Assembly (NCBI GenBank): GCA_017445925.1
Contig: JAFSRW010000052.1
Location: 24,648 to 88,647, forward strand
Direction: 5' to 3'
Origin: Bacteroidaceae bacterium
Lineage (GTDB): Bacteria > Bacteroidota > Bacteroidia > Bacteroidales > Bacteroidaceae
DNA length: 64,000 bases
The position numbers were made by a program, and so were the translations under genes. Below are positions 1 to 64,000 of the stretch, piece after piece (position 1 is the first letter of the stretch; the number at the start of each line of letters is the position of its first letter). Below the pieces are notes generated by a model. It made no database searches, had not been told where the DNA came from, and was given only the letters and a program-made list of their open reading frames with translations.

Positions 1-3000
1 GTAATGCATTCGTCGGCATTATCGGCGGTACCAGTGGCAGCGGTAACATCTATATCGATAGAGTTGGTAACGAAGGCAATGTTACAGGTAATGCGCAGAA
101 TATATGCGGTATCCTCGGTGTTGACGTGGGCGGTTCTATGACCCTGCACATCAGCAACTGCTGGTTTACTGGTACAATCCTTGCCGGTCGCGAGTCTGCC
201 GCTATCTGCGGTTACTCTGGTTCCGACTCTGAGGTCTACGACTGCTGGGGTGTATTTACAATCAATGAATCAGGTATTTACGATTGTGACTCCTTCACTC
301 GCGGTGCAGCAAAGGTTACCAACTGCTATGAAGCAGATATTGAGGATGTCGATCAGAGCAAGCAGCAACACTACAGAGCTATGGCAGAAAACCGCAAGGT
401 TAATCCTATTACTCTTGAGGAGGTTGCCAATGGTGCTCTCTGCTATAAGTTGAACAAAAAGCAGTTCCGCAACCCAACATGGTATCAGACCCTCGAAGAG
501 GATGAACATCCTTATCCATTCGACAATCATGGTGTAGTTATCTATGCTGCCGGTAAGTATTACTCTATGCTTACCGAAGCAGACATCGCTGTAGTAGCTG
601 CTGCTATTCAGAGTGAAGCAGAAAATGCTTTTGTAGATGTAATTGCTACTCAGGCTTTGATTGACGAGTTTAAGGAAACTGTTGAAGCTATAGGTAATGT
701 TACAACTGTCACCGAACTGGCAGATGCTTTGGATGCTATTTCTGCTGCAGAGGATGCTGTTAATAAGAATGCTGCCGTTTACCAGACTTACATCGACAAG
801 TGTACAGACGTTAAGGCATATCTGGACGAGAACAAGACATTTGCCGGAGAGCTTCGGGATGGTCTGGAGGCTTACCTCAATGAAAATGATGAGCCAACCG
901 AAGAGAATCCTCTCGGAACTTATCTTTACATTATTGAGGAGCACACAGCAACAGCTGATGAAATCAAGGCTGAGACAGATCGTGTTACCAAGTGGTTGCA
1001 GGATGCTATCGAAAGTGGTTATATCCCTGGAACAGATATCAGCGGTCTGATTCCCAATAGCGACTTCAGCAAGGAGGCAGAAGGCTGGACCAATGCCTGG
1101 AGTTCTGCATATGCTCAGGTTAAGGACGATAACGGCAAGCCCTTCTATGGTGTTGAGGGCTGGAACAGAACAGGTGATATGTATCAGACTGTTGAGGGTA
1201 TGAAGCCTGGTTACTATCTGGTAGGTATAAACGGATGCTTCCGTCCCAGCAACAACCGCTACAGCACCAACTATGCTGCAGGTATCTATGCTAACGAAGT
1301 ATTCAACTACTTCCCTGCAGCTATTGAAGGTATGGTTCCCGTAGATGAAGCTGTTGATGGCGAAAACTGTAATCTCACTATTGCAAGTGCTTATGACCTT
1401 CCTATCTATGAAGACGGCTTCTCTACTAGTGGAGAAGATGGTCTTATTGGTTATGTTGTTCAAGGTCCAACCGGTATGGCTATCGCTGCAAAAGTAAACC
1501 GCTATGAGGCTTATACTATTGCAAACGTTGGCGAGGACGGTAAGCTCACCATCGGAATGAAGAACCCAGGTACTACGTACAGCAACGACTGGACTGGATG
1601 GGGTGCACTGAAGGTGGTTTATTGCGGTGACGATGAAACCGAATGTAACAATGCCTTTGATATTGTACTTGAGAACATGACAGCCCGTGCTCAGACAATT
1701 CTTGATTACATTCCCGATGATGAAATTGCTGCCGCCGGTCCTAACTTCCCCGCAGCGATGAAGGCAGAACTTGAAGCTCTTGTTGCTCAGGTGGACGGCG
1801 CAGGAACTGTTGCTGCCAAGGCAGAACTTGTTGCTAAGTTCTCAGACCTCTTCCAGAGAATTTATGAAGGCAAGCAGGCTTACATTCAGTTGGCCAAGGC
1901 TGCCAGCATGGTGGATAATATCTCTGCCGGCGACCTGCCTTTGGTAGAGAAGGATCCTGAATCAGGTGAGTGGGTTGAGACTGGTGACATGTTCTTCACT
2001 GACGACGAAATTAATGCTCTCTTCGATGCTTCTCAGGAATTAGGTGCTGCCTATAATGAAGGTTTATATAGCGTAGAAGAAGCGTTGGATCCTGAAGCTA
2101 TGAAGAACCCGATTATCTCCAACATTGTTCCTAAGCAGGACGAGGAAGGCTACCTTCTCATTTCTACTGTTAAGCAGTTTGTTGCTTATCGTGCAATTGC
2201 CAGCGATGTGGACAAGTATGCTAAGGGTAAGCTGTTGGCTGATATTGACCTGAAGGGTATTGCTATGCAGCCCATCGGTCATAACAGAGGCGAGAATGCT
2301 CAGCACATCTTTGCTGGTGTATTTGATGGTCAGGGCCATACACTTGCCAATGTCTTTATTGATGACAAGAACATTCCTTCTGGTGAATATGCCGAGCCTG
2401 CAACCATGTTCTACGAGTTGCAGAACGCTACAGTTAAGAACTTTAGGTTGACGGGTGAATTCTACACCAGTCATCAGTTCTCTGGTCCTATTACACGTTG
2501 GATGTCTGGTTCTTCAACCATCGAAAACTGTGAGATTGAGGTTGCCATGCACTTTGCCTCCAACCTTGCCGGTGACACTTCTTCTGGTGGTTTAATTGGT
2601 CGCAATGGTAGTGCAAACAGCCTTATCAACAATTGTTTGGTAAAGACTCATTTGATTGGTGATGGTGACAGTCCCTTCTCGTACGCTGGTGGTGTTGCTG
2701 GTTGGGCTGATGCTTCCTTGGTTATAAAGAATACATTGATTCTCAATGAATACACCAACGTCGGTGTAGATGGCGACAACTCTCGCACTATTAGCCGTGG
2801 TACAAAGTGTACTCCAACAAATGTCTATGTTTCTCAGTACTTCCGTGAACAGGAAGGAACGCTTGCTTCTGCTGAGCAGTTGGCTAGTGGTGAAATCTGC
2901 TGGGCACTGAACGGTAATACTGCTGATAACGCCCACTGGTTCCAGAAGTTAGGTACAGATGCTACACCTCATCTGTTAAAGGGTAGTACAGTATGGAAGT

Positions 3001-4526
3001 ATGGCGATGAATTTGTGAATACCCGTCCTAATATTCAGCTCAATGCATTCGCATCTAACTTGAACACAGCCACCAATGCTAATCAGGTAGTTGTTGCTTA
3101 CACCCTGAATGCTGATGCTAAGAGCGCAGCCATCAACTTCTATGCAGGTGGTGAACTCAAGTATTCTCATGTACTGAAGGGCAGCGACCTCATGGCAGGT
3201 GGTCACGAGATTGCTATTGACAACAGTCTCCTTGGCGTTGCAGCCGGTACAGATATGACATACGAACTGGATGTCACCGCTTTGGGTGTTAACGTACCTA
3301 CCAAGATTGGTGACAGCTATAAGGTTTGGGGTCCCTACGGAATGACAATCAACAACAATACAGCAAGCAAGGGCTTCGGCCAGCTTCTCATGGTTGAGTC
3401 TTATCCTGAGGAGATTAAGAACACCTATATCTCTTATGCAAAGCCCGGTGCTCTCTATGCATTCGATGTAAACTTCCAGCCCATCAACTCTGCTGACGGC
3501 ACTCCAGGCTTCTATGGTGGTCTCGAAATCAAGGGTGAGACTCCTCTCGCCATTGCAGGCACCTATCAGCTCGACCTCAGGGATATTCGCTTCTCTGCAG
3601 ACGGACGTCTCTTCGTGGCTCGTGCTTCCGGCACCAGCAACAGTTCTGTTTACGAGCTTAATCCAGAGGACCTCGACGAGCCTTGGAAGCCTATCTTCAA
3701 GGGTGGTACACTCGATGAGGCTACAGGTGTTACTTATGTAGGTGATCAGGAACAGAACCGTATGGCACTTGGCCTGGCATTCGAAGGCAAGGGCGAAGAC
3801 CTTAAGATGTACGTCTTAGGTGGAAAGCGCAGCAACGGTGGAAATAACACTTCCGACTACAACTGCTCTATCTACAACCTGGGTACTGCTACCGAATGGA
3901 CAACAGCTCCTTCTGCTAATTACGAGCCTCTCGATGGTAAGTATACCTATTCTCCTGTTGATGTTGGTATCCACGAGGATCTTCAGGGTGGTCTCTGGTA
4001 TCTGCAGAATCGCAACACTACAGAGAATCCTCCTCTCAAGCACTTCAATGCAGCAGAAGGTAAGGAGGACTACAATGGTTCTGCTACCAGCAGCGGCAAG
4101 ATGACTATCACTCCTGATGGTAAGTACCTTGCTATCCCACAGGGAAGCGGCAAGATTGTTCTTTATGAGACCAACTACGTTCCTATGGCTAACGGCAAGA
4201 TCTTTATGAATCCTGTAAGAACCATTAACGTTAGTGAGTCCCGCATCACAGGCTTGGCATTCGACTATGCAGGCAACCTCTACGTTGCATCTGCCTCCAC
4301 AGAGACCCTGAGTCGTTACGCTATCCCCAGCTGGACTGACAACAAGACTGTTACTCCTGCTCCTGCAGGCTTCAAGGTAGGTTCTGAAAGTGGCGATCCC
4401 GATGCTATCAATGGCGTGAATGTCAATACTGCAAACGGTGCTATCTACAACATTGCCGGTCAGCGTGTAAGCAAGGCTCAGAAGGGTATCTTCATCCAGG
4501 ATGGTAGAAAGGTTGCGAATAAGTGA
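1..4526 (+). CDS. Large secreted multidomain protein, 3' part only
   Basis: The frame is open from base 3, so the start lies outside the window; about 1,507 C-terminal residues are visible. In order they show a glycine-rich GLUG-like stretch (VGIIGGTSGSGN), a helical acidic region encoded at about 580-1030, a segment like a carbohydrate-binding jelly roll (IPNSDFSKEAEGW, about 1050-1640), a second GLUG-like stretch (GGLIGRNGS, AGGVAGWAD, about 2590-2790) and a propeller-like region (DIRFSADGRLFVA, about 3580-4330). The last 40 residues (YNIAGQRVSKAQKGIFI, ending GRKVANK) form the short tail common on Prevotella-group exported proteins, probably an outer-membrane secretion signal. Role unknown; an adhesin or glycan-binding surface protein is the best guess. 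A rho-independent terminator follows. Confidence 0.75.
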   Translation, partial: NAFVGIIGGTSGSGNIYIDRVGNEGNVTGNAQNICGILGVDVGGSMTLHISNCWFTGTILAGRESAAICGYSGSDSEVYDCWGVFTINESGIYDCDSFTRGAAKVTNCYEADIEDVDQSKQQHYRAMAENRKVNPITLEEVANGALCYKLNKKQFRNPTWYQTLEEDEHPYPFDNHGVVIYAAGKYYSMLTEADIAVVAAAIQSEAENAFVDVIATQALIDEFKETVEAIGNVTTVTELADALDAISAAEDAVNKNAAVYQTYIDKCTDVKAYLDENKTFAGELRDGLEAYLNENDEPTEENPLGTYLYIIEEHTATADEIKAETDRVTKWLQDAIESGYIPGTDISGLIPNSDFSKEAEGWTNAWSSAYAQVKDDNGKPFYGVEGWNRTGDMYQTVEGMKPGYYLVGINGCFRPSNNRYSTNYAAGIYANEVFNYFPAAIEGMVPVDEAVDGENCNLTIASAYDLPIYEDGFSTSGEDGLIGYVVQGPTGMAIAAKVNRYEAYTIANVGEDGKLTIGMKNPGTTYSNDWTGWGALKVVYCGDDETECNNAFDIVLENMTARAQTILDYIPDDEIAAAGPNFPAAMKAELEALVAQVDGAGTVAAKAELVAKFSDLFQRIYEGKQAYIQLAKAASMVDNISAGDLPLVEKDPESGEWVETGDMFFTDDEINALFDASQELGAAYNEGLYSVEEALDPEAMKNPIISNIVPKQDEEGYLLISTVKQFVAYRAIASDVDKYAKGKLLADIDLKGIAMQPIGHNRGENAQHIFAGVFDGQGHTLANVFIDDKNIPSGEYAEPATMFYELQNATVKNFRLTGEFYTSHQFSGPITRWMSGSSTIENCEIEVAMHFASNLAGDTSSGGLIGRNGSANSLINNCLVKTHLIGDGDSPFSYAGGVAGWADASLVIKNTLILNEYTNVGVDGDNSRTISRGTKCTPTNVYVSQYFREQEGTLASAEQLASGEICWALNGNTADNAHWFQKLGTDATPHLLKGSTVWKYGDEFVNTRPNIQLNAFASNLNTATNANQVVVAYTLNADAKSAAINFYAGGELKYSHVLKGSDLMAGGHEIAIDNSLLGVAAGTDMTYELDVTALGVNVPTKIGDSYKVWGPYGMTINNNTASKGFGQLLMVESYPEEIKNTYISYAKPGALYAFDVNFQPINSADGTPGFYGGLEIKGETPLAIAGTYQLDLRDIRFSADGRLFVARASGTSNSSVYELNPEDLDEPWKPIFKGGTLDEATGVTYVGDQEQNRMALGLAFEGKGEDLKMYVLGGKRSNGGNNTSDYNCSIYNLGTATEWTTAPSANYEPLDGKYTYSPVDVGIHEDLQGGLWYLQNRNTTENPPLKHFNAAEGKEDYNGSATSSGKMTITPDGKYLAIPQGSGKIVLYETNYVPMANGKIFMNPVRTINVSESRITGLAFDYAGNLYVASASTETLSRYAIPSWTDNKTVTPAPAGFKVGSESGDPDAINGVNVNTANGAIYNIAGQRVSKAQKGIFIQDGRKVANK

Positions 4527-4529
4527 GAG

Positions 4530-4553
4530 AAGAGCCAAGTTCGTTTGGCTCTT
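4530..4553 (+). other. Short hairpin after the first gene
   Basis: AAGAGCCAA and TTGGCTCTT form a perfect 9-bp stem with a 6-base loop, starting four bases after the stop codon. No T tract follows, so it is not a classical terminator, but it could protect the 3' end of the mRNA. The sequence after it (CCGAACGGAAG) recurs near 21406 and, less exactly, near 24022. Confidence 0.5.
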
Positions 4554-4622
4554 CCGAACGGAAGCAAGCTCGAACGAAGTTCAAGGTATCTGTTAAGTAA
4601 GTAAATTCATCCTATATGTTAG

Positions 4623-4660
4623 AAAAGAGGGCGTGTCATGGGCACGCTCTCTTTTCGTTT
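4623..4660 (+). terminator. Rho-independent terminator of the first gene
   Basis: The stem pairs 4623-4635 with 4643-4655 (13 bp, one G-U pair) around a 7-base loop. The right arm ends in TTTT, followed by CGTTT. It lies about 100 bases after the stop codon. Confidence 0.85.
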
Positions 4661-4680
4661 GTAACTTGTACATTTTATAA

Positions 4681-4722
4681 AAAAAGGGACGGACATCTTT
4701 TCATCACGAAAAAATGCCCGCC
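4681..4722 (-). terminator. Intrinsic terminator of the minus-strand candidate sRNA
   Basis: The GC-rich stem (minus strand 4722-4714 with 4697-4688) has a T-rich upper part and is followed by seven Ts on the minus strand. The plus strand has no T tract after the hairpin, so it acts in one direction. Confidence 0.75.
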
Positions 4723-4846
4723 AGACTAATCTTTAATCTCTCAAATACTTTTTACCTAAAACTAACTAAACGAAATATCTTAGCTTTATGCTTTTTCTAT
4801 TCCAAACAAGTTTGCGCCTTCACGGTGCTTACTATTTTTCGGTATG
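4681..4846 (-). ncRNA. Candidate small RNA, about 165 nt
   Basis: On the minus strand a promoter (TAACTTTG at 4854-4847, TTTG at 4876-4873, 18-base spacing) points into a stretch with no gene. About 120-160 bases later comes a strong intrinsic terminator: GGCGGGCAT pairs with ATGTCCGTCC (one bulged U), the stem extends through U-A pairs, and seven Ts follow at 4687-4681. Promoter, transcript and terminator therefore make a self-contained unit of sRNA size. No Rfam family is recognised. It runs towards the 3' end of the upstream gene but stops before reaching it. Confidence 0.5.
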
Positions 4847-4876
4847 CAAAGTTAAAGGATTTCTTTTTGTCACAAA
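4847..4876 (-). promoter_or_regulatory. Promoter of the candidate sRNA
   Basis: The minus strand reads TTTG-N18-TAACTTTG, close to the Bacteroidetes consensus TTTG-N19-TAnnTTTG. No protein gene lies downstream on that strand before the terminator at 4722-4681. Confidence 0.55.
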
Positions 4877-5053
4877 TCATAGAGACTGACAGATTGTAAA
4901 TTTTTGCGTTTTTCTTGATTTATGTCAATTTTTAAAAAGAAGATACCGCTCAGGTCTGAAGTTAAAGTAGTTATCACTGCATGCCGAAGTTATCACTAGC
5001 GTAAGAAGTAAAGCGCTTTTTGCTTGTGGGAAATAAAAATAAACCTTTTTTAT

Positions 5054-5084
5054 TTCGTTAATCTCTCAGTTCTTTGTAACTTTG
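5054..5084 (+). promoter_or_regulatory. leuS operon promoter, distal copy
   Basis: TTCG at 5054-5057 and TAACTTTG at 5077-5084 are exactly 19 bases apart. The spacer is ttaatctctcagttctttg, nearly the same as in the proximal copy 87 bases downstream, so the promoter region is a tandem duplication. Confidence 0.65.
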
Positions 5085-5140
5085 AGACTTTGTCTCTAAG
5101 ATACTCACGCTCGGATAAAGAAATAAAAAAGCATTTTTAT

Positions 5141-5171
5141 TTCGTTAATCTCTCGCTTATTCGTATCTTTG
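5141..5171 (+). promoter_or_regulatory. leuS operon promoter, proximal copy
   Basis: TTCG at 5141-5144 and TATCTTTG at 5164-5171 are 19 bases apart, 35 bases before the leuS ATG. The spacer ttaatctctcgcttattcg belongs to a set of conserved spacers seen at several other promoters in this window. Confidence 0.75.
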
Positions 5172-5205
5172 TCCCCCGAAATAAGAGTATACACATAATT
5201 ATAAT

Positions 5206-8200
5206 ATGGCAAAAGAGTATAATTTTAGAGAAATAGAGCAGAAATGGCACCAGAAGTGGGTGGCCAACAAGACGTACAAAGTGGTGGAGGATGAGAGCCG
5301 TAAGAAGTTCTATGTGCTTAACATGTTCCCTTATCCCAGCGGTGCAGGATTGCACGTTGGTCACCCGTTAGGCTACATAGCCAGTGATATATATGCGCGT
5401 TACAAGCGTTTGCAGGGTTTTAATGTGCTAAACCCCATGGGCTATGATGCTTATGGATTACCTGCTGAGCAATATGCCATCAAGACGGGGCAACATCCCG
5501 AGAAGACTACATTCCAGAATATCGACCGCTATCGCGAACAGTTAGACAAGATAGGTTTTAGTTTCGACTGGGATCGCGAGGTTCGCACTTGTACCCCCGA
5601 TTATTATAAGTGGACTCAGTGGGCTTTCCAGAAGATGTTTAAGAGTTTCTATAGCCTCACCCCCCTAACCCCCTCTCCTGTGAGCGAGGGAGAGACTTCT
5701 GGTAAGGCACGTCCTATTGAGGAGATGGTTGCTTATTTTGAGAAATACGGAACAGAAGGGCTGGATGCTTATAATGTAGCACAAGGCGAGGAACTGAGTT
5801 TCACGGCAGACGAGTGGAACAGCTGGGATGAGAAAAAGCAGAGTGATGTGCTGATGAACTACCGTCTGGCTTTTATGGGTGAGACCATGGTAAATTGGTG
5901 TCCTGCACTGGGTACTGTATTGGCCAACGATGAGGTGGTGAATGGTGTGAGCGAGCGTGGCGGTTACCCTGTGGAGCAGAAAAAGATGCGCCAATGGTGT
6001 CTTCGTGTTAGTGCTTACAGTCAGCGCTTGCTGGACGGTTTGGAGACCATCCAATGGAGCGAGAGCATCAAGGAAACGCAGAAGAATTGGATTGGCCGTA
6101 GCGAAGGTACAGAGGTGAAAATTAAAGTCAGCCTCACCCCAACCCTCTCCCGAGGAGAGGGGGCTTCTGTCACCCCTCCTTTGGAGGGGACGGGGGAGGC
6201 TGAGGATTTGTCCTTTACCATCTTTACCACTCGTGCTGATACTATGTTTGGTGTAACGTTCTTCGTGTTGGCTCCAGAAAGCGAACTGGTAGATATGGTT
6301 ACTACTCCTGATCAGCGCAAGGCCGTAGATGAGTACATAAAATATGTGAAGGGCCGTACAGAGCGTGAGCGTATGATTGACCACACGGTAACGGGTGTTT
6401 TCTCTGGTGCTTATGGAATCAATCCCATTACTGGCGATAAGTGTCCAATCTACGTGGCAGAATACGTATTGGCTGGTTACGGTACAGGTGCTATTATGGC
6501 GGTGCCTGCGCACGACAGTCGTGACTATGCTTTTGCCAAGCATTTTAATCTGCCCATTATTCCCCTGGTAGAAGGTGCTGATGTTAGCGAAGAGAGTTAT
6601 GATGCCAAGGAAGGTATTGTAATGAACTCTCCAGTAAGCGAAGATAAGAGTGTAAAGTACGATGGCGAGAGTCTTTGCCTGAATGGTCTTACTATCAAGG
6701 AGGCTATTGCAGAGACTAAGCGTTTTGTGAAGGCGCATAAACTGGGGCGTGTAAAGGTAAACTTCCGTCTGCGCGACGCTATCTTCAGCCGTCAGCGTTA
6801 CTGGGGAGAGCCCTTCCCCGTATATTACAAGAATGGCGTTCCACAGATGATTCCCGAAGAATGTCTGCCCATTGAGTTGCCACAGGTTGACAAGTTCCTG
6901 CCAACAGAAACCGGCGAACCTCCCTTGGGCAACGCCTCTAAGTGGGCTTGGGACGAAAAGAACAAGAAGGTTGTAGAGAAAAACCTCATTGATGAGGTGA
7001 ATGTTTTCCCAATAGAATTGTATACGATGCCAGGCTTTGCCGGTTCCAGTGCTTACTATCTGCGTTATATGGACCCCCACAACGATGAGGCTCTGGTGAG
7101 CGAGAAGGCTGCATCTTACTGGCAGAATGTAGACCTTTACGTAGGTGGTAGCGAGCATGCTACTGGACATCTTATTTACAGTCGTTTCTGGAACAAGTTC
7201 CTCTTCGACCTTGGCGTAAGCAAAAAAGACGAGCCTTTTCAGAAGTTGATAAACCAAGGTATGATTCAGGGTTGGTCCAGTTTTGTATACCGTATGCGTG
7301 GTACTAAGATGTTTATTAGTTTCGACCTCTTAGAAGAACGTTACGATGATGCTAAGAAGAAGAGCTTATACTATTATCAAGGTACAGAGTGTGACCCCGT
7401 ATATGCCGACATCAGCATGGTTTCTGGTAATGTGTTGGATGTGGAGAAGATTCGTCTGTGGACGCCCGAATTCCGCGACGGTGAATTTATCCTGAACAAT
7501 AACGGCCAGTACATAGTAAGTCAGGCTATAGAGAAAATGTCTAAGTCGAAATACAACGTAGTGAACCCCGACGATATCTGTGAGAACTATGGTGCCGATA
7601 CACTGCGTTTGTACGAAATGTTCCTGGGTCCCATTGAGCAATCCAAGCCTTGGGATGTGGCGGGTATTGACGGTTGTTTCCGTTTCCTGAAGAAATTCTG
7701 GAGTCTGTATTGGGACAAGGACGGCAACTTGGCAGCAGATGATTCTGAGGCTACTGCCGATAATATGAAGACATTGCACAAGCTTATCAAGAAGGTAACT
7801 GCCGACATAGAGGAGTTCTCTTATAACACCAGCATCTCTGCCTTCATGGTTGCAGTGAACGAATTGTCAAGCCAGAAGTGCCGTAGCAAACAGGTCCTGT
7901 CTGTACTTCCTGTGCTTATAGCTCCCTTTGCACCTCATATTGCAGAAGAATTGTGGGAAGCTTTAAGTAATAATACCAGTGTTTGCGACGCTCAGTGGCC
8001 TTCATTTGATGAGAAATATTTGGTGGAGAGCAGCGTGAAGTTGGGTGTTCAGTTCAATGGTAAGGTGCGCTTTGCTATGGACTTCCCCGCTGATGCTACA
8101 CCCGATCAGATGGTACAGATGGCAACCTCAGCTCCTGAAGCCCAGAAGCATTTGGATGGAATGCAAATTGTAAAGACCATTGCCATTCCTGGCAGAATTG

Positions 8201-8229
8201 TAAATATCGTAGTAAAACCTCAGGCTTAA
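5206..8229 (+). CDS. leuS: Leucyl-tRNA synthetase
   Basis: A class I aminoacyl-tRNA synthetase that charges tRNA-Leu in the cytoplasm. The HIGH-type motif is H50-V-G-H53 ([11 protein letters not shown]) and the KMSKS loop is at residues 777-781. The CP1 editing domain is present ([27 protein letters not shown]). At 1,007 residues it is about 50 longer than I expect for Bacteroidetes LeuS. Part of the excess is two in-frame GC-rich palindromic insertions at about residues 150-164 and 309-333, the second at the entry to the editing domain. First gene of a likely operon with the yitT pair, rdgB and porZ; the next start is 13 bases after its stop. Confidence 0.98.
5655..5697 (+). repeat. GC-rich palindromic element inside leuS, copy 1
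   Basis: The run CCTCACCCCCCTAACC is followed by CCCTCTCC, a short spacer and GGGAGAGAC. It is translated in frame as [14 protein letters not shown], a low-complexity segment foreign to LeuS. It is the same family as the copies at 6131, 19849, 30753 and 58528. Confidence 0.8.
6131..6205 (+). repeat. GC-rich palindromic elements inside leuS, copy 2 (double)
   Basis: Two hairpin units lie side by side: CCCTCTCC/GGAGAGGG, then CCCCTCC/GGAGGGG. They are read in frame as [14 protein letters not shown] followed by [12 protein letters not shown], between EVKIKV and [12 protein letters not shown] of the editing domain, so about 25 residues were gained without breaking the frame. Confidence 0.85.
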
Positions 8230-8242
8230 TAAGAATTGCGCT

Positions 8243-9136
8243 ATGCCAAAGGTGAACTATCGCAGAATATGGGAGTTTGTTAAGGACTTCCTTGCCATTA
8301 ATTTTGGAATGGCTGTCTACGCTTTGGGGTGGGCCGCCTTCCTTTTGCCCTACCATATTACTACGGGTGGTATGACGGGTATGTTCGCCATTGTTTATTA
8401 TCTGACAAATTTTCCCATAGCAGCAGCCGTTCTTATCTCTAACGCCATCTTGCTCCTTATTGCCTTTAAACCTTTGGGTTGGAAGTTTGTAGGTAGTTCG
8501 GCATACGCAGCTATAGCTCTTTCCTTCTTTCTGGAAATGGGTCAGCAGATGATGACTGACGATGCTGGCAATCTGATACAGATTCTGGGCGAAGGGCAGG
8601 ACTCTATGGCTTGCGTTTTGGGAGCTGTTTTTAATGGCCTTGGCCTTGGTATTGTTTTCTTGTCTGGCGGAAGTACAGGTGGTTGGGATATCATAGCAGC
8701 ATTGGTAAACAAGTACAAAAACATTTCCTTTGGCCGTGCCCTGCTGTATCTTGATTTCTTAGTGATTGGATCCTGTTGGCCTATTTTCCATGATTGGCGT
8801 ATGGTAGTATTTGGCTATGTTACACTGGCCGTTTATACCTATGTACTGGATATGCTTATAAACAGTGCCCGTCAAGATGTTCAGTTTATTATCTTTACTC
8901 ACAAGCCAGAAGAGATCAGCCAGCGCATTATAACGGAAACTTGCCATAGTGTAACATCTATGAATGGAGAAGGTTTTTATAGCCATCAAGATATTAAAGT
9001 CCTTATTACCATAGTCCATAAGCGTGAATCGGTACAGATTCTGAGAATGATCCAAGAAACAGACCCTACCGCTTTTGTTTCGCAGAGCAGAGCAGAGGGC
9101 GTGTATGGTAACGGATTTAAAGCAATTAAAGCATGA
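8243..9136 (+). CDS. YitT family membrane protein (first copy)
   Basis: A 297-residue integral membrane protein. The N-terminal two thirds hold about five hydrophobic segments with glycine-rich loops (LPYHITTGGMTGM; LSGGSTGGWDII), typical of the YitT/DUF161 family. The C-terminal 90 residues form a soluble DUF2179-like domain (HKPEEISQRIITETCHSVTSMNGEGFYS). The family has no settled function. It starts 13 bases after leuS and overlaps the next gene, a paralogue, by four bases. Confidence 0.9.
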   Translation: MPKVNYRRIWEFVKDFLAINFGMAVYALGWAAFLLPYHITTGGMTGMFAIVYYLTNFPIAAAVLISNAILLLIAFKPLGWKFVGSSAYAAIALSFFLEMGQQMMTDDAGNLIQILGEGQDSMACVLGAVFNGLGLGIVFLSGGSTGGWDIIAALVNKYKNISFGRALLYLDFLVIGSCWPIFHDWRMVVFGYVTLAVYTYVLDMLINSARQDVQFIIFTHKPEEISQRIITETCHSVTSMNGEGFYSHQDIKVLITIVHKRESVQILRMIQETDPTAFVSQSRAEGVYGNGFKAIKA

Positions 9137-10038
9137 CACTGAAACCTACAAAAGCAGAAATCTGGCAGATTACCAAGAACTACTTGCTCATGATGCTGGG
9201 TATTGTTATATATGTAATGAGTTACGTATATTTCCTGCTGCCGTACCAACTTATCAGCGGAGGCATGAATGGTATAGCAACGCTTATTTACTACACCGTA
9301 GGTCTTCATCCCAGTACAACGTATCTGGTTATGAATGTGTTCCTGATTCTGTTGGGAGCTAAGATAATGGGCTGGAAGTACAGCGTGAAAACGGTTATAG
9401 CGATTCTTGTCATATCTTTTTTGATAGATATATTCCAGCATGGTATTACCACTATTGATGCACAGGGACATGAAAACTTGTTGCACATTGTAGGTGACCA
9501 GAAGTTTATGGCCTGCGTGATAGGTGCTTTAATGGAGGGTTTAGGACTGGCCCTGGTATTCCTTTCTGGCGGAAGTACAGGAGGTATTGACATCATTGCC
9601 AGCAGTATCAATAAGTACTGGAACATCTCGCTGGGACGATTGATGCTCTGCATAGACCTTGCCATCATAGGTGGCAGCTACTTTATCTTTCGCAATCTGG
9701 AGACAATGGTGGTGGGTTATCTGACCATGGTTATGTCTATGTTCTTTTTGGATTACGTTACCAATGGTCTCCGACAGAGTGTACAGTTCATTATTGTTAG
9801 TGATAAGTATGAAGAGATTGCCACACAGGTGAATCAGAAGATGGAGCGTGGCGTAACGGTCCTCTATGGAGAGGGATTCTACAGCAAGGAGAAACGTCAG
9901 GTGTTGCTCATTTTGGCAAAGAAATTTGAGAGCCGTGCACTCTTTGCACTCATCAGACAAATAGACCCGCGAGCCTTTGTGTCTATGGGCAATGTAGAGG
10001 GCGTCTTTGGTGAAGGATTTGATAAGATTAAGAGATGA
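9133..10038 (+). CDS. YitT family membrane protein (second copy)
   Basis: A 301-residue paralogue of the preceding gene with the same layout: hydrophobic segments, the LLPYQLISGGMNGI and FLSGGSTGGIDII loops, then a C-terminal DUF2179-like domain (DKYEEIATQVNQKMERGVTVLYGEGFYS). The ATGA overlaps at both ends (with the first copy and with rdgB) point to translational coupling. Two coupled copies may form a heteromer; that is inference. Confidence 0.9.
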   Translation: MTLKPTKAEIWQITKNYLLMMLGIVIYVMSYVYFLLPYQLISGGMNGIATLIYYTVGLHPSTTYLVMNVFLILLGAKIMGWKYSVKTVIAILVISFLIDIFQHGITTIDAQGHENLLHIVGDQKFMACVIGALMEGLGLALVFLSGGSTGGIDIIASSINKYWNISLGRLMLCIDLAIIGGSYFIFRNLETMVVGYLTMVMSMFFLDYVTNGLRQSVQFIIVSDKYEEIATQVNQKMERGVTVLYGEGFYSKEKRQVLLILAKKFESRALFALIRQIDPRAFVSMGNVEGVFGEGFDKIKR

Positions 10039-10631
10039 GAGAAATAATAATGGCTACCAACAATGCCCATAAGTTGGAGGAAGTGAGACAGATATTGGGC
10101 AACAAGTTTTTGGTCAAAGGATTGGCCGAAATAGGCTGTCATGAGGATATTCCGGAAACGGCAGATACGCTGGAAGGTAACGCCTTACAGAAAGCCCGAT
10201 ATATTCACGAGCATTACGGAGTAGACTGTTTTGCCGATGATACGGGCTTGGAGGTTACGGCTTTAGAAGGTGCTCCTGGAGTGTATACTGCTCGTTTTGG
10301 TGCTATGAACGGTTATGGGGAAAGTCATGATGCAGATGCCAACATCCAGTGTCTGCTTGATAAGTTGGATGAGGCAGAAGATCGCAGTGCCCGTTTCAGA
10401 ACCGTTGTGGCTTTGGAACAGAACGGAGAGGAACATCTTTTTGAGGGAATTGTAGAAGGAGAAATCTTGGTGCAAAAGGTTGGCGAGGGAGGTTTTGGCT
10501 ACGATCCCATCTTTGCACCTTTGGAAGGAAATGGTCTGGCATTTGCTCAAATGTCGGCTGAAGATAAAAATGCTATCAGTCACAGAGGTAGGGCCATTAT
10601 GAAACTGGTTGAATTTTTGAAGAATAATTAA
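10035..10631 (+). CDS. rdgB: Non-canonical purine NTP pyrophosphatase (RdgB/HAM1)
   Basis: A 198-residue enzyme of the Ham1 family. It hydrolyses dITP, ITP and XTP to the monophosphates, keeping deaminated purines out of DNA and RNA. Family motifs are the N-terminal MATNNAHKLEEV, the metal- and substrate-binding FADDTGLEVTALEGAPGVY, and the C-terminal GFGYDPIF and SHRGRA. Length is normal for the family. Its ATG overlaps the upstream stop by four bases, and porZ begins 20 bases after it. Confidence 0.97.
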   Translation: MREIIMATNNAHKLEEVRQILGNKFLVKGLAEIGCHEDIPETADTLEGNALQKARYIHEHYGVDCFADDTGLEVTALEGAPGVYTARFGAMNGYGESHDADANIQCLLDKLDEAEDRSARFRTVVALEQNGEEHLFEGIVEGEILVQKVGEGGFGYDPIFAPLEGNGLAFAQMSAEDKNAISHRGRAIMKLVEFLKNN

Positions 10632-10651
10632 TCCAAAAGAATTGCACATTT

Positions 10652-12964
10652 ATGAAAAAGTCATCATTCCTGACAATATTGTTGTTCTTTGTTGTTTGCA
10701 CTTGTCTGCAAGCAGCCCAAATAGGTTCATGGAAGGTTTACCCCAGTTATCACAATGCTCAGAAGAGTGTAGCTATGGGAAAAACCATCTATACGGTGGC
10801 AAATGGTGACCTTTTCTCGTATAATACGGAAGACACAGAGGTCAGAACATACGATAATCTGGGTATCTTAAATGATGTGGATATTGTTGATATAGGTTAT
10901 AGTCAGGAGGCAAAAAAAGTTATTCTGGTTTATTCCAACAGCAATATCGACCTTTTGGATGCTGATGATAATGTGCAGAATCTTTCGGCACTAAAGGACA
11001 AGTCGCTTTTCGGAAAGGAAATTAGTGGCATGTGTATTTATGGCTCTATGGCATATTTATCTACAGGTTTTGGATTCGTGGAAGTGGATATGAAGGAGGG
11101 CGTATTTCGGAACACATACCGTTTAGGCTTTACTGCTAAGAGCATTGCGGTAAATGCAGACAATATTTTCTTGGCTACTTCAACGGGTTTGTTCAGATGT
11201 TCTAAAGCAGATAATATGCAGGATGTGGCCAACTGGAAGAAACATCATGGATTTATCGATTGGAGTCGGATCCTGTTTCATGGTGACCAATTGGTAGGCG
11301 TACGTATCGATACACTTTATCAGATAGATACACAAAAGGCTTTTACCATCGAGAAAGTCTGCAAGGATAAGAGCACCGTAGGTTTTCTGTGTGAAACAAA
11401 CGACCAGCTCTTTTGGGGAAAATCAGACGCTATTCGCTACGCTTCAACGTTGCCCAGCTATTCCGTTATCACGGAAGACAACACATGGAGCGATGTAACC
11501 TATTTGGATGGCACATATTGGGTTAGCGACCAGTACAAAGGTCTTCAAGGCTATAAGTTGGCAGACGGACAATTGCAGGTAACAGTTTCCTCAATCATCC
11601 CTAACAGCCCAGTGCGCAACCTTTCTTATAGGTTGCAATGGGTAGGAAACCGTCTGTTAGTAGCCGGTGGTATTAATACGGTTGCAGGTTTTTATAACAA
11701 GCCAACGTCTATGTACCTTGAGGACAACCAGTGGACAAATTTCGAGGAGATGACGGAAATCCCAGAAGAATATAGCAGAATCAATCTGGCCAATACTACA
11801 GACTTGGTGCAAGACCCCAGTGACCCTACACATCACTTTGCCTCTTTGCACAGAAACGGACTTTTTGAGTACAAAGACGGCAAGTTTGTAAAATTCTATA
11901 ATTGTGATAATAGTCCATTGCAAAGTATCTTGCCCATGAGTAAATACTACATGAATTATGTATCTTGCGCTGGACTGAAACATGATATGGAGAATAATTT
12001 GTGGATGCTTTGTTCTCAGACGGATACTATAGTTCGTGTGTTGAGACCAAATGGCAAATGGGAAGCTATTTATTGTGAGCCAATTGCTCATGCCTCACTT
12101 TGCGATAATATCTTATTGCATAGCTCAGGATTGGTATTCGTAACCAGCAGACGACTGGATATGAGGGGCATCTGTTGTATAGATACCAAGGGAACACTTG
12201 GTAACAATAAGGACGATCAGAGTATCTTGCATCAGGAAATCGTGAACCAGGACGAAACGGTGTATAATCCTGATGAGTTTTACGGAATCTGTGAGGACTT
12301 AGACGGAAGAATCTGGTTTGGAACTACGTTGGGCCTTTTTGTGATTGATGACGCAACAACCGTTTTCGAAAAGAATTTCCGTTTCACTCAGGTTAAGGTG
12401 AATCGCAACGACGGAAGTGGCTTGGCCGATTATCTGTTGAGCGGCCTGCCTGTAACGTGCATTACCGTTGATGGTGCCAACAGAAAGTGGGTTGGAACAC
12501 AGAATAATGGTGTTTTCTTGGTTTCTGCCGACGGGCAAGAGACTATTCACCATTTTACGACAGAAGATTCTCCCTTGTTGAGCGATGCTATTCAGGACAT
12601 TGCGGTTAATCCCATAACCGGTGAGGTAGCCATAGGAACAGAAAAGGGCTTGTGCAGTTATATGAGCGATGCCATAGAGGCTGCTGACGATTTGGTTAAG
12701 GACGATGTCTTGGTTTACCCCAATCCCGTAAAATCGGACTATACTGGCCCTATTGCCATAAAGGGTCTGACTATGGATGCTGAGGTTAAGATTCTGAGTT
12801 CCAGCGGTCAGTTGGTATGGAGCGGTATTTCTTCTGGCGGACTTGTTACCTGGAACGGTTGTAACATGCGAGGTAATCGTGTGGCATCTGGCATCTACCA
12901 TGTGGTAGCAAACGACAATGCGGGCAACAAAGCTATTGTCACCCGCATCGTCATAATCAAATAA
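10652..12964 (+). CDS. porZ: Type IX secretion system component PorZ
   Basis: A 770-residue exported protein with signal peptide MKKSSFLTILLFFVVCTCLQA. Mature protein starts QIGSWKVYPSYHNA, as in PorZ. Two beta-propeller regions follow (DGRIWFGTTLGLFVID; RKWVGTQNNGVFLVS; EVAIGTEKGLCSY), then a C-terminal type IX sorting domain starting VLVYPNPVK and ending RIVIIK. In Porphyromonas PorZ is a surface part of the attachment complex that delivers anionic LPS to the sortase PorU. Its presence implies that this organism has a type IX system. Last gene of the leuS operon; its stop is six bases from the convergent barrel gene. Confidence 0.88.
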   Translation: MKKSSFLTILLFFVVCTCLQAAQIGSWKVYPSYHNAQKSVAMGKTIYTVANGDLFSYNTEDTEVRTYDNLGILNDVDIVDIGYSQEAKKVILVYSNSNIDLLDADDNVQNLSALKDKSLFGKEISGMCIYGSMAYLSTGFGFVEVDMKEGVFRNTYRLGFTAKSIAVNADNIFLATSTGLFRCSKADNMQDVANWKKHHGFIDWSRILFHGDQLVGVRIDTLYQIDTQKAFTIEKVCKDKSTVGFLCETNDQLFWGKSDAIRYASTLPSYSVITEDNTWSDVTYLDGTYWVSDQYKGLQGYKLADGQLQVTVSSIIPNSPVRNLSYRLQWVGNRLLVAGGINTVAGFYNKPTSMYLEDNQWTNFEEMTEIPEEYSRINLANTTDLVQDPSDPTHHFASLHRNGLFEYKDGKFVKFYNCDNSPLQSILPMSKYYMNYVSCAGLKHDMENNLWMLCSQTDTIVRVLRPNGKWEAIYCEPIAHASLCDNILLHSSGLVFVTSRRLDMRGICCIDTKGTLGNNKDDQSILHQEIVNQDETVYNPDEFYGICEDLDGRIWFGTTLGLFVIDDATTVFEKNFRFTQVKVNRNDGSGLADYLLSGLPVTCITVDGANRKWVGTQNNGVFLVSADGQETIHHFTTEDSPLLSDAIQDIAVNPITGEVAIGTEKGLCSYMSDAIEAADDLVKDDVLVYPNPVKSDYTGPIAIKGLTMDAEVKILSSSGQLVWSGISSGGLVTWNGCNMRGNRVASGIYHVVANDNAGNKAIVTRIVIIK

Positions 12965-12970
12965 TGTATC

Positions 12971-13717
12971 TTAGAATCTGTAACCCACGGTTATACTGAA
13001 GTTGAAATTCTTAACCTTGGGAAGAGACATGCCTACATTATCAAAATAGTCATCGCGTAAACTGGTACGATAGATATCGGCAAAACCCCAGTCGCATCCA
13101 ATCATCAGGTTGTAATGCTGCTCATACTCGGCACCGATGCGGAAGCCAATACCGGCATCCCATCGCTGGAAGGGAAGTTTGTTGGGATTTCCGGGGTCAA
13201 AATCGTAATTCTTGAAAGCATTATAGTCAAGTTCATCTTCTGCGTCTCTAACAGCATCACCGTCACCATCGATGTTGCATCTGTGACGACCGCCTACACC
13301 AACTGCAAAATAAGGACCAAGTTCTCCGTAGAAGCCTAAATTGTCCATAACGTTGTAGCGAAAACCAACTCGAATGGGAACTTCAATGTAATGAAGGGCA
13401 TACTTGAGAGTACCTGAGTAGGCTGTAGTGGGGTCATTGATGCTAAAAAACATATCGGAAACCTTACCACCCTTCATCGTCCAGTCAACTCCTGCTGTAA
13501 GGTAAGTTCCGTGAGCCTTGGGGAGCATAAAGTCTGCTCTGATTCCCATCTGGGCTCCAGCTTTTGCGCCGTAACCGCTGTTCTGAAGCTTGGAAATGTT
13601 CATGCCAAAGAATCCCATCCAACTTAGGCCTGCTTCAGGCTCGTTTTCAAACTCAAATGCCATAGCATTGCCAGTGTAAAGTGCTAAAGCAAGGATTAAA
13701 CTAAAAATCTTCTTCAT
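12971..13717 (-). CDS. Outer-membrane beta-barrel protein (porin-family fold)
   Basis: A 248-residue protein with signal peptide MKKIFSLILALALYTGNAMA. The body alternates hydrophobic and polar residues as in beta-strands (HYIEVPIRVGFRYNVMDNLGFYGELGPYFAVGVGG; quoted loosely as IEVPIRVGFRY and GFYGELGPYFAVG) and ends in GYRF, the terminal aromatic expected of a barrel. It resembles the PorT/OMP_b-brl_2 group. No ligand can be inferred. The start lies 41 bases after the PBP4 stop, so it is probably co-transcribed with it. Confidence 0.85.
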   Translation of the reverse strand: MKKIFSLILALALYTGNAMAFEFENEPEAGLSWMGFFGMNISKLQNSGYGAKAGAQMGIRADFMLPKAHGTYLTAGVDWTMKGGKVSDMFFSINDPTTAYSGTLKYALHYIEVPIRVGFRYNVMDNLGFYGELGPYFAVGVGGRHRCNIDGDGDAVRDAEDELDYNAFKNYDFDPGNPNKLPFQRWDAGIGFRIGAEYEQHYNLMIGCDWGFADIYRTSLRDDYFDNVGMSLPKVKNFNFSITVGYRF

Positions 13718-13758
13718 ATTAAAACGGATTTAATATTAATAATGTTAAACTGAATAAT

Positions 13759-15063
13759 CTATTGACAAAGTGCATTGCAGACTTCATTCTGGAAGTCTCT
13801 TCCTGACCTGCCGGAACTTATGCCTTGGTTTATAATACAGAACGACAGAACATGCCCATTTCTGGCCGTAAGATAGCCTGCGAGCGAGGAAATGCCAGTC
13901 ACAGTTCCGGTCTTTGCGTGTACATTATTATATGCTGGCGTATCTTGCATACGATTACTTAACGTTCCATCCACGCCTGCAATGGGGAGTGCGGGATAAA
14001 GATGTTGGTATATCTCGGGTTTGCTGAATGCGTAATTCAGTAAACACACCAATAATTCTGGCGACACATAATTGTAAAGAGAGAGTCCGCTGCCATCAGC
14101 AATCTGATATGATTCGGAATCCAATCCAAGTTCTTCAATCAGGTCGTAGATTAGCTTTGCCGCTTGTTTCCTTCCTGCGTTCTTCTGTCCCGAATAGGCA
14201 GCAAGCTGATAAAACAGACATTCGGCAAAAATGTTGTGGCTGTTCTTTAGTATTGGTTCCAGCACCTCGTCAATGGTATGGGTAATACATACTATTGATT
14301 TGCTGTCAGCAGGTGCTTGCTGTTGTCTCACGCCAGCTCTGCTACGTTTCACTCCTGCTTTGGTAAGTGCTCTGTTCCATTCGCTGTTGAAATCATCTTT
14401 TGCATTCACCATCAAGGCCGAGAGTGGTCCGTAGTCATCATCCCAGCACCAACCCCATCCGTAGGGAAGGTCATCTTTCATGCTCAAGTCGGTGTACATA
14501 TTCCCTGTAATGCTGTTAATGCCAGCGTTACGCAGTGCTTTTGCCATTGTATTCAAATCGGAGGGCGACAACAGCGGATCCATACCTCCCACAACGTACA
14601 CATCGCCCTGCAATGTTCCATTTGCAATGGTTCCCTTTACTCTCAAATCCGTCTTAAAGTTGTATTCTCCGCCCAGATAATGCAAGCTGCTGATGCTGGT
14701 AATCAGTTTTTCTGTAGAAGCTGGACGCATGCGATGAGAGGCATTGACCGCGTAAAGAGGCTGTTTTTCCGTAAGGTCGAAAACGTAAAGCCCCAGTTGT
14801 GTGGTCTCAAAAAGAGGAAGTTGGCAAAGAGAGTCTAATCTGGCTTGTATGGTGTCCTTCCAGGTAACGGGCGTCACCACTTCAGCTACCACAACGGGTG
14901 TGGATAATTCCACCTTTGAGTTTTCTGTTATTTTGATGGGGCCGTTATAGGGATATTGCACAGATTTGCGCGAGCCGCAACTGCAAAGGAGAAGCAGAAA
15001 TGCTAATGGAAGTATGCCCTTGTTTGCCTTAACACCGAAAAACAAAGATTTTTCACTTTTCAT
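13759..15063 (-). CDS. dacB: D-alanyl-D-alanine carboxypeptidase/endopeptidase, PBP4 type (peptidase S13)
   Basis: A 434-residue class C penicillin-binding protein that trims or cleaves peptidoglycan peptides in the periplasm. Serine motif: S-T-E-K in MRPASTEKLITSISS. Second motif: SGLSLYNYVSP (S-x-N type). Third motif: K-T-G in VHAKTGTVTG. The N-terminus has a hydrophobic stretch and possible lipobox (LPLAFLLLLCSCGS). The start codon sits inside a 7-base-period repeat (15053-15088), and TATCTTTG at 15100-15093 lies just upstream, which supports this start. Confidence 0.93.
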   Translation of the reverse strand: MKSEKSLFFGVKANKGILPLAFLLLLCSCGSRKSVQYPYNGPIKITENSKVELSTPVVVAEVVTPVTWKDTIQARLDSLCQLPLFETTQLGLYVFDLTEKQPLYAVNASHRMRPASTEKLITSISSLHYLGGEYNFKTDLRVKGTIANGTLQGDVYVVGGMDPLLSPSDLNTMAKALRNAGINSITGNMYTDLSMKDDLPYGWGWCWDDDYGPLSALMVNAKDDFNSEWNRALTKAGVKRSRAGVRQQQAPADSKSIVCITHTIDEVLEPILKNSHNIFAECLFYQLAAYSGQKNAGRKQAAKLIYDLIEELGLDSESYQIADGSGLSLYNYVSPELLVCLLNYAFSKPEIYQHLYPALPIAGVDGTLSNRMQDTPAYNNVHAKTGTVTGISSLAGYLTARNGHVLSFCIINQGISSGRSGRDFQNEVCNALCQ

Positions 15064-15088
15064 TCTTCACTCTTTATTCTTTTTTTTC
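15053..15088. repeat. 7-base-period repeat covering the PBP4 start codon
   Basis: Read on the minus strand it is a run of 7-base units such as gaataaa, gagtgaa, gaatgaa and aagtgaa. It provides the ATG and the first residues (MKSEK) of the PBP4 precursor. Confidence 0.7.
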
Positions 15089-15092
15089 ATTG

Positions 15093-15100
15093 CAAAGATA
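15093..15100 (-). promoter_or_regulatory. -7 element for the PBP4 gene
   Basis: TATCTTTG on the minus strand matches TAnnTTTG exactly, 30 bases before the PBP4 ATG. No good TTTG is seen at the -33 position. It is divergent from the nadB promoter. Confidence 0.6.
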
Positions 15101-15142
15101 AAGAAAAAAACGCTAAAAGTTACAACTATACAACTTTTTGAG

Positions 15143-15150
15143 TATTTTTG
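15143..15150 (+). promoter_or_regulatory. -7 element for nadB
   Basis: TATTTTTG matches TAnnTTTG. The upstream in-frame TTG at 15148 lies inside this element, so it cannot be the start; the ATG at 15184, 33 bases downstream, is. Confidence 0.65.
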
Positions 15151-15183
15151 CATCAGAAATGGCTTAAAAATAGGCAGGATATC

Positions 15184-16779
15184 ATGATAAAGAAATTCGA
15201 TTTTCTGATTATTGGCAGCGGTGTAGCGGGAATGAGCTACGCGCTGAAGGTTGCTAACGCAGGTAAGGGAAAGGTTGCCCTGATCTGTAAAACATCGTTA
15301 GAGGAAGCAAATACCGCAAAGGCTCAGGGTGGTATAGCCTCAGTTACCAATCTGTTGGTGGATAACTTCGAGAAACACATCGAGGACACCATGATAGCTG
15401 GTGACTACATCAGCGATCCAGCTGCAGTTGAGCAGGTCGTGAAGAATGGTCCCGAAGGTATCAGGGAGCTGGTGCAGTGGGGTGTCAATTTCGATAAGAA
15501 CGAGAAAGGCGAGTTCGACCTTCATCGCGAGGGAGGACACTCTGAGTTCCGTATCCTGCACCATGCTGACGATACGGGAGCCGAGATTCAGCGCGGCTTG
15601 ATGGAGGCTGTGAGGAATAACCCCAATATTGAGATTCTGGAGAATCATTTCGCTGTTGAAATAATCACCCAGCACCATTTGGGAATACGTGTAACCCGTA
15701 GGACACCAGACATTGAATGCTACGGAGCATACGTGCTGAATCCTAAGACGGGAAAGGTGGATACCTATCTGTCTAAGGTTACGCTGATGGCAACAGGTGG
15801 AACGGGAGCTATTTATGCTACTACTTCTAATCCCAATATTGCTACGGGCGACGGAATAGCTATGGTTTATCGTGCCAAGGGAAAAGTAAAGGATATGGAG
15901 TTTGTACAGTTCCATCCAACCGTTCTTTATAATCCCAAGGAGACTCATCCTGCTTATCTGATAACGGAAGCCATGCGTGGCTACGGAGGTATTCTTCGTC
16001 TGCCTAATGGCGAGGAGTTTATGCAGAAATATGACGAGCGTTTGAGCCTTGCCCCACGTGATATTGTGGCTCGTGCCATTGACCGTGAGATGAAGATTCA
16101 CGGTTTGGACCACGTTTGTCTGGATGTAACACATAAGGATGCTGAGGAGACCAAGCATCACTTCCCCAACATTTACGCCAAGTGCCTGAGCATAGGTATA
16201 GACATCACCAAGCAGTATATCCCTGTGGCTCCCAGTGCCCATTATATGTGTGGAGGTATTAAAGTCGACCTTGACGGACAGAGCAGCATCAAGCGTCTGT
16301 ATGCCGTTGGAGAATGCTCTTGTACTGGTTTACATGGAGGCAACCGTTTGGCCAGCAATTCACTCATAGAGGCGGTTGTGTATGCTGCTGCTGCCGCTAA
16401 GCATTCATTGGAATGCATCGACGACTACGACTTTAACGAAAAGGTTCCTGAGTGGAATGATGAGGGTACTATGACCAACGAAGAGAAGGTCCTTATTGCC
16501 CAAGACGTAAAGGAGGTGAATCAGATTATGAGTACCTATGTGGGTATTGTCCGTAGTGATTTGCGTCTGCACAGAGCTTGGGAACGATTGGATTTGCTGT
16601 ATGAGGAGACTGAGCACCTCTTTAAGCGTGTGAAACCCACAAGGGACATCTGCGAACTCCGTAATATGATTAATGTGGGCTATCTGATAACCCGTCAGGC
16701 CATAGAACGTAAGGAGAGTAGGGGATTGCATTATACGATTGACTACCCCAAACATGCGCTAGACCAGAAAAAGGGTTAA
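15184..16779 (+). CDS. nadB: L-aspartate oxidase
   Basis: A 531-residue flavoenzyme that oxidises L-aspartate to iminoaspartate, the first step of de novo NAD synthesis. It has the FAD-binding DFLIIGSGVAGMSYAL, the NTAKAQGGIAS segment, the active-site HREGGHS, ATGGTGAIY, and a C-terminal helical domain (LRNMINVGYLITRQAIERKESRG) typical of NadB rather than fumarate reductase. NadA and NadC are not in the window. Start chosen at the ATG because the longer frame begins inside the promoter. Confidence 0.95.
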   Translation: MIKKFDFLIIGSGVAGMSYALKVANAGKGKVALICKTSLEEANTAKAQGGIASVTNLLVDNFEKHIEDTMIAGDYISDPAAVEQVVKNGPEGIRELVQWGVNFDKNEKGEFDLHREGGHSEFRILHHADDTGAEIQRGLMEAVRNNPNIEILENHFAVEIITQHHLGIRVTRRTPDIECYGAYVLNPKTGKVDTYLSKVTLMATGGTGAIYATTSNPNIATGDGIAMVYRAKGKVKDMEFVQFHPTVLYNPKETHPAYLITEAMRGYGGILRLPNGEEFMQKYDERLSLAPRDIVARAIDREMKIHGLDHVCLDVTHKDAEETKHHFPNIYAKCLSIGIDITKQYIPVAPSAHYMCGGIKVDLDGQSSIKRLYAVGECSCTGLHGGNRLASNSLIEAVVYAAAAAKHSLECIDDYDFNEKVPEWNDEGTMTNEEKVLIAQDVKEVNQIMSTYVGIVRSDLRLHRAWERLDLLYEETEHLFKRVKPTRDICELRNMINVGYLITRQAIERKESRGLHYTIDYPKHALDQKKG

Positions 16780-16809
16780 AGGGTTAAAAAGTTAAAAGGT
16801 TAAAAAGTT
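16772..16809. repeat. Short quasi-repeat between nadB and trkH
   Basis: Runs of gggttaaa, aaaagtta and aaaggtta give a period of 7-8 bases overlapping the nadB stop. A different short repeat (tgtcaactcgtcaactc) follows. No promoter is seen here. Confidence 0.55.
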
Positions 16810-16844
16810 GGCAAAAAACTTGTCAACTCGTCAACTCAAAAATA

Positions 16845-18317
16845 ATGAAGAAGAGCATCTTTGGAATCCTTATTATGATGGAGAGCCTTTTCCTGGGGCT
16901 TTCCCTCATTGTGGCACTCGTCTACAACGAGGCGTGCTGGAAGGTTTTCGGAGTGGTTGCTGCCTTTGCTCTTGTGCTGGGATCCTTCTGTAAGTATTTG
17001 GGCGAGCGAGAACAGTCTGCCCGTTTTACCCGCTCTGACAGTTTCCTTGTTGTTGCTCTTTCGTGGATTATTTTTTCTTTGATTGGAATGGTGCCTTTCC
17101 TCTTTATCGCAGGGATGGATTTGCCCAGCTCGTTCTTCGAGACCATGAGCGGATTCACCACCACGGGTGCTACATGCATTGATGACATTGACTCTCTGCC
17201 CCATTCCCTGCTCTTCTGGCGAGCTATCACACAGTGGATAGGAGGTTTGGGAATTGTTGTTTTTTCCTTTGCCCTTATTCCTGTTTATGAATTCCGCAAT
17301 AGTAATATGTACTCTGCCGAGGTAACAGGCCTTAGTCTGGATAAGTTACGCCCAAAGATTGGTGCTACAGCCCGTCGTATGTTGCTTATCTACCTGTTCC
17401 TGACTTCCCTGTGCGCCTTTATGTATTGGATGGGGCCCATGAATTTGTATGATGCCGTCTGCCACTCGTTTACCACTATTGCTACGGGTGGTTTCAGCAC
17501 CCACACCCAGAGTATGGCGTTTTTCCATAGCTCATATATTGAATATGTGGCTTGTGTCTTTATGTTGGTCAGCAGTGTTAATTTCTCACTCTACTATTAC
17601 CTCAGCATCAGACGCAGCAGTGCTCTGTTTAAAAACGAGGAGTTCAGGGCGTTCTTTGCCATGATAGCCATTGCAGTTTTTGGCTTTATGCTACTCTTCT
17701 ATTTTGCCCCCATTCCATCAAGTGCAGAAGGGACTTTGCCAGTAGGGTTCGAAGAGACCTTCCGCTCCTCACTTTTCCATGTAAGCAGCGTAATGACCAG
17801 CACGGGTTTTGCTGCGCAGAAGTTCGACTATGTAGCATGGGGAGCCTCCTTCTGGATGCCAACGGTTGTTATTATGGCTATAGGAGCTTGTGCCGGTAGT
17901 ACAGCAGGTGGTATTAAAGTGGTAAGAATTCTTATCTGTGCCAAGAGTGTACTCAAGGAATTTGTCCTGCTGTTACACCCAAGGGCTGTGATAGGTGTCA
18001 GAATCAGTGGGCATATTGTTCCAGACGACAGAGTTCGTCGTGCCTTAGCCTTTATCTTCCTTTATATCATACTGGTGGTAATAGCCATGCTTTGCTACAG
18101 CCTTTTGGGGGCTGATGTAGATACCGCTCTTGGTAGTAGTATCAGTATGCTCAGCAATGTAGGTCCCGCCACAGGAAGCACAGGCCCAGCCAGCAACTTT
18201 GCCCATGTTCCGGCAGCAGGAAAATGGCTCATGAGTGCCTATATGCTAATAGGTCGTTTGGAGATTTTCACCATCCTCTTCCTCCTCATGCCCAGCTTCT
18301 GGAAGGAAAGGAACTAA
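16845..18317 (+). CDS. trkH: Potassium uptake protein, TrkH family
   Basis: A 490-residue membrane protein of about ten hydrophobic helices, the K+-translocating subunit of a Trk/Ktr system. The four filter segments are visible: ETMSGFTTTGAT, HSFTTIATGGFST, SSVMTSTGFAAQ and SMLSNVGPATG. TrkH normally works with the cytoplasmic NAD-binding TrkA, which is not adjacent. Its end overlaps the convergent iorB stop by four bases. Confidence 0.95.
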   Translation: MKKSIFGILIMMESLFLGLSLIVALVYNEACWKVFGVVAAFALVLGSFCKYLGEREQSARFTRSDSFLVVALSWIIFSLIGMVPFLFIAGMDLPSSFFETMSGFTTTGATCIDDIDSLPHSLLFWRAITQWIGGLGIVVFSFALIPVYEFRNSNMYSAEVTGLSLDKLRPKIGATARRMLLIYLFLTSLCAFMYWMGPMNLYDAVCHSFTTIATGGFSTHTQSMAFFHSSYIEYVACVFMLVSSVNFSLYYYLSIRRSSALFKNEEFRAFFAMIAIAVFGFMLLFYFAPIPSSAEGTLPVGFEETFRSSLFHVSSVMTSTGFAAQKFDYVAWGASFWMPTVVIMAIGACAGSTAGGIKVVRILICAKSVLKEFVLLLHPRAVIGVRISGHIVPDDRVRRALAFIFLYIILVVIAMLCYSLLGADVDTALGSSISMLSNVGPATGSTGPASNFAHVPAAGKWLMSAYMLIGRLEIFTILFLLMPSFWKERN

Positions 18318-18886
18318 CCTTGCTGTTCCCTTCCTATAGATAATGCCTTTACGTTGGCCTCCACAATGGCATCACCCTTGCGGGCAAAGACGCGACGGAT
18401 GGCAGCTTCCAGTTTATCGTAATCTATACCGAGAGCTTTCTGAGCAGCACCCAACAGAATGACGTTGGCAGAACGGGGCACCTGATTGTCCTTGGCCAAC
18501 TGTTCAATATCTATGGCTACCACATGGGGGAGTTTAGCAAGCTCGGCCTTAATATCCTCAATATTGGGATAGTTGGGGATGTTAATGAATGGAGCGCTGG
18601 AGGTAATAACCCAACCTTCCTTATTCAGATAAGGCAAATAGCGTAGGGCCTCCATAGGTTCCATAGAGATAATAACATCTGCCCCTCCCAGAGGGATAAG
18701 GTCGCTGGCAATGGGGTTGCTGCTGATGCGCAGGTTCGATTGTACATCGCCGCCTCGCTGACTCATTCCGTGTACCTCGGCCTGCTTGATATATAGGTTC
18801 TCATTCATGGCTGCTTCGCCAATGATGGTGGCTATTGAGAGGATTCCTTGTCCTCCCACACCACAAAGGATGATATCTGTTTTCAT
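18314..18886 (-). CDS. iorB: Indolepyruvate ferredoxin oxidoreductase, beta subunit
   Basis: A 190-residue gamma-type subunit of the 2-oxoacid:ferredoxin oxidoreductases (DIILCGVGGQGILSIATIIGE; AEVHGMSQRGGDVQSNLRIS). With IorA it oxidatively decarboxylates aryl pyruvates to aryl-acetyl-CoA and reduces ferredoxin. A longer frame begins at 18916, but its extra residues (IINFQLSI) come from a 7-base repeat, so the ATG at 18886 is the likely start. It follows iorA by 36 bases, nearly all of which are that repeat. Confidence 0.94.
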   Translation of the reverse strand: MKTDIILCGVGGQGILSIATIIGEAAMNENLYIKQAEVHGMSQRGGDVQSNLRISSNPIASDLIPLGGADVIISMEPMEALRYLPYLNKEGWVITSSAPFINIPNYPNIEDIKAELAKLPHVVAIDIEQLAKDNQVPRSANVILLGAAQKALGIDYDKLEAAIRRVFARKGDAIVEANVKALSIGREQQG

Positions 18887-18920
18887 AATTGACAATTGAA
18901 AATTGATAATTGACAATTAA
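18887..18920. repeat. 7-base-period repeat between iorA and iorB
   Basis: Successive units aattgac, aattgaa, aattgat, aattgac and aattaaa fill the gap between the two genes. The same family occurs at 40308-40350. Confidence 0.75.
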
Positions 18921-18922
18921 AA

Positions 18923-20565
<1,643 letters not shown>

Positions 20566-20569
<4 letters not shown>

Positions 20570-21327
20570 ATTTTTATTTCAAATGTTTCTTTTTCGTTTT
20601 CAGCAGGAAATTTCTTCCTAAATTCCCTCAGCTTCTCCATATCTAAGAATGCCACCGTGCAGTCTTCCTTATCTCTTTCGCACTCCGCGATAGCGTGTCC
20701 GTAAGGATGAATAATCGCAGATTCGCCGCTATAATCGCAGTTCCCGTCGTGCCCCACTCGGTTAGTACCTATCACGTAACATTGATTCTCTATGGCACGG
20801 GCTCGGAGTAGAGTCTTCCAAGCCTCAATCCGTACCGTAGGCCAGTTGGCCACACAGATAATGGCATCGTAATCCTTGCAGTATCGCATCCAAACGGGGA
20901 AACGAAGGTCGTAACACACGGTTAGCAGAAACCTTACGCCTCTCCATTCTACCACCACGCGCTCGGTGCCACGCTCATAGTACTTGTCCTCGCCGCCGTA
21001 GGCAAAGAGGTGGCGTTTATTGTAAGCAGTTACAGCACCGTCAGGCTTCACAAAGTAAAAGCGGTTATAGAACTTACCGTCCTCCTCCACCGCAACGCTT
21101 CCTGCTATGGCAGCATTCTGTTGCTGTGCCATCTGTTTCATCCATTGGAGCGAAGCATCATCGCGCTCTGCCAGCCCCGAAGGTTCTGTCGCGAAGCCGG
21201 TCGACCACATCTCCGTCAGCACATAAAGGTCAGCATCCGGCTGCGCCTCTATCTGCTGCTGCAACCGGAGCCTGTTTTCTGCGGGTTTCCCCCACACAAT
21301 ATTGTGCTGTATAATGCTTACCTTCAC
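20566..21327 (-). CDS. Carbon-nitrogen hydrolase (nitrilase superfamily, omega-amidase-like)
   Basis: A 253-residue cytoplasmic amidase. The nitrilase triad is visible: E39 (VLTEMWSTGF), K104 (YNKRHLFAYGGE) and C138 (TVCYDLRFPVW). It resembles YafV-type omega-amidases, which hydrolyse the amide of 2-oxo-acids left after transamination of glutamine or asparagine. Being the first gene of an operon with IorAB fits a role in amino-acid catabolism by transamination, but the substrate is inferred. The stop overlaps the iorA start by four bases. Confidence 0.88.
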
Positions 21328-21349
21328 AATAAATACCTATTTCAGCTTG

Positions 21350-21380
21350 CAAAGTTACGATTAAGCGAGAGAAAAGCAAA
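21350..21380 (-). promoter_or_regulatory. Promoter of the nitrilase-iorA-iorB operon
   Basis: On the minus strand, TTTG (21380-21377), a 19-base spacer (cttttctctcgcttaatcg) and TAACTTTG (21357-21350) match the Bacteroidetes consensus exactly, 22 bases before the ATG. The spacer is of the conserved type also found before leuS and the TPR lipoprotein. Confidence 0.8.
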
Positions 21381-21452
21381 AGAAAAGCTTGTTTTTCTTT
21401 TCTTTTCCGAGCGGAAGTAGATCGGAATTAAGTTCGAGACGCTGTTACAATA

Positions 21453-23774
21453 TTAATGGGATAAAGAATTGCCACGTTTGGCAATTACAAATACAGTGTA
21501 GCTGTAAGGTTCTAATGTGAGAGCATTTCCTGGCTCTACGGTTCCCTCAAAAGGTATGTAGCTTGTAGGTTGCTGAGGCGTATTTTCTGCTTCCGCCTTG
21601 CCACAGAGTACTACAGAACGTATGTTGCTTATGGTACCGAAGTTCTTTAGGTTGAGTGTGAGGCTTTGGGGAGCTGTTCCGTAATTTACCACATGAAGTA
21701 CCAAGGTGTCGCCTGCCTGGTTGCGTGTTACGGTATAATCAAGGTTGACAGGGGAGCTGCAACTGCTTTCCACCAACAGAGGCTGATGATTTGTTGCCGC
21801 CATCTGCTGTGCATAGAACGGGGGCTGCATCCATACCTGGGAAGGGGAGAAGAATATCTGCCCTTGATCCCAGCCGTTATCGTTTTGCTTATAGGGTTGC
21901 AGGGCATTAGCTGGACTGTCGAGGGGCACAAAGCCGCCAGCCCTACGGACCACATTCAGCATTACGGCATGTGCCAAAGCACGAGCCATATTGTGCGTGT
22001 TGCCGTTCTCCTCTAAAATGGCACAGCGCATAGTAGTTTGCGGGTTCCACTGCAGGAAGAGTTTTCGCATTTGTAAAATCTCTGCTTCTGCTTTTTGTGC
22101 CTGCTGGGGTGTCTCTGTCCAGGGGTGATAATCCCAGTAGTCGCATTTGCCGTCTAGCTGCTGGAATACATACTGCATGGTTTCCTGCTTATTGGGGCGC
22201 CACCAGGCAGCATTTATGAATTGCAGTGCAGGATAAACCTTATGGATGGCATTATACAGGATAAGGTAGCGTTCCACATAATGTTCGTAGCCGGAGAGGG
22301 CAGAAGAGGAGATACATTCTTCGTTGCCTATCTCAATAAACTTCAAGTTGTATGGCTCTATTTCCTTCAGAAGGGCGAGAACATCTTCGGGATTGTCTTC
22401 GATGTTAATGGCAAAGGTGGGTTCCGTTCCTATCAGTCGGGCAAACTCCACAAATTCGGGTATGGCAAATCCATTGGTGGCGTGCAGATACCAGTGCCCA
22501 TTATAGGGTTGGCGTTCCAGACGGCTTCCAATCATATTCCTGGTCATATATTCGCTGGCATTCACCATTGTCCCGCCATAACGGAGGAAGGTAAGATGCT
22601 GCTGGCGGAAGGCCTCGGTTATATCGGAACGGAAGGGATAGTTGTTGGTGCAGAGCAGGACTTGGTCCACCCATATGCTTCCGTCTTCGCCCAGTTTCAG
22701 GCAGAATCGTCCTGCAGGATCTGTTTCAGTGGGTGTGAACGCTACATCGTAACGTTTCCAGTCGTTGCCGATGCCCGTAATCTCAGCTCGGGCATATTCC
22801 TTGGTGCCGTCAGCCGACTGCAAGCCGACCAGCACCTTGTGGGCTGTTCCCTTCAGATAGACCGATACGTTCAGGTGCTCTCCTTTCTTTATGCCTATAC
22901 CCCAGCGGTTCAGTCCCATATTATAGATGCCGGTTCCTGCTTTTCCGCTTATCTTCTGAGCATATTTACCTGTAAAGGGCGAGGAACTGTCATGCAGGAA
23001 GTTGCCTTCTCCCAAGGCAGTCCACATACCTGAGACATTGGGTGTATTGCTCTCAAAGGCTATGTCAGTGCCGTCTATCCTAAGATTGCGGAAACTTGCC
23101 GAACCGCCAAAAGAACGCAGGCCCACGTAGCCCGATTTCAGTGGACTGTCAGTGTCCTGGTACTCCTTAATCAACTTGTCGTTCAGGTAGATATTCAGCT
23201 TGGCCTCGTTGATAACAACGCGTATCTTGTTCCATTCACCCAGTGGATGAAAGGCTATGGGGGTATCCGAGATAGGTTGCCAGTTTTGCTGATGCTTTCC
23301 CAACACAAAAGACCCTTTCTGTGCATTCAGCGCCACCTCATAGCCGTTAAAGGCATCAGCACCGTCGGCGGCTCCTGAAACGTTGACAATAAAACCGGCA
23401 ATAGCGTGAATGTTATCTATTCTTACCTCAACCTCTATGGTGCTGTTCCTGAGCTGTTTGCCTGTGTATATCAGTTTTCCATGCCTTGAAGTAACCAGTT
23501 GGGCCATACCTGAGGTCAGGCTCCACCTATCGTCGTATGCCTGAAATCCCTTGAAATTGGCTATTGCCGGTTCCTCAAACCCTTCACCAAAGATTTTCTG
23601 GTCGTAAAGTCCGCCATATATCTCGTGGTTTACGTCCTCTGCTCCTGCACCGTATATCAGTGGTTCAATACGGCAAACAACTTTTTCTGCATCTACTGTC
23701 AGCGTCTGCGCTGAAGCGGGAAGGGCCATCATGATGACCCACAAAAAAAGCCAAATCACACTCTTATCTGTCAT
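21453..23774 (-). CDS. Alpha-L-arabinofuranosidase-like glycoside hydrolase (GH51 type)
   Basis: An exported enzyme of about 773 residues; the frame can extend to 23840 or 23813, but the signal peptide MTDKSVIWLFLWVIMMALPA favours 23774. N-terminal part: a laminin-G-like fold with EVEVRIDNIHAIAGFIV, then a carbohydrate-binding module (GKYAQKISGKAGTGIYNMG). The catalytic barrel has FLRYGGTMVNASEY, the acid/base motif IEIGNEE and the probable nucleophile in AILEENGNTHN. A C-terminal beta domain ends in LTLEPYSYTVFVI. It likely removes arabinose side chains from plant glycans. Divergent from the sulfatase and served by two tandem promoters. Confidence 0.8.
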   Translation of the reverse strand: MTDKSVIWLFLWVIMMALPASAQTLTVDAEKVVCRIEPLIYGAGAEDVNHEIYGGLYDQKIFGEGFEEPAIANFKGFQAYDDRWSLTSGMAQLVTSRHGKLIYTGKQLRNSTIEVEVRIDNIHAIAGFIVNVSGAADGADAFNGYEVALNAQKGSFVLGKHQQNWQPISDTPIAFHPLGEWNKIRVVINEAKLNIYLNDKLIKEYQDTDSPLKSGYVGLRSFGGSASFRNLRIDGTDIAFESNTPNVSGMWTALGEGNFLHDSSSPFTGKYAQKISGKAGTGIYNMGLNRWGIGIKKGEHLNVSVYLKGTAHKVLVGLQSADGTKEYARAEITGIGNDWKRYDVAFTPTETDPAGRFCLKLGEDGSIWVDQVLLCTNNYPFRSDITEAFRQQHLTFLRYGGTMVNASEYMTRNMIGSRLERQPYNGHWYLHATNGFAIPEFVEFARLIGTEPTFAINIEDNPEDVLALLKEIEPYNLKFIEIGNEECISSSALSGYEHYVERYLILYNAIHKVYPALQFINAAWWRPNKQETMQYVFQQLDGKCDYWDYHPWTETPQQAQKAEAEILQMRKLFLQWNPQTTMRCAILEENGNTHNMARALAHAVMLNVVRRAGGFVPLDSPANALQPYKQNDNGWDQGQIFFSPSQVWMQPPFYAQQMAATNHQPLLVESSCSSPVNLDYTVTRNQAGDTLVLHVVNYGTAPQSLTLNLKNFGTISNIRSVVLCGKAEAENTPQQPTSYIPFEGTVEPGNALTLEPYSYTVFVIAKRGNSLSH

Positions 23775-23866
23775 CACCCTAAATGGGGAATTCAAAATGA
23801 TTAATTTCTGCATGTTATATGTTTCTGTGCTATAGTCCATAATGATTCTTCATCCTTTTATCTCTG

Positions 23867-23897
23867 CAAAAGTACGATTAAGTGAGAAGAATACAAA
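23867..23897 (-). promoter_or_regulatory. GH51 gene promoter, proximal copy
   Basis: The minus strand reads TTTG-N19-TACTTTTG, with spacer tattcttctcacttaatcg. It lies 93 bases before the ATG at 23774. Confidence 0.7.
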
Positions 23898-23948
23898 ATA
23901 AAACGTTTTTATTTTTATTCTCGAGCAAAAGTAAGTTCGAACACAGTT

Positions 23949-23980
23949 CAAAAGTACGATTATGTGAGCGAAAAGCCAAA
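23949..23980 (-). promoter_or_regulatory. GH51 gene promoter, distal copy
   Basis: The minus strand reads TTTG-N20-TACTTTTG with a spacer of the same family (cttttcgctcacataatcg). With the proximal copy it makes a tandem arrangement like that before leuS. Confidence 0.6.
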
Positions 23981-24017
23981 TTTTGGAGCAGCGAAGGCAA
24001 AGAAAACACCCGTTTTC

Positions 24018-24048
24018 TTTGTCCGAATGGAATTTAATCATATTTTTG
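24018..24048 (+). promoter_or_regulatory. Sulfatase promoter
   Basis: TTTG (24018-24021), 19 bases and TATTTTTG (24041-24048) match the consensus exactly, 38 bases before the ATG. It points away from the two GH51 promoters. Confidence 0.8.
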
Positions 24049-24086
24049 CAGCATGAAGCCTATTCACAAAGGCAACACATCGAAAA

Positions 24087-25670
24087 ATGAAGAAAGATAA
24101 CCTCCTCCACTTGGGTACATTAGCATCCGCTTTACTGCCCGTTATCCCCGTTGCCGGCAAGAGCCAGAAGGGGAACACAGCCATTAATAACCGTCAGCAA
24201 CCCAATGTGATTGTAATCTTTGCCGATGACCTTGGCTATGGCGATCTGGAATGCTTTGGTGCTGCCCGTGTGCAGACACCTAATGTGAATGCCCTGGCCA
24301 AGAGCGGCATCCGCTTTACCAATGTTCATGCCATTGCAGCCACCAGCACGCCTTCGCGCTACGGATTGCTGACAGGCGAATATGCCTTCCGTCACCCCAA
24401 TACCGATATTGCACGAGGAAATGCAGGCATGATAATCCGCCCCGAGCAGTTTACCATTGCCGATGCTTTCAAGAATGCCGGATATGCTACGGCAGCCATA
24501 GGAAAATGGCACCTTGGCTTAGGTGATAAGGATGCCAAGCAGGATTGGAACGCCCAGCTTCCCATGCATCCGGGTGATATAGGATTCGACTACCATTATA
24601 TAATGGCGGCAACAGCCGACCGTACTCCCTGCGTCTTCATAGAACAAGGCCATGTGGCCAACTACGATGCTTCGGCTCCTATTCTGGTTAGTTACGAGGA
24701 GAACTTCCCAGGTGAGCCCACAGGAAAGAATAATCCCGAGCTACTTTATAACCTGAAGGCCAGTCATGGGCATAATCAGAGTATAGTCAATGGCATCGGT
24801 CGTATTGGCTATATGAAGGGTGGTGGAAAGGCTCTCTGGAAGGATGAGAATATTGCCGACAGCATAGCGGCTCACGCCATCAGCTTTATGCAGAAGCATC
24901 AGCAGGAGCCCTTCTTCATGTATCTGGCAACCAACGATGTGCATGTGCCTCGCTTCCCTCACGAACGTTTCAGGGGCAAGAACCCAATGGGGTTCAGAGG
25001 TGATGCCATTGCGCAGTTCGACTGGACCGTAGGTCAGGTAATCGCTGAGTTGGACCGACTGGGCTTGCGCCAGAATACGCTTATCATCCTAAGCAGCGAT
25101 AACGGTCCTGTGGTAGATGACGGCTATCAGGACAGAGCCGTTGAATTGCTTGGCGGTCATCGTCCAGCTGGACCTTATCGTGCAGGCAAATACAGCACTT
25201 TCGAAGGTGGAACCGTAGTGCCGGCAATAGTATCATGGCCCAAGAAAGTTCAGGCTGGTCAGGAATCAGACGCCCTTGTTTCGCAAATCGACTGGCTGGC
25301 ATCGCTCAGCGCCCTTGTGGGAGCCCGTATTCCTAAAGGCGGTGCTGTTGACAGCCAGAACCGTCTGAGCACACTTTTGGGTGAAGACCGTCAGGATCGT
25401 CCTTATGTTTTGGAGCAGGCAGCCAATCATGCACTTTCTGTTCGTACCAAAGAGTGGAAGTATATTCCCCCCAGCCAAGGCCCTGCTGTTATAGCTGGTC
25501 CCAATATGGAAAGCGGCTATGCCCGTGAACCTCAGTTGTATAATATGCAGCAACCTTACGAGCAGGAGAATGTAGCCCTTCAGCATCCGCAAGTAGTCTT
25601 CACGTTACAGTCCTATCTCGAAAAAGAACGCAGCGGCGGAGCCACATACAAATCTCCGATATCTAGGTGA
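24087..25670 (+). CDS. Sulfatase, serine type (S1 family)
   Basis: A 527-residue exported type I sulfatase with signal peptide MKKDNLLHLGTLASALLPVI. Metal-binding NVIVIFADDLGYGD and the maturation motif S87-T-P-S-R91 (ATSTPSRYGLLTGEYAF) are clear. The serine at the modified position means formylglycine must be made by a radical-SAM anSME enzyme, not seen here. IGKWHLG and ILSSDNGPV complete the active site. It removes sulfate esters, probably from glycosaminoglycan, mucin or algal glycans; the exact substrate cannot be read. Next to the GH51 gene, so perhaps co-used. Confidence 0.95.
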   Translation: MKKDNLLHLGTLASALLPVIPVAGKSQKGNTAINNRQQPNVIVIFADDLGYGDLECFGAARVQTPNVNALAKSGIRFTNVHAIAATSTPSRYGLLTGEYAFRHPNTDIARGNAGMIIRPEQFTIADAFKNAGYATAAIGKWHLGLGDKDAKQDWNAQLPMHPGDIGFDYHYIMAATADRTPCVFIEQGHVANYDASAPILVSYEENFPGEPTGKNNPELLYNLKASHGHNQSIVNGIGRIGYMKGGGKALWKDENIADSIAAHAISFMQKHQQEPFFMYLATNDVHVPRFPHERFRGKNPMGFRGDAIAQFDWTVGQVIAELDRLGLRQNTLIILSSDNGPVVDDGYQDRAVELLGGHRPAGPYRAGKYSTFEGGTVVPAIVSWPKKVQAGQESDALVSQIDWLASLSALVGARIPKGGAVDSQNRLSTLLGEDRQDRPYVLEQAANHALSVRTKEWKYIPPSQGPAVIAGPNMESGYAREPQLYNMQQPYEQENVALQHPQVVFTLQSYLEKERSGGATYKSPISR

Positions 25671-25860
25671 TGTAAGGATTATTCCAAGATCCTTTTCTAT
25701 TCTCGTTTTTCTGCCCAGTCAGAGAAAACTTGCCGCTTAACTAGAAAATTTTTACCGCATAGTGTGGCAGTAAAAAATCTTATGCTAAAGAACATCCTTT
25801 GATGTTTTAGCCGAATCGTTGTTTGTCAAAAGTTTTTTTTCAAAGCCAACGGTCAATAGC

Positions 25861-25973
25861 CAAGGTTCTTGAACCCCTTGAACTCTTGAACCCCTTGAAC
25901 TCTTGAACATCTTAAACCAGTTAAGGTTAGGGTTAAGGTTAGCGTACGAAGTTTGTTATCGTTAACGTTAGCG
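25861..25973. repeat. Short quasi-repeats after the sulfatase
   Basis: 25861-25911 is a run of units like cttgaacc and cttgaact (period about 8). 25921-25973 has ggttaag units and then gttatc, gttaac and gttagc with period 6. The last unit type returns inside the P5-like gene at 63947-63975. Confidence 0.6.
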
Positions 25974-25983
25974 AAATTTTATG

Positions 25984-26226
25984 CAACACCTAACCCGCTG
26001 AACGTTGAGTCACGATGGTTATCGCTTGTAACTGATGTTACCTGTTGTCGCAACAGGTCACTAACACCTCACTAACAGGTAACTTATTATAATCTCAACA
26101 TCATAATTGCATGAAGTTAGGTGTTGTGTTACCTGTTAGTTACCTGTTGAGCAAACAGGTAACACTGCCTAACGCCGATAACCATCGGCTTTCAGCATAT
26201 GTCAGGTGAGGTGTTACCTGTTTTTT
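25984..26226. repeat. Multi-hairpin element of nested inverted repeats
   Basis: Several perfect inverted repeats overlap here: CAACACCTAAC (25984) with GTTAGGTGTTG (26116); CGATGGTTATCG (26013) with CGATAACCATCG (26176); AACACCTCAC (26063) with GTGAGGTGTT (26206); GCTGAA (25997) with TTCAGC (26191). The 10-mer GTTACCTGTT occurs at 26037, 26128, 26139 and 26213, and its complement at 26074 and 26154. The pair 26139-26148/26154-26163 is a perfect hairpin with a 5-base loop. The element ends in six Ts on the plus strand. No gene is present. It could be a structured RNA, a non-autonomous mobile element or a protein-binding array. Confidence 0.75.
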
Positions 26227-26233
26227 AACCTTG

Positions 26234-26392
26234 AACCATAATTGTTCCGTAAGTTCGTAAATCCGTTGCTCCGTGAATCCCTTAACCCTTAACCTTGAAC
26301 CCTTAACCATAAATCTTCCCTCTTCCTTCTTCCCTCTTATCCCTAAACCATAATTGTTCCGTAGATTCGTAAATTCGTAGTTCCGTGAATCC
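26234..26392. repeat. Imperfect direct repeat of 47 bases
   Basis: Two copies, at 26234-26280 and 26346-26392, both begin AACCATAATTGTTCCGTA and end TCCGTGAATCC. Between them lie pyrimidine-rich runs (cttaaccctt, ttccctcttcc). Nothing here is coding. Confidence 0.7.
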
Positions 26393-26419
26393 TTTTTTCG
26401 CAGAAAAACACCAGTTTTC

Positions 26420-26450
26420 TTTGCTCATATTAAAAAAAGTGTTAAATTTG
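26420..26450 (+). promoter_or_regulatory. Promoter of the six-gene surface-protein operon
   Basis: TTTG (26420-26423), 19 bases and TAAATTTG (26443-26450) match the consensus exactly. This leaves a leader of about 115 bases before the first ATG. It is the only good promoter seen before the operon's end at 40147. Confidence 0.75.
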
Positions 26451-26573
26451 TGCCGTGAAGTAACTATTTTGCTGCTTTATACCTTTGGCGTTTAGTGGTG
26501 ATGGCTTCCACTGAACTTCCATGAGTTGAATTGAACTAAAACGAAATATCTAACCTAAAAGCAAATAATACCA

Positions 26574-29500
26574 ATGAAACGTAATCCATTGTGGCTTATT
26601 GCTGCTGTGATATTTTTCGGTTGTAGCGAGCAGTTGAGCGAGGTGCTGGTTTCTCCCGACTCATTGCCCATTAATCTGACAGGCTCCATTAACCAGCAAA
26701 ATGTAACGCGAGCTAATGAACAGGGCTTCGTTACAGGAGACCGAATGGGCATTTACATTGTTGATTATGTAGATGGACAACCGGAACAGATTTCCACCGA
26801 CAATCGAGCCTCCAATGTTATCTATACCTTCGATGGCGAGAACTACCGTTGGACAGCCCCTACCACCATCTATTGGCGCGACAACACCACCCCCGTCGAT
26901 GTCTATGGTTACTACCCCTCTGCTAATTATATCAGCGACCCCACGGCCTACCGTTTCGAAGTCAGTGAGGACCAAAACTTGCAGCGTGAGGGAGAAATGG
27001 GCAATTACGAGGCATCAGACTTTCTTTGGGGCAAGACAACAAATGTGTCACCAACTACCGAAGCCATCATCGTACGCTACTCGCATCGTCTCGCGGGCGT
27101 ACGTGTTCATTTGATTAAAGGTGAAGGGATGACGGACACTGAGTGGGAGAAGTTGCCACGTCTTGTCACTATTGATAATACCGTGCGCATAGCCACCATA
27201 GACCTCTCTACTGGTACTGCTACACCTTCTGGCAGTTATGACCACCCGATACGTATGTTGGAACAAACAAGCGACTATCGTGCTGTCGTAATCCCACAGA
27301 CCGTTGAGGCAGGCAAGGCTCTTATCAGCATCACCATCGATGGTATTAGTTATAGCCACAAGATAGCCTCACCCATGAATTATCAGGCGGGCAAGCTCCA
27401 TAACTTCACTATCTCCGTAAACAAGAGCGAGGCTACAGGCGATTACTCCATCAGCGTCAGCGATGACGGCATAACAGACTGGGTAAACGATGAAGCTTCT
27501 CACCAGTTCTCCGCTCAGGCATACGTTGTTGTCCACTGCGACAAATATGGAACCTTGAAAGATTGTATCACCCGTGCAGGACTGGACTATAAGACCATTC
27601 AGAACCTGAAAGTGACAGGAGAGGTTAATGATGTTGACTTTAATTTGATAAACGGTGAAATGTCAGAATTAAAGCACCTGAACTTGAAAGACATAAAAAT
27701 AAAACACGTATATCATTCTTATTGGACTAGCGATGACAACGGTTCGTTAGTAGAGTATTATATAGACGACGAACTACCATCAGGTGCTTTCTATGGTAAC
27801 AAATCTATCCGATCCATGATACTCCCTTCGTCATTGAAGGAAATAGGTGGTGATGCTTTTCGTGAGATGCGATTGATGTACTCTACCCTGGAGATTCCTG
27901 AAGGGGTGACTAAAATTGGTGGGTCTGCTTTTGCTTACAATGAATATAATGGGGTTGAATTGATATTGCCTGCGACAATTGACACGATTGAAGGGGCTGC
28001 CTGTGCTGATTGTGGATGGAAATGTGAACTGAAACTGACAGATAATATTAAATATATTGGTGGAGATGCTTTTGGCGGATGGTATGGTGGATGCCCTAAT
28101 TTTTATGGGGTATTTCATATTCCTGCACATCTGACTGAATTGAATGAACGCATTTTTTCAGGTCTGGGCAGCAATGGTTCCTTTACTGGCGAATTGGAAA
28201 TTCCTCAAGGTTTTTCTGTTATTCCATATAATGCTTTCGGTGTCTCTTTAAAGAACCGTGTACCATTACGTATTCCACAAGGAGTGAAGCGCATTGAGAC
28301 CCAAGCATTCCCATTATTAAGTAGTATTCATTTTAATGATGATTTAGAAGAAATAGGGCATGGAGCCTTTTATGATGGTTCTTTTTATTTTCCTATCGAA
28401 CTTCCCTCTCAATTGCGGATATTAGGTACACGTGCTTTTTGGAATGCCAGAATAGAAGGAGTTTTAGCAATTCCGGAATCATGTTTATCCATAGAGGAGG
28501 GAGCTTTTAGCTTAAATAATATCACGAAGGTTATTTTGCCCAGTAAATTAGAAAATATAAGCGCAGAAATGTTTTGTGGGTGTGGTATGCTGAAAGAGAT
28601 TTCGATTCCAAAATATGTTGAGTTTATTGATCGAAATGCTTTTACTGGTTGTGGCGCTTTGCAAACCATCATTTGTTTAAATCCAGAACCTCCAGCATTA
28701 GGAACGGATGTTTTTCATGCAGGAGAAATGTATTCAACTTGGTCAGATATTGGGGTTGATTTTGATAAATGTATTTTACAGGTCCCAGAAGCCTCTATTG
28801 AAGCCTATCGCCACGCTGACGGATGGAATGAATTCAAAAACATCACACCTTATCGTGAATTAGCTTTCAATATCCCAGAGATAGTTGCACTTGACAAAGG
28901 CAGCACCCTTGAAGGTATCCTTCGTGCCGAAGGTGCTTGGGAGGTCAGCGAATGTCCAGACTGGGTAATAGTTTCTCCAACCAGTGGAACCTATAAGGAA
29001 GAACTGACAGTTACTGTTAAGCCTATGAATTATGAAGGAGAACGTGACGGCCGTATCGTGTTCCGCCTGAAAGAGAAAGACTACACTTACTATACAACTG
29101 TTCATCAGTACAACTCGGCTGAGTATCGTGAAGACGAAACGTATGTACTCCAGCAGGCCTCGGCAGGAGCACCTCAAGAAGTTCCTCTTTTTATCGTTGG
29201 TGAAGGATATACAGCCGAAGAAATCGTTTCGGGTCAGTACCTGAGTGACATGAAAGAGCAGATGGAACATCTATTCAGCTGCGAACCCTACAAGACCTAT
29301 CGCAACTACTTCACTGTCAGCACTGCCATAGCCTGTTCTCCTGAGCATGGTTTGGATGGCCGAACACGATTCGATAGCGGCATTGATTACTACAATTGGC
29401 TATTCTATACTGACGAAAATCGTGTGTGGGAATATGCCGAAAGTCATGCCAAAGGTATCAATGGTGGCAGCCATAACCGGACGGTGGTGATGATGTTGAT

Positions 29501-30029
29501 GAATACCAACCAGCTACCCAATGCCGTTAAATTGGCGGATGACGGATATGCATTGGCTATGTTGGGCAAGAGTAATGACGTTTATCCGTTTGATCAGCGA
29601 GATTTAGTGTTACGTGATCTTGGTGGTCGTGCATTCGGCCATTTGGCAACTGAAGCAATCAACCATTTTACTTTTCTAAATGCCTGCACGTGTCCAGGAT
29701 GCCGAGGATGGGAAGATTATCAGCATGCAAAACGTCTCGGATGGTTTGAAAACATTGCTACTACTGGCAAAATGAACGAGGTACCTTGGAGCCACCTTAT
29801 CTTTGAACCTAAGTATGCTGCATACGTGGATATGTATGAAGGAGCATACAATCATGCCCGTGGCACCTATCGTTCAGAGAACATGAGTGTAATGGGTAAT
29901 GTACCCATTCCGTATTTTAATACCATCAGCCGTGAGAGCATTGTTCGTAGAATAAAAAGATATGCTGGTCAAACCTTCTCTTTTGAAGATTTTATGGTTA
30001 ATGACAAAATAGAAATACCAGAGGAATGA
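26574..30029 (+). CDS. Giant lipoprotein: fimbrillin-like, LRR, BACON-like, inactive M64 peptidase domain
   Basis: 1,151 residues. Lipobox IFFGC puts the lipidated Cys at 17. Residues about 40-290 are fimbrillin-like (TRANEQGFVTGDRMGIYIVDY; VYGYYPSANY; YEASDFLWG). About 410-720 are BspA-type leucine-rich repeats (ILPSSLKEIGGDAF; LEIPEGVTKIGGSAF). A BACON-like domain follows (WEVSECPDWVIVSPTSG), then a domain matching peptidase M64 of the two downstream paralogues. Where they have HEAGGH and DE, this one reads R1014-D-L-G-G-R1019 and T1026-E, so all candidate zinc ligands are gone; it is probably a non-catalytic homologue. First gene of the operon; the next starts 31 bases later. Confidence 0.9.
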   Translation: MKRNPLWLIAAVIFFGCSEQLSEVLVSPDSLPINLTGSINQQNVTRANEQGFVTGDRMGIYIVDYVDGQPEQISTDNRASNVIYTFDGENYRWTAPTTIYWRDNTTPVDVYGYYPSANYISDPTAYRFEVSEDQNLQREGEMGNYEASDFLWGKTTNVSPTTEAIIVRYSHRLAGVRVHLIKGEGMTDTEWEKLPRLVTIDNTVRIATIDLSTGTATPSGSYDHPIRMLEQTSDYRAVVIPQTVEAGKALISITIDGISYSHKIASPMNYQAGKLHNFTISVNKSEATGDYSISVSDDGITDWVNDEASHQFSAQAYVVVHCDKYGTLKDCITRAGLDYKTIQNLKVTGEVNDVDFNLINGEMSELKHLNLKDIKIKHVYHSYWTSDDNGSLVEYYIDDELPSGAFYGNKSIRSMILPSSLKEIGGDAFREMRLMYSTLEIPEGVTKIGGSAFAYNEYNGVELILPATIDTIEGAACADCGWKCELKLTDNIKYIGGDAFGGWYGGCPNFYGVFHIPAHLTELNERIFSGLGSNGSFTGELEIPQGFSVIPYNAFGVSLKNRVPLRIPQGVKRIETQAFPLLSSIHFNDDLEEIGHGAFYDGSFYFPIELPSQLRILGTRAFWNARIEGVLAIPESCLSIEEGAFSLNNITKVILPSKLENISAEMFCGCGMLKEISIPKYVEFIDRNAFTGCGALQTIICLNPEPPALGTDVFHAGEMYSTWSDIGVDFDKCILQVPEASIEAYRHADGWNEFKNITPYRELAFNIPEIVALDKGSTLEGILRAEGAWEVSECPDWVIVSPTSGTYKEELTVTVKPMNYEGERDGRIVFRLKEKDYTYYTTVHQYNSAEYREDETYVLQQASAGAPQEVPLFIVGEGYTAEEIVSGQYLSDMKEQMEHLFSCEPYKTYRNYFTVSTAIACSPEHGLDGRTRFDSGIDYYNWLFYTDENRVWEYAESHAKGINGGSHNRTVVMMLMNTNQLPNAVKLADDGYALAMLGKSNDVYPFDQRDLVLRDLGGRAFGHLATEAINHFTFLNACTCPGCRGWEDYQHAKRLGWFENIATTGKMNEVPWSHLIFEPKYAAYVDMYEGAYNHARGTYRSENMSVMGNVPIPYFNTISRESIVRRIKRYAGQTFSFEDFMVNDKIEIPEE

Positions 30030-30060
30030 ATGAACAATTCATAATTAACAAATAAAAATT

Positions 30061-33000
30061 ATGAAGAGATATAAAGAATTTGTGTGTTTATCTGGCTTTT
30101 TGCTGGCCGCTTGTGCCGACCAGGATATAGTGCAAGATAATCCGAACAGTGGCGATGCAATGGAGTTGCGGGCAGAAATCAGCCAGCAATATACCACCCG
30201 TGCCAATGATGGTGGTTTTGCCGATGGTGACCAAATTGGCGTTTTCATCGTGAATTACAAGAACGACGAGACTCAGCCACTCCAACCAACTGGCAATCAT
30301 GCGGATAACGTGCGCTTCACATACGATGCGACTACGGGTAAGTGGACGGGCAGTTATCAAATTTATTGGAAGGATAAGACTACACCCATAGATGCATATG
30401 GTTACTATCCCTTTGATGCAGAGCTGAGTAGCACCCAATCCTATCCATTCAGTGTGCAGCAGAACCAACGTGACCCAATGAAAACCGGACGCAAGCTCAG
30501 TGGCTATGAACAGAGTGATTTTTTATGGGCGAAAAGAGAGGGCGTTTTTCCCACTGCAGGAGCTGTCACCCTACAACATCATCACTTGATGGCTGGTGTT
30601 AAAGTTGTACTAACAGAGGGAGATTTCTTTGACGATGGAGAATGGAACAATCTTGAAAAAACCGTCCTCGTAGAGAATACCATCACAGAGAGTACCATTA
30701 ATCTGCAAACTGGTGTTGTCACCCCCATTGGTACTACTACGGGAACAATAACTCCCCTCGCCTCTGGGAGAGGGGCTGGGGGTGAGGCTTCTTTCCGTGC
30801 CATCGTCATTCCCCAAACCATTGCGGCAGGAAATACCTTGTTCTCCATTACCATTGATGGCAAAAGCTATCAGTTTAAGCGCGAAGAATCAATGATTTAC
30901 TATCCTGGCAAGTTGCACCAGTTTACTTTCGAGGTACAGAAGTCATTAGAAACAGGAGACTTCCTGTTGAATCTTATCAGCGAGAGCGTCACTCCTTGGG
31001 AGAACGACACAGATAGCCATAATGGAACGGCGCGGGAATATATAACTGTACATGTCGAGGAAGGACAATACTTGGGTGATGTTATCGAACAAATGGGACT
31101 TGACCCAGAAAAGATTGTAAACCTAAAACTTACTGGCTGTATCAGTGAATATATTGCTGGCTATCTTTTTGAAAATGAACCATATTATGCTTCTGGAGCT
31201 GAGAGTTTCTATTATATCAGGGACAATATGACCAATCTTGAAGCTGTGAACATGAAAGAACTACGCACCAAAAACATGAGAAGCTATGCAAGTTTATGGG
31301 ATGGCAGCTGGATTCTCGACGACCGTGGTGAACCATTATGTGATGCTTATGGCCATCCCATACATGCTGATGATTATATCCCATCTTATGCTTTAAGTGA
31401 AGTCAATACGTTGGCGTACGTAGTTTTCCCAGATAGTTTGAAGGGTATTGGTGATGCCGCTTTTCTTAATACAGGACTTAGGGGGGCTCTTATTTTACCC
31501 GAAGGCTTGAAACACATCGGTGGAGAAGCATTCCGTGGACAGAGGTTGCTCACTGGCGACCTCCACATTCCATCGACAGTAGAGTATATCGGAGGGGGGA
31601 GCTTTTATGAATGTAACTTCACCAACGAACTGATTTTGCCTGAACATATGGTTTATTTAGGTGGACAAGCCTTCGGAAATTGCAAATATATGACAGGTTC
31701 AATTCATATTCCTGACGGCTTGGATGAAGTTAACCGTTCCTGGCCCGATCAAATAGGTGGCCCTGCAATTATTCCTCAAGGGGTAAAACGTGTAAATGGT
31801 ATTGGACGTGGCATCACTTCTGTATATATTCCTAATGGTGTTGAAGAGATAGGTGAGGAAGCCTTTTGTGAGTATTCAAAACTGACAGGAAAAGTGCATA
31901 TTCCTTCGACTGTGAAGAAAATAGGAGGAAGTGCTTTCCGCTCATGGGGATGTGTTCCTATTACACATGTGGATTTGCCAGAAGGATTAGAAATCATAGA
32001 AGAATTTACCTTTTATGGTTGTTCCTTCCTACAGGATACAATAGTTATTCCTTCCTCTGTCAAGCAAATCGGGGATCATGCTTTTGGCAATTGTCACATG
32101 TTGAACGCAATTATCCTACCTGCAGGATTGGAGGGTATCCAGGGTGATGCTTTTGGTGGATGTTTTTCACTTGATTATATCCAGTGCATGGGTTCAACAC
32201 CACCTATTATAGAAGAGAATACCTTTAGTGGCGTGGAGAAAAACAATTTTACGGTGGTGGTTCCTGAAGGTGCTGTAGAGGCATATAAGAATGCTGATGG
32301 CTGGCGAGAGTTCAAACGTATCTCAACTTATCGCAATTTTGTCTGCCGTCCCACGAAAGCCAAACTGCTCAACAAGAGTAATATACGCGATATCATTCTC
32401 AATGCCGATGAGGCTTGGACAGTAAAGGAATGTCCCTCGTGGGTACACCTGGACAAGACTTCTGGATATAAGAAGACGGAACTGAAAGCTACTATCGACG
32501 CTATGGCTCACGGAGCTGGTGACCGTGAAGGGAATGTGGTGTTCCAACTTAATCGTAATGACGAAGACGGCAATCCCATCACTTGTACATTCCAGATTCA
32601 GCAGTTTGATTATGAGATTGATGAGGATGCTACAGTGACCTTCCAGACTGCTACCAAGGGAAAGCAAGGAGGTATAGACATTCTGCTTGTGGGAGACGGA
32701 TACGATGCAGAGGATATTGCCCGTGGGGTATATCGTTCTGACATGGAACAAGAGATGGAATATTTTTTCGGAGTTGAGCCATATAAGACTTATCGTGAGT
32801 ACTTCAATGTACATGCAGCTATGGCCATGAGCTATGAGAGTGGCGTAGTTGATTCACCCGATAAATGGCGAAACACAAAATTCGAAATCACATATGGTGC
32901 AGGTTATAATGAGCGACTACTTGTAGATTTTGACGGCATAGCCAGTTATGTGTTGGGTGATATCACTTCTTGTCCTGTCACCTCTGGAAATTTTGGGCGA

Positions 33001-33660
33001 TCTTTGGTAATCTGTGTGCCTAATAGTAATGCATACGAAGGATTGGCCTGTTTGTACACCGACGGGTCTGCCATTGCAATATGCCCACATAGCACATGGG
33101 ACTATCCCTACGATGCTCGCGGTATTATTCAGCATGAAGCTGGCGGTCACGGATGGGGCAAGTTAGCTGATGAGTATATCTACCATCGTGCCCTGATACA
33201 AGCCTGTGGTTGTGACTGTTGTGGCCATGTGGAAGCTGTGGAGTCTATGCACGCTCTGGGATGGGGACGTAATCTTTCACTCGACGGAAAATATAAGAAT
33301 GTACCTTGGACACATCTCATTTTTGATCCCCGTTATGGTGACATCGTGGATATTTACGAAGGTGGGTACATGCATTCTAATGGTATTTTTCGTTCTGAGT
33401 TTAACTCTTGCATGAATGATAATGCTCCCTATTTTAGTACATGGTCGCGTCAGCTCATTGTTGAACGGATTCTTTGGGCAGCAGGTGAGATATTTGATTT
33501 TGAAACATTTGTGAGTAAAGACAGCCGCGAATGGGGCAAAAAATTCATAACACGTGGTGTAACTGATACGCCATGGCACCAGGTTAAGGCATACCATAGC
33601 AAGGGACATGGTCCTATCATCCGTAAGGGAAGTCCAAAAGATTATTTAAGAAATAAATAA
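30061..33660 (+). CDS. Giant lipoprotein: fimbrillin-like, LRR, BACON-like, peptidase M64
   Basis: 1,199 residues with lipobox LLAAC (Cys18). Fimbrillin-like region about 45-300 (TTRANDGGFADGDQIGVFIVNY; YGYYPFDA; YEQSDFLWAK). LRR array about 450-740 (VFPDSLKGIGDAAF; VHIPSTVKKIGGSAF). BACON-like WTVKECPSWVHLDKTSG, then DILLVGDGYDAEDIARG, the M64 entry. The catalytic motif is H1025-E-A-G-G-H1030 followed by D1037-E1038, and NSCMND may be the Met-turn. An in-frame GC-rich palindromic element (30753-30790, TPLASGRGAGGEAS) sits in the fimbrillin-like part. Predicted to be an anchored surface protease; its target is unknown, though characterised M64 enzymes include an IgA protease. Confidence 0.9.
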   Translation: MKRYKEFVCLSGFLLAACADQDIVQDNPNSGDAMELRAEISQQYTTRANDGGFADGDQIGVFIVNYKNDETQPLQPTGNHADNVRFTYDATTGKWTGSYQIYWKDKTTPIDAYGYYPFDAELSSTQSYPFSVQQNQRDPMKTGRKLSGYEQSDFLWAKREGVFPTAGAVTLQHHHLMAGVKVVLTEGDFFDDGEWNNLEKTVLVENTITESTINLQTGVVTPIGTTTGTITPLASGRGAGGEASFRAIVIPQTIAAGNTLFSITIDGKSYQFKREESMIYYPGKLHQFTFEVQKSLETGDFLLNLISESVTPWENDTDSHNGTAREYITVHVEEGQYLGDVIEQMGLDPEKIVNLKLTGCISEYIAGYLFENEPYYASGAESFYYIRDNMTNLEAVNMKELRTKNMRSYASLWDGSWILDDRGEPLCDAYGHPIHADDYIPSYALSEVNTLAYVVFPDSLKGIGDAAFLNTGLRGALILPEGLKHIGGEAFRGQRLLTGDLHIPSTVEYIGGGSFYECNFTNELILPEHMVYLGGQAFGNCKYMTGSIHIPDGLDEVNRSWPDQIGGPAIIPQGVKRVNGIGRGITSVYIPNGVEEIGEEAFCEYSKLTGKVHIPSTVKKIGGSAFRSWGCVPITHVDLPEGLEIIEEFTFYGCSFLQDTIVIPSSVKQIGDHAFGNCHMLNAIILPAGLEGIQGDAFGGCFSLDYIQCMGSTPPIIEENTFSGVEKNNFTVVVPEGAVEAYKNADGWREFKRISTYRNFVCRPTKAKLLNKSNIRDIILNADEAWTVKECPSWVHLDKTSGYKKTELKATIDAMAHGAGDREGNVVFQLNRNDEDGNPITCTFQIQQFDYEIDEDATVTFQTATKGKQGGIDILLVGDGYDAEDIARGVYRSDMEQEMEYFFGVEPYKTYREYFNVHAAMAMSYESGVVDSPDKWRNTKFEITYGAGYNERLLVDFDGIASYVLGDITSCPVTSGNFGRSLVICVPNSNAYEGLACLYTDGSAIAICPHSTWDYPYDARGIIQHEAGGHGWGKLADEYIYHRALIQACGCDCCGHVEAVESMHALGWGRNLSLDGKYKNVPWTHLIFDPRYGDIVDIYEGGYMHSNGIFRSEFNSCMNDNAPYFSTWSRQLIVERILWAAGEIFDFETFVSKDSREWGKKFITRGVTDTPWHQVKAYHSKGHGPIIRKGSPKDYLRNK
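30753..30790. repeat. GC-rich palindromic element inside the second giant lipoprotein
   Basis: TCCCCTCGCCTCT, GGGAGAGGGGCT and GGGGGTGAGG fold on themselves and are read in frame as TPLASGRGAGGEAS. The two paralogous genes have unrelated residues here, so the element is a later insertion. Confidence 0.85.
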
Positions 33661-33687
33661 AACAAGGAATCAGCGAAAAAAAAAATT

Positions 33688-36600
33688 ATGCGTAACAATC
33701 ATACTTTATCAATTTTACCTTATATATTTGTCGTCCCAGTATTGATGGTTATGATAGAGGCGTGTTCTGAGGATAGTTTTTCCTCCATGATCAGCAATGA
33801 TTTGAGGCATCCCATTCATCTGTCTTCAGTATATCCTTCTGTGGATGTGCTGACACGAGCCACGATTGACGGTGGTTTTGTGAGCGGGGATGCTATGGGT
33901 ATCTTTGTGGTTGACCGCAATGCTGACGGTGAGGCCGAAACTCCAACGCTGGGCAGTGGCCGTGCCTCGAACATGAAGTTCACCCTTGGAGAGGATGGCA
34001 CATGGAAGGGATCTGCACAACTTTACTGGGATCCAAAGGGAGCCGCTGCAGATTTTTATGGATACTACCCGTTTGATGAAAATATGTCCTCTGTGACAAA
34101 CTATGAATTTACTATCAATCCGCAACAGAGAGCAGAAGGGACCAACGGATACAATGCCAGTGATTTGCTATATGCGCGGAAGGAGAATGTTGAACAGACG
34201 GTGGAGACTATTTCTTTACAATACAAGCACCTGATGGCAGGCGTAATGGTAAGATTAGAAATGGGTACAGGTTTTTCCTCTACAGAATGGACCGAACTGG
34301 AAAAGACGGTACTGCTTAGAAACACCATCACAACGGGACATGTAAACCTTGCAACAGGCGAAGTGCAAGTTTCTACCGAAAGCGAGTCAAAAGACATCTT
34401 ACCTCTGACACACAATGGCACGTGGCGGGCTATAACTTATCCTCAAACAGTTGCATCTGGCAAAACGCTCATTTCTGTCACTATTGACGGCCAAAGCTAT
34501 GCCTTGAAAAAAGACGTCGCTATGACATTCCTTTCAGGAAAGATGCATACGTTTACTATCACTGTCGATCGCCATGAAGCAGGAGGACAGTTCACCTTCT
34601 CATTTAGCGATGAAGCCATAACACCTTGGGCGGAGGATGCAGAACTTCATGAGGGACTGGTACGTGAGTATGTCGTGGTGGAGGTAAGTGCCCCAGGAAA
34701 TCTTGCCAAGGATCTTGCCAAGATGGGACAAGATTACACTAGTGTGGAGGGGCTGAAGATTATAGGAACCGTGAACCAGTCGGATATAGACTTCCTTTCG
34801 GAGATGCGACATTTGACAGACCTCAACATGCAGAAGTGCATTATTGAAGGAGGTGTGCTTGCGGGGTTGGGTGCTGCTACTCAAATGCCGGTAAAACATT
34901 TTGTTTTCCCTGAGAAAGGAGTTAAGACCATAGGATATGATTTTCTCTCACGTTCAAATCTTTCAGGTTCGCTGATGATTCCGGAAGGTGTGGAACGTAT
35001 AGAGGAAGCTGCATTCAGTGAATGCAAATTCCTGACGGGGGCCCTGTCTTTGCCTTCAACGCTCAAATACATTGGCTCTGGTGTTTTGCAATACTCGAAC
35101 ATTCATAGCGAGTTGCGTTTGCCAGATGGGTTGGAAGAGTTTCACGGACTAGGAGGATTTTATACTGGGGAGTATTACATACCATCGTCCATGAGATATA
35201 TGTCGAGTGGTTTGCCAACTACACTGACAGGTACGCTTTATTTCCCGCAAGGTTTGGATTTGGGGCCGATTGGTGGTTTCCTTTTGGATGGCTGTCAGTG
35301 TACGTCGGCCGTTTTTCCCGAGGGCATGACGGGTGTTCCTCGTTTGGTTAATTCAGAGTTAAGAGGTGAGGTGAAACTTCCTTCCACTGTAACCCGAATA
35401 GGAGGAATGGCCTTTATGAACACCAAAATCACCAAAATCATCTTCCCTGAGAACCTTAGAGAACTTGACGATTCTGGTTACTTGATGGAAGAGGGTATTT
35501 TTGCAGGTAGTCGGTTAATGGGTACGATTGAGCTTCCGAAGAAAGTGGGAAGGATTCCTCGTAGTTGCTTCCGTGACTGTGTTGGAATCACGGGGTTAGT
35601 GTTCCCCGAAGGAGTACTGATGATTGATGAATACGCCTTCGCCGGATGTATAAGTCTAAATGGTATTGTCTGTGAAAGCGAGGAACCTCCTCTTGTGGCA
35701 GGTAATGCTTTCCTCGGTGTACCAAAAGATAACTTCACAGTAGAAGTTCCGAAGGGATGTGTTGAGAGATATCGCAACGCACGTGGTTGGAGCGACTTTA
35801 AACGCTTCGCTGAGTATTCCAATTTTGTGTGCCGACCAGCGCAGGTGTGCGCTTTAAATTCCGTACACAGTGAAGATATGGTGCTGAATGCTGATGGACC
35901 TTGGACGGTAGCCCGTAGACCTGACTGGTGTACACTCTCAAAAGAGTCCGGTACGGGTAAGACCGCACTGACAATAAATATCCTGCCTCTCTCACATGGT
36001 GCAGGAGCAAGAGTAGATACGCTTGTGTTTACAATGCAGTCAGGCGGTAAGACCATAGAAACCAGCTGCGTACTGCGTCAATATGACTATGAACATGAGG
36101 AAGACAGCTACATCATGCTACAGAAAGCTACGAAGGGCAACAACGGTGGCATTGACATTGTATTTGCTGGTGACGGTTTCGATGGAGCATCCATAGCTGA
36201 TGGCTCTTATCTTGATTTGGTGGAGTATCAGACAGAATGTTTCTTTGCGGTGGAACCTTACAGGTCTATGCGAAAATACTTCAATGTATATGTTACTTTC
36301 CCTCTATCACAAGAAAAAGGAGTGAACACGATGTACACCTACGTGAATAATCGTTTTGGTACTCTTTATGGCATGAACGAGTTGACGATTTCTGATATTA
36401 CATCAACCGCTCTGATTACAGAAAGTGATGAGGTGATGGATTATGTGGTAGAGAAAACGCCTGTGAAGCGCGAGAACTTGTGGCGTACAGTAACAATCCT
36501 TGTACCGAATTCTACCGATTACGACGGGAATACAGAGTTTATGGAAAACGGTGCAGCTTTGAGCATTTGCCCACCTTCTGATAAACCTTATCCAAAGGAT

Positions 36601-37164
36601 ACACGTGGTATTATTCAACACGAGGCTGGGGGGCATGGTTTTGGAAAGTTAGGTGATGAGGAGATTGTATGCAATAAATTTGCTCCCTTAGAAATCAAAC
36701 GGCATGTGGAAGATATGCATAGAAGAGGATGGTATCAGAACCTTGCCACCACGGGTAAGCTTTCACAGGTACCTTGGGCAGAGTTTATATTTGATCCAGC
36801 CTACTCCGATTATGTAGATGTTTATGAGGGAGGTTACGGCTTTACACGTGGCATATATCGTCCAGAAGCCAACTCGTGTATGAACTATGGTATCCCTTAT
36901 TTTAATACCCCCAGTCGCTTAGCTATATACTGCCGTATCAAAGAGTATGCAAGTGAGGGCTGGAGCATGGATGAGTTCCGCGCACAGGATACTTTCGAGT
37001 GGGGGCCGACCATGGTAACACGTGCAAATGAAAGTGATTTAGAAGGCTTGGTGACATACGCCAATGGCAACCACATACAACCACGTATCATGGACTTCAA
37101 ACGCATTGGTGATGAAGTACGTAGCATACGTTTGAAACTGAAAAATGAAAGAATGAATAAATAA
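33688..37164 (+). CDS. Giant lipoprotein: fimbrillin-like, LRR, BACON-like, peptidase M64
   Basis: 1,158 residues with signal and lipobox MVMIEAC (Cys26). Fimbrillin-like region about 55-300 (LTRATIDGGFVSGDAMGIF; FYGYYPFDENM; YNASDLLYARK). LRR array about 410-680 (MIPEGVERIEEAAF; KLPSTVTRIGGMAF). BACON-like WTVARRPDWCTLSKESG. M64 domain: DIVFAGDGFDGASIADG, then H978-E-A-G-G-H983 with D990-E991, and NSCMNYGIPYFNTPSR as probable Met-turn. The domain order is the same as in the two upstream genes, and the catalytic motif is intact. The C-terminal tail (LKLKNERMNK) partly comes from a repeat-like aaaatgaaagaatgaa run. Confidence 0.9.
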   Translation: MRNNHTLSILPYIFVVPVLMVMIEACSEDSFSSMISNDLRHPIHLSSVYPSVDVLTRATIDGGFVSGDAMGIFVVDRNADGEAETPTLGSGRASNMKFTLGEDGTWKGSAQLYWDPKGAAADFYGYYPFDENMSSVTNYEFTINPQQRAEGTNGYNASDLLYARKENVEQTVETISLQYKHLMAGVMVRLEMGTGFSSTEWTELEKTVLLRNTITTGHVNLATGEVQVSTESESKDILPLTHNGTWRAITYPQTVASGKTLISVTIDGQSYALKKDVAMTFLSGKMHTFTITVDRHEAGGQFTFSFSDEAITPWAEDAELHEGLVREYVVVEVSAPGNLAKDLAKMGQDYTSVEGLKIIGTVNQSDIDFLSEMRHLTDLNMQKCIIEGGVLAGLGAATQMPVKHFVFPEKGVKTIGYDFLSRSNLSGSLMIPEGVERIEEAAFSECKFLTGALSLPSTLKYIGSGVLQYSNIHSELRLPDGLEEFHGLGGFYTGEYYIPSSMRYMSSGLPTTLTGTLYFPQGLDLGPIGGFLLDGCQCTSAVFPEGMTGVPRLVNSELRGEVKLPSTVTRIGGMAFMNTKITKIIFPENLRELDDSGYLMEEGIFAGSRLMGTIELPKKVGRIPRSCFRDCVGITGLVFPEGVLMIDEYAFAGCISLNGIVCESEEPPLVAGNAFLGVPKDNFTVEVPKGCVERYRNARGWSDFKRFAEYSNFVCRPAQVCALNSVHSEDMVLNADGPWTVARRPDWCTLSKESGTGKTALTINILPLSHGAGARVDTLVFTMQSGGKTIETSCVLRQYDYEHEEDSYIMLQKATKGNNGGIDIVFAGDGFDGASIADGSYLDLVEYQTECFFAVEPYRSMRKYFNVYVTFPLSQEKGVNTMYTYVNNRFGTLYGMNELTISDITSTALITESDEVMDYVVEKTPVKRENLWRTVTILVPNSTDYDGNTEFMENGAALSICPPSDKPYPKDTRGIIQHEAGGHGFGKLGDEEIVCNKFAPLEIKRHVEDMHRRGWYQNLATTGKLSQVPWAEFIFDPAYSDYVDVYEGGYGFTRGIYRPEANSCMNYGIPYFNTPSRLAIYCRIKEYASEGWSMDEFRAQDTFEWGPTMVTRANESDLEGLVTYANGNHIQPRIMDFKRIGDEVRSIRLKLKNERMNK

Positions 37165-37172
37165 GCAATACA

Positions 37173-38048
37173 ATGAAAACAAAGAATCTTATTTGGGCTG
37201 TAATGACACTTGCAATGAGTGCATGCAGCAATGACTTCGAAGAGAACAGCCCCACTATAGAGGAGGGCGAAATCCAGCTGGAGTTCATATATCCAGGCAC
37301 CTCTCGTGCCACTGATACTCAGTTTGAGGCAAAAGACCGTATTGGCGTTTTTGTAACTGCTGAGGGTGAAGCTCTGCAGATTGGAGGGAATGAAGTAAAT
37401 AACGAACTTTTTATTTATAATGGTTCGTCGTGGACAGGGTCACGTAAGGTATATTGGAACAACGGGAAACACGATGTGTATGCGTATTATCCATACGGGA
37501 AAAGCATTAACGACATAAGTAACTATAGTTTTACTTTGCAGACCGATCAAAATGCGACAGCAGATTCCGATGGTCTAACAGGTTATGAGAAGAGCGACTT
37601 CCTTTGGGCAAGTGTTAAAAGTGTGGCTGCATCCAATAGTCCGGTTAAGATGAAGTTTGGCCACAAAATGTCCAACGTCGTTGTTAAACTCATCAAGGGT
37701 GAAAATTATTCCGGAAATATTTCTTCTGCAACTGAAGTTTATATTCATAGTACAGTCACCAAGGCTTCTATTGACCTTTCTACAGGTGACGTCTCCAAAG
37801 ATGACTATGCAGGGGCAGGAAGTATACGTTGCCGCCAGCTTTCGGCTACAGAATATACCGCTTGCGTCGTTCCGCAGAACATCACATCGCGACGTCCGCT
37901 GGTTGAGGTAATCACGGGTGGTGTCAGCTATCTGATGGAAGGCAAAATTTCGCTGAAGCCAGGCTGTCGTCATACAATCACAGTGACCCTTGACAAAAAT
38001 CCGGAGAAGTTGAAGATAGAAATAGGCGGAGAGATTGTGGGGTGGTAG
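37173..38048 (+). CDS. Fimbrillin family lipoprotein
   Basis: 291 residues with lipobox AMSAC (Cys18). The sequence carries the fimbrillin pattern of the giant lipoproteins: SRATDTQFEAKDRIGVFV, VYAYYPYGKSI, YEKSDFLWASV, KMKFGHKMSNVVVKL and VVPQNI, and it ends in IEIGGEIVGW. It therefore corresponds to their N-terminal domain standing alone. Such proteins form or cap surface fimbriae in Porphyromonas and Bacteroides. It begins eight bases after the third giant gene, so the two are co-transcribed. Confidence 0.88.
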   Translation: MKTKNLIWAVMTLAMSACSNDFEENSPTIEEGEIQLEFIYPGTSRATDTQFEAKDRIGVFVTAEGEALQIGGNEVNNELFIYNGSSWTGSRKVYWNNGKHDVYAYYPYGKSINDISNYSFTLQTDQNATADSDGLTGYEKSDFLWASVKSVAASNSPVKMKFGHKMSNVVVKLIKGENYSGNISSATEVYIHSTVTKASIDLSTGDVSKDDYAGAGSIRCRQLSATEYTACVVPQNITSRRPLVEVITGGVSYLMEGKISLKPGCRHTITVTLDKNPEKLKIEIGGEIVGW

Positions 38049-38053
38049 AAAAT

Positions 38054-38088
38054 GAAGAGTGAAGAGTGAAGAATGAAGAGTGAAGAAT
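38054..38088. repeat. 7-base-period repeat between the two fimbrillin genes
   Basis: Units gaagagt, gaagagt, gaagaat, gaagagt, gaagaat. An in-frame ATG at 38073 lies inside it; the better start for the next gene is 38100. Confidence 0.8.
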
Positions 38089-38099
38089 TTGCTATCGCT

Positions 38100-38987
38100 A
38101 TGTTTAAGGCAAGATATATCGTTTTTCTGATGTGTGCCACGTTTTTTGTGGCATGCAGCAGCGAGGAGCCGCAAAGCCCTGAACCTGCAGACGATCGCAC
38201 GTCGGTGAATATCACTACACGTGCAGAGGATGAAAATACTGCTGGTAATATGCAAGCAGGTCTCTTTATGGTGAACTATCAGGACGAGAACCCTGATGAT
38301 TTGCTGCCTAATGACAATTATGTGAATAATCAGTTGCTCACATGGGCAAATGGGACTTGGACGACGACATCACCTATCTACTGGATTGGCATGGAAACAC
38401 GTGCTGACTTCTATGCATACGCTCCATTCGTAAGTAAGATAACGGATGCCCGTAAGATGCCTTTCAGCATCAGTTGCGACCAAAGTACAGATGAGGCTTT
38501 TGCACAGAGTGATTTACTTTGGGGAACGGTTTTGGGACAATCTCCAACATCTGCAAATTTTGAACTGACCCTTCAACACCAATTGTCTCGCCTTAGTATT
38601 GTTGTTACTGCCGATACAGGTTTTGAAGAAGGCGAGTTACAGGCCAGCGATGTAAGTGTCACCATTGGCGGTACAAAAACTGCAGCAACCTTCGACTTAC
38701 AGACAGCAGCTATAACCTTGGTTAGCGGTTCCACAGCTGATGTGAAATGCCATTCCGATGGTGACCTTACATACACAGCCATACTTCTACCTCAGCAAGT
38801 TCCCTTCTCTAACCTGATTCAGGTTGATTGGCAAGGAAATAAATACACCTTGCAGAACACCTTCACATTGGAAGCTCGTAGACAATATACGCTCAAAGTT
38901 AAACTGAAGAAGACTAAAAGCGGCTTTGATATCGGTATAGAAGGATGGGATATCATCCCTGAAGATTTTGGAGGCGTTGTCGGTTAA
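38100..38987 (+). CDS. Fimbrillin family lipoprotein
   Basis: 295 residues from the ATG at 38100; an extra nine residues from 38073 would come from a repeat (MKSEE). Lipobox FFVAC (Cys19). Fimbrillin features: TTRAEDENTAGNMQAGLFM, FYAYAPFVSKI, AQSDLLWGTV, LTLQHQLSRLSIVV and LLPQQVPFSNL. The end (IGIEGWDIIPEDFGG) resembles the end of its neighbour. It is more diverged than the other four fimbrillin-like domains of the operon. Confidence 0.85.
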   Translation: MFKARYIVFLMCATFFVACSSEEPQSPEPADDRTSVNITTRAEDENTAGNMQAGLFMVNYQDENPDDLLPNDNYVNNQLLTWANGTWTTTSPIYWIGMETRADFYAYAPFVSKITDARKMPFSISCDQSTDEAFAQSDLLWGTVLGQSPTSANFELTLQHQLSRLSIVVTADTGFEEGELQASDVSVTIGGTKTAATFDLQTAAITLVSGSTADVKCHSDGDLTYTAILLPQQVPFSNLIQVDWQGNKYTLQNTFTLEARRQYTLKVKLKKTKSGFDIGIEGWDIIPEDFGGVVG

Positions 38988-39034
38988 GTTGGAAGGCTAA
39001 TGCCATTTGATCTATAATGTAATTTTTTTAGAGC

Positions 39035-40147
39035 ATGAGATTTACAAAACTCTGTTTTATATTTATTTGTGCTTTTCTTTCTAGTAACATAAGAATTTTG
39101 GCGCAAAGTGATGATATTGAGATCGACGATAGCACATCTGTTGGTTGGGATGATGGCATTATCATCAAGCTTCGGGATCCTGTCACCATCAAAGCTAATA
39201 ATCTATCGATGGTTTATGGTGATAATCTTCCTGAACTTACTTATTCAACGGAGGGTGCTGCATTAGTAGGGCAACCAGAAATTTTTTGTGAGGCAACATC
39301 TACTTCACCCGTAGGTTCATATCCCATTATTATCCGAAAGGGCTCTGTACAGAATAGTAATGATAGCTACGTTAATGGTGTGCTGACAATTATTAAAGCA
39401 CCTTTGACTATAAGTGCAGGGAACTATGAGAAGAAGCAGTACGACCCAATGCCTGAGTTCGATGTTTCTTACGAGGGATTCAAGAATAACGAGACAAAAG
39501 ATGTGCTGACTAAACAGCCGATGTTGAGTTGTGAAGCAAATGAAGATAGTGCTCCAGGGGAATATGCTATTACTGTAAGTGGAGCAGAAGCCGACAACTA
39601 CCAGATACAATATGTTGGGGGTAAGTTGATAGTTACGGAACCTGATTCATATACCTTAACCTACATGGTGGATGGTGAGATTTATCAAAGCCTTAGCTTT
39701 AAGTATCGAGATAGTATTGTTCCTTTGGAAGCACCGACAAAAGAAGGTTATACCTTCTCTGGCTGGAGTGGTCTTCCAAGGTCAATGCCTGCCAATGACG
39801 TGATGGTTTATGGAAAGTTTACTGTGAACAGCTATATCGTTAGGTTCATGTACAGGGATGAGGTGCTTTATACGGAAGAAGTATTTTATGGAGCCCCCAT
39901 TCCATTACCAGAGCTTTATGATGATTATGGTCTGCTGATTAAATGGTTAGATGTTCCTGAGACAATGCCTGCTCATGATATTGTAATCCTGGTAGATGAG
40001 ACGGATGCAGTATTGAATATACAGGGAGAGAATAATGACAACATTAAGATTTATGACCTCAACGGACATCGTCTCGCATCTCCTCAAAAGGGCATCAACA
40101 TTATCCGTAAGAAGGATGGAACGTCAAGAAAGGTTTTGATTAAGTAA
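39035..40147 (+). CDS. Secreted MBG-domain and InlB B-repeat protein
   Basis: 370 residues with signal peptide ending RILAQ. Two MBG-type Ig-like domains (TIKANNLSMVYGDNLPELTY; TISAGNYEKKQYDPMPEF) are followed by two Listeria-Bacteroides (InlB B) repeats (YTLTYMVDGEIYQS; KEGYTFSGWSGLP; YIVRFMYRDEVLYTEE). The end, IYDLNGHRLASPQKGINI then RKVLIK, is the short tail of Prevotella-group exported proteins. All visible domains are structural, so it is probably an adhesin or stalk component. Last gene of the operon, 47 bases after the fimbrillin gene, followed by a hairpin. Confidence 0.85.
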   Translation: MRFTKLCFIFICAFLSSNIRILAQSDDIEIDDSTSVGWDDGIIIKLRDPVTIKANNLSMVYGDNLPELTYSTEGAALVGQPEIFCEATSTSPVGSYPIIIRKGSVQNSNDSYVNGVLTIIKAPLTISAGNYEKKQYDPMPEFDVSYEGFKNNETKDVLTKQPMLSCEANEDSAPGEYAITVSGAEADNYQIQYVGGKLIVTEPDSYTLTYMVDGEIYQSLSFKYRDSIVPLEAPTKEGYTFSGWSGLPRSMPANDVMVYGKFTVNSYIVRFMYRDEVLYTEEVFYGAPIPLPELYDDYGLLIKWLDVPETMPAHDIVILVDETDAVLNIQGENNDNIKIYDLNGHRLASPQKGINIIRKKDGTSRKVLIK

Positions 40148-40167
40148 GAGCTATCACGCATGATAAG

Positions 40168-40193
40168 AATAAGGTGGAACCTTGCACCTTATT
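40168..40193 (+). terminator. Hairpin ending the surface-protein operon
   Basis: AATAAGGTG and CACCTTATT form a perfect 9-bp stem with an 8-base loop, 20 bases after the stop codon. Only a short T/A run follows, so termination may be partial. A second nested hairpin (CCCAAAA with TTTTGGG; AAATGGCT with AGCCATTT) follows at 40265-40297. Confidence 0.6.
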
Positions 40194-40307
40194 TAAATGG
40201 GTAGATTAGCAAGAGAATTCTGCCTCCAAACTCATGTGATGTTTTTAGTGCCTTTTAGGGTATGCCCAAAATGGCTTGAGCCATTTCCTCTTTTGGGGGC
40301 CTTAATG

Positions 40308-40350
40308 ACAATTGATAATTGATAATGAATAATTAATAATTGGCAACTGA
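40308..40350. repeat. 7-base-period repeat before the sialidase gene
   Basis: Units such as aattgat, aattgat, aatgaat, aattaat and aattggc. It is the same family as the repeat between iorA and iorB. Confidence 0.75.
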
Positions 40351-40434
40351 AAATCGTTATTGAATAACGTGATGGAAGCGAAAATTCTTTCCAAAAATCA
40401 AGTCACCAAAAATGGGGGCAAAAACAGGGACTTA

Positions 40435-40482
40435 ACTCGATACATGTCATGAGTTAATTCGTTACATGTTTTGAATTAACTC
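40435..40482. repeat. Tandem dyads containing TACATGT
   Basis: Two 22-base imperfect palindromes overlap by one base: AACTCGATACATGTCATGAG(TT) at 40435 and AATTCGTTACATGTTTTGAA(TT) at 40456. GAGTTAATTC (40451) and GAATTAACTC (40473) also form a perfect inverted repeat. A regulator-binding site about 170-215 bases before the sialidase promoter is possible. The rest of 40148-40686 shows nothing coding. Confidence 0.55.
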
Positions 40483-40650
40483 ACTGCATTACACACGTAA
40501 ATTCACATTACGTGGAGATAGGGAATAAATCATGAAGATTATCTGGATGAAGTAAAGGTATAAACCTGATTTTATATCTTGTTTTTCTTAAAATACAGCA
40601 TGAGAACTTAGAATTTTAGGTTTTCGTGCGGTTTTTTGTGATGGATTCTG

Positions 40651-40658
40651 TATATTTG
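40651..40658 (+). promoter_or_regulatory. -7 element of the sialidase gene
   Basis: TATATTTG matches TAnnTTTG, 28 bases before the ATG. No TTTG is found at the ideal distance upstream. Confidence 0.55.
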
Positions 40659-40686
40659 CACTCAGAAAACAAAAACAAGGAATATC

Positions 40687-42918
40687 ATGAAAAAGAAAGC
40701 TCTTCTTTCCTTTCTGGCACTATTGGGGTTGCTAACCGGAGCGTATGCCCAGGAAACCGTTACCTATACAATAGATAAGCAGAACGGCAAATTCACCGCT
40801 ACGAATGCGAGCGGTACTTGGGCCTCGGTGTGGACAAGCACCAATGGGCAACTGACATTACGTTCTAATGCAAATAATATGCAATGGAACGGCAACAACA
40901 TAGATGCGCGCTCTGGGACCGCAAAAAAAGCGACCTATACCGTTACTGCACCATCGGGTTACGAAATAGAAAGCTACTCGTTCCTGGCTAAAGCGCTGAG
41001 CAACAACCAGACGCTGACCGTAGATGGCGGCTCGGCAAAGACTATCACCTCGTCGGCTGCCACAAGGATTAGCGCCAATGGTTTGGCGGTAAACAGTTTC
41101 TCGTTCGTAATAACGGGAGACAATACTGGTACGCTGCTATCAAAATTCACCGTTACTGTTAAGGGAGACCCTATAGCCCACCTCTCTGCTACCAAGGTGG
41201 AGCAGGGAAAGGTTACGACAGGCATCGGCAATACAGATGTGGCTATCTTGCGTAGCACGCTTACCGTTGGCGGACTTTCAGGGGAAGTGAATCTGAAGGG
41301 CATAACGGGTAAGGTTAACGCTACCAATCTGAAGGATGTGAAGGCTGTGCGGGCTTACTTTGCCACCAATGCCCAGGAGCTTTATATCGACAAAGAGAAT
41401 TTGATGAAATGGCGTGAGAATAACGGAACACTATTTGCCGAAGGTAATATAGCGGAAGACGGCACATATACCATTACAGGAAATAAGAGCCTTACAATAG
41501 GTACACACTACCTGTGGATAGCCTTGGACATTGCAGAAACAGCACAGGAAGGCAATACGGTAGATGCTACCATCACATCGTACACCATAGATGATAAAGA
41601 ACAGGCTGAGCCCAATGGTAATCCTGCCAACGCAGCTACCATATTCCTGACAGAAAGCAGCGTGCTGATGCCTATGGATAAGGGAAGCCTCTATTACCGC
41701 ATCCCGGCTATCTGTACCACTGCCGATGGCAAACGCTTGGTGGTACTTACCGACGACCGCAAAGATCATAACGTGGACCTTCCCACGCATTGCTATGTGG
41801 TAGCGCAGTACTCCGAGGATAACGGCAAGAGTTGGACCGACCCCATTACCGTTGCCGGTACAGCAGGGACAGGTGGCGACTACGGTCACGGCGATGCCTC
41901 GCTGATTACCAACCGCATCAATGGTGATATCATAGGCATTATGACAAGCTCGCCCAACGGAACTGGCTTCTTTTCTTCAACGCCAGATAAGCCACAATGC
42001 TGGAAGACTATCATCAGCCACGATGGCGGAAAAACGTGGGAGACACCCATCGACCATACCAAGGAGTTGTACGCTGCAGGCAGTCCACACCCCAACTGGC
42101 TGGGTGGTTTCACGGGCTCGGGAGCAGGATTGCAGAAACGCGACGGCACGCTTGTATCGCCTTTTGTGAACCGTGAATCGCCCGATGGTACCAAAAACAA
42201 CGTGTCGCAGAACTACTACAACTTCATGTCGAAGGACGGAGGAAAGACTTGGTACGTAAGTGGCAAAAGCGGCACCACAGCAGCCGACGAGCCAAAGATT
42301 ATAGAACGCAACAACGGTGACCTTGCCATCAGCGTTCGCGCTAACGGCTTTAATTACTATAATGTAACATCTGATGATGGTGAAACGTGGAAGAATCCGC
42401 CACAGACTCGCTTCACGACGGGAATTAGCGGTAACGCTTGCGATGGCGAATATATGTACTGGTGCTCCACCCTCGACGGCAATCCTTGGAACATTGTTTT
42501 CCAGACGGGCCCCAACAATCCTCAGCGCCAAAACGTTTCCATCGCCCTTTCGACCGACGAGGGCGAGACGTTTGGTACACCCAAGACCATCTGTCCCTGC
42601 GGCTCGGCTTACAGCGCAGCTACCGTTCTTCCTGACGGAACCTTAGGTGTTTACTACGAGGAAGAAGGCGTATATGGCTGCTTCACTATGCGCTTTGTTC
42701 GTTTCAGCCTCAATTGGGCCAGCGATGGCAAGTATTCCTTTACGGAGGAGACACCCTTCCATCCCGTATCGGCCAACATCATAACTCCCGACGGCATGCG
42801 CAACGTTACCATGCAGACCCCAAAAGACAATGCCATTTATGATACCGCAGGACGTAAGCATCCCTTGGCACCCAAGAATAGCATATATATCAAGAACAGG
42901 AAGAAGAAATTAGATTAG
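40687..42918 (+). CDS. Exo-alpha-sialidase (GH33)
   Basis: A 743-residue exported neuraminidase that releases terminal sialic acid from host or mucin glycans. Signal peptide MKKKALLSFLALLGLLTGAYA. An N-terminal beta domain (about 25-165) and a BNR-associated domain (about 165-320) precede the six-bladed propeller. It shows the arginine motif YRIPAI and Asp boxes SEDNGKSWTDP, SHDGGKTWETP, SKDGGKTWYVS, SDDGETWKNP and STDEGETFGTP. The end (NAIYDTAGRKHPLAPKNSIY) is a variant of the short export tail. No sialic-acid catabolic genes are adjacent. A bidirectional terminator separates it from secDF. Confidence 0.93.
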   Translation: MKKKALLSFLALLGLLTGAYAQETVTYTIDKQNGKFTATNASGTWASVWTSTNGQLTLRSNANNMQWNGNNIDARSGTAKKATYTVTAPSGYEIESYSFLAKALSNNQTLTVDGGSAKTITSSAATRISANGLAVNSFSFVITGDNTGTLLSKFTVTVKGDPIAHLSATKVEQGKVTTGIGNTDVAILRSTLTVGGLSGEVNLKGITGKVNATNLKDVKAVRAYFATNAQELYIDKENLMKWRENNGTLFAEGNIAEDGTYTITGNKSLTIGTHYLWIALDIAETAQEGNTVDATITSYTIDDKEQAEPNGNPANAATIFLTESSVLMPMDKGSLYYRIPAICTTADGKRLVVLTDDRKDHNVDLPTHCYVVAQYSEDNGKSWTDPITVAGTAGTGGDYGHGDASLITNRINGDIIGIMTSSPNGTGFFSSTPDKPQCWKTIISHDGGKTWETPIDHTKELYAAGSPHPNWLGGFTGSGAGLQKRDGTLVSPFVNRESPDGTKNNVSQNYYNFMSKDGGKTWYVSGKSGTTAADEPKIIERNNGDLAISVRANGFNYYNVTSDDGETWKNPPQTRFTTGISGNACDGEYMYWCSTLDGNPWNIVFQTGPNNPQRQNVSIALSTDEGETFGTPKTICPCGSAYSAATVLPDGTLGVYYEEEGVYGCFTMRFVRFSLNWASDGKYSFTEETPFHPVSANIITPDGMRNVTMQTPKDNAIYDTAGRKHPLAPKNSIYIKNRKKKLD

Positions 42919-42941
42919 GGGGTAGAGATTATTAGATAAAG

Positions 42942-42976
42942 AAAATAGGACCCAGAATATCTGAGTCCTATTTTTT
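42942..42976. terminator. Bidirectional terminator between sialidase and secDF
   Basis: AAAATAGGAC (42942-42951) pairs with GTCCTATTTT (42965-42974) around an inner CAG/CTG stem. T runs occur on both strands, fitting its place between convergent genes. Confidence 0.85.
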
Positions 42977-43006
42977 ATAGTTTCCTTCCGGAAGCCAGAA
43001 GGGTCT

Positions 43007-46000
43007 TTACTTCTCCTCGTTCTCTTTTATCGTCTTACCCATAGTAAGGTAAGCTGTAGGAGCAGCAATAAAGATTGAAGACAATGTACCGAAGATAACA
43101 CCCAGAATCATAGCAAAGGCGAAGCTGCGGATGCTGGCACCACCCAAGCAGAAGATTACAGCCAATACGATGAACGTAGAGACAGAGGTGTTGATAGTAC
43201 GGTTCAATGTGCTGTTCAGAGAGGTGTTGAAGAGCTCCTGACGATCGCGCTTGGGATAGAGACCGATAAACTCACGGATACGGTCGAATACTACCACCTT
43301 ATCGTTGATAGAGTAACCGATAGCGGTAAGCACAGCACCAATGAAGGTCTGGTCAATCTCAAGAGAGAAAGGCAGGATACCCCACCAGATAGCATACATA
43401 CCCAGAATCAGCACGATGTCAATCAGCAGAGCAGTAATAGCACCTACTGAGAAGGCAAGGTTGCGGAAACGTACAAAGATGTATGCAAAGATAGCTATGA
43501 AGGCCAAGATAACGCTCCAGATAGCACCACGGGTGATATCCTCTGCTACTGAAGGACCAACCTTCTGGCTACTGATGATAGAACCACCAGCACGCTCATC
43601 ACGGTTGATAAAGTTCTCCAATGTCAGGTCGCCAGTCAATAGGTTACCAGCCTTTAAGGTTTCGAACAGTTTCTCTTCAATCTCACTATCTACCTCAATG
43701 CCATCTTCCTGAATGCGGTAGTTGGTAGAGATACGCAAGGTCTTGCCGCCTGTACCCAAAGCAATAACACTGGTGTTACTCTCGGGGAAGGCCGCAGCCA
43801 GCATAGGACGTACAGCCTCGGGCTGAACCTCATTCTCGAACATTACCACAAAGTTACGACCACCAGTGAAGTCGATACTCTTGCTGAAACCACGACCCAG
43901 CATAAAGCCTACGCTGATAACTGCTAATACACCAAAGATGGTGAAGCTTCTCTTATAAGCGCTCATGAACTTGAAGGCAGGGTTCTGGAAAGAAATCTTG
44001 TCACCAATAGCGGTACGGAAGGTAAGACCTAACCACTTATCCTTTGCCATTACCTGAGAATAAACAACACGTGTCAGGAATACTGCCGTAAAGAAGCTAA
44101 CACAGATACCGATGAACAGTGTGGTAGCAAAACCGCGGATAGGTCCTGTACCGAAGTAGTAAAGGATAACGGCGGTGATGATAGAGGTCAGGTTAGAGTC
44201 GAAGATGGCGCTGAAAGCGTTGCTGTAACCAGCAGAAAGAGCCTCACGAACCTTCTTGCCAGCCTTCATCTCCTCCTTGGTACGCTCGTAGATAAGCACG
44301 TTGGCGTCCACAGCCATACCTAATGTCAGTACCATACCGGCAATACCGCTCATGGTAAGAGCAGCCTGGAAGCTGGTGAGAATACCTACGGTAAAGAAGA
44401 GGTTCAGCAACAGGGCACAGTTGGCAACCATACCAGGAATGAAGCCGTACATCACAATCATGTAAATCATCAGAATTACAAATGCGATGATACAACTCAT
44501 GATACCCTGCTGAATAGACTCAGCACCCAGTGAAGGACCAACAATCTCCTCGCTCACAATCTTAGCAGGAGCAGGCATCTTACCAGACTTCAATACGTTT
44601 GCAAGGTCACGAGTATCCTCGGTAGTGAAACGACCTGTAATCTGAGAGTTACCACCGGTAATCTCGCTCTGTACGGTAGGAGCACTGTAAACATTATCAT
44701 CCAGAACAATGGCAACGCTACGCTTCAGGTTAGCCTTTGTCAGAGCAGCCCAACGACGAGCACCGTCAACGTTCATCTTCATACTTACACAAGGCTGACC
44801 GTTCTGGTCGAACTCATCCTTGGCATCGGTGATAACATCACCCTCCAGAGGAGCACGACCGTTACGCTCTGTAACCTTGATGGCATACAATTCATAGATG
44901 TTAGAAGACTCACCTTCGCCAATACCCTTAACGCCCCACTTCAGACGAACGTCAGAGGGCAGAACTTCTTTTGCCTCAGGCGAATTCAGCAACTCGTCAA
45001 TGGCAGACATGTCACGCTTGTTGGCATAACCAACTACGCAACCATAAGCGCCCTGAGTCAACTGTAAACGGCTCAGCAAGGGATGCTGCTTGCGAATCTT
45101 CTCTATATCAGCAGCGCTGGTACCAGTCTCGACCTTCTCCTCTGCGTTACCGCCAACAACAGCAGCAAGATCCTTCTTTGCAGCAGCAGAATCAACAGCA
45201 GTAGTGTCAGCGGGTGTAGCTTCTGCAACAACGGAAGAATCAGCAGGAGCCTCATCCTTCATGTTACTCATAACGGCAGCCAACTTGCTGTCCAAAGTTG
45301 CCAGGAAGGGAACAATCTCCTGTGAGTTGTAGGTCTCCCAGAACTCCAGGTTTGCACTTCCCTGCAAAAGTTTACGTACACGCTCGGGTTCCTTAACACC
45401 AGGCATTTCCACCATGATGCGACCCTCCTGACCCTCGAGGGCCTGAATGTTGGGCTGAACCACACCGAAGCGGTCAATACGGGTACGTAGTACGTTGTAA
45501 GAGTTGTCAATAGCGCTCTTCACTTCGTCGCGGAGCACTTTCTCAACCTGCTTGTCGGTACTCTTGGTTGTTACCTTATCACGCAACTGCTGGGTTGCGA
45601 AAAGTTCGGCCAGTGCCTTGTTGGGCTCCAGTGCCTTGTAGTCTTTAATAAATAAGGTAATAAAATCACTCTGGCTGTTTGCAGCCTCGCTGGTCGCCTG
45701 TTCGACGGCCTTGCGGAAGTTTTCGTCAGTCTCTTCTTTGTGGTCAGCCAAAGCCTTAACCACATCAGGTACACTTACCTCAAGGATAACGTTCATACCA
45801 CCCTTGAGGTCCAGACCCAAACCGATTCCCATCTCACGGCATTCCTTCAATGTCCAAACATTGCAGTACACCTTGTTGTTAAGCAGAGAATCCAGATAGC
45901 GGTCGGCAGCCTCCTGTCCCTCGGTCTGTGCCAGCTTCTCAGCCTTATTCTCAAAGTGGTTGGCAACCACTGAGAAGCTCAGATAAAAGAGGCAAACCAA

Positions 46001-46045
46001 GGTAAGCAAGACAGCGAAAACCTTTACAAATCCTTTGTTTTGCAT
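43007..46045 (-). CDS. secDF: Protein translocase SecDF fusion
   Basis: A 1,012-residue inner-membrane protein that uses the proton gradient to help Sec-dependent export. The SecD half starts after one N-terminal helix with LGLDLKGGMNVILEV, continues through a large periplasmic domain with an Ala/Asp-rich insert (about 270-310) and VEMPGVKEPERVRKLL, then five helices. The SecF half begins near residue 705 with SKSIDFTGGRNFVV and has its own helices (GYSINDKVVVFDRIRE). Fused SecDF is usual in Bacteroidetes. It is served by TATCTTTG at 46110-46103. Confidence 0.97.
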   Translation of the reverse strand: MQNKGFVKVFAVLLTLVCLFYLSFSVVANHFENKAEKLAQTEGQEAADRYLDSLLNNKVYCNVWTLKECREMGIGLGLDLKGGMNVILEVSVPDVVKALADHKEETDENFRKAVEQATSEAANSQSDFITLFIKDYKALEPNKALAELFATQQLRDKVTTKSTDKQVEKVLRDEVKSAIDNSYNVLRTRIDRFGVVQPNIQALEGQEGRIMVEMPGVKEPERVRKLLQGSANLEFWETYNSQEIVPFLATLDSKLAAVMSNMKDEAPADSSVVAEATPADTTAVDSAAAKKDLAAVVGGNAEEKVETGTSAADIEKIRKQHPLLSRLQLTQGAYGCVVGYANKRDMSAIDELLNSPEAKEVLPSDVRLKWGVKGIGEGESSNIYELYAIKVTERNGRAPLEGDVITDAKDEFDQNGQPCVSMKMNVDGARRWAALTKANLKRSVAIVLDDNVYSAPTVQSEITGGNSQITGRFTTEDTRDLANVLKSGKMPAPAKIVSEEIVGPSLGAESIQQGIMSCIIAFVILMIYMIVMYGFIPGMVANCALLLNLFFTVGILTSFQAALTMSGIAGMVLTLGMAVDANVLIYERTKEEMKAGKKVREALSAGYSNAFSAIFDSNLTSIITAVILYYFGTGPIRGFATTLFIGICVSFFTAVFLTRVVYSQVMAKDKWLGLTFRTAIGDKISFQNPAFKFMSAYKRSFTIFGVLAVISVGFMLGRGFSKSIDFTGGRNFVVMFENEVQPEAVRPMLAAAFPESNTSVIALGTGGKTLRISTNYRIQEDGIEVDSEIEEKLFETLKAGNLLTGDLTLENFINRDERAGGSIISSQKVGPSVAEDITRGAIWSVILAFIAIFAYIFVRFRNLAFSVGAITALLIDIVLILGMYAIWWGILPFSLEIDQTFIGAVLTAIGYSINDKVVVFDRIREFIGLYPKRDRQELFNTSLNSTLNRTINTSVSTFIVLAVIFCLGGASIRSFAFAMILGVIFGTLSSIFIAAPTAYLTMGKTIKENEEK

Positions 46046-46102
46046 TTTGTTAATTAATTATTTTTGTTGTTTATATGTTTCGTTCAGTCACAAAATAGTG
46101 CG

Positions 46103-46110
46103 CAAAGATA
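46103..46110 (-). promoter_or_regulatory. -7 element of secDF
   Basis: TATCTTTG on the minus strand matches TAnnTTTG, 57 bases before the ATG. Confidence 0.6.
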
Positions 46111-46168
46111 CACATTTTTCCTTTACGAAACAGATTTTATGCTAAATTTTATGCATTAAAGGCATTTA

Positions 46169-47251
46169 TTAGTGTTTTTTCTGCATATAGGCAACTACAG
46201 GATAGTGGTCCGAAGCCTTTATTTTGTCATCAACGTAGCATTTCAGGCATTGCCAATCCTTAGAAACAAATATGTGGTCAATCCTAACATATATACCACT
46301 TCGTTTGTATGTAAAGCCCGCTCCACGCCCCGTTTCGCGGAAAGTGCAGTTCAGCCTTTTGGACAGTTGCTGGTAGGTGTAGGAGATGGGGGTGTCGTTA
46401 AAGTCGCCGCACAAAATTATACTCTTCTTGGGATTATTATCTATCAGAGCACACAGGGTATCCGTTTGAGCCCCACGATAATAAGCTGCATTGCTCAGTT
46501 TGCGTTTCAGCAGGCGACCGCCCTGCTCTACCCGCTCGCGTTCGGGTTCCAGTATCATATCCTTGTATTCTGTCTTGTCAGAATCGTTCAGGGAATTACT
46601 CTCCAGATGGTTGCTTACCAGCAGCAGACTGTCACCTTGGCAGTAAATCCAGTTGGCTGTACTATAGTTGGCACGCACGGGATTCGTGGGATAGCCTATA
46701 TGTATGGTATCACCCAGCAACTTGAAGCGAGTAAGAATGTATTTTCCTGTTCCTATTATCTTATTGTAATGCATTGAATCTACAAACTGCATGAACTCTG
46801 GCATATTCATCATGCCGCCTGTTATCTCTTGGAAACAAGCAATATCCGGCTTCTTCTCCTTTAGGAATCGTACCACTTCCTGCTGATCTTCATCGGTCAG
46901 CACACCACCCAAGTTATAGGTTACAACGCAAATGGCGCTATCTGAGTGGTATTTCTTGGTGTTAATAGGGCAGTAATCCATAGCATAACTTGATACCACT
47001 ACCAATCCAAGAATAGGAACCCAAACCAGCGAATAGTGGAAAATGAGCCAAAAGAAAATAAAGGCAACGTCTATGACCACAAGAATTGGGAAGAAAAGTC
47101 CCAACAACGAGAGAGACGGATACTCGCTGGGCGACACATAAGTACTGGCTACCGTCAGCCAAAGTAGCAACACGGTGAAAATGTTAGCTCCAAGAAATAT
47201 TCCTGTAAGCAAACGTGTCAAACCATGGTGTATTTTTTCTCTTTTAGACAT
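46169..47251 (-). CDS. Membrane-anchored endonuclease/exonuclease/phosphatase family protein
   Basis: 360 residues. Three hydrophobic segments fill the first 95 residues, then an EEP fold begins with ICVVTYNLGG, followed by the metal-binding Glu in IACFQEITGG, HLESNS, ILCGDFNDTP and the terminal KASDHYPVVAYM (D-H motif). Members of the superfamily hydrolyse phosphodiesters of nucleic acids, phospholipids or inositol phosphates; the substrate here is not evident. Starts two bases after the rhomboid stop, so the pair is an operon. Confidence 0.88.
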   Translation of the reverse strand: MSKREKIHHGLTRLLTGIFLGANIFTVLLLWLTVASTYVSPSEYPSLSLLGLFFPILVVIDVAFIFFWLIFHYSLVWVPILGLVVVSSYAMDYCPINTKKYHSDSAICVVTYNLGGVLTDEDQQEVVRFLKEKKPDIACFQEITGGMMNMPEFMQFVDSMHYNKIIGTGKYILTRFKLLGDTIHIGYPTNPVRANYSTANWIYCQGDSLLLVSNHLESNSLNDSDKTEYKDMILEPERERVEQGGRLLKRKLSNAAYYRGAQTDTLCALIDNNPKKSIILCGDFNDTPISYTYQQLSKRLNCTFRETGRGAGFTYKRSGIYVRIDHIFVSKDWQCLKCYVDDKIKASDHYPVVAYMQKKH

Positions 47252-47253
47252 AG

Positions 47254-48207
47254 TTATTTTTGGCTCATGTCAAACAGACGTCGTTTCTCTTCTTCTGTCA
47301 GATTGGCATATCCGCTTTTCTTCACCTTATCCAATATGCGATCCAGTTCAGCCTCTTCCTGCTGTTTTCGCTGCTGGTAAGTAAAATCCTTATCATATTT
47401 GCCGCCCCAAGAAACCTTAATGTCAGGGTTCTTTTTGCCGAACTTCTTGGCAAACCATTGGCGGAAACCAAATCCACCTCCCTGACCTCGGTCATAATAG
47501 TCGCGATCGTAATAATTATTTTGTCTGCTTCTACCATTTCGTCCACCTCCATTTCTCCAATATAGCAAAAGTAGCAGGCCCACCAGCATACCGCCCAAAT
47601 GAGCAAAATGGGCCACACCATCGCCTGGTCTGCCAAAAGCTGATAACAATTCAATCACAGCATATCCCACCACAAAATACTTAGCCTTTATGGGAACGGG
47701 TAATGGGAAGATAAACATCCTCTCGTTGGGGAAAGTCATACCAAAGGACAGCAGAATACCATAAACAGCACCGCTGGCACCAACGGTAGTCCATCGGTTC
47801 AGAAACTCACCCATGGGCACTATGGTACCACCCAGACTTACCTGCTCGTAGGCATTCAGTCCCTCTATCCAGTAATTGGCATACTGTACCAACTCCTGCA
47901 TCAAACCTGCACCAAGACCGCAGGTCAAGTAGTAGAACAGGAAGCGCTTGCTACCCATTGTCTGCTCCATAATACGGCCAAACATCCACACCGCGAACAT
48001 ATTAAAGAACAGGTGCGAGAAGCTGGCATGCATAAACATATAGGTAAAGATCTGATAGAAGTAGAAATGACTGGCCAAAAAGAAGTGCAGTCCCAGTACA
48101 TCATCTAAGTCTATACCATAGGCCGGAAGAGAAGCTGCCCATCGGGCTGCAAAGAACAGCACGTTAATAATAAGCAGATTCTTAGTTACAGGAGGCATAT
48201 TATTCAT
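47254..48207 (-). CDS. Rhomboid family intramembrane serine protease
   Basis: 317 residues from the ATG at 48207; a longer frame to 48267 runs through the promoter and is unlikely. Six or more hydrophobic helices. Catalytic Ser145 lies in GASGAVYG and the catalytic His203 in AHFAHLGG. The N-terminal helix is followed by the HASFSHLFFNM segment usual in rhomboids. The C-terminal 100 residues are hydrophilic (Gly/Arg/Tyr-rich, then KQQEEAELDRILDKVKKSG), as in Bacteroidetes members. TAATTTTG at 48242-48235 is the likely -7 element. Confidence 0.92.
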   Translation of the reverse strand: MNNMPPVTKNLLIINVLFFAARWAASLPAYGIDLDDVLGLHFFLASHFYFYQIFTYMFMHASFSHLFFNMFAVWMFGRIMEQTMGSKRFLFYYLTCGLGAGLMQELVQYANYWIEGLNAYEQVSLGGTIVPMGEFLNRWTTVGASGAVYGILLSFGMTFPNERMFIFPLPVPIKAKYFVVGYAVIELLSAFGRPGDGVAHFAHLGGMLVGLLLLLYWRNGGGRNGRSRQNNYYDRDYYDRGQGGGFGFRQWFAKKFGKKNPDIKVSWGGKYDKDFTYQQRKQQEEAELDRILDKVKKSGYANLTEEEKRRLFDMSQK

Positions 48208-48234
48208 ATCTTCGGATAAATCTAAAATATGGCG

Positions 48235-48242
48235 CAAAATTA
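48235..48242 (-). promoter_or_regulatory. -7 element of the rhomboid operon
   Basis: TAATTTTG on the minus strand, 27 bases before the ATG at 48207, supports that start over the longer frame. Confidence 0.55.
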
Positions 48243-48347
48243 CAAAAAAAAACAAAAGAGAGCCCATTCAGCCCTTCCTAAAAGGTTTTTTTTCGCATTT
48301 TCTTGCTTTTTTTTACAAAAAAACTTGGGATGTATGGCAAGAATACG

Positions 48348-48355
48348 TATTTTTG
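48348..48355 (+). promoter_or_regulatory. -7 element of the HU gene
   Basis: TATTTTTG matches TAnnTTTG, with TTGG about 19 bases upstream (48325-48328), leaving a leader of about 50 bases. Confidence 0.6.
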
Positions 48356-48409
48356 TGATAGAAAATAATTGATATTAACTGATTTATAAACATCTAAAAG
48401 TACAAAATC

Positions 48410-48673
48410 ATGAACAAGACTGATTTGGTTGCAAAAATTGCCGAAGGCGCTGGTTTGAGTAAGGTTGATGCAAAGAAGGCTCTCGAAGCTACTTTGGATG
48501 CTATCACAAGTGCTGTAAAGAAGGACGACAAGGTCGTTCTCGTTGGCTTTGGTACATTCGCTGTCCAGAAGCGTGCAGCTCGTAAGGGTGTCAACGTTCT
48601 CACTAAGAAGCCTATTAACATCCCTGCAAAGAAGGTTGTTAAGTTCAAGGCAGGTGCAGACCTAAAGTTCTAA
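48410..48673 (+). CDS. hup: HU-family DNA-binding protein
   Basis: 87 residues, a histone-like protein that bends DNA and compacts the nucleoid. It shows the family's helix-turn-helix start (MNKTDLVAKIAEGAGLS), the VVLVGFGTFAV strand and the arm with KRAARKGVN and the intercalating-proline region KKPINIPAKKVVKFKAG. Size is standard. Single-gene unit with its own promoter and a strong terminator. Confidence 0.96.
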   Translation: MNKTDLVAKIAEGAGLSKVDAKKALEATLDAITSAVKKDDKVVLVGFGTFAVQKRAARKGVNVLTKKPINIPAKKVVKFKAGADLKF

Positions 48674-48697
48674 TCCTCACATCTTGCAAAAAAATGT

Positions 48698-48732
48698 AGC
48701 GCACCGTCTCAATTCCGAGCGGTGCGCTTTTT
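48698..48732 (+). terminator. Terminator of the HU gene
   Basis: AGCGCACCG and CGGTGCGCT form a perfect 9-bp stem (48698-48706 with 48720-48728) followed by TTTT. Confidence 0.9.
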
Positions 48733-48743
48733 ATTGTGGGTTT

Positions 48744-50282
48744 CTATTCTCCCCAAGAACTTCTGTCAAGATTGCGGTAGCCAATAGCCTCTTGCAGATG
48801 ATGCGTCTGAATCCGTTCGGAACCTTCAAGGTCGGCAATGGTTCGAGCAACTCTGAGAATACGGTCATAGGCACGTGCCGAGAGTTGCAAGCGGTTCATG
48901 GCCTCGCGCAACATTTCCAAATCCTCTGGAGCAGGCTCTGCATATCGGTGCATGAGTCTGCTTGTCATCTGGGCATTACAATGTACACTGGGTTCATCCT
49001 TGAAACGTTCTTCCTGTATCTTTCGGGCACGCACCACTCTTTCACGGATGGTGGCACTGCTCTCACCCGGAGCGGTTCTGCTGAGTTCCTCAAAAGAAAG
49101 AGGTGTAATCTCGCACTGGATATCAATACGGTCAAGCAGAGGGCCGGATATCTTATTCAGATATTTGACAATCTGTCCTGGTGTACAACAGCATTGCTTG
49201 GTAGGATGATTATAATAGCCGCAAGGACAAGGATTCATGCTGGCCACAAACATAAAAGAGCAAGGGTAAGAAATGCTGTACTTAGCTCTGGAGATGTTTA
49301 TCACCCTATCTTCCAATGGTTGGCGAAGAACTTCCAGGGTACTTCTTTGGAATTCAGGTAGTTCATCACAAAAAAGAACACCGTTATGAGCCAGACTGAT
49401 TTCGCCTGGTTGAGGATTTGTGCCTCCACCTACGAGAGCCACCTGAGAAACTGTATGATGGGGCGAACGGAAAGGTCGGTGGGCAATCAACGAACAGTTA
49501 CCTGGCAGCTTGCCGGCTACAGAATGTATCTGGGTAGTCTCCAGACTCTCTTGTAACGACAAGGGAGGAAGGATGCTGGGCAAGCGTTTTGCCATCATAC
49601 TCTTACCACTTCCCGGAGGGCCAATCATAATAAGGTTATGACCACCTGCAGCAGCAATCTCCATGGCCCGTTTTACGTGTTCCTGACCTTTGACATCCGA
49701 AAAGTCCAGTTCAAAATCATTCTGCTGAGCATAAAACTCAGAACGCGTATTAATAATGGTTGGTTCCAACGGATGCATACCATTCAGGTGACCTATTACC
49801 TGATTAATATGCCGAACGCCATACACTTTAATCTTATTGACTACAGCTGCCTCTCGTATATTATCTTCAGGTACAAAAAGGCCTTCATATCCCATCTCTC
49901 TGGCTTTGATTGCAATAGGCAGAGCACCCTTTATTGGCATCAGCGAGCCATCCAAACTCAACTCACCAACCATCATGTAGCGTTTCAGCAAGTTTTCATC
50001 CACCTCGCCTTCTGTGGCCATGATACCAATTGCCAAAGGAAGGTCCAGGCCAGACCCCTCTTTGCGTACATCAGCAGGAGCCAGATTCACAGTAATCTGT
50101 CGTGTGGGAAATCTATAGCCGCTGTTTTCCAAAGCCGCCATGATGCGTTCATGACTCTCTTTAACAGCATTGTCAGGTAATCCAACCATAACAAACCGAC
50201 AGCCTCTGGTAGCGTTAACCTCAATGGTTACAGCTACTGCCTGTAACCCTTGGACTGTTGCACCATATACTTTTACAAGCAT
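48744..50282 (-). CDS. YifB/ComM-type Mg chelatase-like AAA ATPase
   Basis: 512 residues. The N-terminal domain is ComM-like ([40 protein letters not shown]), then the AAA domain with Walker [18 protein letters not shown], Walker [11 protein letters not shown], a zinc-like cluster [15 protein letters not shown], and the C-terminal Mg-chelatase helical domain ([20 protein letters not shown]). ComM homologues are helicases that extend branch migration in natural transformation; in this organism the role is inferred. It starts three bases after the preceding lipoprotein gene. Confidence 0.93.
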
Positions 50283-50285
50283 ACT

Positions 50286-51326
50286 TTAATTTACTTTTGG
50301 TTCTATATCTTTGACCCAGTCTGAGCCTGAGGCTATGATTTTCTGGTCGGGACCTACGAGAACAAAAAACGGAAGATCTGTAATGCCCCATTTCTGAACC
50401 AAAGGACTGTTGAAAGATTGGAAATCACAGAATGAATGGTAATCTATACTGTCGTTCTTTTCTATCCTCCTTAACTCTCTTTCATCGGCATCCAGACTAT
50501 AACTAATGGCATTGACCTCAAGGTCCTTTCCTTTCATCTCCCTGCGGAAACGACGGACTCTATACAGAGCACTCTGGGAGCCGCTCTTCCAACTGCCCCA
50601 AAAAGCTATAAGCAGATAAGTTCCCTTAAACTGCTTAGCGGTTATCTCCCCGCCCTCTTCGCCTCCAAAAGCAGAGGTGCGGGTTTTGAGTTTAAAATCC
50701 GGCAGGAGTTGCCCGTCCTGAAGCACGCCATAGGCTTTCACCCGACGGGATAGTTTGCTCAACTCCAAGTCATCGGGGTTAGCACGGCAGAGACTGTCAT
50801 AGATACCAACAACGATGTTCTTATCTAAGTTGTCGGCCTGCAAAAAGTAAGTCTGAAACAAATACTTGCTGACGGCTTGTTTGGAATACTTCAGAATATA
50901 CTTGTGGGCGATATCGAGTATACTATCAGGGGAAAGGTCGGTAATATCCTCGCGAAATTCAGTATACACCTCATTATCATCGGATCCGTCCACATCCACA
51001 GCATTCAGGTTTTGGGCATCGCCCTCTATCTCTATTTCGTCACCAGGACTGGCAAAAATGGTAAGTTCCGAGAAGTTGGGATACAGAAGGCGGAATATTT
51101 CATCTCCTTCTATTTGAGCAATGTACTCAAATTCGCCACCCTCTATCTTTATGGTATCTAGCCGGTCGATAGCCCCACTGGGGCTGTAGATGTAGAACTC
51201 GGCTTGCTCCAAATTAGCAAAATCACCTGTAATCCTCACCTGATTGGGATTACCATTACAGGAATTAAGAATGAAGAGAGAAAAATGAAGAATTATAAGG
51301 TATAAGAGAAAGCCTTTTGTTTTCAT
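50286..51326 (-). CDS. DUF4369/thioredoxin-fold lipoprotein lacking the CxxC motif
   Basis: 346 residues, lipoprotein (lipobox FILNSC, Cys23). An N-terminal DUF4369-like domain (VRITGDFANLEQAEFYIYS; LDTIKIEGGEFEY) is followed by a TlpA-like thioredoxin fold (GQLLPDFKL; TYLLIAFWGSWKSGSQ; WGITDLPFFVLVGPDQKIIASG). The usual W-C-x-x-C reads W-K-S-G-S, so the redox cysteines are absent. Part of the signal peptide (ILHFSLFILNS) is encoded by a 7-base-period repeat at 51262-51296. Co-transcribed with yifB. Confidence 0.85.
   Translation of the reverse strand: MKTKGFLLYLIILHFSLFILNSCNGNPNQVRITGDFANLEQAEFYIYSPSGAIDRLDTIKIEGGEFEYIAQIEGDEIFRLLYPNFSELTIFASPGDEIEIEGDAQNLNAVDVDGSDDNEVYTEFREDITDLSPDSILDIAHKYILKYSKQAVSKYLFQTYFLQADNLDKNIVVGIYDSLCRANPDDLELSKLSRRVKAYGVLQDGQLLPDFKLKTRTSAFGGEEGGEITAKQFKGTYLLIAFWGSWKSGSQSALYRVRRFRREMKGKDLEVNAISYSLDADERELRRIEKNDSIDYHSFCDFQSFNSPLVQKWGITDLPFFVLVGPDQKIIASGSDWVKDIEPKVN
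51262..51296. repeat. 7-base-period repeat inside a signal-peptide coding region
   Basis: Plus-strand units gaattaa, gaatgaa, gagagaa, aaatgaa and gaattat. Read on the minus strand they encode the hydrophobic run ILHFSLFILNS of the lipoprotein signal peptide. Confidence 0.75.
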
Positions 51327-51363
51327 TATTTTAGCCGTTACTCAATTCTTATTGCCCGATATT

Positions 51364-51394
51364 AATTCTTAATTCTTCTCTCTTAATTCTTCAC
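51364..51394. repeat. 7-base-period repeat between two lipoprotein genes
   Basis: Units aattctt, aattctt, ctctctt and aattctt, ending directly at the stop codon of the TPR lipoprotein gene. Confidence 0.7.
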
Positions 51395-53083
51395 TTATTT
51401 AATGATGCTCTTAATAGTAGAGGCGAACTTGGCGAACTCCAGGTCTTTTGCAGCACGGGCAGCTAAGGTGCCGTCCTGCTGAATAGCACTCTTGAGAGCT
51501 GTAGCCAAAGAATTGGCATCGCCTGTTCGAGCTGCAAGGATAGCCTGCAGATAGCTGGTGATGGCATCTGCATTCTTGATGGCAGCAAGGGTCTTCTTGG
51601 CTGCAGTATAATCCTTAGCCAGAATCTGAGCCAAGGCAGCACTATTGGAGCTAACACCAGCCAAGTCGTTAGCTGCCTGCGTGTAGTTACCTTTAGCAAT
51701 ATTCAGGTTACCCAAAATCTCCTTAAAGGTATCTGAGCCACTACCCTTAGCCAGATATGTTTCGGCAGCATTTACATCTCCGTCCTTCAGGGCCAGAAGA
51801 GCCAAATTGGTATTCACCTCGGGAGCATTCTTGCTAACATTGGCAGCCTGCTTCAGGTAATTGTTGGCAGCAGCCACATTACCCTCAGCAATAGCCTGCT
51901 GAGCCATATTGTTCAGAGAACGATAGTCGCTGGGGTATTGCTTGGCAATAGCCTCGTTCCACTGCTTACGCTCACCTTCGTTCTTGGTGAGTTTGTTGGC
52001 ACCATAAACCATCTCCTCTACGCTGAGCTTGCTGGGATCCTGCTGGAACTGAGCCAGAATCTGGTCGTCAGAGCGACCAATAACCTCATAGTTGACAATC
52101 AGACGAGCACGACGCAACTCGGGCAGGATGCTCTCCTTTATGTCGGTGTATACCTCACTCATGTTGCTAATCTGCTGCTCGCGCTCTTCGGGCTCCTGAT
52201 ACATTGAGAGGACGCGGAGGATAATTTCCTTGTCCTGCAGGTTGCTCTTAGAGATGAGTTCCTGGAATCCGTCCCAGTCCTCTGCGGTGTATTTGGTATC
52301 AACATCGGCCTTCATCTGAATCTTCTTCAACTCGCCCTTCAGGTAGTCACTGCTGACGTCCTGACGTTTCTGGGCCAACTTCTCGTTGAAGTCGTACTTA
52401 CCATCAGGACTGGCGTATGCACTAACTTCGATGTTCTGTAGAGCTCGAGTCTCTGCATTATCATTAATCTCCTTCAGAATCTTGCCAAGGTCCTTAATGC
52501 TGACGCTGTTCAGTTCGCTGGCACGCAGGTTAGCCTGATTGATAAGGAACTTAATGTTGGCCTCCTGCTTTTGGGCGATGATACGCTGGTAAGCATCGGG
52601 AGCGGTAGCACCGTTCATATTGCAACGGTCCAGTAACTGAGCGGTTGCCAGCACGCCGTAACCAATCTTGACCTCGGGGATAGAAACGGTTTTCTTACCC
52701 AGTTTGGCATCAAAGCGGGCATACAACTCACTTGACAGCATAGGCTCAATGTAGGCAAAGTTAGTCTTCATAGTATAGGTGCCGCCAACCTTGTACTGAA
52801 TGATAGTGGCATTACCCTCAACCTTCTCGCCCTGGAACGTAGCACCCTGACCTTCTGCCTCGCCGCCCTGATACTTCAGCACGGGAGTAACGGTCACCAC
52901 GGCTTTCTTCTTCATATACTTAACGGGGAAGGTTCCGTTGATGGTAGCGGGAACCTGTCCACCAATGGCCTCCAAAGGAGTTGGGGTTACAGTAAAGTTA
53001 TCTGAACTGAGCTTTCCAAGCTTACTACAAGACGACAGCGCAACAACGGCTGCTGCCATCAATACAATCTGTGATTTCTGCAT
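51395..53083 (-). CDS. TPR and OmpA-like domain lipoprotein
   Basis: 562 residues from the ATG at 53083 (MQKSQIVLMAAAVVALSSC, lipidated Cys19). The longer frame to 53176 is translated promoter sequence. After a beta-rich region (about 30-190) comes an OmpA-like stretch (NIEVSAYASPDGKYDFNEK; LAQKRQDVSSDYL), then tetratricopeptide repeats (YRSLNNMAQQAIAEGNVAAA; VNTNLALLALKDGDVNAAET). It likely bridges peptidoglycan or outer-membrane partners; homologues are common in Bacteroidales, but I know no assigned function. Confidence 0.85.
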   Translation of the reverse strand: MQKSQIVLMAAAVVALSSCSKLGKLSSDNFTVTPTPLEAIGGQVPATINGTFPVKYMKKKAVVTVTPVLKYQGGEAEGQGATFQGEKVEGNATIIQYKVGGTYTMKTNFAYIEPMLSSELYARFDAKLGKKTVSIPEVKIGYGVLATAQLLDRCNMNGATAPDAYQRIIAQKQEANIKFLINQANLRASELNSVSIKDLGKILKEINDNAETRALQNIEVSAYASPDGKYDFNEKLAQKRQDVSSDYLKGELKKIQMKADVDTKYTAEDWDGFQELISKSNLQDKEIILRVLSMYQEPEEREQQISNMSEVYTDIKESILPELRRARLIVNYEVIGRSDDQILAQFQQDPSKLSVEEMVYGANKLTKNEGERKQWNEAIAKQYPSDYRSLNNMAQQAIAEGNVAAANNYLKQAANVSKNAPEVNTNLALLALKDGDVNAAETYLAKGSGSDTFKEILGNLNIAKGNYTQAANDLAGVSSNSAALAQILAKDYTAAKKTLAAIKNADAITSYLQAILAARTGDANSLATALKSAIQQDGTLAARAAKDLEFAKFASTIKSIIK

Positions 53084-53113
53084 AATTCTTATACCTATTA
53101 TATAATTTTGCCG

Positions 53114-53145
53114 CAAAGGTACGAATAAGCGAGAGAATAACCAAA
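53114..53145 (-). promoter_or_regulatory. Promoter of the TPR lipoprotein operon
   Basis: The minus strand reads TTTG-N20-TACCTTTG with spacer ttattctctcgcttattcg next to the -7 element, the conserved-spacer type. It is 31 bases before the ATG at 53083. Confidence 0.7.
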
Positions 53146-53242
53146 TTTTAGAGCCGCGAAAGCAAAGAAAAAGCATACTTTATCTTTGCTGAGTCGCGTC
53201 AAAATTAGACCTCAGGTCAAATTTGTTATCTCAGATGGAGAG

Positions 53243-53881
53243 TTATTTGTTGTCCTTAACTCTGATGAGGGTGAGGCCGTCGCGAAGGGGAAGGATAACC
53301 TTTTCTACTCGGGTGTCTTTGGCCACAAGGTCGTTGAAAGCTTGTACGCCGCGAGTTTGGAGGTCACTCTCGCGAGGCTCGTCTTCTAAAACATGGCCGT
53401 ACCATAGGGTATTGTCGGCAATAATGAAGCCGCCTTTGCGCATACGGGGCAGAATCATCTGGTAATAATCCACGTATTGGCGTTTGTCGGCATCAATGAA
53501 AGCAAGGTCCCACGTGATGTCCATCTGGGGTACCAGCTCTAAGGCATCGCCTATGTGCAAATGAAGCTTATTGGCGTAAGGGCTGCCATCGAACCATTTG
53601 CGGATAAAATCCTCCTGTTCGTCAAAGATTTCAAAGGTGTGCAGTTGGGCTCCTTCCTCCAGCCCCTCGGCCATGCTGAGAGCGCTGTAGCCGCTGAAGG
53701 TTCCCAGTTCCAGCACCATACGGGGGCGAATCATTTGCACCAGCATTTTCAGCAATCGACCTTGCAGATGCCCGCTTGCCATTTGGCCATAAGACAGCCT
53801 GAGCTGTGTATCACGCCACAGCTCATGCAAATATTCTCCTTCAGCATCTATGTGCTGCAGTATGTAATCGTCTATATTCAA
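53243..53881 (-). CDS. O-methyltransferase, class I SAM-dependent
   Basis: 212 residues, similar to the caffeoyl-CoA/catechol O-methyltransferase family. SAM-binding motif VLELGTFSGYSALSMAEGL, the acidic HTFEIFDEQEDF, and the metal-binding LAFIDADKRQYVDYY and FIIADNTLWYG are in the expected order. Substrate unknown. Its start overlaps the aroQ stop by four bases, so the two are coupled. Confidence 0.92.
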   Translation of the reverse strand: MNIDDYILQHIDAEGEYLHELWRDTQLRLSYGQMASGHLQGRLLKMLVQMIRPRMVLELGTFSGYSALSMAEGLEEGAQLHTFEIFDEQEDFIRKWFDGSPYANKLHLHIGDALELVPQMDITWDLAFIDADKRQYVDYYQMILPRMRKGGFIIADNTLWYGHVLEDEPRESDLQTRGVQAFNDLVAKDTRVEKVILPLRDGLTLIRVKDNK

Positions 53882-54315
53882 TCTTCGTCTTGATTAGCTT
53901 TATCTATCAATGCTTCGATAGCCAAACGGTAGCTGTCAAGGCCGAAGCCCATGATAACACCCATGCAGCCTGGGCTGATGAGGCTCTTTCTGCGGAAATC
54001 CTCCCGCTGGTGAACATTGGTAATATGAACCTCGACGGCTGGTGTGCTCACACTCTTCAGAGCATCCAGGATAGCTACGCTGGTATGTGTATAGGCGCCG
54101 GCATTCAGCACGATGCCATCACGGTCGAATCCAACCTCCTGAATCTTATTGATGATTTCACCCTCCAGGTTACTCTGGTAATAGTCTATGCGTACTTGGG
54201 GAAAGCGAGTGCGTAAATCCTTCAGATAATCCGCCCACGCACGTCTTCCATAAATTTCAGGTTCGCGAATGCCCAGTAAATTCAAGTTTGGGCCGTTGAT
54301 AATTTGTATTCTCAT
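53878..54315 (-). CDS. aroQ: 3-dehydroquinate dehydratase, type II
   Basis: 145 residues, catalysing the third step of the shikimate pathway (dehydroquinate to dehydroshikimate). Type II signatures are IINGPNLNLLGIREPEIYG, the catalytic-loop arginine and tyrosine in that segment, GIVLNAGAYTHTSVAI, and VEVHITNVHQREDFR. Normal length. First gene of a two-gene operon with the O-methyltransferase and divergent from xerD. Confidence 0.97.
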   Translation of the reverse strand: MRIQIINGPNLNLLGIREPEIYGRRAWADYLKDLRTRFPQVRIDYYQSNLEGEIINKIQEVGFDRDGIVLNAGAYTHTSVAILDALKSVSTPAVEVHITNVHQREDFRRKSLISPGCMGVIMGFGLDSYRLAIEALIDKANQDED

Positions 54316-54333
54316 AAATAATATGTACTTTTG
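54303..54333 (+). promoter_or_regulatory. Promoter of xerD
   Basis: TTTG (54303-54306), 19 bases and TACTTTTG (54326-54333) match the consensus. It overlaps the first codons of aroQ and lies just before the oppositely directed aroQ promoter, so the two may compete. Confidence 0.6.
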
Positions 54334-54339
54334 TCGCTA

Positions 54340-54347
54340 CAAAGATA
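54340..54347 (-). promoter_or_regulatory. -7 element of aroQ
   Basis: TATCTTTG on the minus strand matches TAnnTTTG, 24 bases before the aroQ ATG. Confidence 0.6.
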
Positions 54348-54406
54348 GAAAAAATAGCTAAACAAGTGTACATAATTATACAAATTTAATCTAAAGGAAC
54401 AAGATT

Positions 54407-55348
54407 TTGGCTTATCAGTTCACTAATACAGGTGCTATTTCTCCTCAGATTCTGAGGCGTTACATGCAATATCTCCGTCTGGAGCGCTCTTATACAGGCA
54501 ATACTTTAGATGCGTATGTGCGTGACCTGCAGAAGCTGCTGAATTATTATGCTGATGTGGGTATCGACTTCCGCCATGTGACCCTTGAGCAACTGGACCA
54601 CTTTTCTGGCACCCTACAGGATTTGGGTGTACAGCCGCGTAGTGTGGCTCGCATCTTGAGTGGCGTGCGTTCGTTTTATCGGTTCCTGGTTTTAGAAAAG
54701 GAACTGGAGACCGACCCCACCGAACTGTTGGAGAATCCGCAGATAGGAAAACACTTGCCCGAGGTGCTGAGCATTCAGGAGATAGATGCCATAGAAGCAG
54801 CTATAGATAATAGTAAGCCGCAAGGTGTGCGTGACAGAGCCATTATAGAGATGCTGTACAGTTGCGGCTTGCGCATCAGCGAGTTGTGCAACCTTAAGAT
54901 GAGCGAGCTGTTCTTAGAGGAAGGCTATATCCGCGTTCACGGCAAAGGTCGAAAAGAACGACTGGTTCCTATTGGCGAACAAGCCATAGAGAAGCTGCGC
55001 CTGTGGTTTGTGGTAAGGGTAACGGTGAAGGCCAAACCCGGGCACGAGGATTATGTGTTCATTAGCACCAAGCGGGGTACTAAGTTGAGCCGAATCACCC
55101 TCTTTGTATATATAAAGGATTATGCCGAACGGGCAGGCATCCAGAAGAATATCAGCCCACATACCTTCCGCCACAGCTTTGCTACCCACCTCTTAGAAGG
55201 CGGAGCCAACCTGCGTGCCATTCAGGCTATGCTGGGACACGAGGACATTTCTACCACCGAAATCTATATGCACATCGACCGCTCTCACCTTCGTCAGGAA
55301 ATCTTGGAGCATCATCCGAGGAACATAAGAATGAAGAGTGAAGAATGA
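54407..55348 (+). CDS. xerD: Site-specific tyrosine recombinase XerD
   Basis: 313 residues. The catalytic set is complete: R156 (CGLRISEL), K180 (HGKGRKERLVPI), H252 and R255 (PHTFRHSFATHLL), H278 (LGHEDIS) and Tyr287 (EIYMHID). It resolves chromosome dimers at dif, with XerC elsewhere. The start is a TTG with an AAAGGA ribosome-binding site; the first ATG (54464) would remove part of the N-terminal SAM-like fold. The last residues (NIRMKSEE) come from a 7-base-period repeat. Confidence 0.94.
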   Translation: MAYQFTNTGAISPQILRRYMQYLRLERSYTGNTLDAYVRDLQKLLNYYADVGIDFRHVTLEQLDHFSGTLQDLGVQPRSVARILSGVRSFYRFLVLEKELETDPTELLENPQIGKHLPEVLSIQEIDAIEAAIDNSKPQGVRDRAIIEMLYSCGLRISELCNLKMSELFLEEGYIRVHGKGRKERLVPIGEQAIEKLRLWFVVRVTVKAKPGHEDYVFISTKRGTKLSRITLFVYIKDYAERAGIQKNISPHTFRHSFATHLLEGGANLRAIQAMLGHEDISTTEIYMHIDRSHLRQEILEHHPRNIRMKSEE

Positions 55349-55353
55349 AGAAT
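55329..55353. repeat. 7-base-period repeat at the 3' end of xerD
   Basis: Units gaatgaa, gagtgaa, gaatgaa and gaatc overlap the xerD stop codon and encode its last residues (MKSEE). Confidence 0.75.
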
Positions 55354-55798
55354 CAACTTGTCAAGACTTTTCCTTACATCCTTACAGTTCTTACAGTATT
55401 ACAGTTTAAAAATCGGTATACAGTATACAGTATACAGTTTCTGTTTAGCAAATTCAGGAATTCGGGATACAGATTACAGAATACAGTTTTTCCGAAGCAC
55501 TTTTCGTCTTCAGTTTCTTCAGTTTCTTCAGTTGACAGTTTTCGAAAACAAAACATAATCAGACAATTGCTCTTATTGATTATGGCTATTTATTATTATA
55601 TACTATATTATAATATTATATTATATATAACAGTATATATTAGATAGTTAGTGGAGTATTAGAACCGATGTGCGGTCAGTCAATAAGTTGAAAAACAAAA
55701 CTGTCAACTGTCAACGCCAAAATAAAACTGTATTCTGTATCTGTATCCAAAATTGATTTGGGAAACTGCCATCGATGCACCGTGTGGCGGGATTCTTG
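55354..55798. repeat. AT-rich intergenic region with short repeats, no gene
   Basis: 55372-55440 contains runs of ttacagt and tatacag (three tandem copies of the latter). 55505-55535 has cagtttctt repeated. 55585-55645 is almost pure A/T (tattataatattatatt). No reading frame, tRNA or promoter stands out. Confidence 0.6.
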
Positions 55799-57055
55799 TT
55801 AAATGCCAGAGAGCAGGAATTGGAAGAGTCCCATGAAGCGGATGCCCTTGTCGTCGGTATATGCGGCAATATCGCTGCCTGTGATGACAATCTTCTGGAA
55901 ACTGTCGTCGACTTTGAGGAGCGACCTTAGTTCTTGCTGCCGCTTCTCTTCGCTGTCTAAAGAGAATGCCGACTGAATGTAGTATTTGTCTCTCCCGTTG
56001 CTGGCAATGAAATCTATCTCATATTGGATATACTCCGACTTGCCATTTCGCATCTCGCGAGCCTCCACCACACCGACATCCACAGCATAACCTCGCATCC
56101 GGAGCTCGTTGTAGATGACGTTCTCCATGATGTGAGTGATCTCCTGTTGCCGGAAATTAAGTTTGGCATTGCGCAATCCCACATCCACTGAATAGTATTT
56201 CTTGATGCTCTCGAAATACTTGTTGCCTTTTATGTTGTAGCGCTTGGCGCCTTCAAATAGGAAAGCTTCTTCCAAATAGCCGATGTAATTGGAAACGGTC
56301 TCAGAATCAATCTTGGTGTTTTGCACGTTTCTCATCACATTGCTGATGCGGTTGGGATTGGTCAGCGAGCCTACAGATGAGCATAGTGCGTCGGCAAGAG
56401 CAGAAAGAGCCTCGCGATTCTTTACCTTGTGACGTTCTACTACGTCATCAAGGTAGGTCTTGTTCCACAACCGTTGCAGATAGGCCACCTTCTGTTCTGA
56501 CGTGCGTTGGCGAAGCAGTCCTGGCATGCCGCCGTAAGTGTAATACTCCTTCCACAATTCACTGACGGGCTCAGTCCTGTCGGTGCAGAACTCACGGAAG
56601 GAGAAGGGCCATACCTTCACCTCATCGCCCCGTCCGCGAAAAATGGTCTTGACGTCGGAAGAAAGAAAATGAGAGTTACTGCCGGTTATGTAAACGTCCA
56701 CATTGTCTCTGGCGTTCAGGCCATTGACTAACTTCTCGAACCCCTCCACTTCCTGCACCTCGTCGAGAATAATGTAATAAGGTGTCGTGTCGTCAGTGAT
56801 GCGGCTATATAGATAGGACTTCAGCGCCTGACGGTCAGTCAGGTCGCCGGTCTCCTCATCGTCGTCCATGTCGAAGGAGACAATAATAATGTTGTCTTCT
56901 GCTACGCCCTTTTCGAGCAAATAATCCTTGAATATTCTGTTGAGCAACCATGACTTGCCCGATCGTCTGGGACCAGTGATGATTTTCACCTCGCCGTTTC
57001 CCATCCTGTCCATCAGTTGACGGAGATAAGTCTCTCTTTGAATGTAACGCTCCAT
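55799..57055 (-). CDS. AAA ATPase with DUF4143 domain
   Basis: 418 residues. Walker A is KIITGPRRSGKSWLLNRIF near residue 25 and Walker B is YYIILDEVQEVEG near residue 100; sensor-like VYITGSNSHFLS follows. The C-terminal half is DUF4143-like (GYLEEAFLFEGAKRYNIKG; RGYAVDVGVVEAREM), which often carries a nuclease-like fold. Proteins of this type are widespread in Bacteroidetes and of unproven function. Preceded by TAATTTTG at 57082-57075 on its strand; no partner genes. Confidence 0.88.
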   Translation of the reverse strand: MERYIQRETYLRQLMDRMGNGEVKIITGPRRSGKSWLLNRIFKDYLLEKGVAEDNIIIVSFDMDDDEETGDLTDRQALKSYLYSRITDDTTPYYIILDEVQEVEGFEKLVNGLNARDNVDVYITGSNSHFLSSDVKTIFRGRGDEVKVWPFSFREFCTDRTEPVSELWKEYYTYGGMPGLLRQRTSEQKVAYLQRLWNKTYLDDVVERHKVKNREALSALADALCSSVGSLTNPNRISNVMRNVQNTKIDSETVSNYIGYLEEAFLFEGAKRYNIKGNKYFESIKKYYSVDVGLRNAKLNFRQQEITHIMENVIYNELRMRGYAVDVGVVEAREMRNGKSEYIQYEIDFIASNGRDKYYIQSAFSLDSEEKRQQELRSLLKVDDSFQKIVITGSDIAAYTDDKGIRFMGLFQFLLSGI

Positions 57056-57074
57056 GCTTGTTCGGATTTTGCTG

Positions 57075-57082
57075 CAAAATTA
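57075..57082 (-). promoter_or_regulatory. -7 element of the DUF4143 ATPase gene
   Basis: TAATTTTG on the minus strand matches TAnnTTTG, 19 bases before the ATG. Confidence 0.5.
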
Positions 57083-57178
57083 CAATAAATTCCGAATAGA
57101 ACCAAGCTTTTAGCCGGATTTTTCTGCAATATTACTGGCTATCTGTCCTTTTCTGATAAAAGTTATATCCTTGTTGGA

Positions 57179-58495
57179 TTATTTGCCGGCAAAGTCCCTG
57201 ATGATGCGCAGGGTTGAAGAATCAGCGGCAAAGATGGAGTTTAGACCTTGCTCCTCGAAGGCGGGATCGCAAGTATAGTCGTCCCAAGGTTGCCACTTGT
57301 AATGAAGCTGCGAAGCATATCCGCCCCATCCCCAGAAACTGCAACCAGCCAACTTGCCACTGTTCTTTACCAAATCGAAGACAAACTGATAATACTGGTC
57401 GCGTCCTGTAGTAGGTGTACCCGGCTCAACGGTATAGTTGTCCCTGGGATAGCCGAACTCCTCCAGAATCATAGGTTTGTTCAGGTCCTTGATAGCCTCG
57501 TAGCACTCGTTCATATACTGTTCTGTATTCCTGCGGGCATTATCTATGCTGTCTATCATAGATGTGGGGCCGTTGATATCCTTTGCCTGAGCAATAGGAC
57601 CGGAAACAGAACCAATCCAATGCCAGTTGTAAGGCCAGATATGGATGCAGACGAAATCAATCTCGGGATAGGAATGTATCTCATGGAAGAGGTCGGCATC
57701 CAACTCGCATCCCCAGATACCCTCGCTACCTGTAGTAACCATGTGGTTGGCATCGAGACTCTTAATCAGACTTGCCTGATCCTTTACCCATTGGGCAAAG
57801 CACGCCTTGGTGATGGAATCGCCGGCAAAGGCACGAGGCTCGTTGGCCAACTCCCATGCAAGGATGGCAGGAGATTCGGTATAAGGTTTGCCCGTAACGG
57901 TATTGGTACGACTGACGATATACTTTACATGGTTGGCAGCAAACTCCTTGGCTTTATCGTTCTGCACAAACTGGCAGTGGTACTTCTGGAAAGCATCCCA
58001 ATCGTCGGGGTCGGGCACGGGACCGCAGCCAGCCCACTCCAGATAGGCACCGAAGCCACCGCTCCATTCCCAAGCATTGTTCAGATAGAGTGTTGCTGTC
58101 ATTTCGCGCTTCTCCAGCTCGGAAAGCAGATAATCCAGTCCCTGCAGGATAGTATCGTTATACTCACCCGGGTTAGACTGAAGGATAGGAGAAACATGGC
58201 GACCCAAGCAGTCTGGACCATCGGCACCTACCAATACACGAATGGTGGTGATGCCCGTTTCCTTCATCAGGTCGAGTTCCTTTAGCAAACGCTCTCTGTT
58301 GCCACCTCTGCCTTCGCTACCCAGAATGGCACCGTACCAGAAGTTGGCTCCGATGTAGCGATATTCTTTTTCACCACGGAAAAACCTTCCGTCCTTAACG
58401 GTTACAAACTCCGCATCAGCAACTTTTTCCTGTTGCTGGCAACCACATATCGCACAAAGGCACAACAATAATACTAGAATGGATGATTTATTCAT
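57179..58495 (-). CDS. Endo-beta-1,4-mannanase-like lipoprotein (GH5)
   Basis: 438 residues with a lipobox-like N-terminus (LCAICGC). The GH5 barrel has RYIGANFWYGAILGS near the start, the acid/base Glu219 in LAWELANEPRAF and the nucleophile Glu346 in PMILEEFGYPRDN. The layout fits GH5 subfamily 7 mannanases. It probably cuts mannan or glucomannan backbones at the cell surface. Downstream of the AraC gene in the same direction, so likely controlled by it. Confidence 0.88.
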   Translation of the reverse strand: MNKSSILVLLLCLCAICGCQQQEKVADAEFVTVKDGRFFRGEKEYRYIGANFWYGAILGSEGRGGNRERLLKELDLMKETGITTIRVLVGADGPDCLGRHVSPILQSNPGEYNDTILQGLDYLLSELEKREMTATLYLNNAWEWSGGFGAYLEWAGCGPVPDPDDWDAFQKYHCQFVQNDKAKEFAANHVKYIVSRTNTVTGKPYTESPAILAWELANEPRAFAGDSITKACFAQWVKDQASLIKSLDANHMVTTGSEGIWGCELDADLFHEIHSYPEIDFVCIHIWPYNWHWIGSVSGPIAQAKDINGPTSMIDSIDNARRNTEQYMNECYEAIKDLNKPMILEEFGYPRDNYTVEPGTPTTGRDQYYQFVFDLVKNSGKLAGCSFWGWGGYASQLHYKWQPWDDYTCDPAFEEQGLNSIFAADSSTLRIIRDFAGK

Positions 58496-58527
58496 TGGAA
58501 ATTCTATTTATAATTATAAATTTAAAT

Positions 58528-58564
58528 GCCCTCCCATTTGGGGGAGGGATGGGGAGAGGGGCTT
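58528..58564. repeat. GC-rich palindromic element between AraC and GH5 genes
   Basis: GCCCTCCCATTTGGGGGAGGG followed by GGGGAGAGGGGC; here the family sits between genes rather than inside one, just after the AraC stop codon (shown in pieces: GCCCTCCC, ATTT, GGGGGAGGG). Confidence 0.75.
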
Positions 58565-58568
58565 CTCG

Positions 58569-59444
58569 TTATATAACAATCTTGCTCTTATGATAGTTCT
58601 CGCGGAATCCTGATGGCGAGCAACCCTTCTTCTTCTTGAAGATGCGGTTAAAATTGCTGATGTTGTTAAATCCACATTGGTAACAGATATCTGCCACGCT
58701 GCTTGAAGAGCCAACTAACAGGCGGGCTGCATGTCCCAGACGAATGTCTATCACATAATCAGAAACGGTCTTTCCCGTACGGACACGGAAGAATCGACTG
58801 AATGCAGCCGGAGTCATTTCGGCAATCTTTGCAAGCGTATTCAGTCGGATCTCATCCTTGTAATTTTTGTCGATATACTCCTCCACCGCACGCACACGCC
58901 TGCTCTCCGGAGTGTTTTTCACGTTGGTAAACGACCTGCTGGCCAACAGATGGTAATTCTTCTGCAACGAAAGTTCATACAGGATCTCCAGCAAACTCAG
59001 AATTCGGTAGAAGCCCGGTTGTGCCTGCGTTATATGTGTAATCTTGCTATACAGCCCCATAATGGTAGAAAGGTCGTAGGCAATACCGCGCTTTGCATTT
59101 TCGAACATCGTTCTAAGGCTGCTCAACTGATTTTTCTTCAGAAACTGTTCGCCCAGCATATCCGTAGGAAACTGGATGGTAATTTCGTGAATCGAGTGGC
59201 TCTGGCAGTCGTATTGGTCCCACATGTGTTCCAGTCCGCTACCCACCAGCACCAGGTCGTATTGGCCCAGCACCTCTATGCTATCGCCCACAATTCGGCG
59301 GGCACCATTGCAATTTTCCACAAAGTTAAGTTCCATTTCATCATGCTTGTGCAAGGGGTAGGTAAACGATGTCCTGTCCTCGTCCGACATATAGAAACAG
59401 TCCTTCTCTGAAAGGAGAGAAACCTCCTTAACAATCTTCTTCAT
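58569..59444 (-). CDS. AraC family transcriptional regulator
   Basis: 291 residues. The N-terminal cupin-like sensing domain begins FTYPLHKHDEMELNFVENC and probably binds a sugar. The C-terminal domain (about 185-285) has two helix-turn-helix motifs (LNTLAKIAEMTPAAFSRFFR; VADICYQCGFNNISNFNRIF) and ends in KGCSPSGFREN. It is flanked by glycan hydrolases on both sides and divergent from the GH2 gene, so it likely regulates both. Confidence 0.93.
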   Translation of the reverse strand: MKKIVKEVSLLSEKDCFYMSDEDRTSFTYPLHKHDEMELNFVENCNGARRIVGDSIEVLGQYDLVLVGSGLEHMWDQYDCQSHSIHEITIQFPTDMLGEQFLKKNQLSSLRTMFENAKRGIAYDLSTIMGLYSKITHITQAQPGFYRILSLLEILYELSLQKNYHLLASRSFTNVKNTPESRRVRAVEEYIDKNYKDEIRLNTLAKIAEMTPAAFSRFFRVRTGKTVSDYVIDIRLGHAARLLVGSSSSVADICYQCGFNNISNFNRIFKKKKGCSPSGFRENYHKSKIVI

Positions 59445-59565
59445 AATATGTAGATCTTGTATTATTTTGGCCGTAAAAATACAAAAAAAATTATGAATTT
59501 TGCAAATTTTGTATCAAAAAGTACTCAAAATAAGCCATGTACGCACTAATCCTAAATATTTTTCG

Positions 59566-59573
59566 TACATTTG
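59566..59573 (+). promoter_or_regulatory. -7 element of the GH2 gene
   Basis: TACATTTG matches TAnnTTTG, 42 bases before the ATG at 59616. The inverted repeat ACTAATC (59545) and GATTAGT (59581) flanks it and could be an operator. Confidence 0.5.
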
Positions 59574-59615
59574 TGCACACGATTAGTCAATCGTCAAACC
59601 CTAAACAAGCCAAAA

Positions 59616-62600
59616 ATGAAGAAGAGAGCAATCCTCTGCATGATGTTTCTTTCCGCCATCATGCTGACCATCCCGGAAAGCGCCCACGCGCAAAGTGTAT
59701 GGAAGAAGCAAACCGCCCCCGTAATGACTCCATGGGGCGAGCAGTTAACCGCCGATAATGTCTGGCAGGAATATCCCCGCCCCTCGATGCAAAGAAAAGA
59801 CTGGATGAACCTGAACGGCGTATGGCAATACTTTAAGCGTTCCAGCATTAAATACGACTACGAGAAGAGCGCCTCTGCATTCTCCAAGGCCATCTTGGTG
59901 CCTTTCCCTGTAGAATCGGCTCTGTCTGGTATTATGGACAAGAATTACTCTGGCAACAGAAATGCAACTTTCATGTACAGGAGAACCTTCAGCCTGCCAG
60001 ATTCATTCAAGGGAAAGAATGTGCTGCTTCATTTCGGTGCCGTTGACTGGCGTTGCTACGTATATGTGAACGGAGTGTTAGCAGGAACACACGACGGAGG
60101 ATCTGTGCCTTTCTTCTTTGATATTACCTCCTTGCTAAAAGAAGGAACGGAACAGGAACTGCAAGTTGCCGTATGGGATCCTACTAACGGGGGACAGCCC
60201 AATGGTAAACAAAGTGTTTCGCCCAGTGGTATATGGTACACTCCCAACAGCGGTATCTGGCAGACCGTCTGGCTGGAGCCTGTAAACCCCACTCATATTC
60301 TCAGTTACGAACCTATACCCGATATCGACAACTCCACTGTCAGCATAAAGGTGAAGACATCTGCCCCATGCGATGTTACGCTGACCGTAAAAGACGGAGA
60401 CAATATTATTGCTGAACAAACAGGGAATTCAGAAAAGACGTTTATCCTTTCCATACCATCGGCAAAACTATGGAGCCCCGATGAGCCCAACCTTTACAAT
60501 CTGGATATAGCGGTAAAAGGACAAGGGAATGAGGCTGATAAGGTAAGCGGCTACTTCGGAATGCGGAAATTCTCGCGTGGAATGGTGGATGGGCATCCTG
60601 CCGTATTGCTCAATAACAAACCCCTATATATGTACGGCCCTCTGGATCAAGGCTGGTGGCCCGACGGATTGCTGACCCCACCCTCTTACGAAGCTATGAT
60701 CTACGACCTGCAGGTGATGAAGGACTTTGGCATGAATATGGTCAGGAAACACATCAAGCTGGAGAACGACCTGTGGTTCGACTGGTGCGACAAGAACGGA
60801 CTGGTTGTCTGGCAAGATATGCCTTCGGGCTGCGGCAGCGGACTGGTTGGAACCTTGGAATATAATATGCAGAATTTCTACCGCGAGAATGAAGCGCTCA
60901 TAGAAGCTACACGTCATCATCCCTGTATCGGAGCCTGGGTTGTATGGAACGAAGGCTGGGGTCAATACCCCGAACGCGGAATGGCCCACACACGAAGAGC
61001 TGTGAACAGCGTTATGGCAGCCAATCATGACCCAGGAAGATTCGTACATGCCGTAACAGGATGGGTAGATGTTGAGATGGGGGATTTCCTGGACGTTCAT
61101 TCGTACCCGGCTCCGGGTGCAGCAACCAATCCGGTAAACGAGCGAATTGCCTCGTGTGGCGAGTTCGGCGGCATCAACTTATTTATAAAAGGACACATGT
61201 GGGCAGGCTCTGACGTCAACTACACAACCGTAGAAGATGCAGCTACCTACACCAGCCTGTACAACCATTATACCGACTGCCTGCAAAGACTTCAACAGGA
61301 AAAAGGCCTGTGGATGTCGGTCTATACACAGATTACCGATGTGGAACAAGAGTGTAACGGCCTGATGACCTACGACCGCAAGGTGCTGAAAGTATCACCC
61401 GAGCAGCAAGCTACCATGAAGGCCAATATATTACGTACTATCAATTGCAGATTTAAAGGAGCAAAGACCATTGTAGCAGCAGGCGACGAGAATACTGGCA
61501 TCCAATGGAAATACACGACAACGGAACCCGCCGGCGACTGGTACACAACAGACTTTGCAGCAGCAGGTTGGAAAACAGGTGCTGCCGGCTTCGGCGGAGG
61601 GGGCAGGACTGCGTGGTCAACCAGCGACATCTGGATCCGACGTAACTTTAAAATCAACAACGTGGATGCCAGTCAGCCACAAGAACTCCGACTGTGGATG
61701 TTCCATGACGAGGATGCCGAGATATACATCAATGGGATTCTTGCAGCTAAAACTACCGGCTATAACACCAGGTACGAACTATGGCCCTTGTTGCCTGAAG
61801 CTTTGAATGCCTTGAAGTTAGATGGAACAGACAATGTTATAGCTATCCACTGTAAGCAGACAACAGGCGGTCAGTTTATAGACTGCGGACTGAAGCTCAG
61901 CCAATACACAGACAACTCCGACCTGCAGGTAGAACCTATGCCAGAGAAGACTCCGGCACCCGAATTCAAGAGCGAGAGCGGAAAAGCCTATCTGCTGACC
62001 TACACGCTGCCCACGAACAAACAACTGCATTACGCATACAGTCTGGACGGTGCCAAGTGGACTACCATCAACGGTAACAGAGGTATTTTGCAAGGAGATC
62101 TGGCCAATGTGGAAATGAACGCTCCCTTCATACGCAGAATAAACACAGACGGGAAAAATGTCTTCCACTTGGTGGCAGATCCTATAGATGCCAGTCAGAC
62201 GGGATTCTATCATCTGCAGAGCGAAGACCTTATCCATTGGACTACAGGAGAGAACGGAAACATCCTGGTAAGACCCTCTGCCACAGAAACAAGCAGAGGG
62301 GAATCGCCCGAATGGATATACGATGAAGCCTCATCGAATTTCTTTATCTATTGGAGTGCCAAAAACAGCGACAAGAACAGCATCTTCCTCTCCACCACCA
62401 AGGATTGGAAGAAGTTCACCACGCCGCGCGTTTTCTTCGCCCCCAGCTATTCTGCCTACGATATGCATCTGGAGAAGACGGGCGACGAATACACGGGATT
62501 CTTCTATAACGGCGACCGTAACATCTGCACCACGCAGACCGCAGCCTTAAAGGCAGCCTCCACCAAATTCTCAGACCCGCAGCGCATCTTCAGCTCGCAG

Positions 62601-63449
62601 ATTCCTAAAGCCAGGGGGCCGCAAACCCTCCCCGCATTTGATGGTAGCGGATGGTTCCTGCTCTATAACCCCATAGAGAACGGAGGTCAGACCATGAGCC
62701 GGAGCGGTAATCCCAGCGAGAACAAATGGTATCCCTGCGACGAAAACGAATTAACTCTGCCTGCCGAGGCCGAGCAAGGTTCTGTTTTGGTCATCACAAC
62801 CGATGAGCTCAACACCATACTGGACTCGTTCTTCTATGAGGAGTGCGATGTGCTGCCCACAGCCGAGAAGGAGGCTCGCCTTTGGAAATACCAGACGGCC
62901 AGCAGCGCATCCACCAACACTACATGGGCAAGAAAAGACTATAAGGATGCCTCCTGGAAAGAAGGGCTGGCAGGCTTTGGCGGCAGCAATCCTCCCGGAA
63001 GCGTCGTAAACACCGCATGGACTTCTTCTGTCATCCGCATCCGCTATCATCTGGATCTTACCGGGTTCACGCCTGAGCAGATTCAGGCCTTGACAGGCAG
63101 AATCCACCACGACGAAGACGTAACCGTTTACTTTAACGGAGTAGTTGCTTTTAAGGAGACCGGATATCTTACCTACTACAAGAACGTTTCCATCAGTCAG
63201 GAAGCCCTGGATGCCCTCACGCCTGATGATACCAATGTCATAGCCATCGAGTGCATCAACAAGGGAGGCGGTCAGTATATCGACTTCGGTCTCTCCGGCA
63301 TCCGTCCCATCCCGACCAGGATAACGGAGATTCAGGATTCAGGATTCAAGATTCAGCCCGAGACAGGCATCTACAACCTGTCGGCCCAGCGCCTCCCTTC
63401 CCCAAGGGCAGGAATAAATATCGTGAACGGAAAGAAGATACTGTACTGA
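59616..63449 (+). CDS. Glycoside hydrolase fusion: GH2 followed by a GH43-like domain
   Basis: 1,277 residues from the ATG at 59616 (signal MKKRAILCMMFLSAIMLTIP, cleavage near AHA-Q). GH2 part: sugar-binding domain (FMYRRTFSLPDSFKGKNVLL), Ig-like domain, then the barrel with acid/base Glu446 (VVWNEGWGQY) and probable nucleophile Glu516 (SCGEFGGINL). A beta-sandwich follows (AAGWKTGAAGFGGGGR), then a five-bladed GH43-like region (LDGAKWTTINGNRG; ESPEWIYDEASSNFFIYWS), a second copy of the sandwich (GLAGFGGSNPPG) and the short export tail (IYNLSAQRLPSPRAGINI). A repeat encodes IQDSGFKIQ just before the tail. Substrate unresolved; hemicellulose fits the locus. Confidence 0.9.
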   Translation: MKKRAILCMMFLSAIMLTIPESAHAQSVWKKQTAPVMTPWGEQLTADNVWQEYPRPSMQRKDWMNLNGVWQYFKRSSIKYDYEKSASAFSKAILVPFPVESALSGIMDKNYSGNRNATFMYRRTFSLPDSFKGKNVLLHFGAVDWRCYVYVNGVLAGTHDGGSVPFFFDITSLLKEGTEQELQVAVWDPTNGGQPNGKQSVSPSGIWYTPNSGIWQTVWLEPVNPTHILSYEPIPDIDNSTVSIKVKTSAPCDVTLTVKDGDNIIAEQTGNSEKTFILSIPSAKLWSPDEPNLYNLDIAVKGQGNEADKVSGYFGMRKFSRGMVDGHPAVLLNNKPLYMYGPLDQGWWPDGLLTPPSYEAMIYDLQVMKDFGMNMVRKHIKLENDLWFDWCDKNGLVVWQDMPSGCGSGLVGTLEYNMQNFYRENEALIEATRHHPCIGAWVVWNEGWGQYPERGMAHTRRAVNSVMAANHDPGRFVHAVTGWVDVEMGDFLDVHSYPAPGAATNPVNERIASCGEFGGINLFIKGHMWAGSDVNYTTVEDAATYTSLYNHYTDCLQRLQQEKGLWMSVYTQITDVEQECNGLMTYDRKVLKVSPEQQATMKANILRTINCRFKGAKTIVAAGDENTGIQWKYTTTEPAGDWYTTDFAAAGWKTGAAGFGGGGRTAWSTSDIWIRRNFKINNVDASQPQELRLWMFHDEDAEIYINGILAAKTTGYNTRYELWPLLPEALNALKLDGTDNVIAIHCKQTTGGQFIDCGLKLSQYTDNSDLQVEPMPEKTPAPEFKSESGKAYLLTYTLPTNKQLHYAYSLDGAKWTTINGNRGILQGDLANVEMNAPFIRRINTDGKNVFHLVADPIDASQTGFYHLQSEDLIHWTTGENGNILVRPSATETSRGESPEWIYDEASSNFFIYWSAKNSDKNSIFLSTTKDWKKFTTPRVFFAPSYSAYDMHLEKTGDEYTGFFYNGDRNICTTQTAALKAASTKFSDPQRIFSSQIPKARGPQTLPAFDGSGWFLLYNPIENGGQTMSRSGNPSENKWYPCDENELTLPAEAEQGSVLVITTDELNTILDSFFYEECDVLPTAEKEARLWKYQTASSASTNTTWARKDYKDASWKEGLAGFGGSNPPGSVVNTAWTSSVIRIRYHLDLTGFTPEQIQALTGRIHHDEDVTVYFNGVVAFKETGYLTYYKNVSISQEALDALTPDDTNVIAIECINKGGGQYIDFGLSGIRPIPTRITEIQDSGFKIQPETGIYNLSAQRLPSPRAGINIVNGKKILY
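63329..63356. repeat. 7-base-period repeat inside the GH2 gene
   Basis: Four units, gattcag, gattcag, gattcaa and gattcag, are translated in frame as IQDSGFKIQ just before the export tail. Confidence 0.8.
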
Positions 63450-63472
63450 GGCTTTAGACTTTAGACCTAAAA

Positions 63473-63519
63473 GAAAGCCCCAGCCTCTCATTTACGAGAA
63501 GCAGGGGCTTTCCTTTTTT
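63473..63519 (+). terminator. Terminator of the GH2 gene
   Basis: GAAAGCCCC (63473-63481) pairs with GGGGCTTTC (63504-63512), with an inner CTC/GAG stem, and is followed by a run of six Ts. Confidence 0.9.
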
Positions 63520-63545
63520 CACACTTTGACCATTGGCCGTTGGCT

Positions 63546-63592
63546 AACTTAATGGTTCAAGAAGTTCAAGAGGTTCAAGGGTTCAAGGTTTT
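63546..63592. repeat. Short quasi-repeat near the end of the window
   Basis: Units ggttcaaga, agttcaaga, ggttcaag and ggttcaagg, of period 8-9. It resembles, in complement, the run at 25861-25911. Confidence 0.6.
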
Positions 63593-63600
63593 TGTTTTTG

Positions 63601-64000
63601 TTACTGACCATAGGCCAGTTCAAATCCTTTTAACATCGCCACAGCCGATAGCGCTTTCCCGTTTTCCACTACAGCCATAGCGTAACCTATCAGTAGCCAT
63701 TGGGTGGGATGCTCTTGGGGTGAGCCTAACACTTTGTTGGGTGCGATACCCGTATAGTCCGAAACGTGGCGGATGTACGCCTCCGTGTTGTTCTCCTTGG
63801 CTGGAGCCCATCGGGACACAATGTCCCTGATGGTCTTCAATCCATACTTCCCATAGTAGGTTCGGCAGAGAATCACAAAGGCGGCTCTCCAACCATATTC
63901 CATACTATAAAACTGGACAAATTCAGCATCTCCCTTGGGGGAAGAGTTGTTATCGTTAGCGTTAACGTTAGCGTTTATTTGTCCCTGCCACTTATCCTTA
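63601..64000 (-). CDS. Structural protein P5-like protein, 5' end outside the window
   Basis: The minus frame stays open from the visible ATG at 63903 to the window edge, so this is the C-terminal 132 residues of a longer protein. Visible: DKWQGQ, then EFVQFYSMEYGWRAAFVILC, WAPAKENNTEAYIRHVSDY, and LLIGYAMAVVENGKA. This matches the family annotated as phage structural protein P5 that occurs in many Bacteroidetes chromosomes. Between DKWQGQ and EFVQF is a foreign stretch, INANVNANDNNSSPKGDA, made from a 6-base repeat and a piece of the GC-rich palindrome. No other phage genes are nearby. Confidence 0.75.
   Translation of the reverse strand, partial: KDKWQGQINANVNANDNNSSPKGDAEFVQFYSMEYGWRAAFVILCRTYYGKYGLKTIRDIVSRWAPAKENNTEAYIRHVSDYTGIAPNKVLGSPQEHPTQWLLIGYAMAVVENGKALSAVAMLKGFELAYGQ
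63930..63975. repeat. Palindrome fragment plus 6-base repeat inside the P5-like gene
   Basis: CTCCCTTGGGGGAAG (63930-63944) and the units gttatc, gttagc, gttaac, gttagc (63949 onward) are translated in frame as NANVNANDNNSSPKG. The same 6-base units occur between genes at 25955-25973. Confidence 0.75.

Follow-up and report, generated by a model that had tools for sequence, protein, structure and literature searches.

A cluster of fimbrillin–LRR–M64-like lipoproteins in a Bacteroidaceae bacterium, with candidate roles in a type V pilin-like surface assembly

Gene content of the locus

The window, 64,000 nucleotides of a Bacteroidaceae bacterium contig (JAFSRW010000052.1), contains a cluster of six open reading frames (ORFs), all on the + strand, at 26574..40147 (ORF list). 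The genes and the preceding control element are:

26420..26450, +, promoter-like site of the Bacteroides type, TTTG-N19-TAAATTTG, 123 nt before FLM1 (pattern search)
26574..30029, +, FLM1, 1151 aa, position 1, lipoprotein, fimbrillin–LRR–BACON–M64, predicted pseudoprotease (ORF, Pfam, tree)
30061..33660, +, FLM2, 1199 aa, position 2, fimbrillin–LRR–BACON–M64, zinc site complete (ORF, Pfam, model)
33688..37164, +, FLM3, 1158 aa, position 3, fimbrillin–LRR–BACON–M64, zinc ligands retained, without the tyrosine or the Cys cluster (ORF, Pfam)
37173..38048, +, Fim4, 291 aa, stand-alone fimbrillin of type FIM-A (Pfam, relatives, tree)
38073..38987, +, Fim5, 304 aa, stand-alone fimbrillin of type FIM-B (Pfam, relatives, tree)
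39035..40147, +, MBG6, 370 aa, MBG/InlB-repeat protein (Pfam)

The first-pass annotation had described three tandem lipoproteins with the order fimbrillin, BspA-type leucine-rich repeat (LRR), BACON-like domain, and M64, followed on the same strand by two fimbrillins and an MBG/InlB protein; ORFs and Pfam matches bear out both statements, as does the fold of FLM2 for the first. The intergenic gaps, in cluster order, are 31, 27, 8, 24, and 47 nt, which confirms the lower end of the 8–51 range claimed for them and lowers the upper end to 47 nt. In relatives, FIM-A lies directly 3′ of the FLM run. MBG6 is accessory and is present in some relatives only.

The promoter search used the Bacteroides consensus, and sites of this type number 11 in the window versus 1.4 expected. 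Terminator-like sites in the region are close to chance level (16 versus 12.3 expected, sd 3.5), which makes the end hairpin noted previously weak evidence. The consensus promoter noted alongside it is matched by the site above.

Domain composition and predicted folds

Mfa_like_1 (PF13149) matches five of the proteins at 173–197 bits (cut-off 27), LRR_5 matches FLM1, FLM2, and FLM3 at 88–169 bits (cut-off 27.7), identifying BspA-type repeats, and Peptidase_M64 (PF09471) matches the same three at 45.8, 53.1, and 32.1 bits, respectively (cut-off 26). MBG_2 and Flg_new are matched in MBG6. A BACON-like domain had been assigned to all three large proteins; against a cut-off of 25, PF13004 scores 33.3 bits in FLM1 and is marginal in FLM2 (15.3) and FLM3 (20.1). 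The principal domains are:

26706..27482, +, FLM1 fimbrillin domain, Mfa_like_1, residues 45–303, starting at the TR site (Pfam)
29106..30026, +, FLM1 M64-like domain without zinc site (alignment)
31183..32340, +, FLM2 BspA-type LRR array, approximately residues 375–760 (Pfam, model, Foldseek)
32602..33555, +, FLM2 M64-like catalytic domain (Pfam, domain model, Foldseek)
33610..33657, +, end of the FLM2 C-terminal basic tail (alignment, models)

The full-length AF2 model of FLM2 has a mean pLDDT of 88.5 and a pTM of 0.50, and how the domains are placed relative to one another is therefore not predicted; its alignment had 80 rows, in which FLM1 and the L038 copy were the only position-1 sequences. 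In Foldseek, parts of this model match the solved fimbrillins 4k4k and 3ufi and, lower down, Mfa2 (5nfi) and the tip protein Mfa3 (5nf4), with further partial matches to BspA-type LRR proteins and M64 enzymes. The fimbrillin fold aligns to 4k4k with a TM of 0.70 by target length. The M64-like domain, modeled for FLM2 alone, has a pLDDT of 90.8 and the M64 catalytic-domain fold: all 17 PDB matches with E ≤ 0.001 are M64 entries (E down to 1e-15). The basic tail of FLM2 is folded in the model after a disordered linker; FLM1 stops at the end of its M64-like domain and lacks the C-terminal tail found in the other copies.

Distribution among relatives

The query used to collect relatives was the protease domain; of 110 relatives, the best 80 were kept. 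The order fimbrillin–LRR–M64 is present in 101/101 complete proteins longer than 1050 aa (98 from relatives and the window's three), a count that, given this query and selection, describes the nearer clade. Shorter ORFs fall outside the 101, namely the L043 first copy (792 aa), L093 (484 aa), and the split L064 and L097. The fimbrillin part is absent from the L043 first copy, which is preceded by a separate fimbrillin gene. The set of relatives includes near-duplicates, for example L050 and L052. A fused fimbrillin was found in none of 16 more distant relatives.

The next gene is fimbrillin-like in 81/81 judgeable cases among the best 80 of 110 relatives, while a fimbrillin occurs in the ~1.2 kb flanks of 0/40 ordinary M64 control loci. 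The adjacency count excludes L064, whose gene is split in two ORFs and whose protease ORF is displaced by an overlapping ORF in the gene list, together with the contig ends of L030, L031, and L052. The next gene of L050, one of the 81, is truncated by the contig end and may itself be another FLM. In other genomes, the gene maps of relatives show that the co-directional clustering is conserved. Sialidase-like and sulfatase neighbors were considered as parts of the system and not adopted; no corresponding arrangement stood out in gene maps of the relatives, in which a minority of genes was profiled.

Pilin-precursor features

The putative processing site of FLM2 is:

30196..30207, +, T46-R47-A-N of FLM2, Arg in a low-confidence loop after the N-terminal strand (alignment, model)

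In the AF2 model of FLM2, a strand (residues 35–40) is followed by a loop with pLDDT < 50 (residues 45–50) that contains R47 and then by the fimbrillin core. The lipobox Cys and an Arg or Lys at the R47 place are both found in 100/101 FLMs among the best 80 of 110 relatives, FLM2 reference included, with the one odd row gapped at both columns. FIM-A has each feature in 68/68 sequences, and FIM-B has the Cys in 34/35 and the basic residue in 32/35. The FLMs combine the lipobox, N-terminal strand, and basic loop of type V pilins (sequence and FLM2 model), although Mfa_like_1 proteins in general may carry the TR site and lipobox. At the other end of the protein, FIM-A terminates 0–2 residues past the last aligned Trp column in 68/68 and FIM-B has a 12-residue tail past it in 29/35; with such short ends, neither shows an evident C-terminal donor strand of the classical kind. 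In FLMs, other domains occupy the donor-strand place.

The lipobox frequency in the FLMs and the lack of a clear donor strand in FIM-A and FIM-B are both compatible with a simpler arrangement, in which these are plain surface lipoproteins, the fimbrillin is a membrane-near spacer, and each FLM acts as a lone, lipid-anchored adhesin-protease with neither strand exchange nor a pilus. This arrangement is rather unlikely: the basic residue in the exposed loop of FLMs and FIM-A, the invariable fimbrillin neighbor, both among the best 80 of 110 relatives, and the role-specific fimbrillin groups described below fit subunits made to match.

Zinc site and the fate of the protease copies

The residues that differentiate the three protease domains are:

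29613..29630, +, RDLGGR of FLM1, replacing HEAGGH (alignment)
33133..33150, +, HEAGGH of FLM2 (H1025, E1026, H1030), HExxxH on a predicted helix (alignment, model)
33163..33177, +, LADEY of FLM2, with D1037 at the third-ligand place, E1038, and Y1039 at the tyrosine-switch place (alignment)
33205..33228, +, CxCxCCxH cluster of FLM2, residues 1049–1056 (alignment)
36619..36636, +, HEAGGH of FLM3 (alignment)

The roles of the D1037 and Y1039 places were assigned by comparison with IgAse, following the accessible portion of PMC12237041. In FLM1 neither zinc histidine nor the catalytic Glu remains, and the second zinc histidine is absent in 19/20 position-1 copies (best 80 of 110 relatives plus the window). 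The HExxxH of FLM2 and FLM3 is one residue longer than HExxH. None of the three has the canonical M64 motif HExxHxxxGxxD; FLM2 and FLM3 read HExxxHxxxKxxD, and the FLM proteases are thus filed as an M64-related variant clade and not as canonical M64 peptidases. According to an EMBO J paper, its M64 clusters retain HEXXHXXXGXXD, the exceptions being two in which Glu replaces Asp and one that lacks the catalytic residues. The original assignment of three M64 proteases stands for the PF09471 matches and needs correction for FLM1, a predicted pseudoprotease, and for FLM2 and FLM3, which depart from HExxH. Of the M64 structural zinc site (Glu and three Cys), only the Glu is retained in FLMs, with Ser at the first Met-turn place and the CPVC pair replaced (FSTWS in FLM2). 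Position-3 copies have at most one Cys in the segment matching the FLM2 CxCxCCxH cluster.

Residues were counted by gene position, excluding L111–L115, since an earlier active group had been chosen by motif and its invariance at motif columns was circular. The H1025, E1026, H1030, and D1037 places are invariant in 21/21 position-2 and 63/63 single copies, and Tyr occupies the Y1039 place in 21/21 and 62/63, respectively; position 1 drifts at the same zinc-site residues. L038 breaks the position rule, with the zinc site kept in its first copy and lost in its third. Judged from these residues, FLM2 is probably an active enzyme, FLM3 is predicted to be an altered enzyme with its zinc ligands retained, and FLM1 is a conserved, predicted pseudoprotease. 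Assignment as an ordinary M64 enzyme was rejected on the FLM motif (HExxH in 40/40 controls). IgA protease activity was not adopted; characterized M64 relatives vary in specificity, according to the portions of the literature at hand.

The one-residue insert in the M64 motif, the Lys of FLM2 and FLM3 in place of IgAse Gly547, and the missing structural-zinc Cys, together with a paralogue without zinc site (FLM1), could indicate that HExxxH in an M64 fold cannot catalyze and that the protease domains of all three proteins serve as binding modules in adhesins. We consider this improbable because the His, Glu, His, and Asp do not vary at position 2 and in single copies and do drift at position 1, and because HExxGH is kept in 14/16 distant relatives, albeit in a set retrieved with a profile built from HExxxH sequences. 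The catalytic metal of TldD is bound by HExxxH, a motif that also occurs in DPP III (PMC5810440).

The fusion of protease to fimbrillin, and the adjoining fimbrillins in 81/81 cases (best 80 of 110 relatives), could alternatively mean that the FLM protease matures the pilus by cutting FIM-A, FIM-B, and the FLMs at their N-terminal loops, replacing the gingipain of Porphyromonas. Many other fimbrillins carry the loop without such a protease, which counts against this role. The loop also calls for Arg/Lys specificity, whereas the M64 enzyme ThomasA cuts Pro-Val in the part of the source available, and the role is very improbable.

Age of the triplet and selection on its members

The FLM triplet is old. 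FLM1, FLM2, and FLM3 are pairwise 32–37% identical over almost their full length and so do not represent a recent or assembly duplication, an origin also rejected on the basis of the 20-locus position-1 clade. A position-1 copy is present at 20 loci, window included, among the best 80 of 110 relatives, and at 17/20 of these all three copies were scored. Positions were labeled by gene order, except for L050 and L054 (two copies, cut contig), which were labeled by hand. A single branch sets the position-1 copies apart in each of two trees, with support 100 for 20 rows of the protease tree and support 98 for 15 rows of the fimbrillin tree. The former used 127/133 matches after removal of domain pieces below 240 residues, L107 (a duplicate of L096), and L116; in the latter, with 204 rows, the six roles need 6 changes where the least possible is 5.

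The position-1 protease domain is under purifying selection. Between L027 and L028, dN/dS of the protease domain is 0.096/1.19 at position 1, 0.070/1.19 at position 2, and 0.096/1.42 at position 3, and the position-1 ratio is low in both measurable pairs of loci. In 6/7 locus pairs, conservation is lower at position 1 than at position 2. The reading of FLM1 as a decaying pseudogene was rejected on its uninterrupted frame of 1151 codons and on the low dN/dS of the position-1 protease domain in those two pairs.

Proposed model

Type V pili are a main kind of fimbria in gut Bacteroidales, and to our knowledge the roles of most gut fimbrillins are unknown. We propose, at a probability of roughly 55%, that the cluster encodes a conserved type V pilin-like surface assembly of gut Bacteroidales in which LRR adhesins are shown along with one active protease, one modified protease, and a dedicated pseudoprotease. 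The surface-assembled protease system suggested in the first-pass annotation is partly supported. Each FLM would be made as a lipoprotein precursor with an N-terminal strand before an exposed Arg/Lys loop; a surface protease would cut within this loop, in the way FimA and Mfa1 are cut by Rgp, and the cut fimbrillin domain would join a partner fimbrillin by strand exchange. Since an LRR array and a metzincin-type protease follow the fimbrillin, the FLM C-terminus would not be free to donate a strand, and the FLM should thus sit at the end (tip) of the assembly, with the stand-alone FIM-A and FIM-B as the remaining subunits. The LRR array would bind a target on which the HExxxH protease may act. 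The single-copy form, putatively ancestral, would provide one enzyme whose zinc site is complete. Where there are three copies, position 2 would retain the complete site, position 3 the zinc ligands without the tyrosine, and position 1 would be a dedicated pseudoprotease that probably binds the target or a partner. A more elaborate version, in which the three tip pilins in fixed order form one hetero-oligomer, the pseudoprotease presents or gates substrate, and the HExxxH protease also matures the subunits with no gingipain, is a long shot.

If the proposed assembly is correct, type V pili would not be merely adhesive and could carry enzymes, and the cargo domain of FLM suggests a biochemical assay for gut fimbrillin function. 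The cassette would also offer a natural series (single enzyme; enzyme, altered enzyme, and pseudoenzyme) on why a dead protease persists, and it indicates an HExxxH branch of the M64 fold. We found no description of the FLM architecture or of the HExxxH-M64 motif in the open-licence literature, in agreement with the initial view that the architecture is undescribed, and the available portions of two 2025 M64 papers make no mention of such a branch.

Comparison with known systems

FLM and FIM proteins resemble the type V pili (FimA and Mfa1-5 of Porphyromonas gingivalis and gut Bacteroides fimbrillins) in the Mfa_like_1 domain and fold, the lipoprotein precursor, the N-terminal strand, the Arg/Lys loop, and the presence of several role-specific subunits. 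Unlike type V pilins, FLMs end in an LRR array and a protease, and FIM-A and FIM-B have no clear donor strand. In the accessible text of PMC5954841, which treats the type V pilus mechanism, Mfa1 polymers survive SDS at 60 °C, and the large accessory protein Mfa5 differs from FLM in having a von Willebrand domain and using the T9SS.

The M64 peptidases (igalysins such as BF3526, BACOVA_00663, and the Thomasclavelia ramosa IgAse) share with FLM the fold (FLM2 model), the Met-turn Met, and, in FLM2 and FLM3, the Asp at the third-ligand place. Entries 3P1V and 4DF9 are, in the partial descriptions available, further alike in having a beta-sandwich ahead of the catalytic domain. FLMs differ in HExxxH for HExxH, Lys for Gly, the missing structural-zinc Cys, the other Cys cluster of FLM2, and the fusion to fimbrillin and LRR.

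TldD/TldE offers the parallel of an HExxxH enzyme beside an inactive paralogue, but it has an unrelated fold, a Cys third ligand, and, in E. coli, a heterodimeric configuration (PMC5810440, available text). The FLM2 domain does not have the TldD fold, its significant fold matches being M64 entries. BspA-type LRR surface proteins, with the solved relatives 4fs7 and 4fdw, share the LRR_5 array with FLM; in FLM, however, the array is just the middle of a four-part protein.

Gene cluster and flanks

The first-pass annotation had described an operon of three giant fimbrillin-LRR-BACON-M64 lipoproteins (FLM1, FLM2, and FLM3, at gene positions 1, 2, and 3), two stand-alone fimbrillins (Fim4, of type FIM-A, and Fim5, of type FIM-B), and an MBG/InlB-repeat protein (MBG6). 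On the basis of ORFs, gaps, and Pfam domains, this co-directional cluster is real:

26574-40147, six co-directional ORFs separated by gaps of 31, 27, 8, 24, and 47 nt

The giants are mutually alignable over their whole length, and each has Mfa_like_1, LRR_5, and Peptidase_M64 above the Pfam cut-off. The proposed domain order holds for these three modules; BACON exceeds the cut-off in the first giant only. The fourth and fifth ORFs have fimbrillin as their sole Pfam match, and the sixth has MBG_2 and Flg_new. A match to the Bacteroides-type promoter consensus is present at 26420-26450; terminator-like hairpins are close in number to chance expectation.

Upstream of the promoter lies a palindrome-rich dispersed repeat of ~240 bp (25985-26240). 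Elsewhere the genome carries six further copies of nearly full length, 80-88% identical, along with several partial copies. The flanks (21453-25670 and 40687-42918) encode an arabinofuranosidase-like protein, a sulfatase, and a BNR-repeat sialidase-like protein. The C-termini of the proteins encoded at 39035-40147 and 40687-42918 carry a short IYD-type stretch resembling a Bacteroidales sorting tail; no sorting-tail match was found there in Pfam (both proteins) or NCBIfam (39035-40147).

Conserved architecture and neighborhood

The three protease domains were used to query one genome per species (84,980), and the best 80 of 110 candidate relatives were taken (79 loci). By record title, 78 of the 79 belong to Bacteroidales, with one unplaced, and at least 42 name herbivore hosts. 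The fimbrillin-LRR-M64 architecture is present in all 101 complete proteins longer than 1050 aa (98 relatives and the three of the window), a count that excludes the shorter ORFs: the first copy of locus L043 (792 aa, its fimbrillin encoded by a separate preceding gene), L093 (484 aa), and L064 and L097, where the FLM gene is broken into two ORFs (L064:6537-10008 and L097:6601-10020).

The first non-FLM gene after the FLM is a same-strand fimbrillin-like ORF in 81 of 81 judgeable cases, including L050, where the next gene ends at the contig end and could be another FLM; it is at most 60 nt away in 76. By comparison, flanks of ~1.2 kb contain no fimbrillin at any of 40 ordinary M64 loci. The gene strings are of few kinds: FLM then FIM-A (31 loci), FIM-B, FLM, FIM-A (17 loci), and triplets of three FLMs then FIM-A, followed in four by FIM-B and an MBG-like gene.

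Several loci carry further features. In L072, L081, L091, L092, and L099, a C-terminal part lengthens the FIM-A that follows the FLM to 641-987 aa; in L092 this part has a weak Fib_succ_major likeness (26.1 bits, under the cut-off of 33.9). Dockerin type I matches occur in the cassette-adjoining proteins L027:15369-16445 and L033:560-2971. L042, L045, L047, and similar single-copy loci share similarly ordered downstream genes, including one for a ~560-aa LRR_5 protein.

Zinc site and the fate of each copy

FLM2 and FLM3 contain HEAGGH, followed by LADEY and LGDEE, respectively, while the corresponding places in FLM1 read RDLGGR and HLATE. Ordinary M64 control loci have HExxH then DE in 40 of 40 cases, among them the two other M64 proteins of the same genome. 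Across triplets, columns H1025, E1026, H1030, D1037, E1038, and Y1039 (FLM2 numbering) read HEHDEY in all 21 position-2 copies. At position 1, H1030 is absent in 19/20 and D1037 in 18/20; position 3 has both His in 17/18, Glu in 18/18, Asp in 15/18 (Glu in two), and Tyr in 0/18. The exception is L038, with fates reversed: its first copy (2975-6445) reads HEHDES and its third (10023-13445) REFNEA, so that this triplet also has one dead member. The connecting segment, which in FLM2 bears a CxCxCCxH cluster, has at least three Cys in 21/21 position-2, 51/63 single, and 19/20 position-1 copies; at position 3 it never has more than one (18/18).

Position-1 domains retain most other invariant residues. 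Using our own Nei-Gojobori script, dN/dS of the protease domains was 0.096/1.19, 0.070/1.19, and 0.096/1.42 for positions 1, 2, and 3 between L027 and L028, 0.023/0.23 and 0.007/0.16 for positions 1 and 2 between L050 and L052, and 0.122/1.51 for position 2 between L032 and L035; all other pairs were saturated at synonymous sites. Identity is lower at position 1 than at position 2 in 6/7 pairs, but position 1 is held by selection. Position-1 proteins end 0-2 residues past the domain (15/15 complete copies), while 84/86 complete copies other than position 1 have a tail of 27-56 residues, whose end reaches a pLDDT of about 80-84 in FLM2 models, past a disordered linker.

A tree built from 127 protease domains separates all 20 position-1 copies from the rest by a single branch (support 100). 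The 18 position-3 copies cluster there with L096, a copy at a contig end, and the 21 position-2 copies with L108 and L110. The last two, short loci counted as single, prove to be triplets in longer stretches (L164 and L165). In a FastTree of 204 fimbrillin domains, the six roles (FLM positions 1, 2, and 3, single, FIM-A, and FIM-B) need 6 changes, the minimum being 5; taken separately, positions 1 and 3 and singles each occupy one side of a branch, with two changes for position 2, two for FIM-A, and three for FIM-B.

Spread and origin

Counting the window's own genome, relatives at E < 1e-50 occur in 5 of 139 genomes of its genus, and an order-wide draw gave matches at E <= 1e-25 in 15 of 393. 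Among the latter, 19 places are distinct from both the window and the fimbrillin-fused copies, and 16 of these were examined. These 16 distant M64-like proteins have HExxGH (14), HExxH (1), or no motif (1); five have an LRR match, and the fimbrillin profile found a fused fimbrillin in none, one (L155) being incomplete at its start. They make up a Bacteroidales branch of the M64 fold for which no name was found. L162 and L163 each hold one fimbrillin-LRR-M64 gene flanked by two fimbrillins. Because HExxGH is found in distant relatives lacking a fused fimbrillin, this form is more widely spread than the fusion and probably predates it.

Predicted structure and proposed mechanism

A model of the FLM2 protease domain, built from 80 sequences, has a pLDDT of 90.8 and a pTM of 0.90, with M64 entries as its sole matches at E <= 0.001. 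The full-length model (pLDDT 88.5, pTM 0.50) matches solved Bacteroides fimbrillins, BspA-type LRR proteins, and M64 enzymes in Foldseek. Its N-terminus comprises a strand (35-40), a low-confidence loop (45-50) containing R47, and the fimbrillin core. The residue aligned with R47 is Arg or Lys in 100/101 FLMs (88 Arg, 11 Lys, and the FLM2 reference), 68/68 FIM-A, and 32/35 FIM-B. In FimA, an N-terminal strand of this kind occupies the groove until Rgp cleavage, upon which a C-terminal strand of the next subunit enters; Mfa1 is cleaved after R49, its donor strand being less certain (PMC5954841).

FLM would be a tip-type pilin, because its cargo-bearing C-terminus cannot donate a strand and its N-terminus is equipped to accept one. 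The stand-alone FIM-A and FIM-B would connect FLM with the cell or with one another; this linkage is the weakest step of the mechanism, given that neither shows a classical donor extension. The LRR may bind the target and the position-2 protease cut it, and the pseudoprotease could bind a partner or a substrate, a role that pseudopeptidases have in other systems according to a review (PMC11266112).

Comparison with known systems

No description of the module combination, the HExxxH branch, or the kept pseudoenzyme was found in the open-licence literature searched. An EMBO J 2025 survey has its M64 clusters retaining HEXXHXXXGXXD, and the exceptions it names do not include the HExxxH form (PMC12402451). 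In the solved T. ramosa IgAse, H539, H543, and D550 of HExxHxxxGxxD are zinc ligands, E551 and three Cys hold a structural zinc, and Y552 is a possible tyrosine switch (PMC12237041). This site maps onto H1025, E1026, H1030, D1037, E1038, and Y1039 of FLM2, which differs from the IgAse in one extra residue between its histidines, in Lys1034 where the IgAse has Gly, and in Ser1116 at the first Met-turn position; Met1118 is retained, and the CPVC pair is absent, the Cys cluster standing in its place. Outside M64, HExxxH is the metal-binding motif of TldD, whose inactive paralogue TldE is required for activity in E. coli, and the motif also occurs in DPP III (PMC5810440). All modules of the FLM system are of known kinds.
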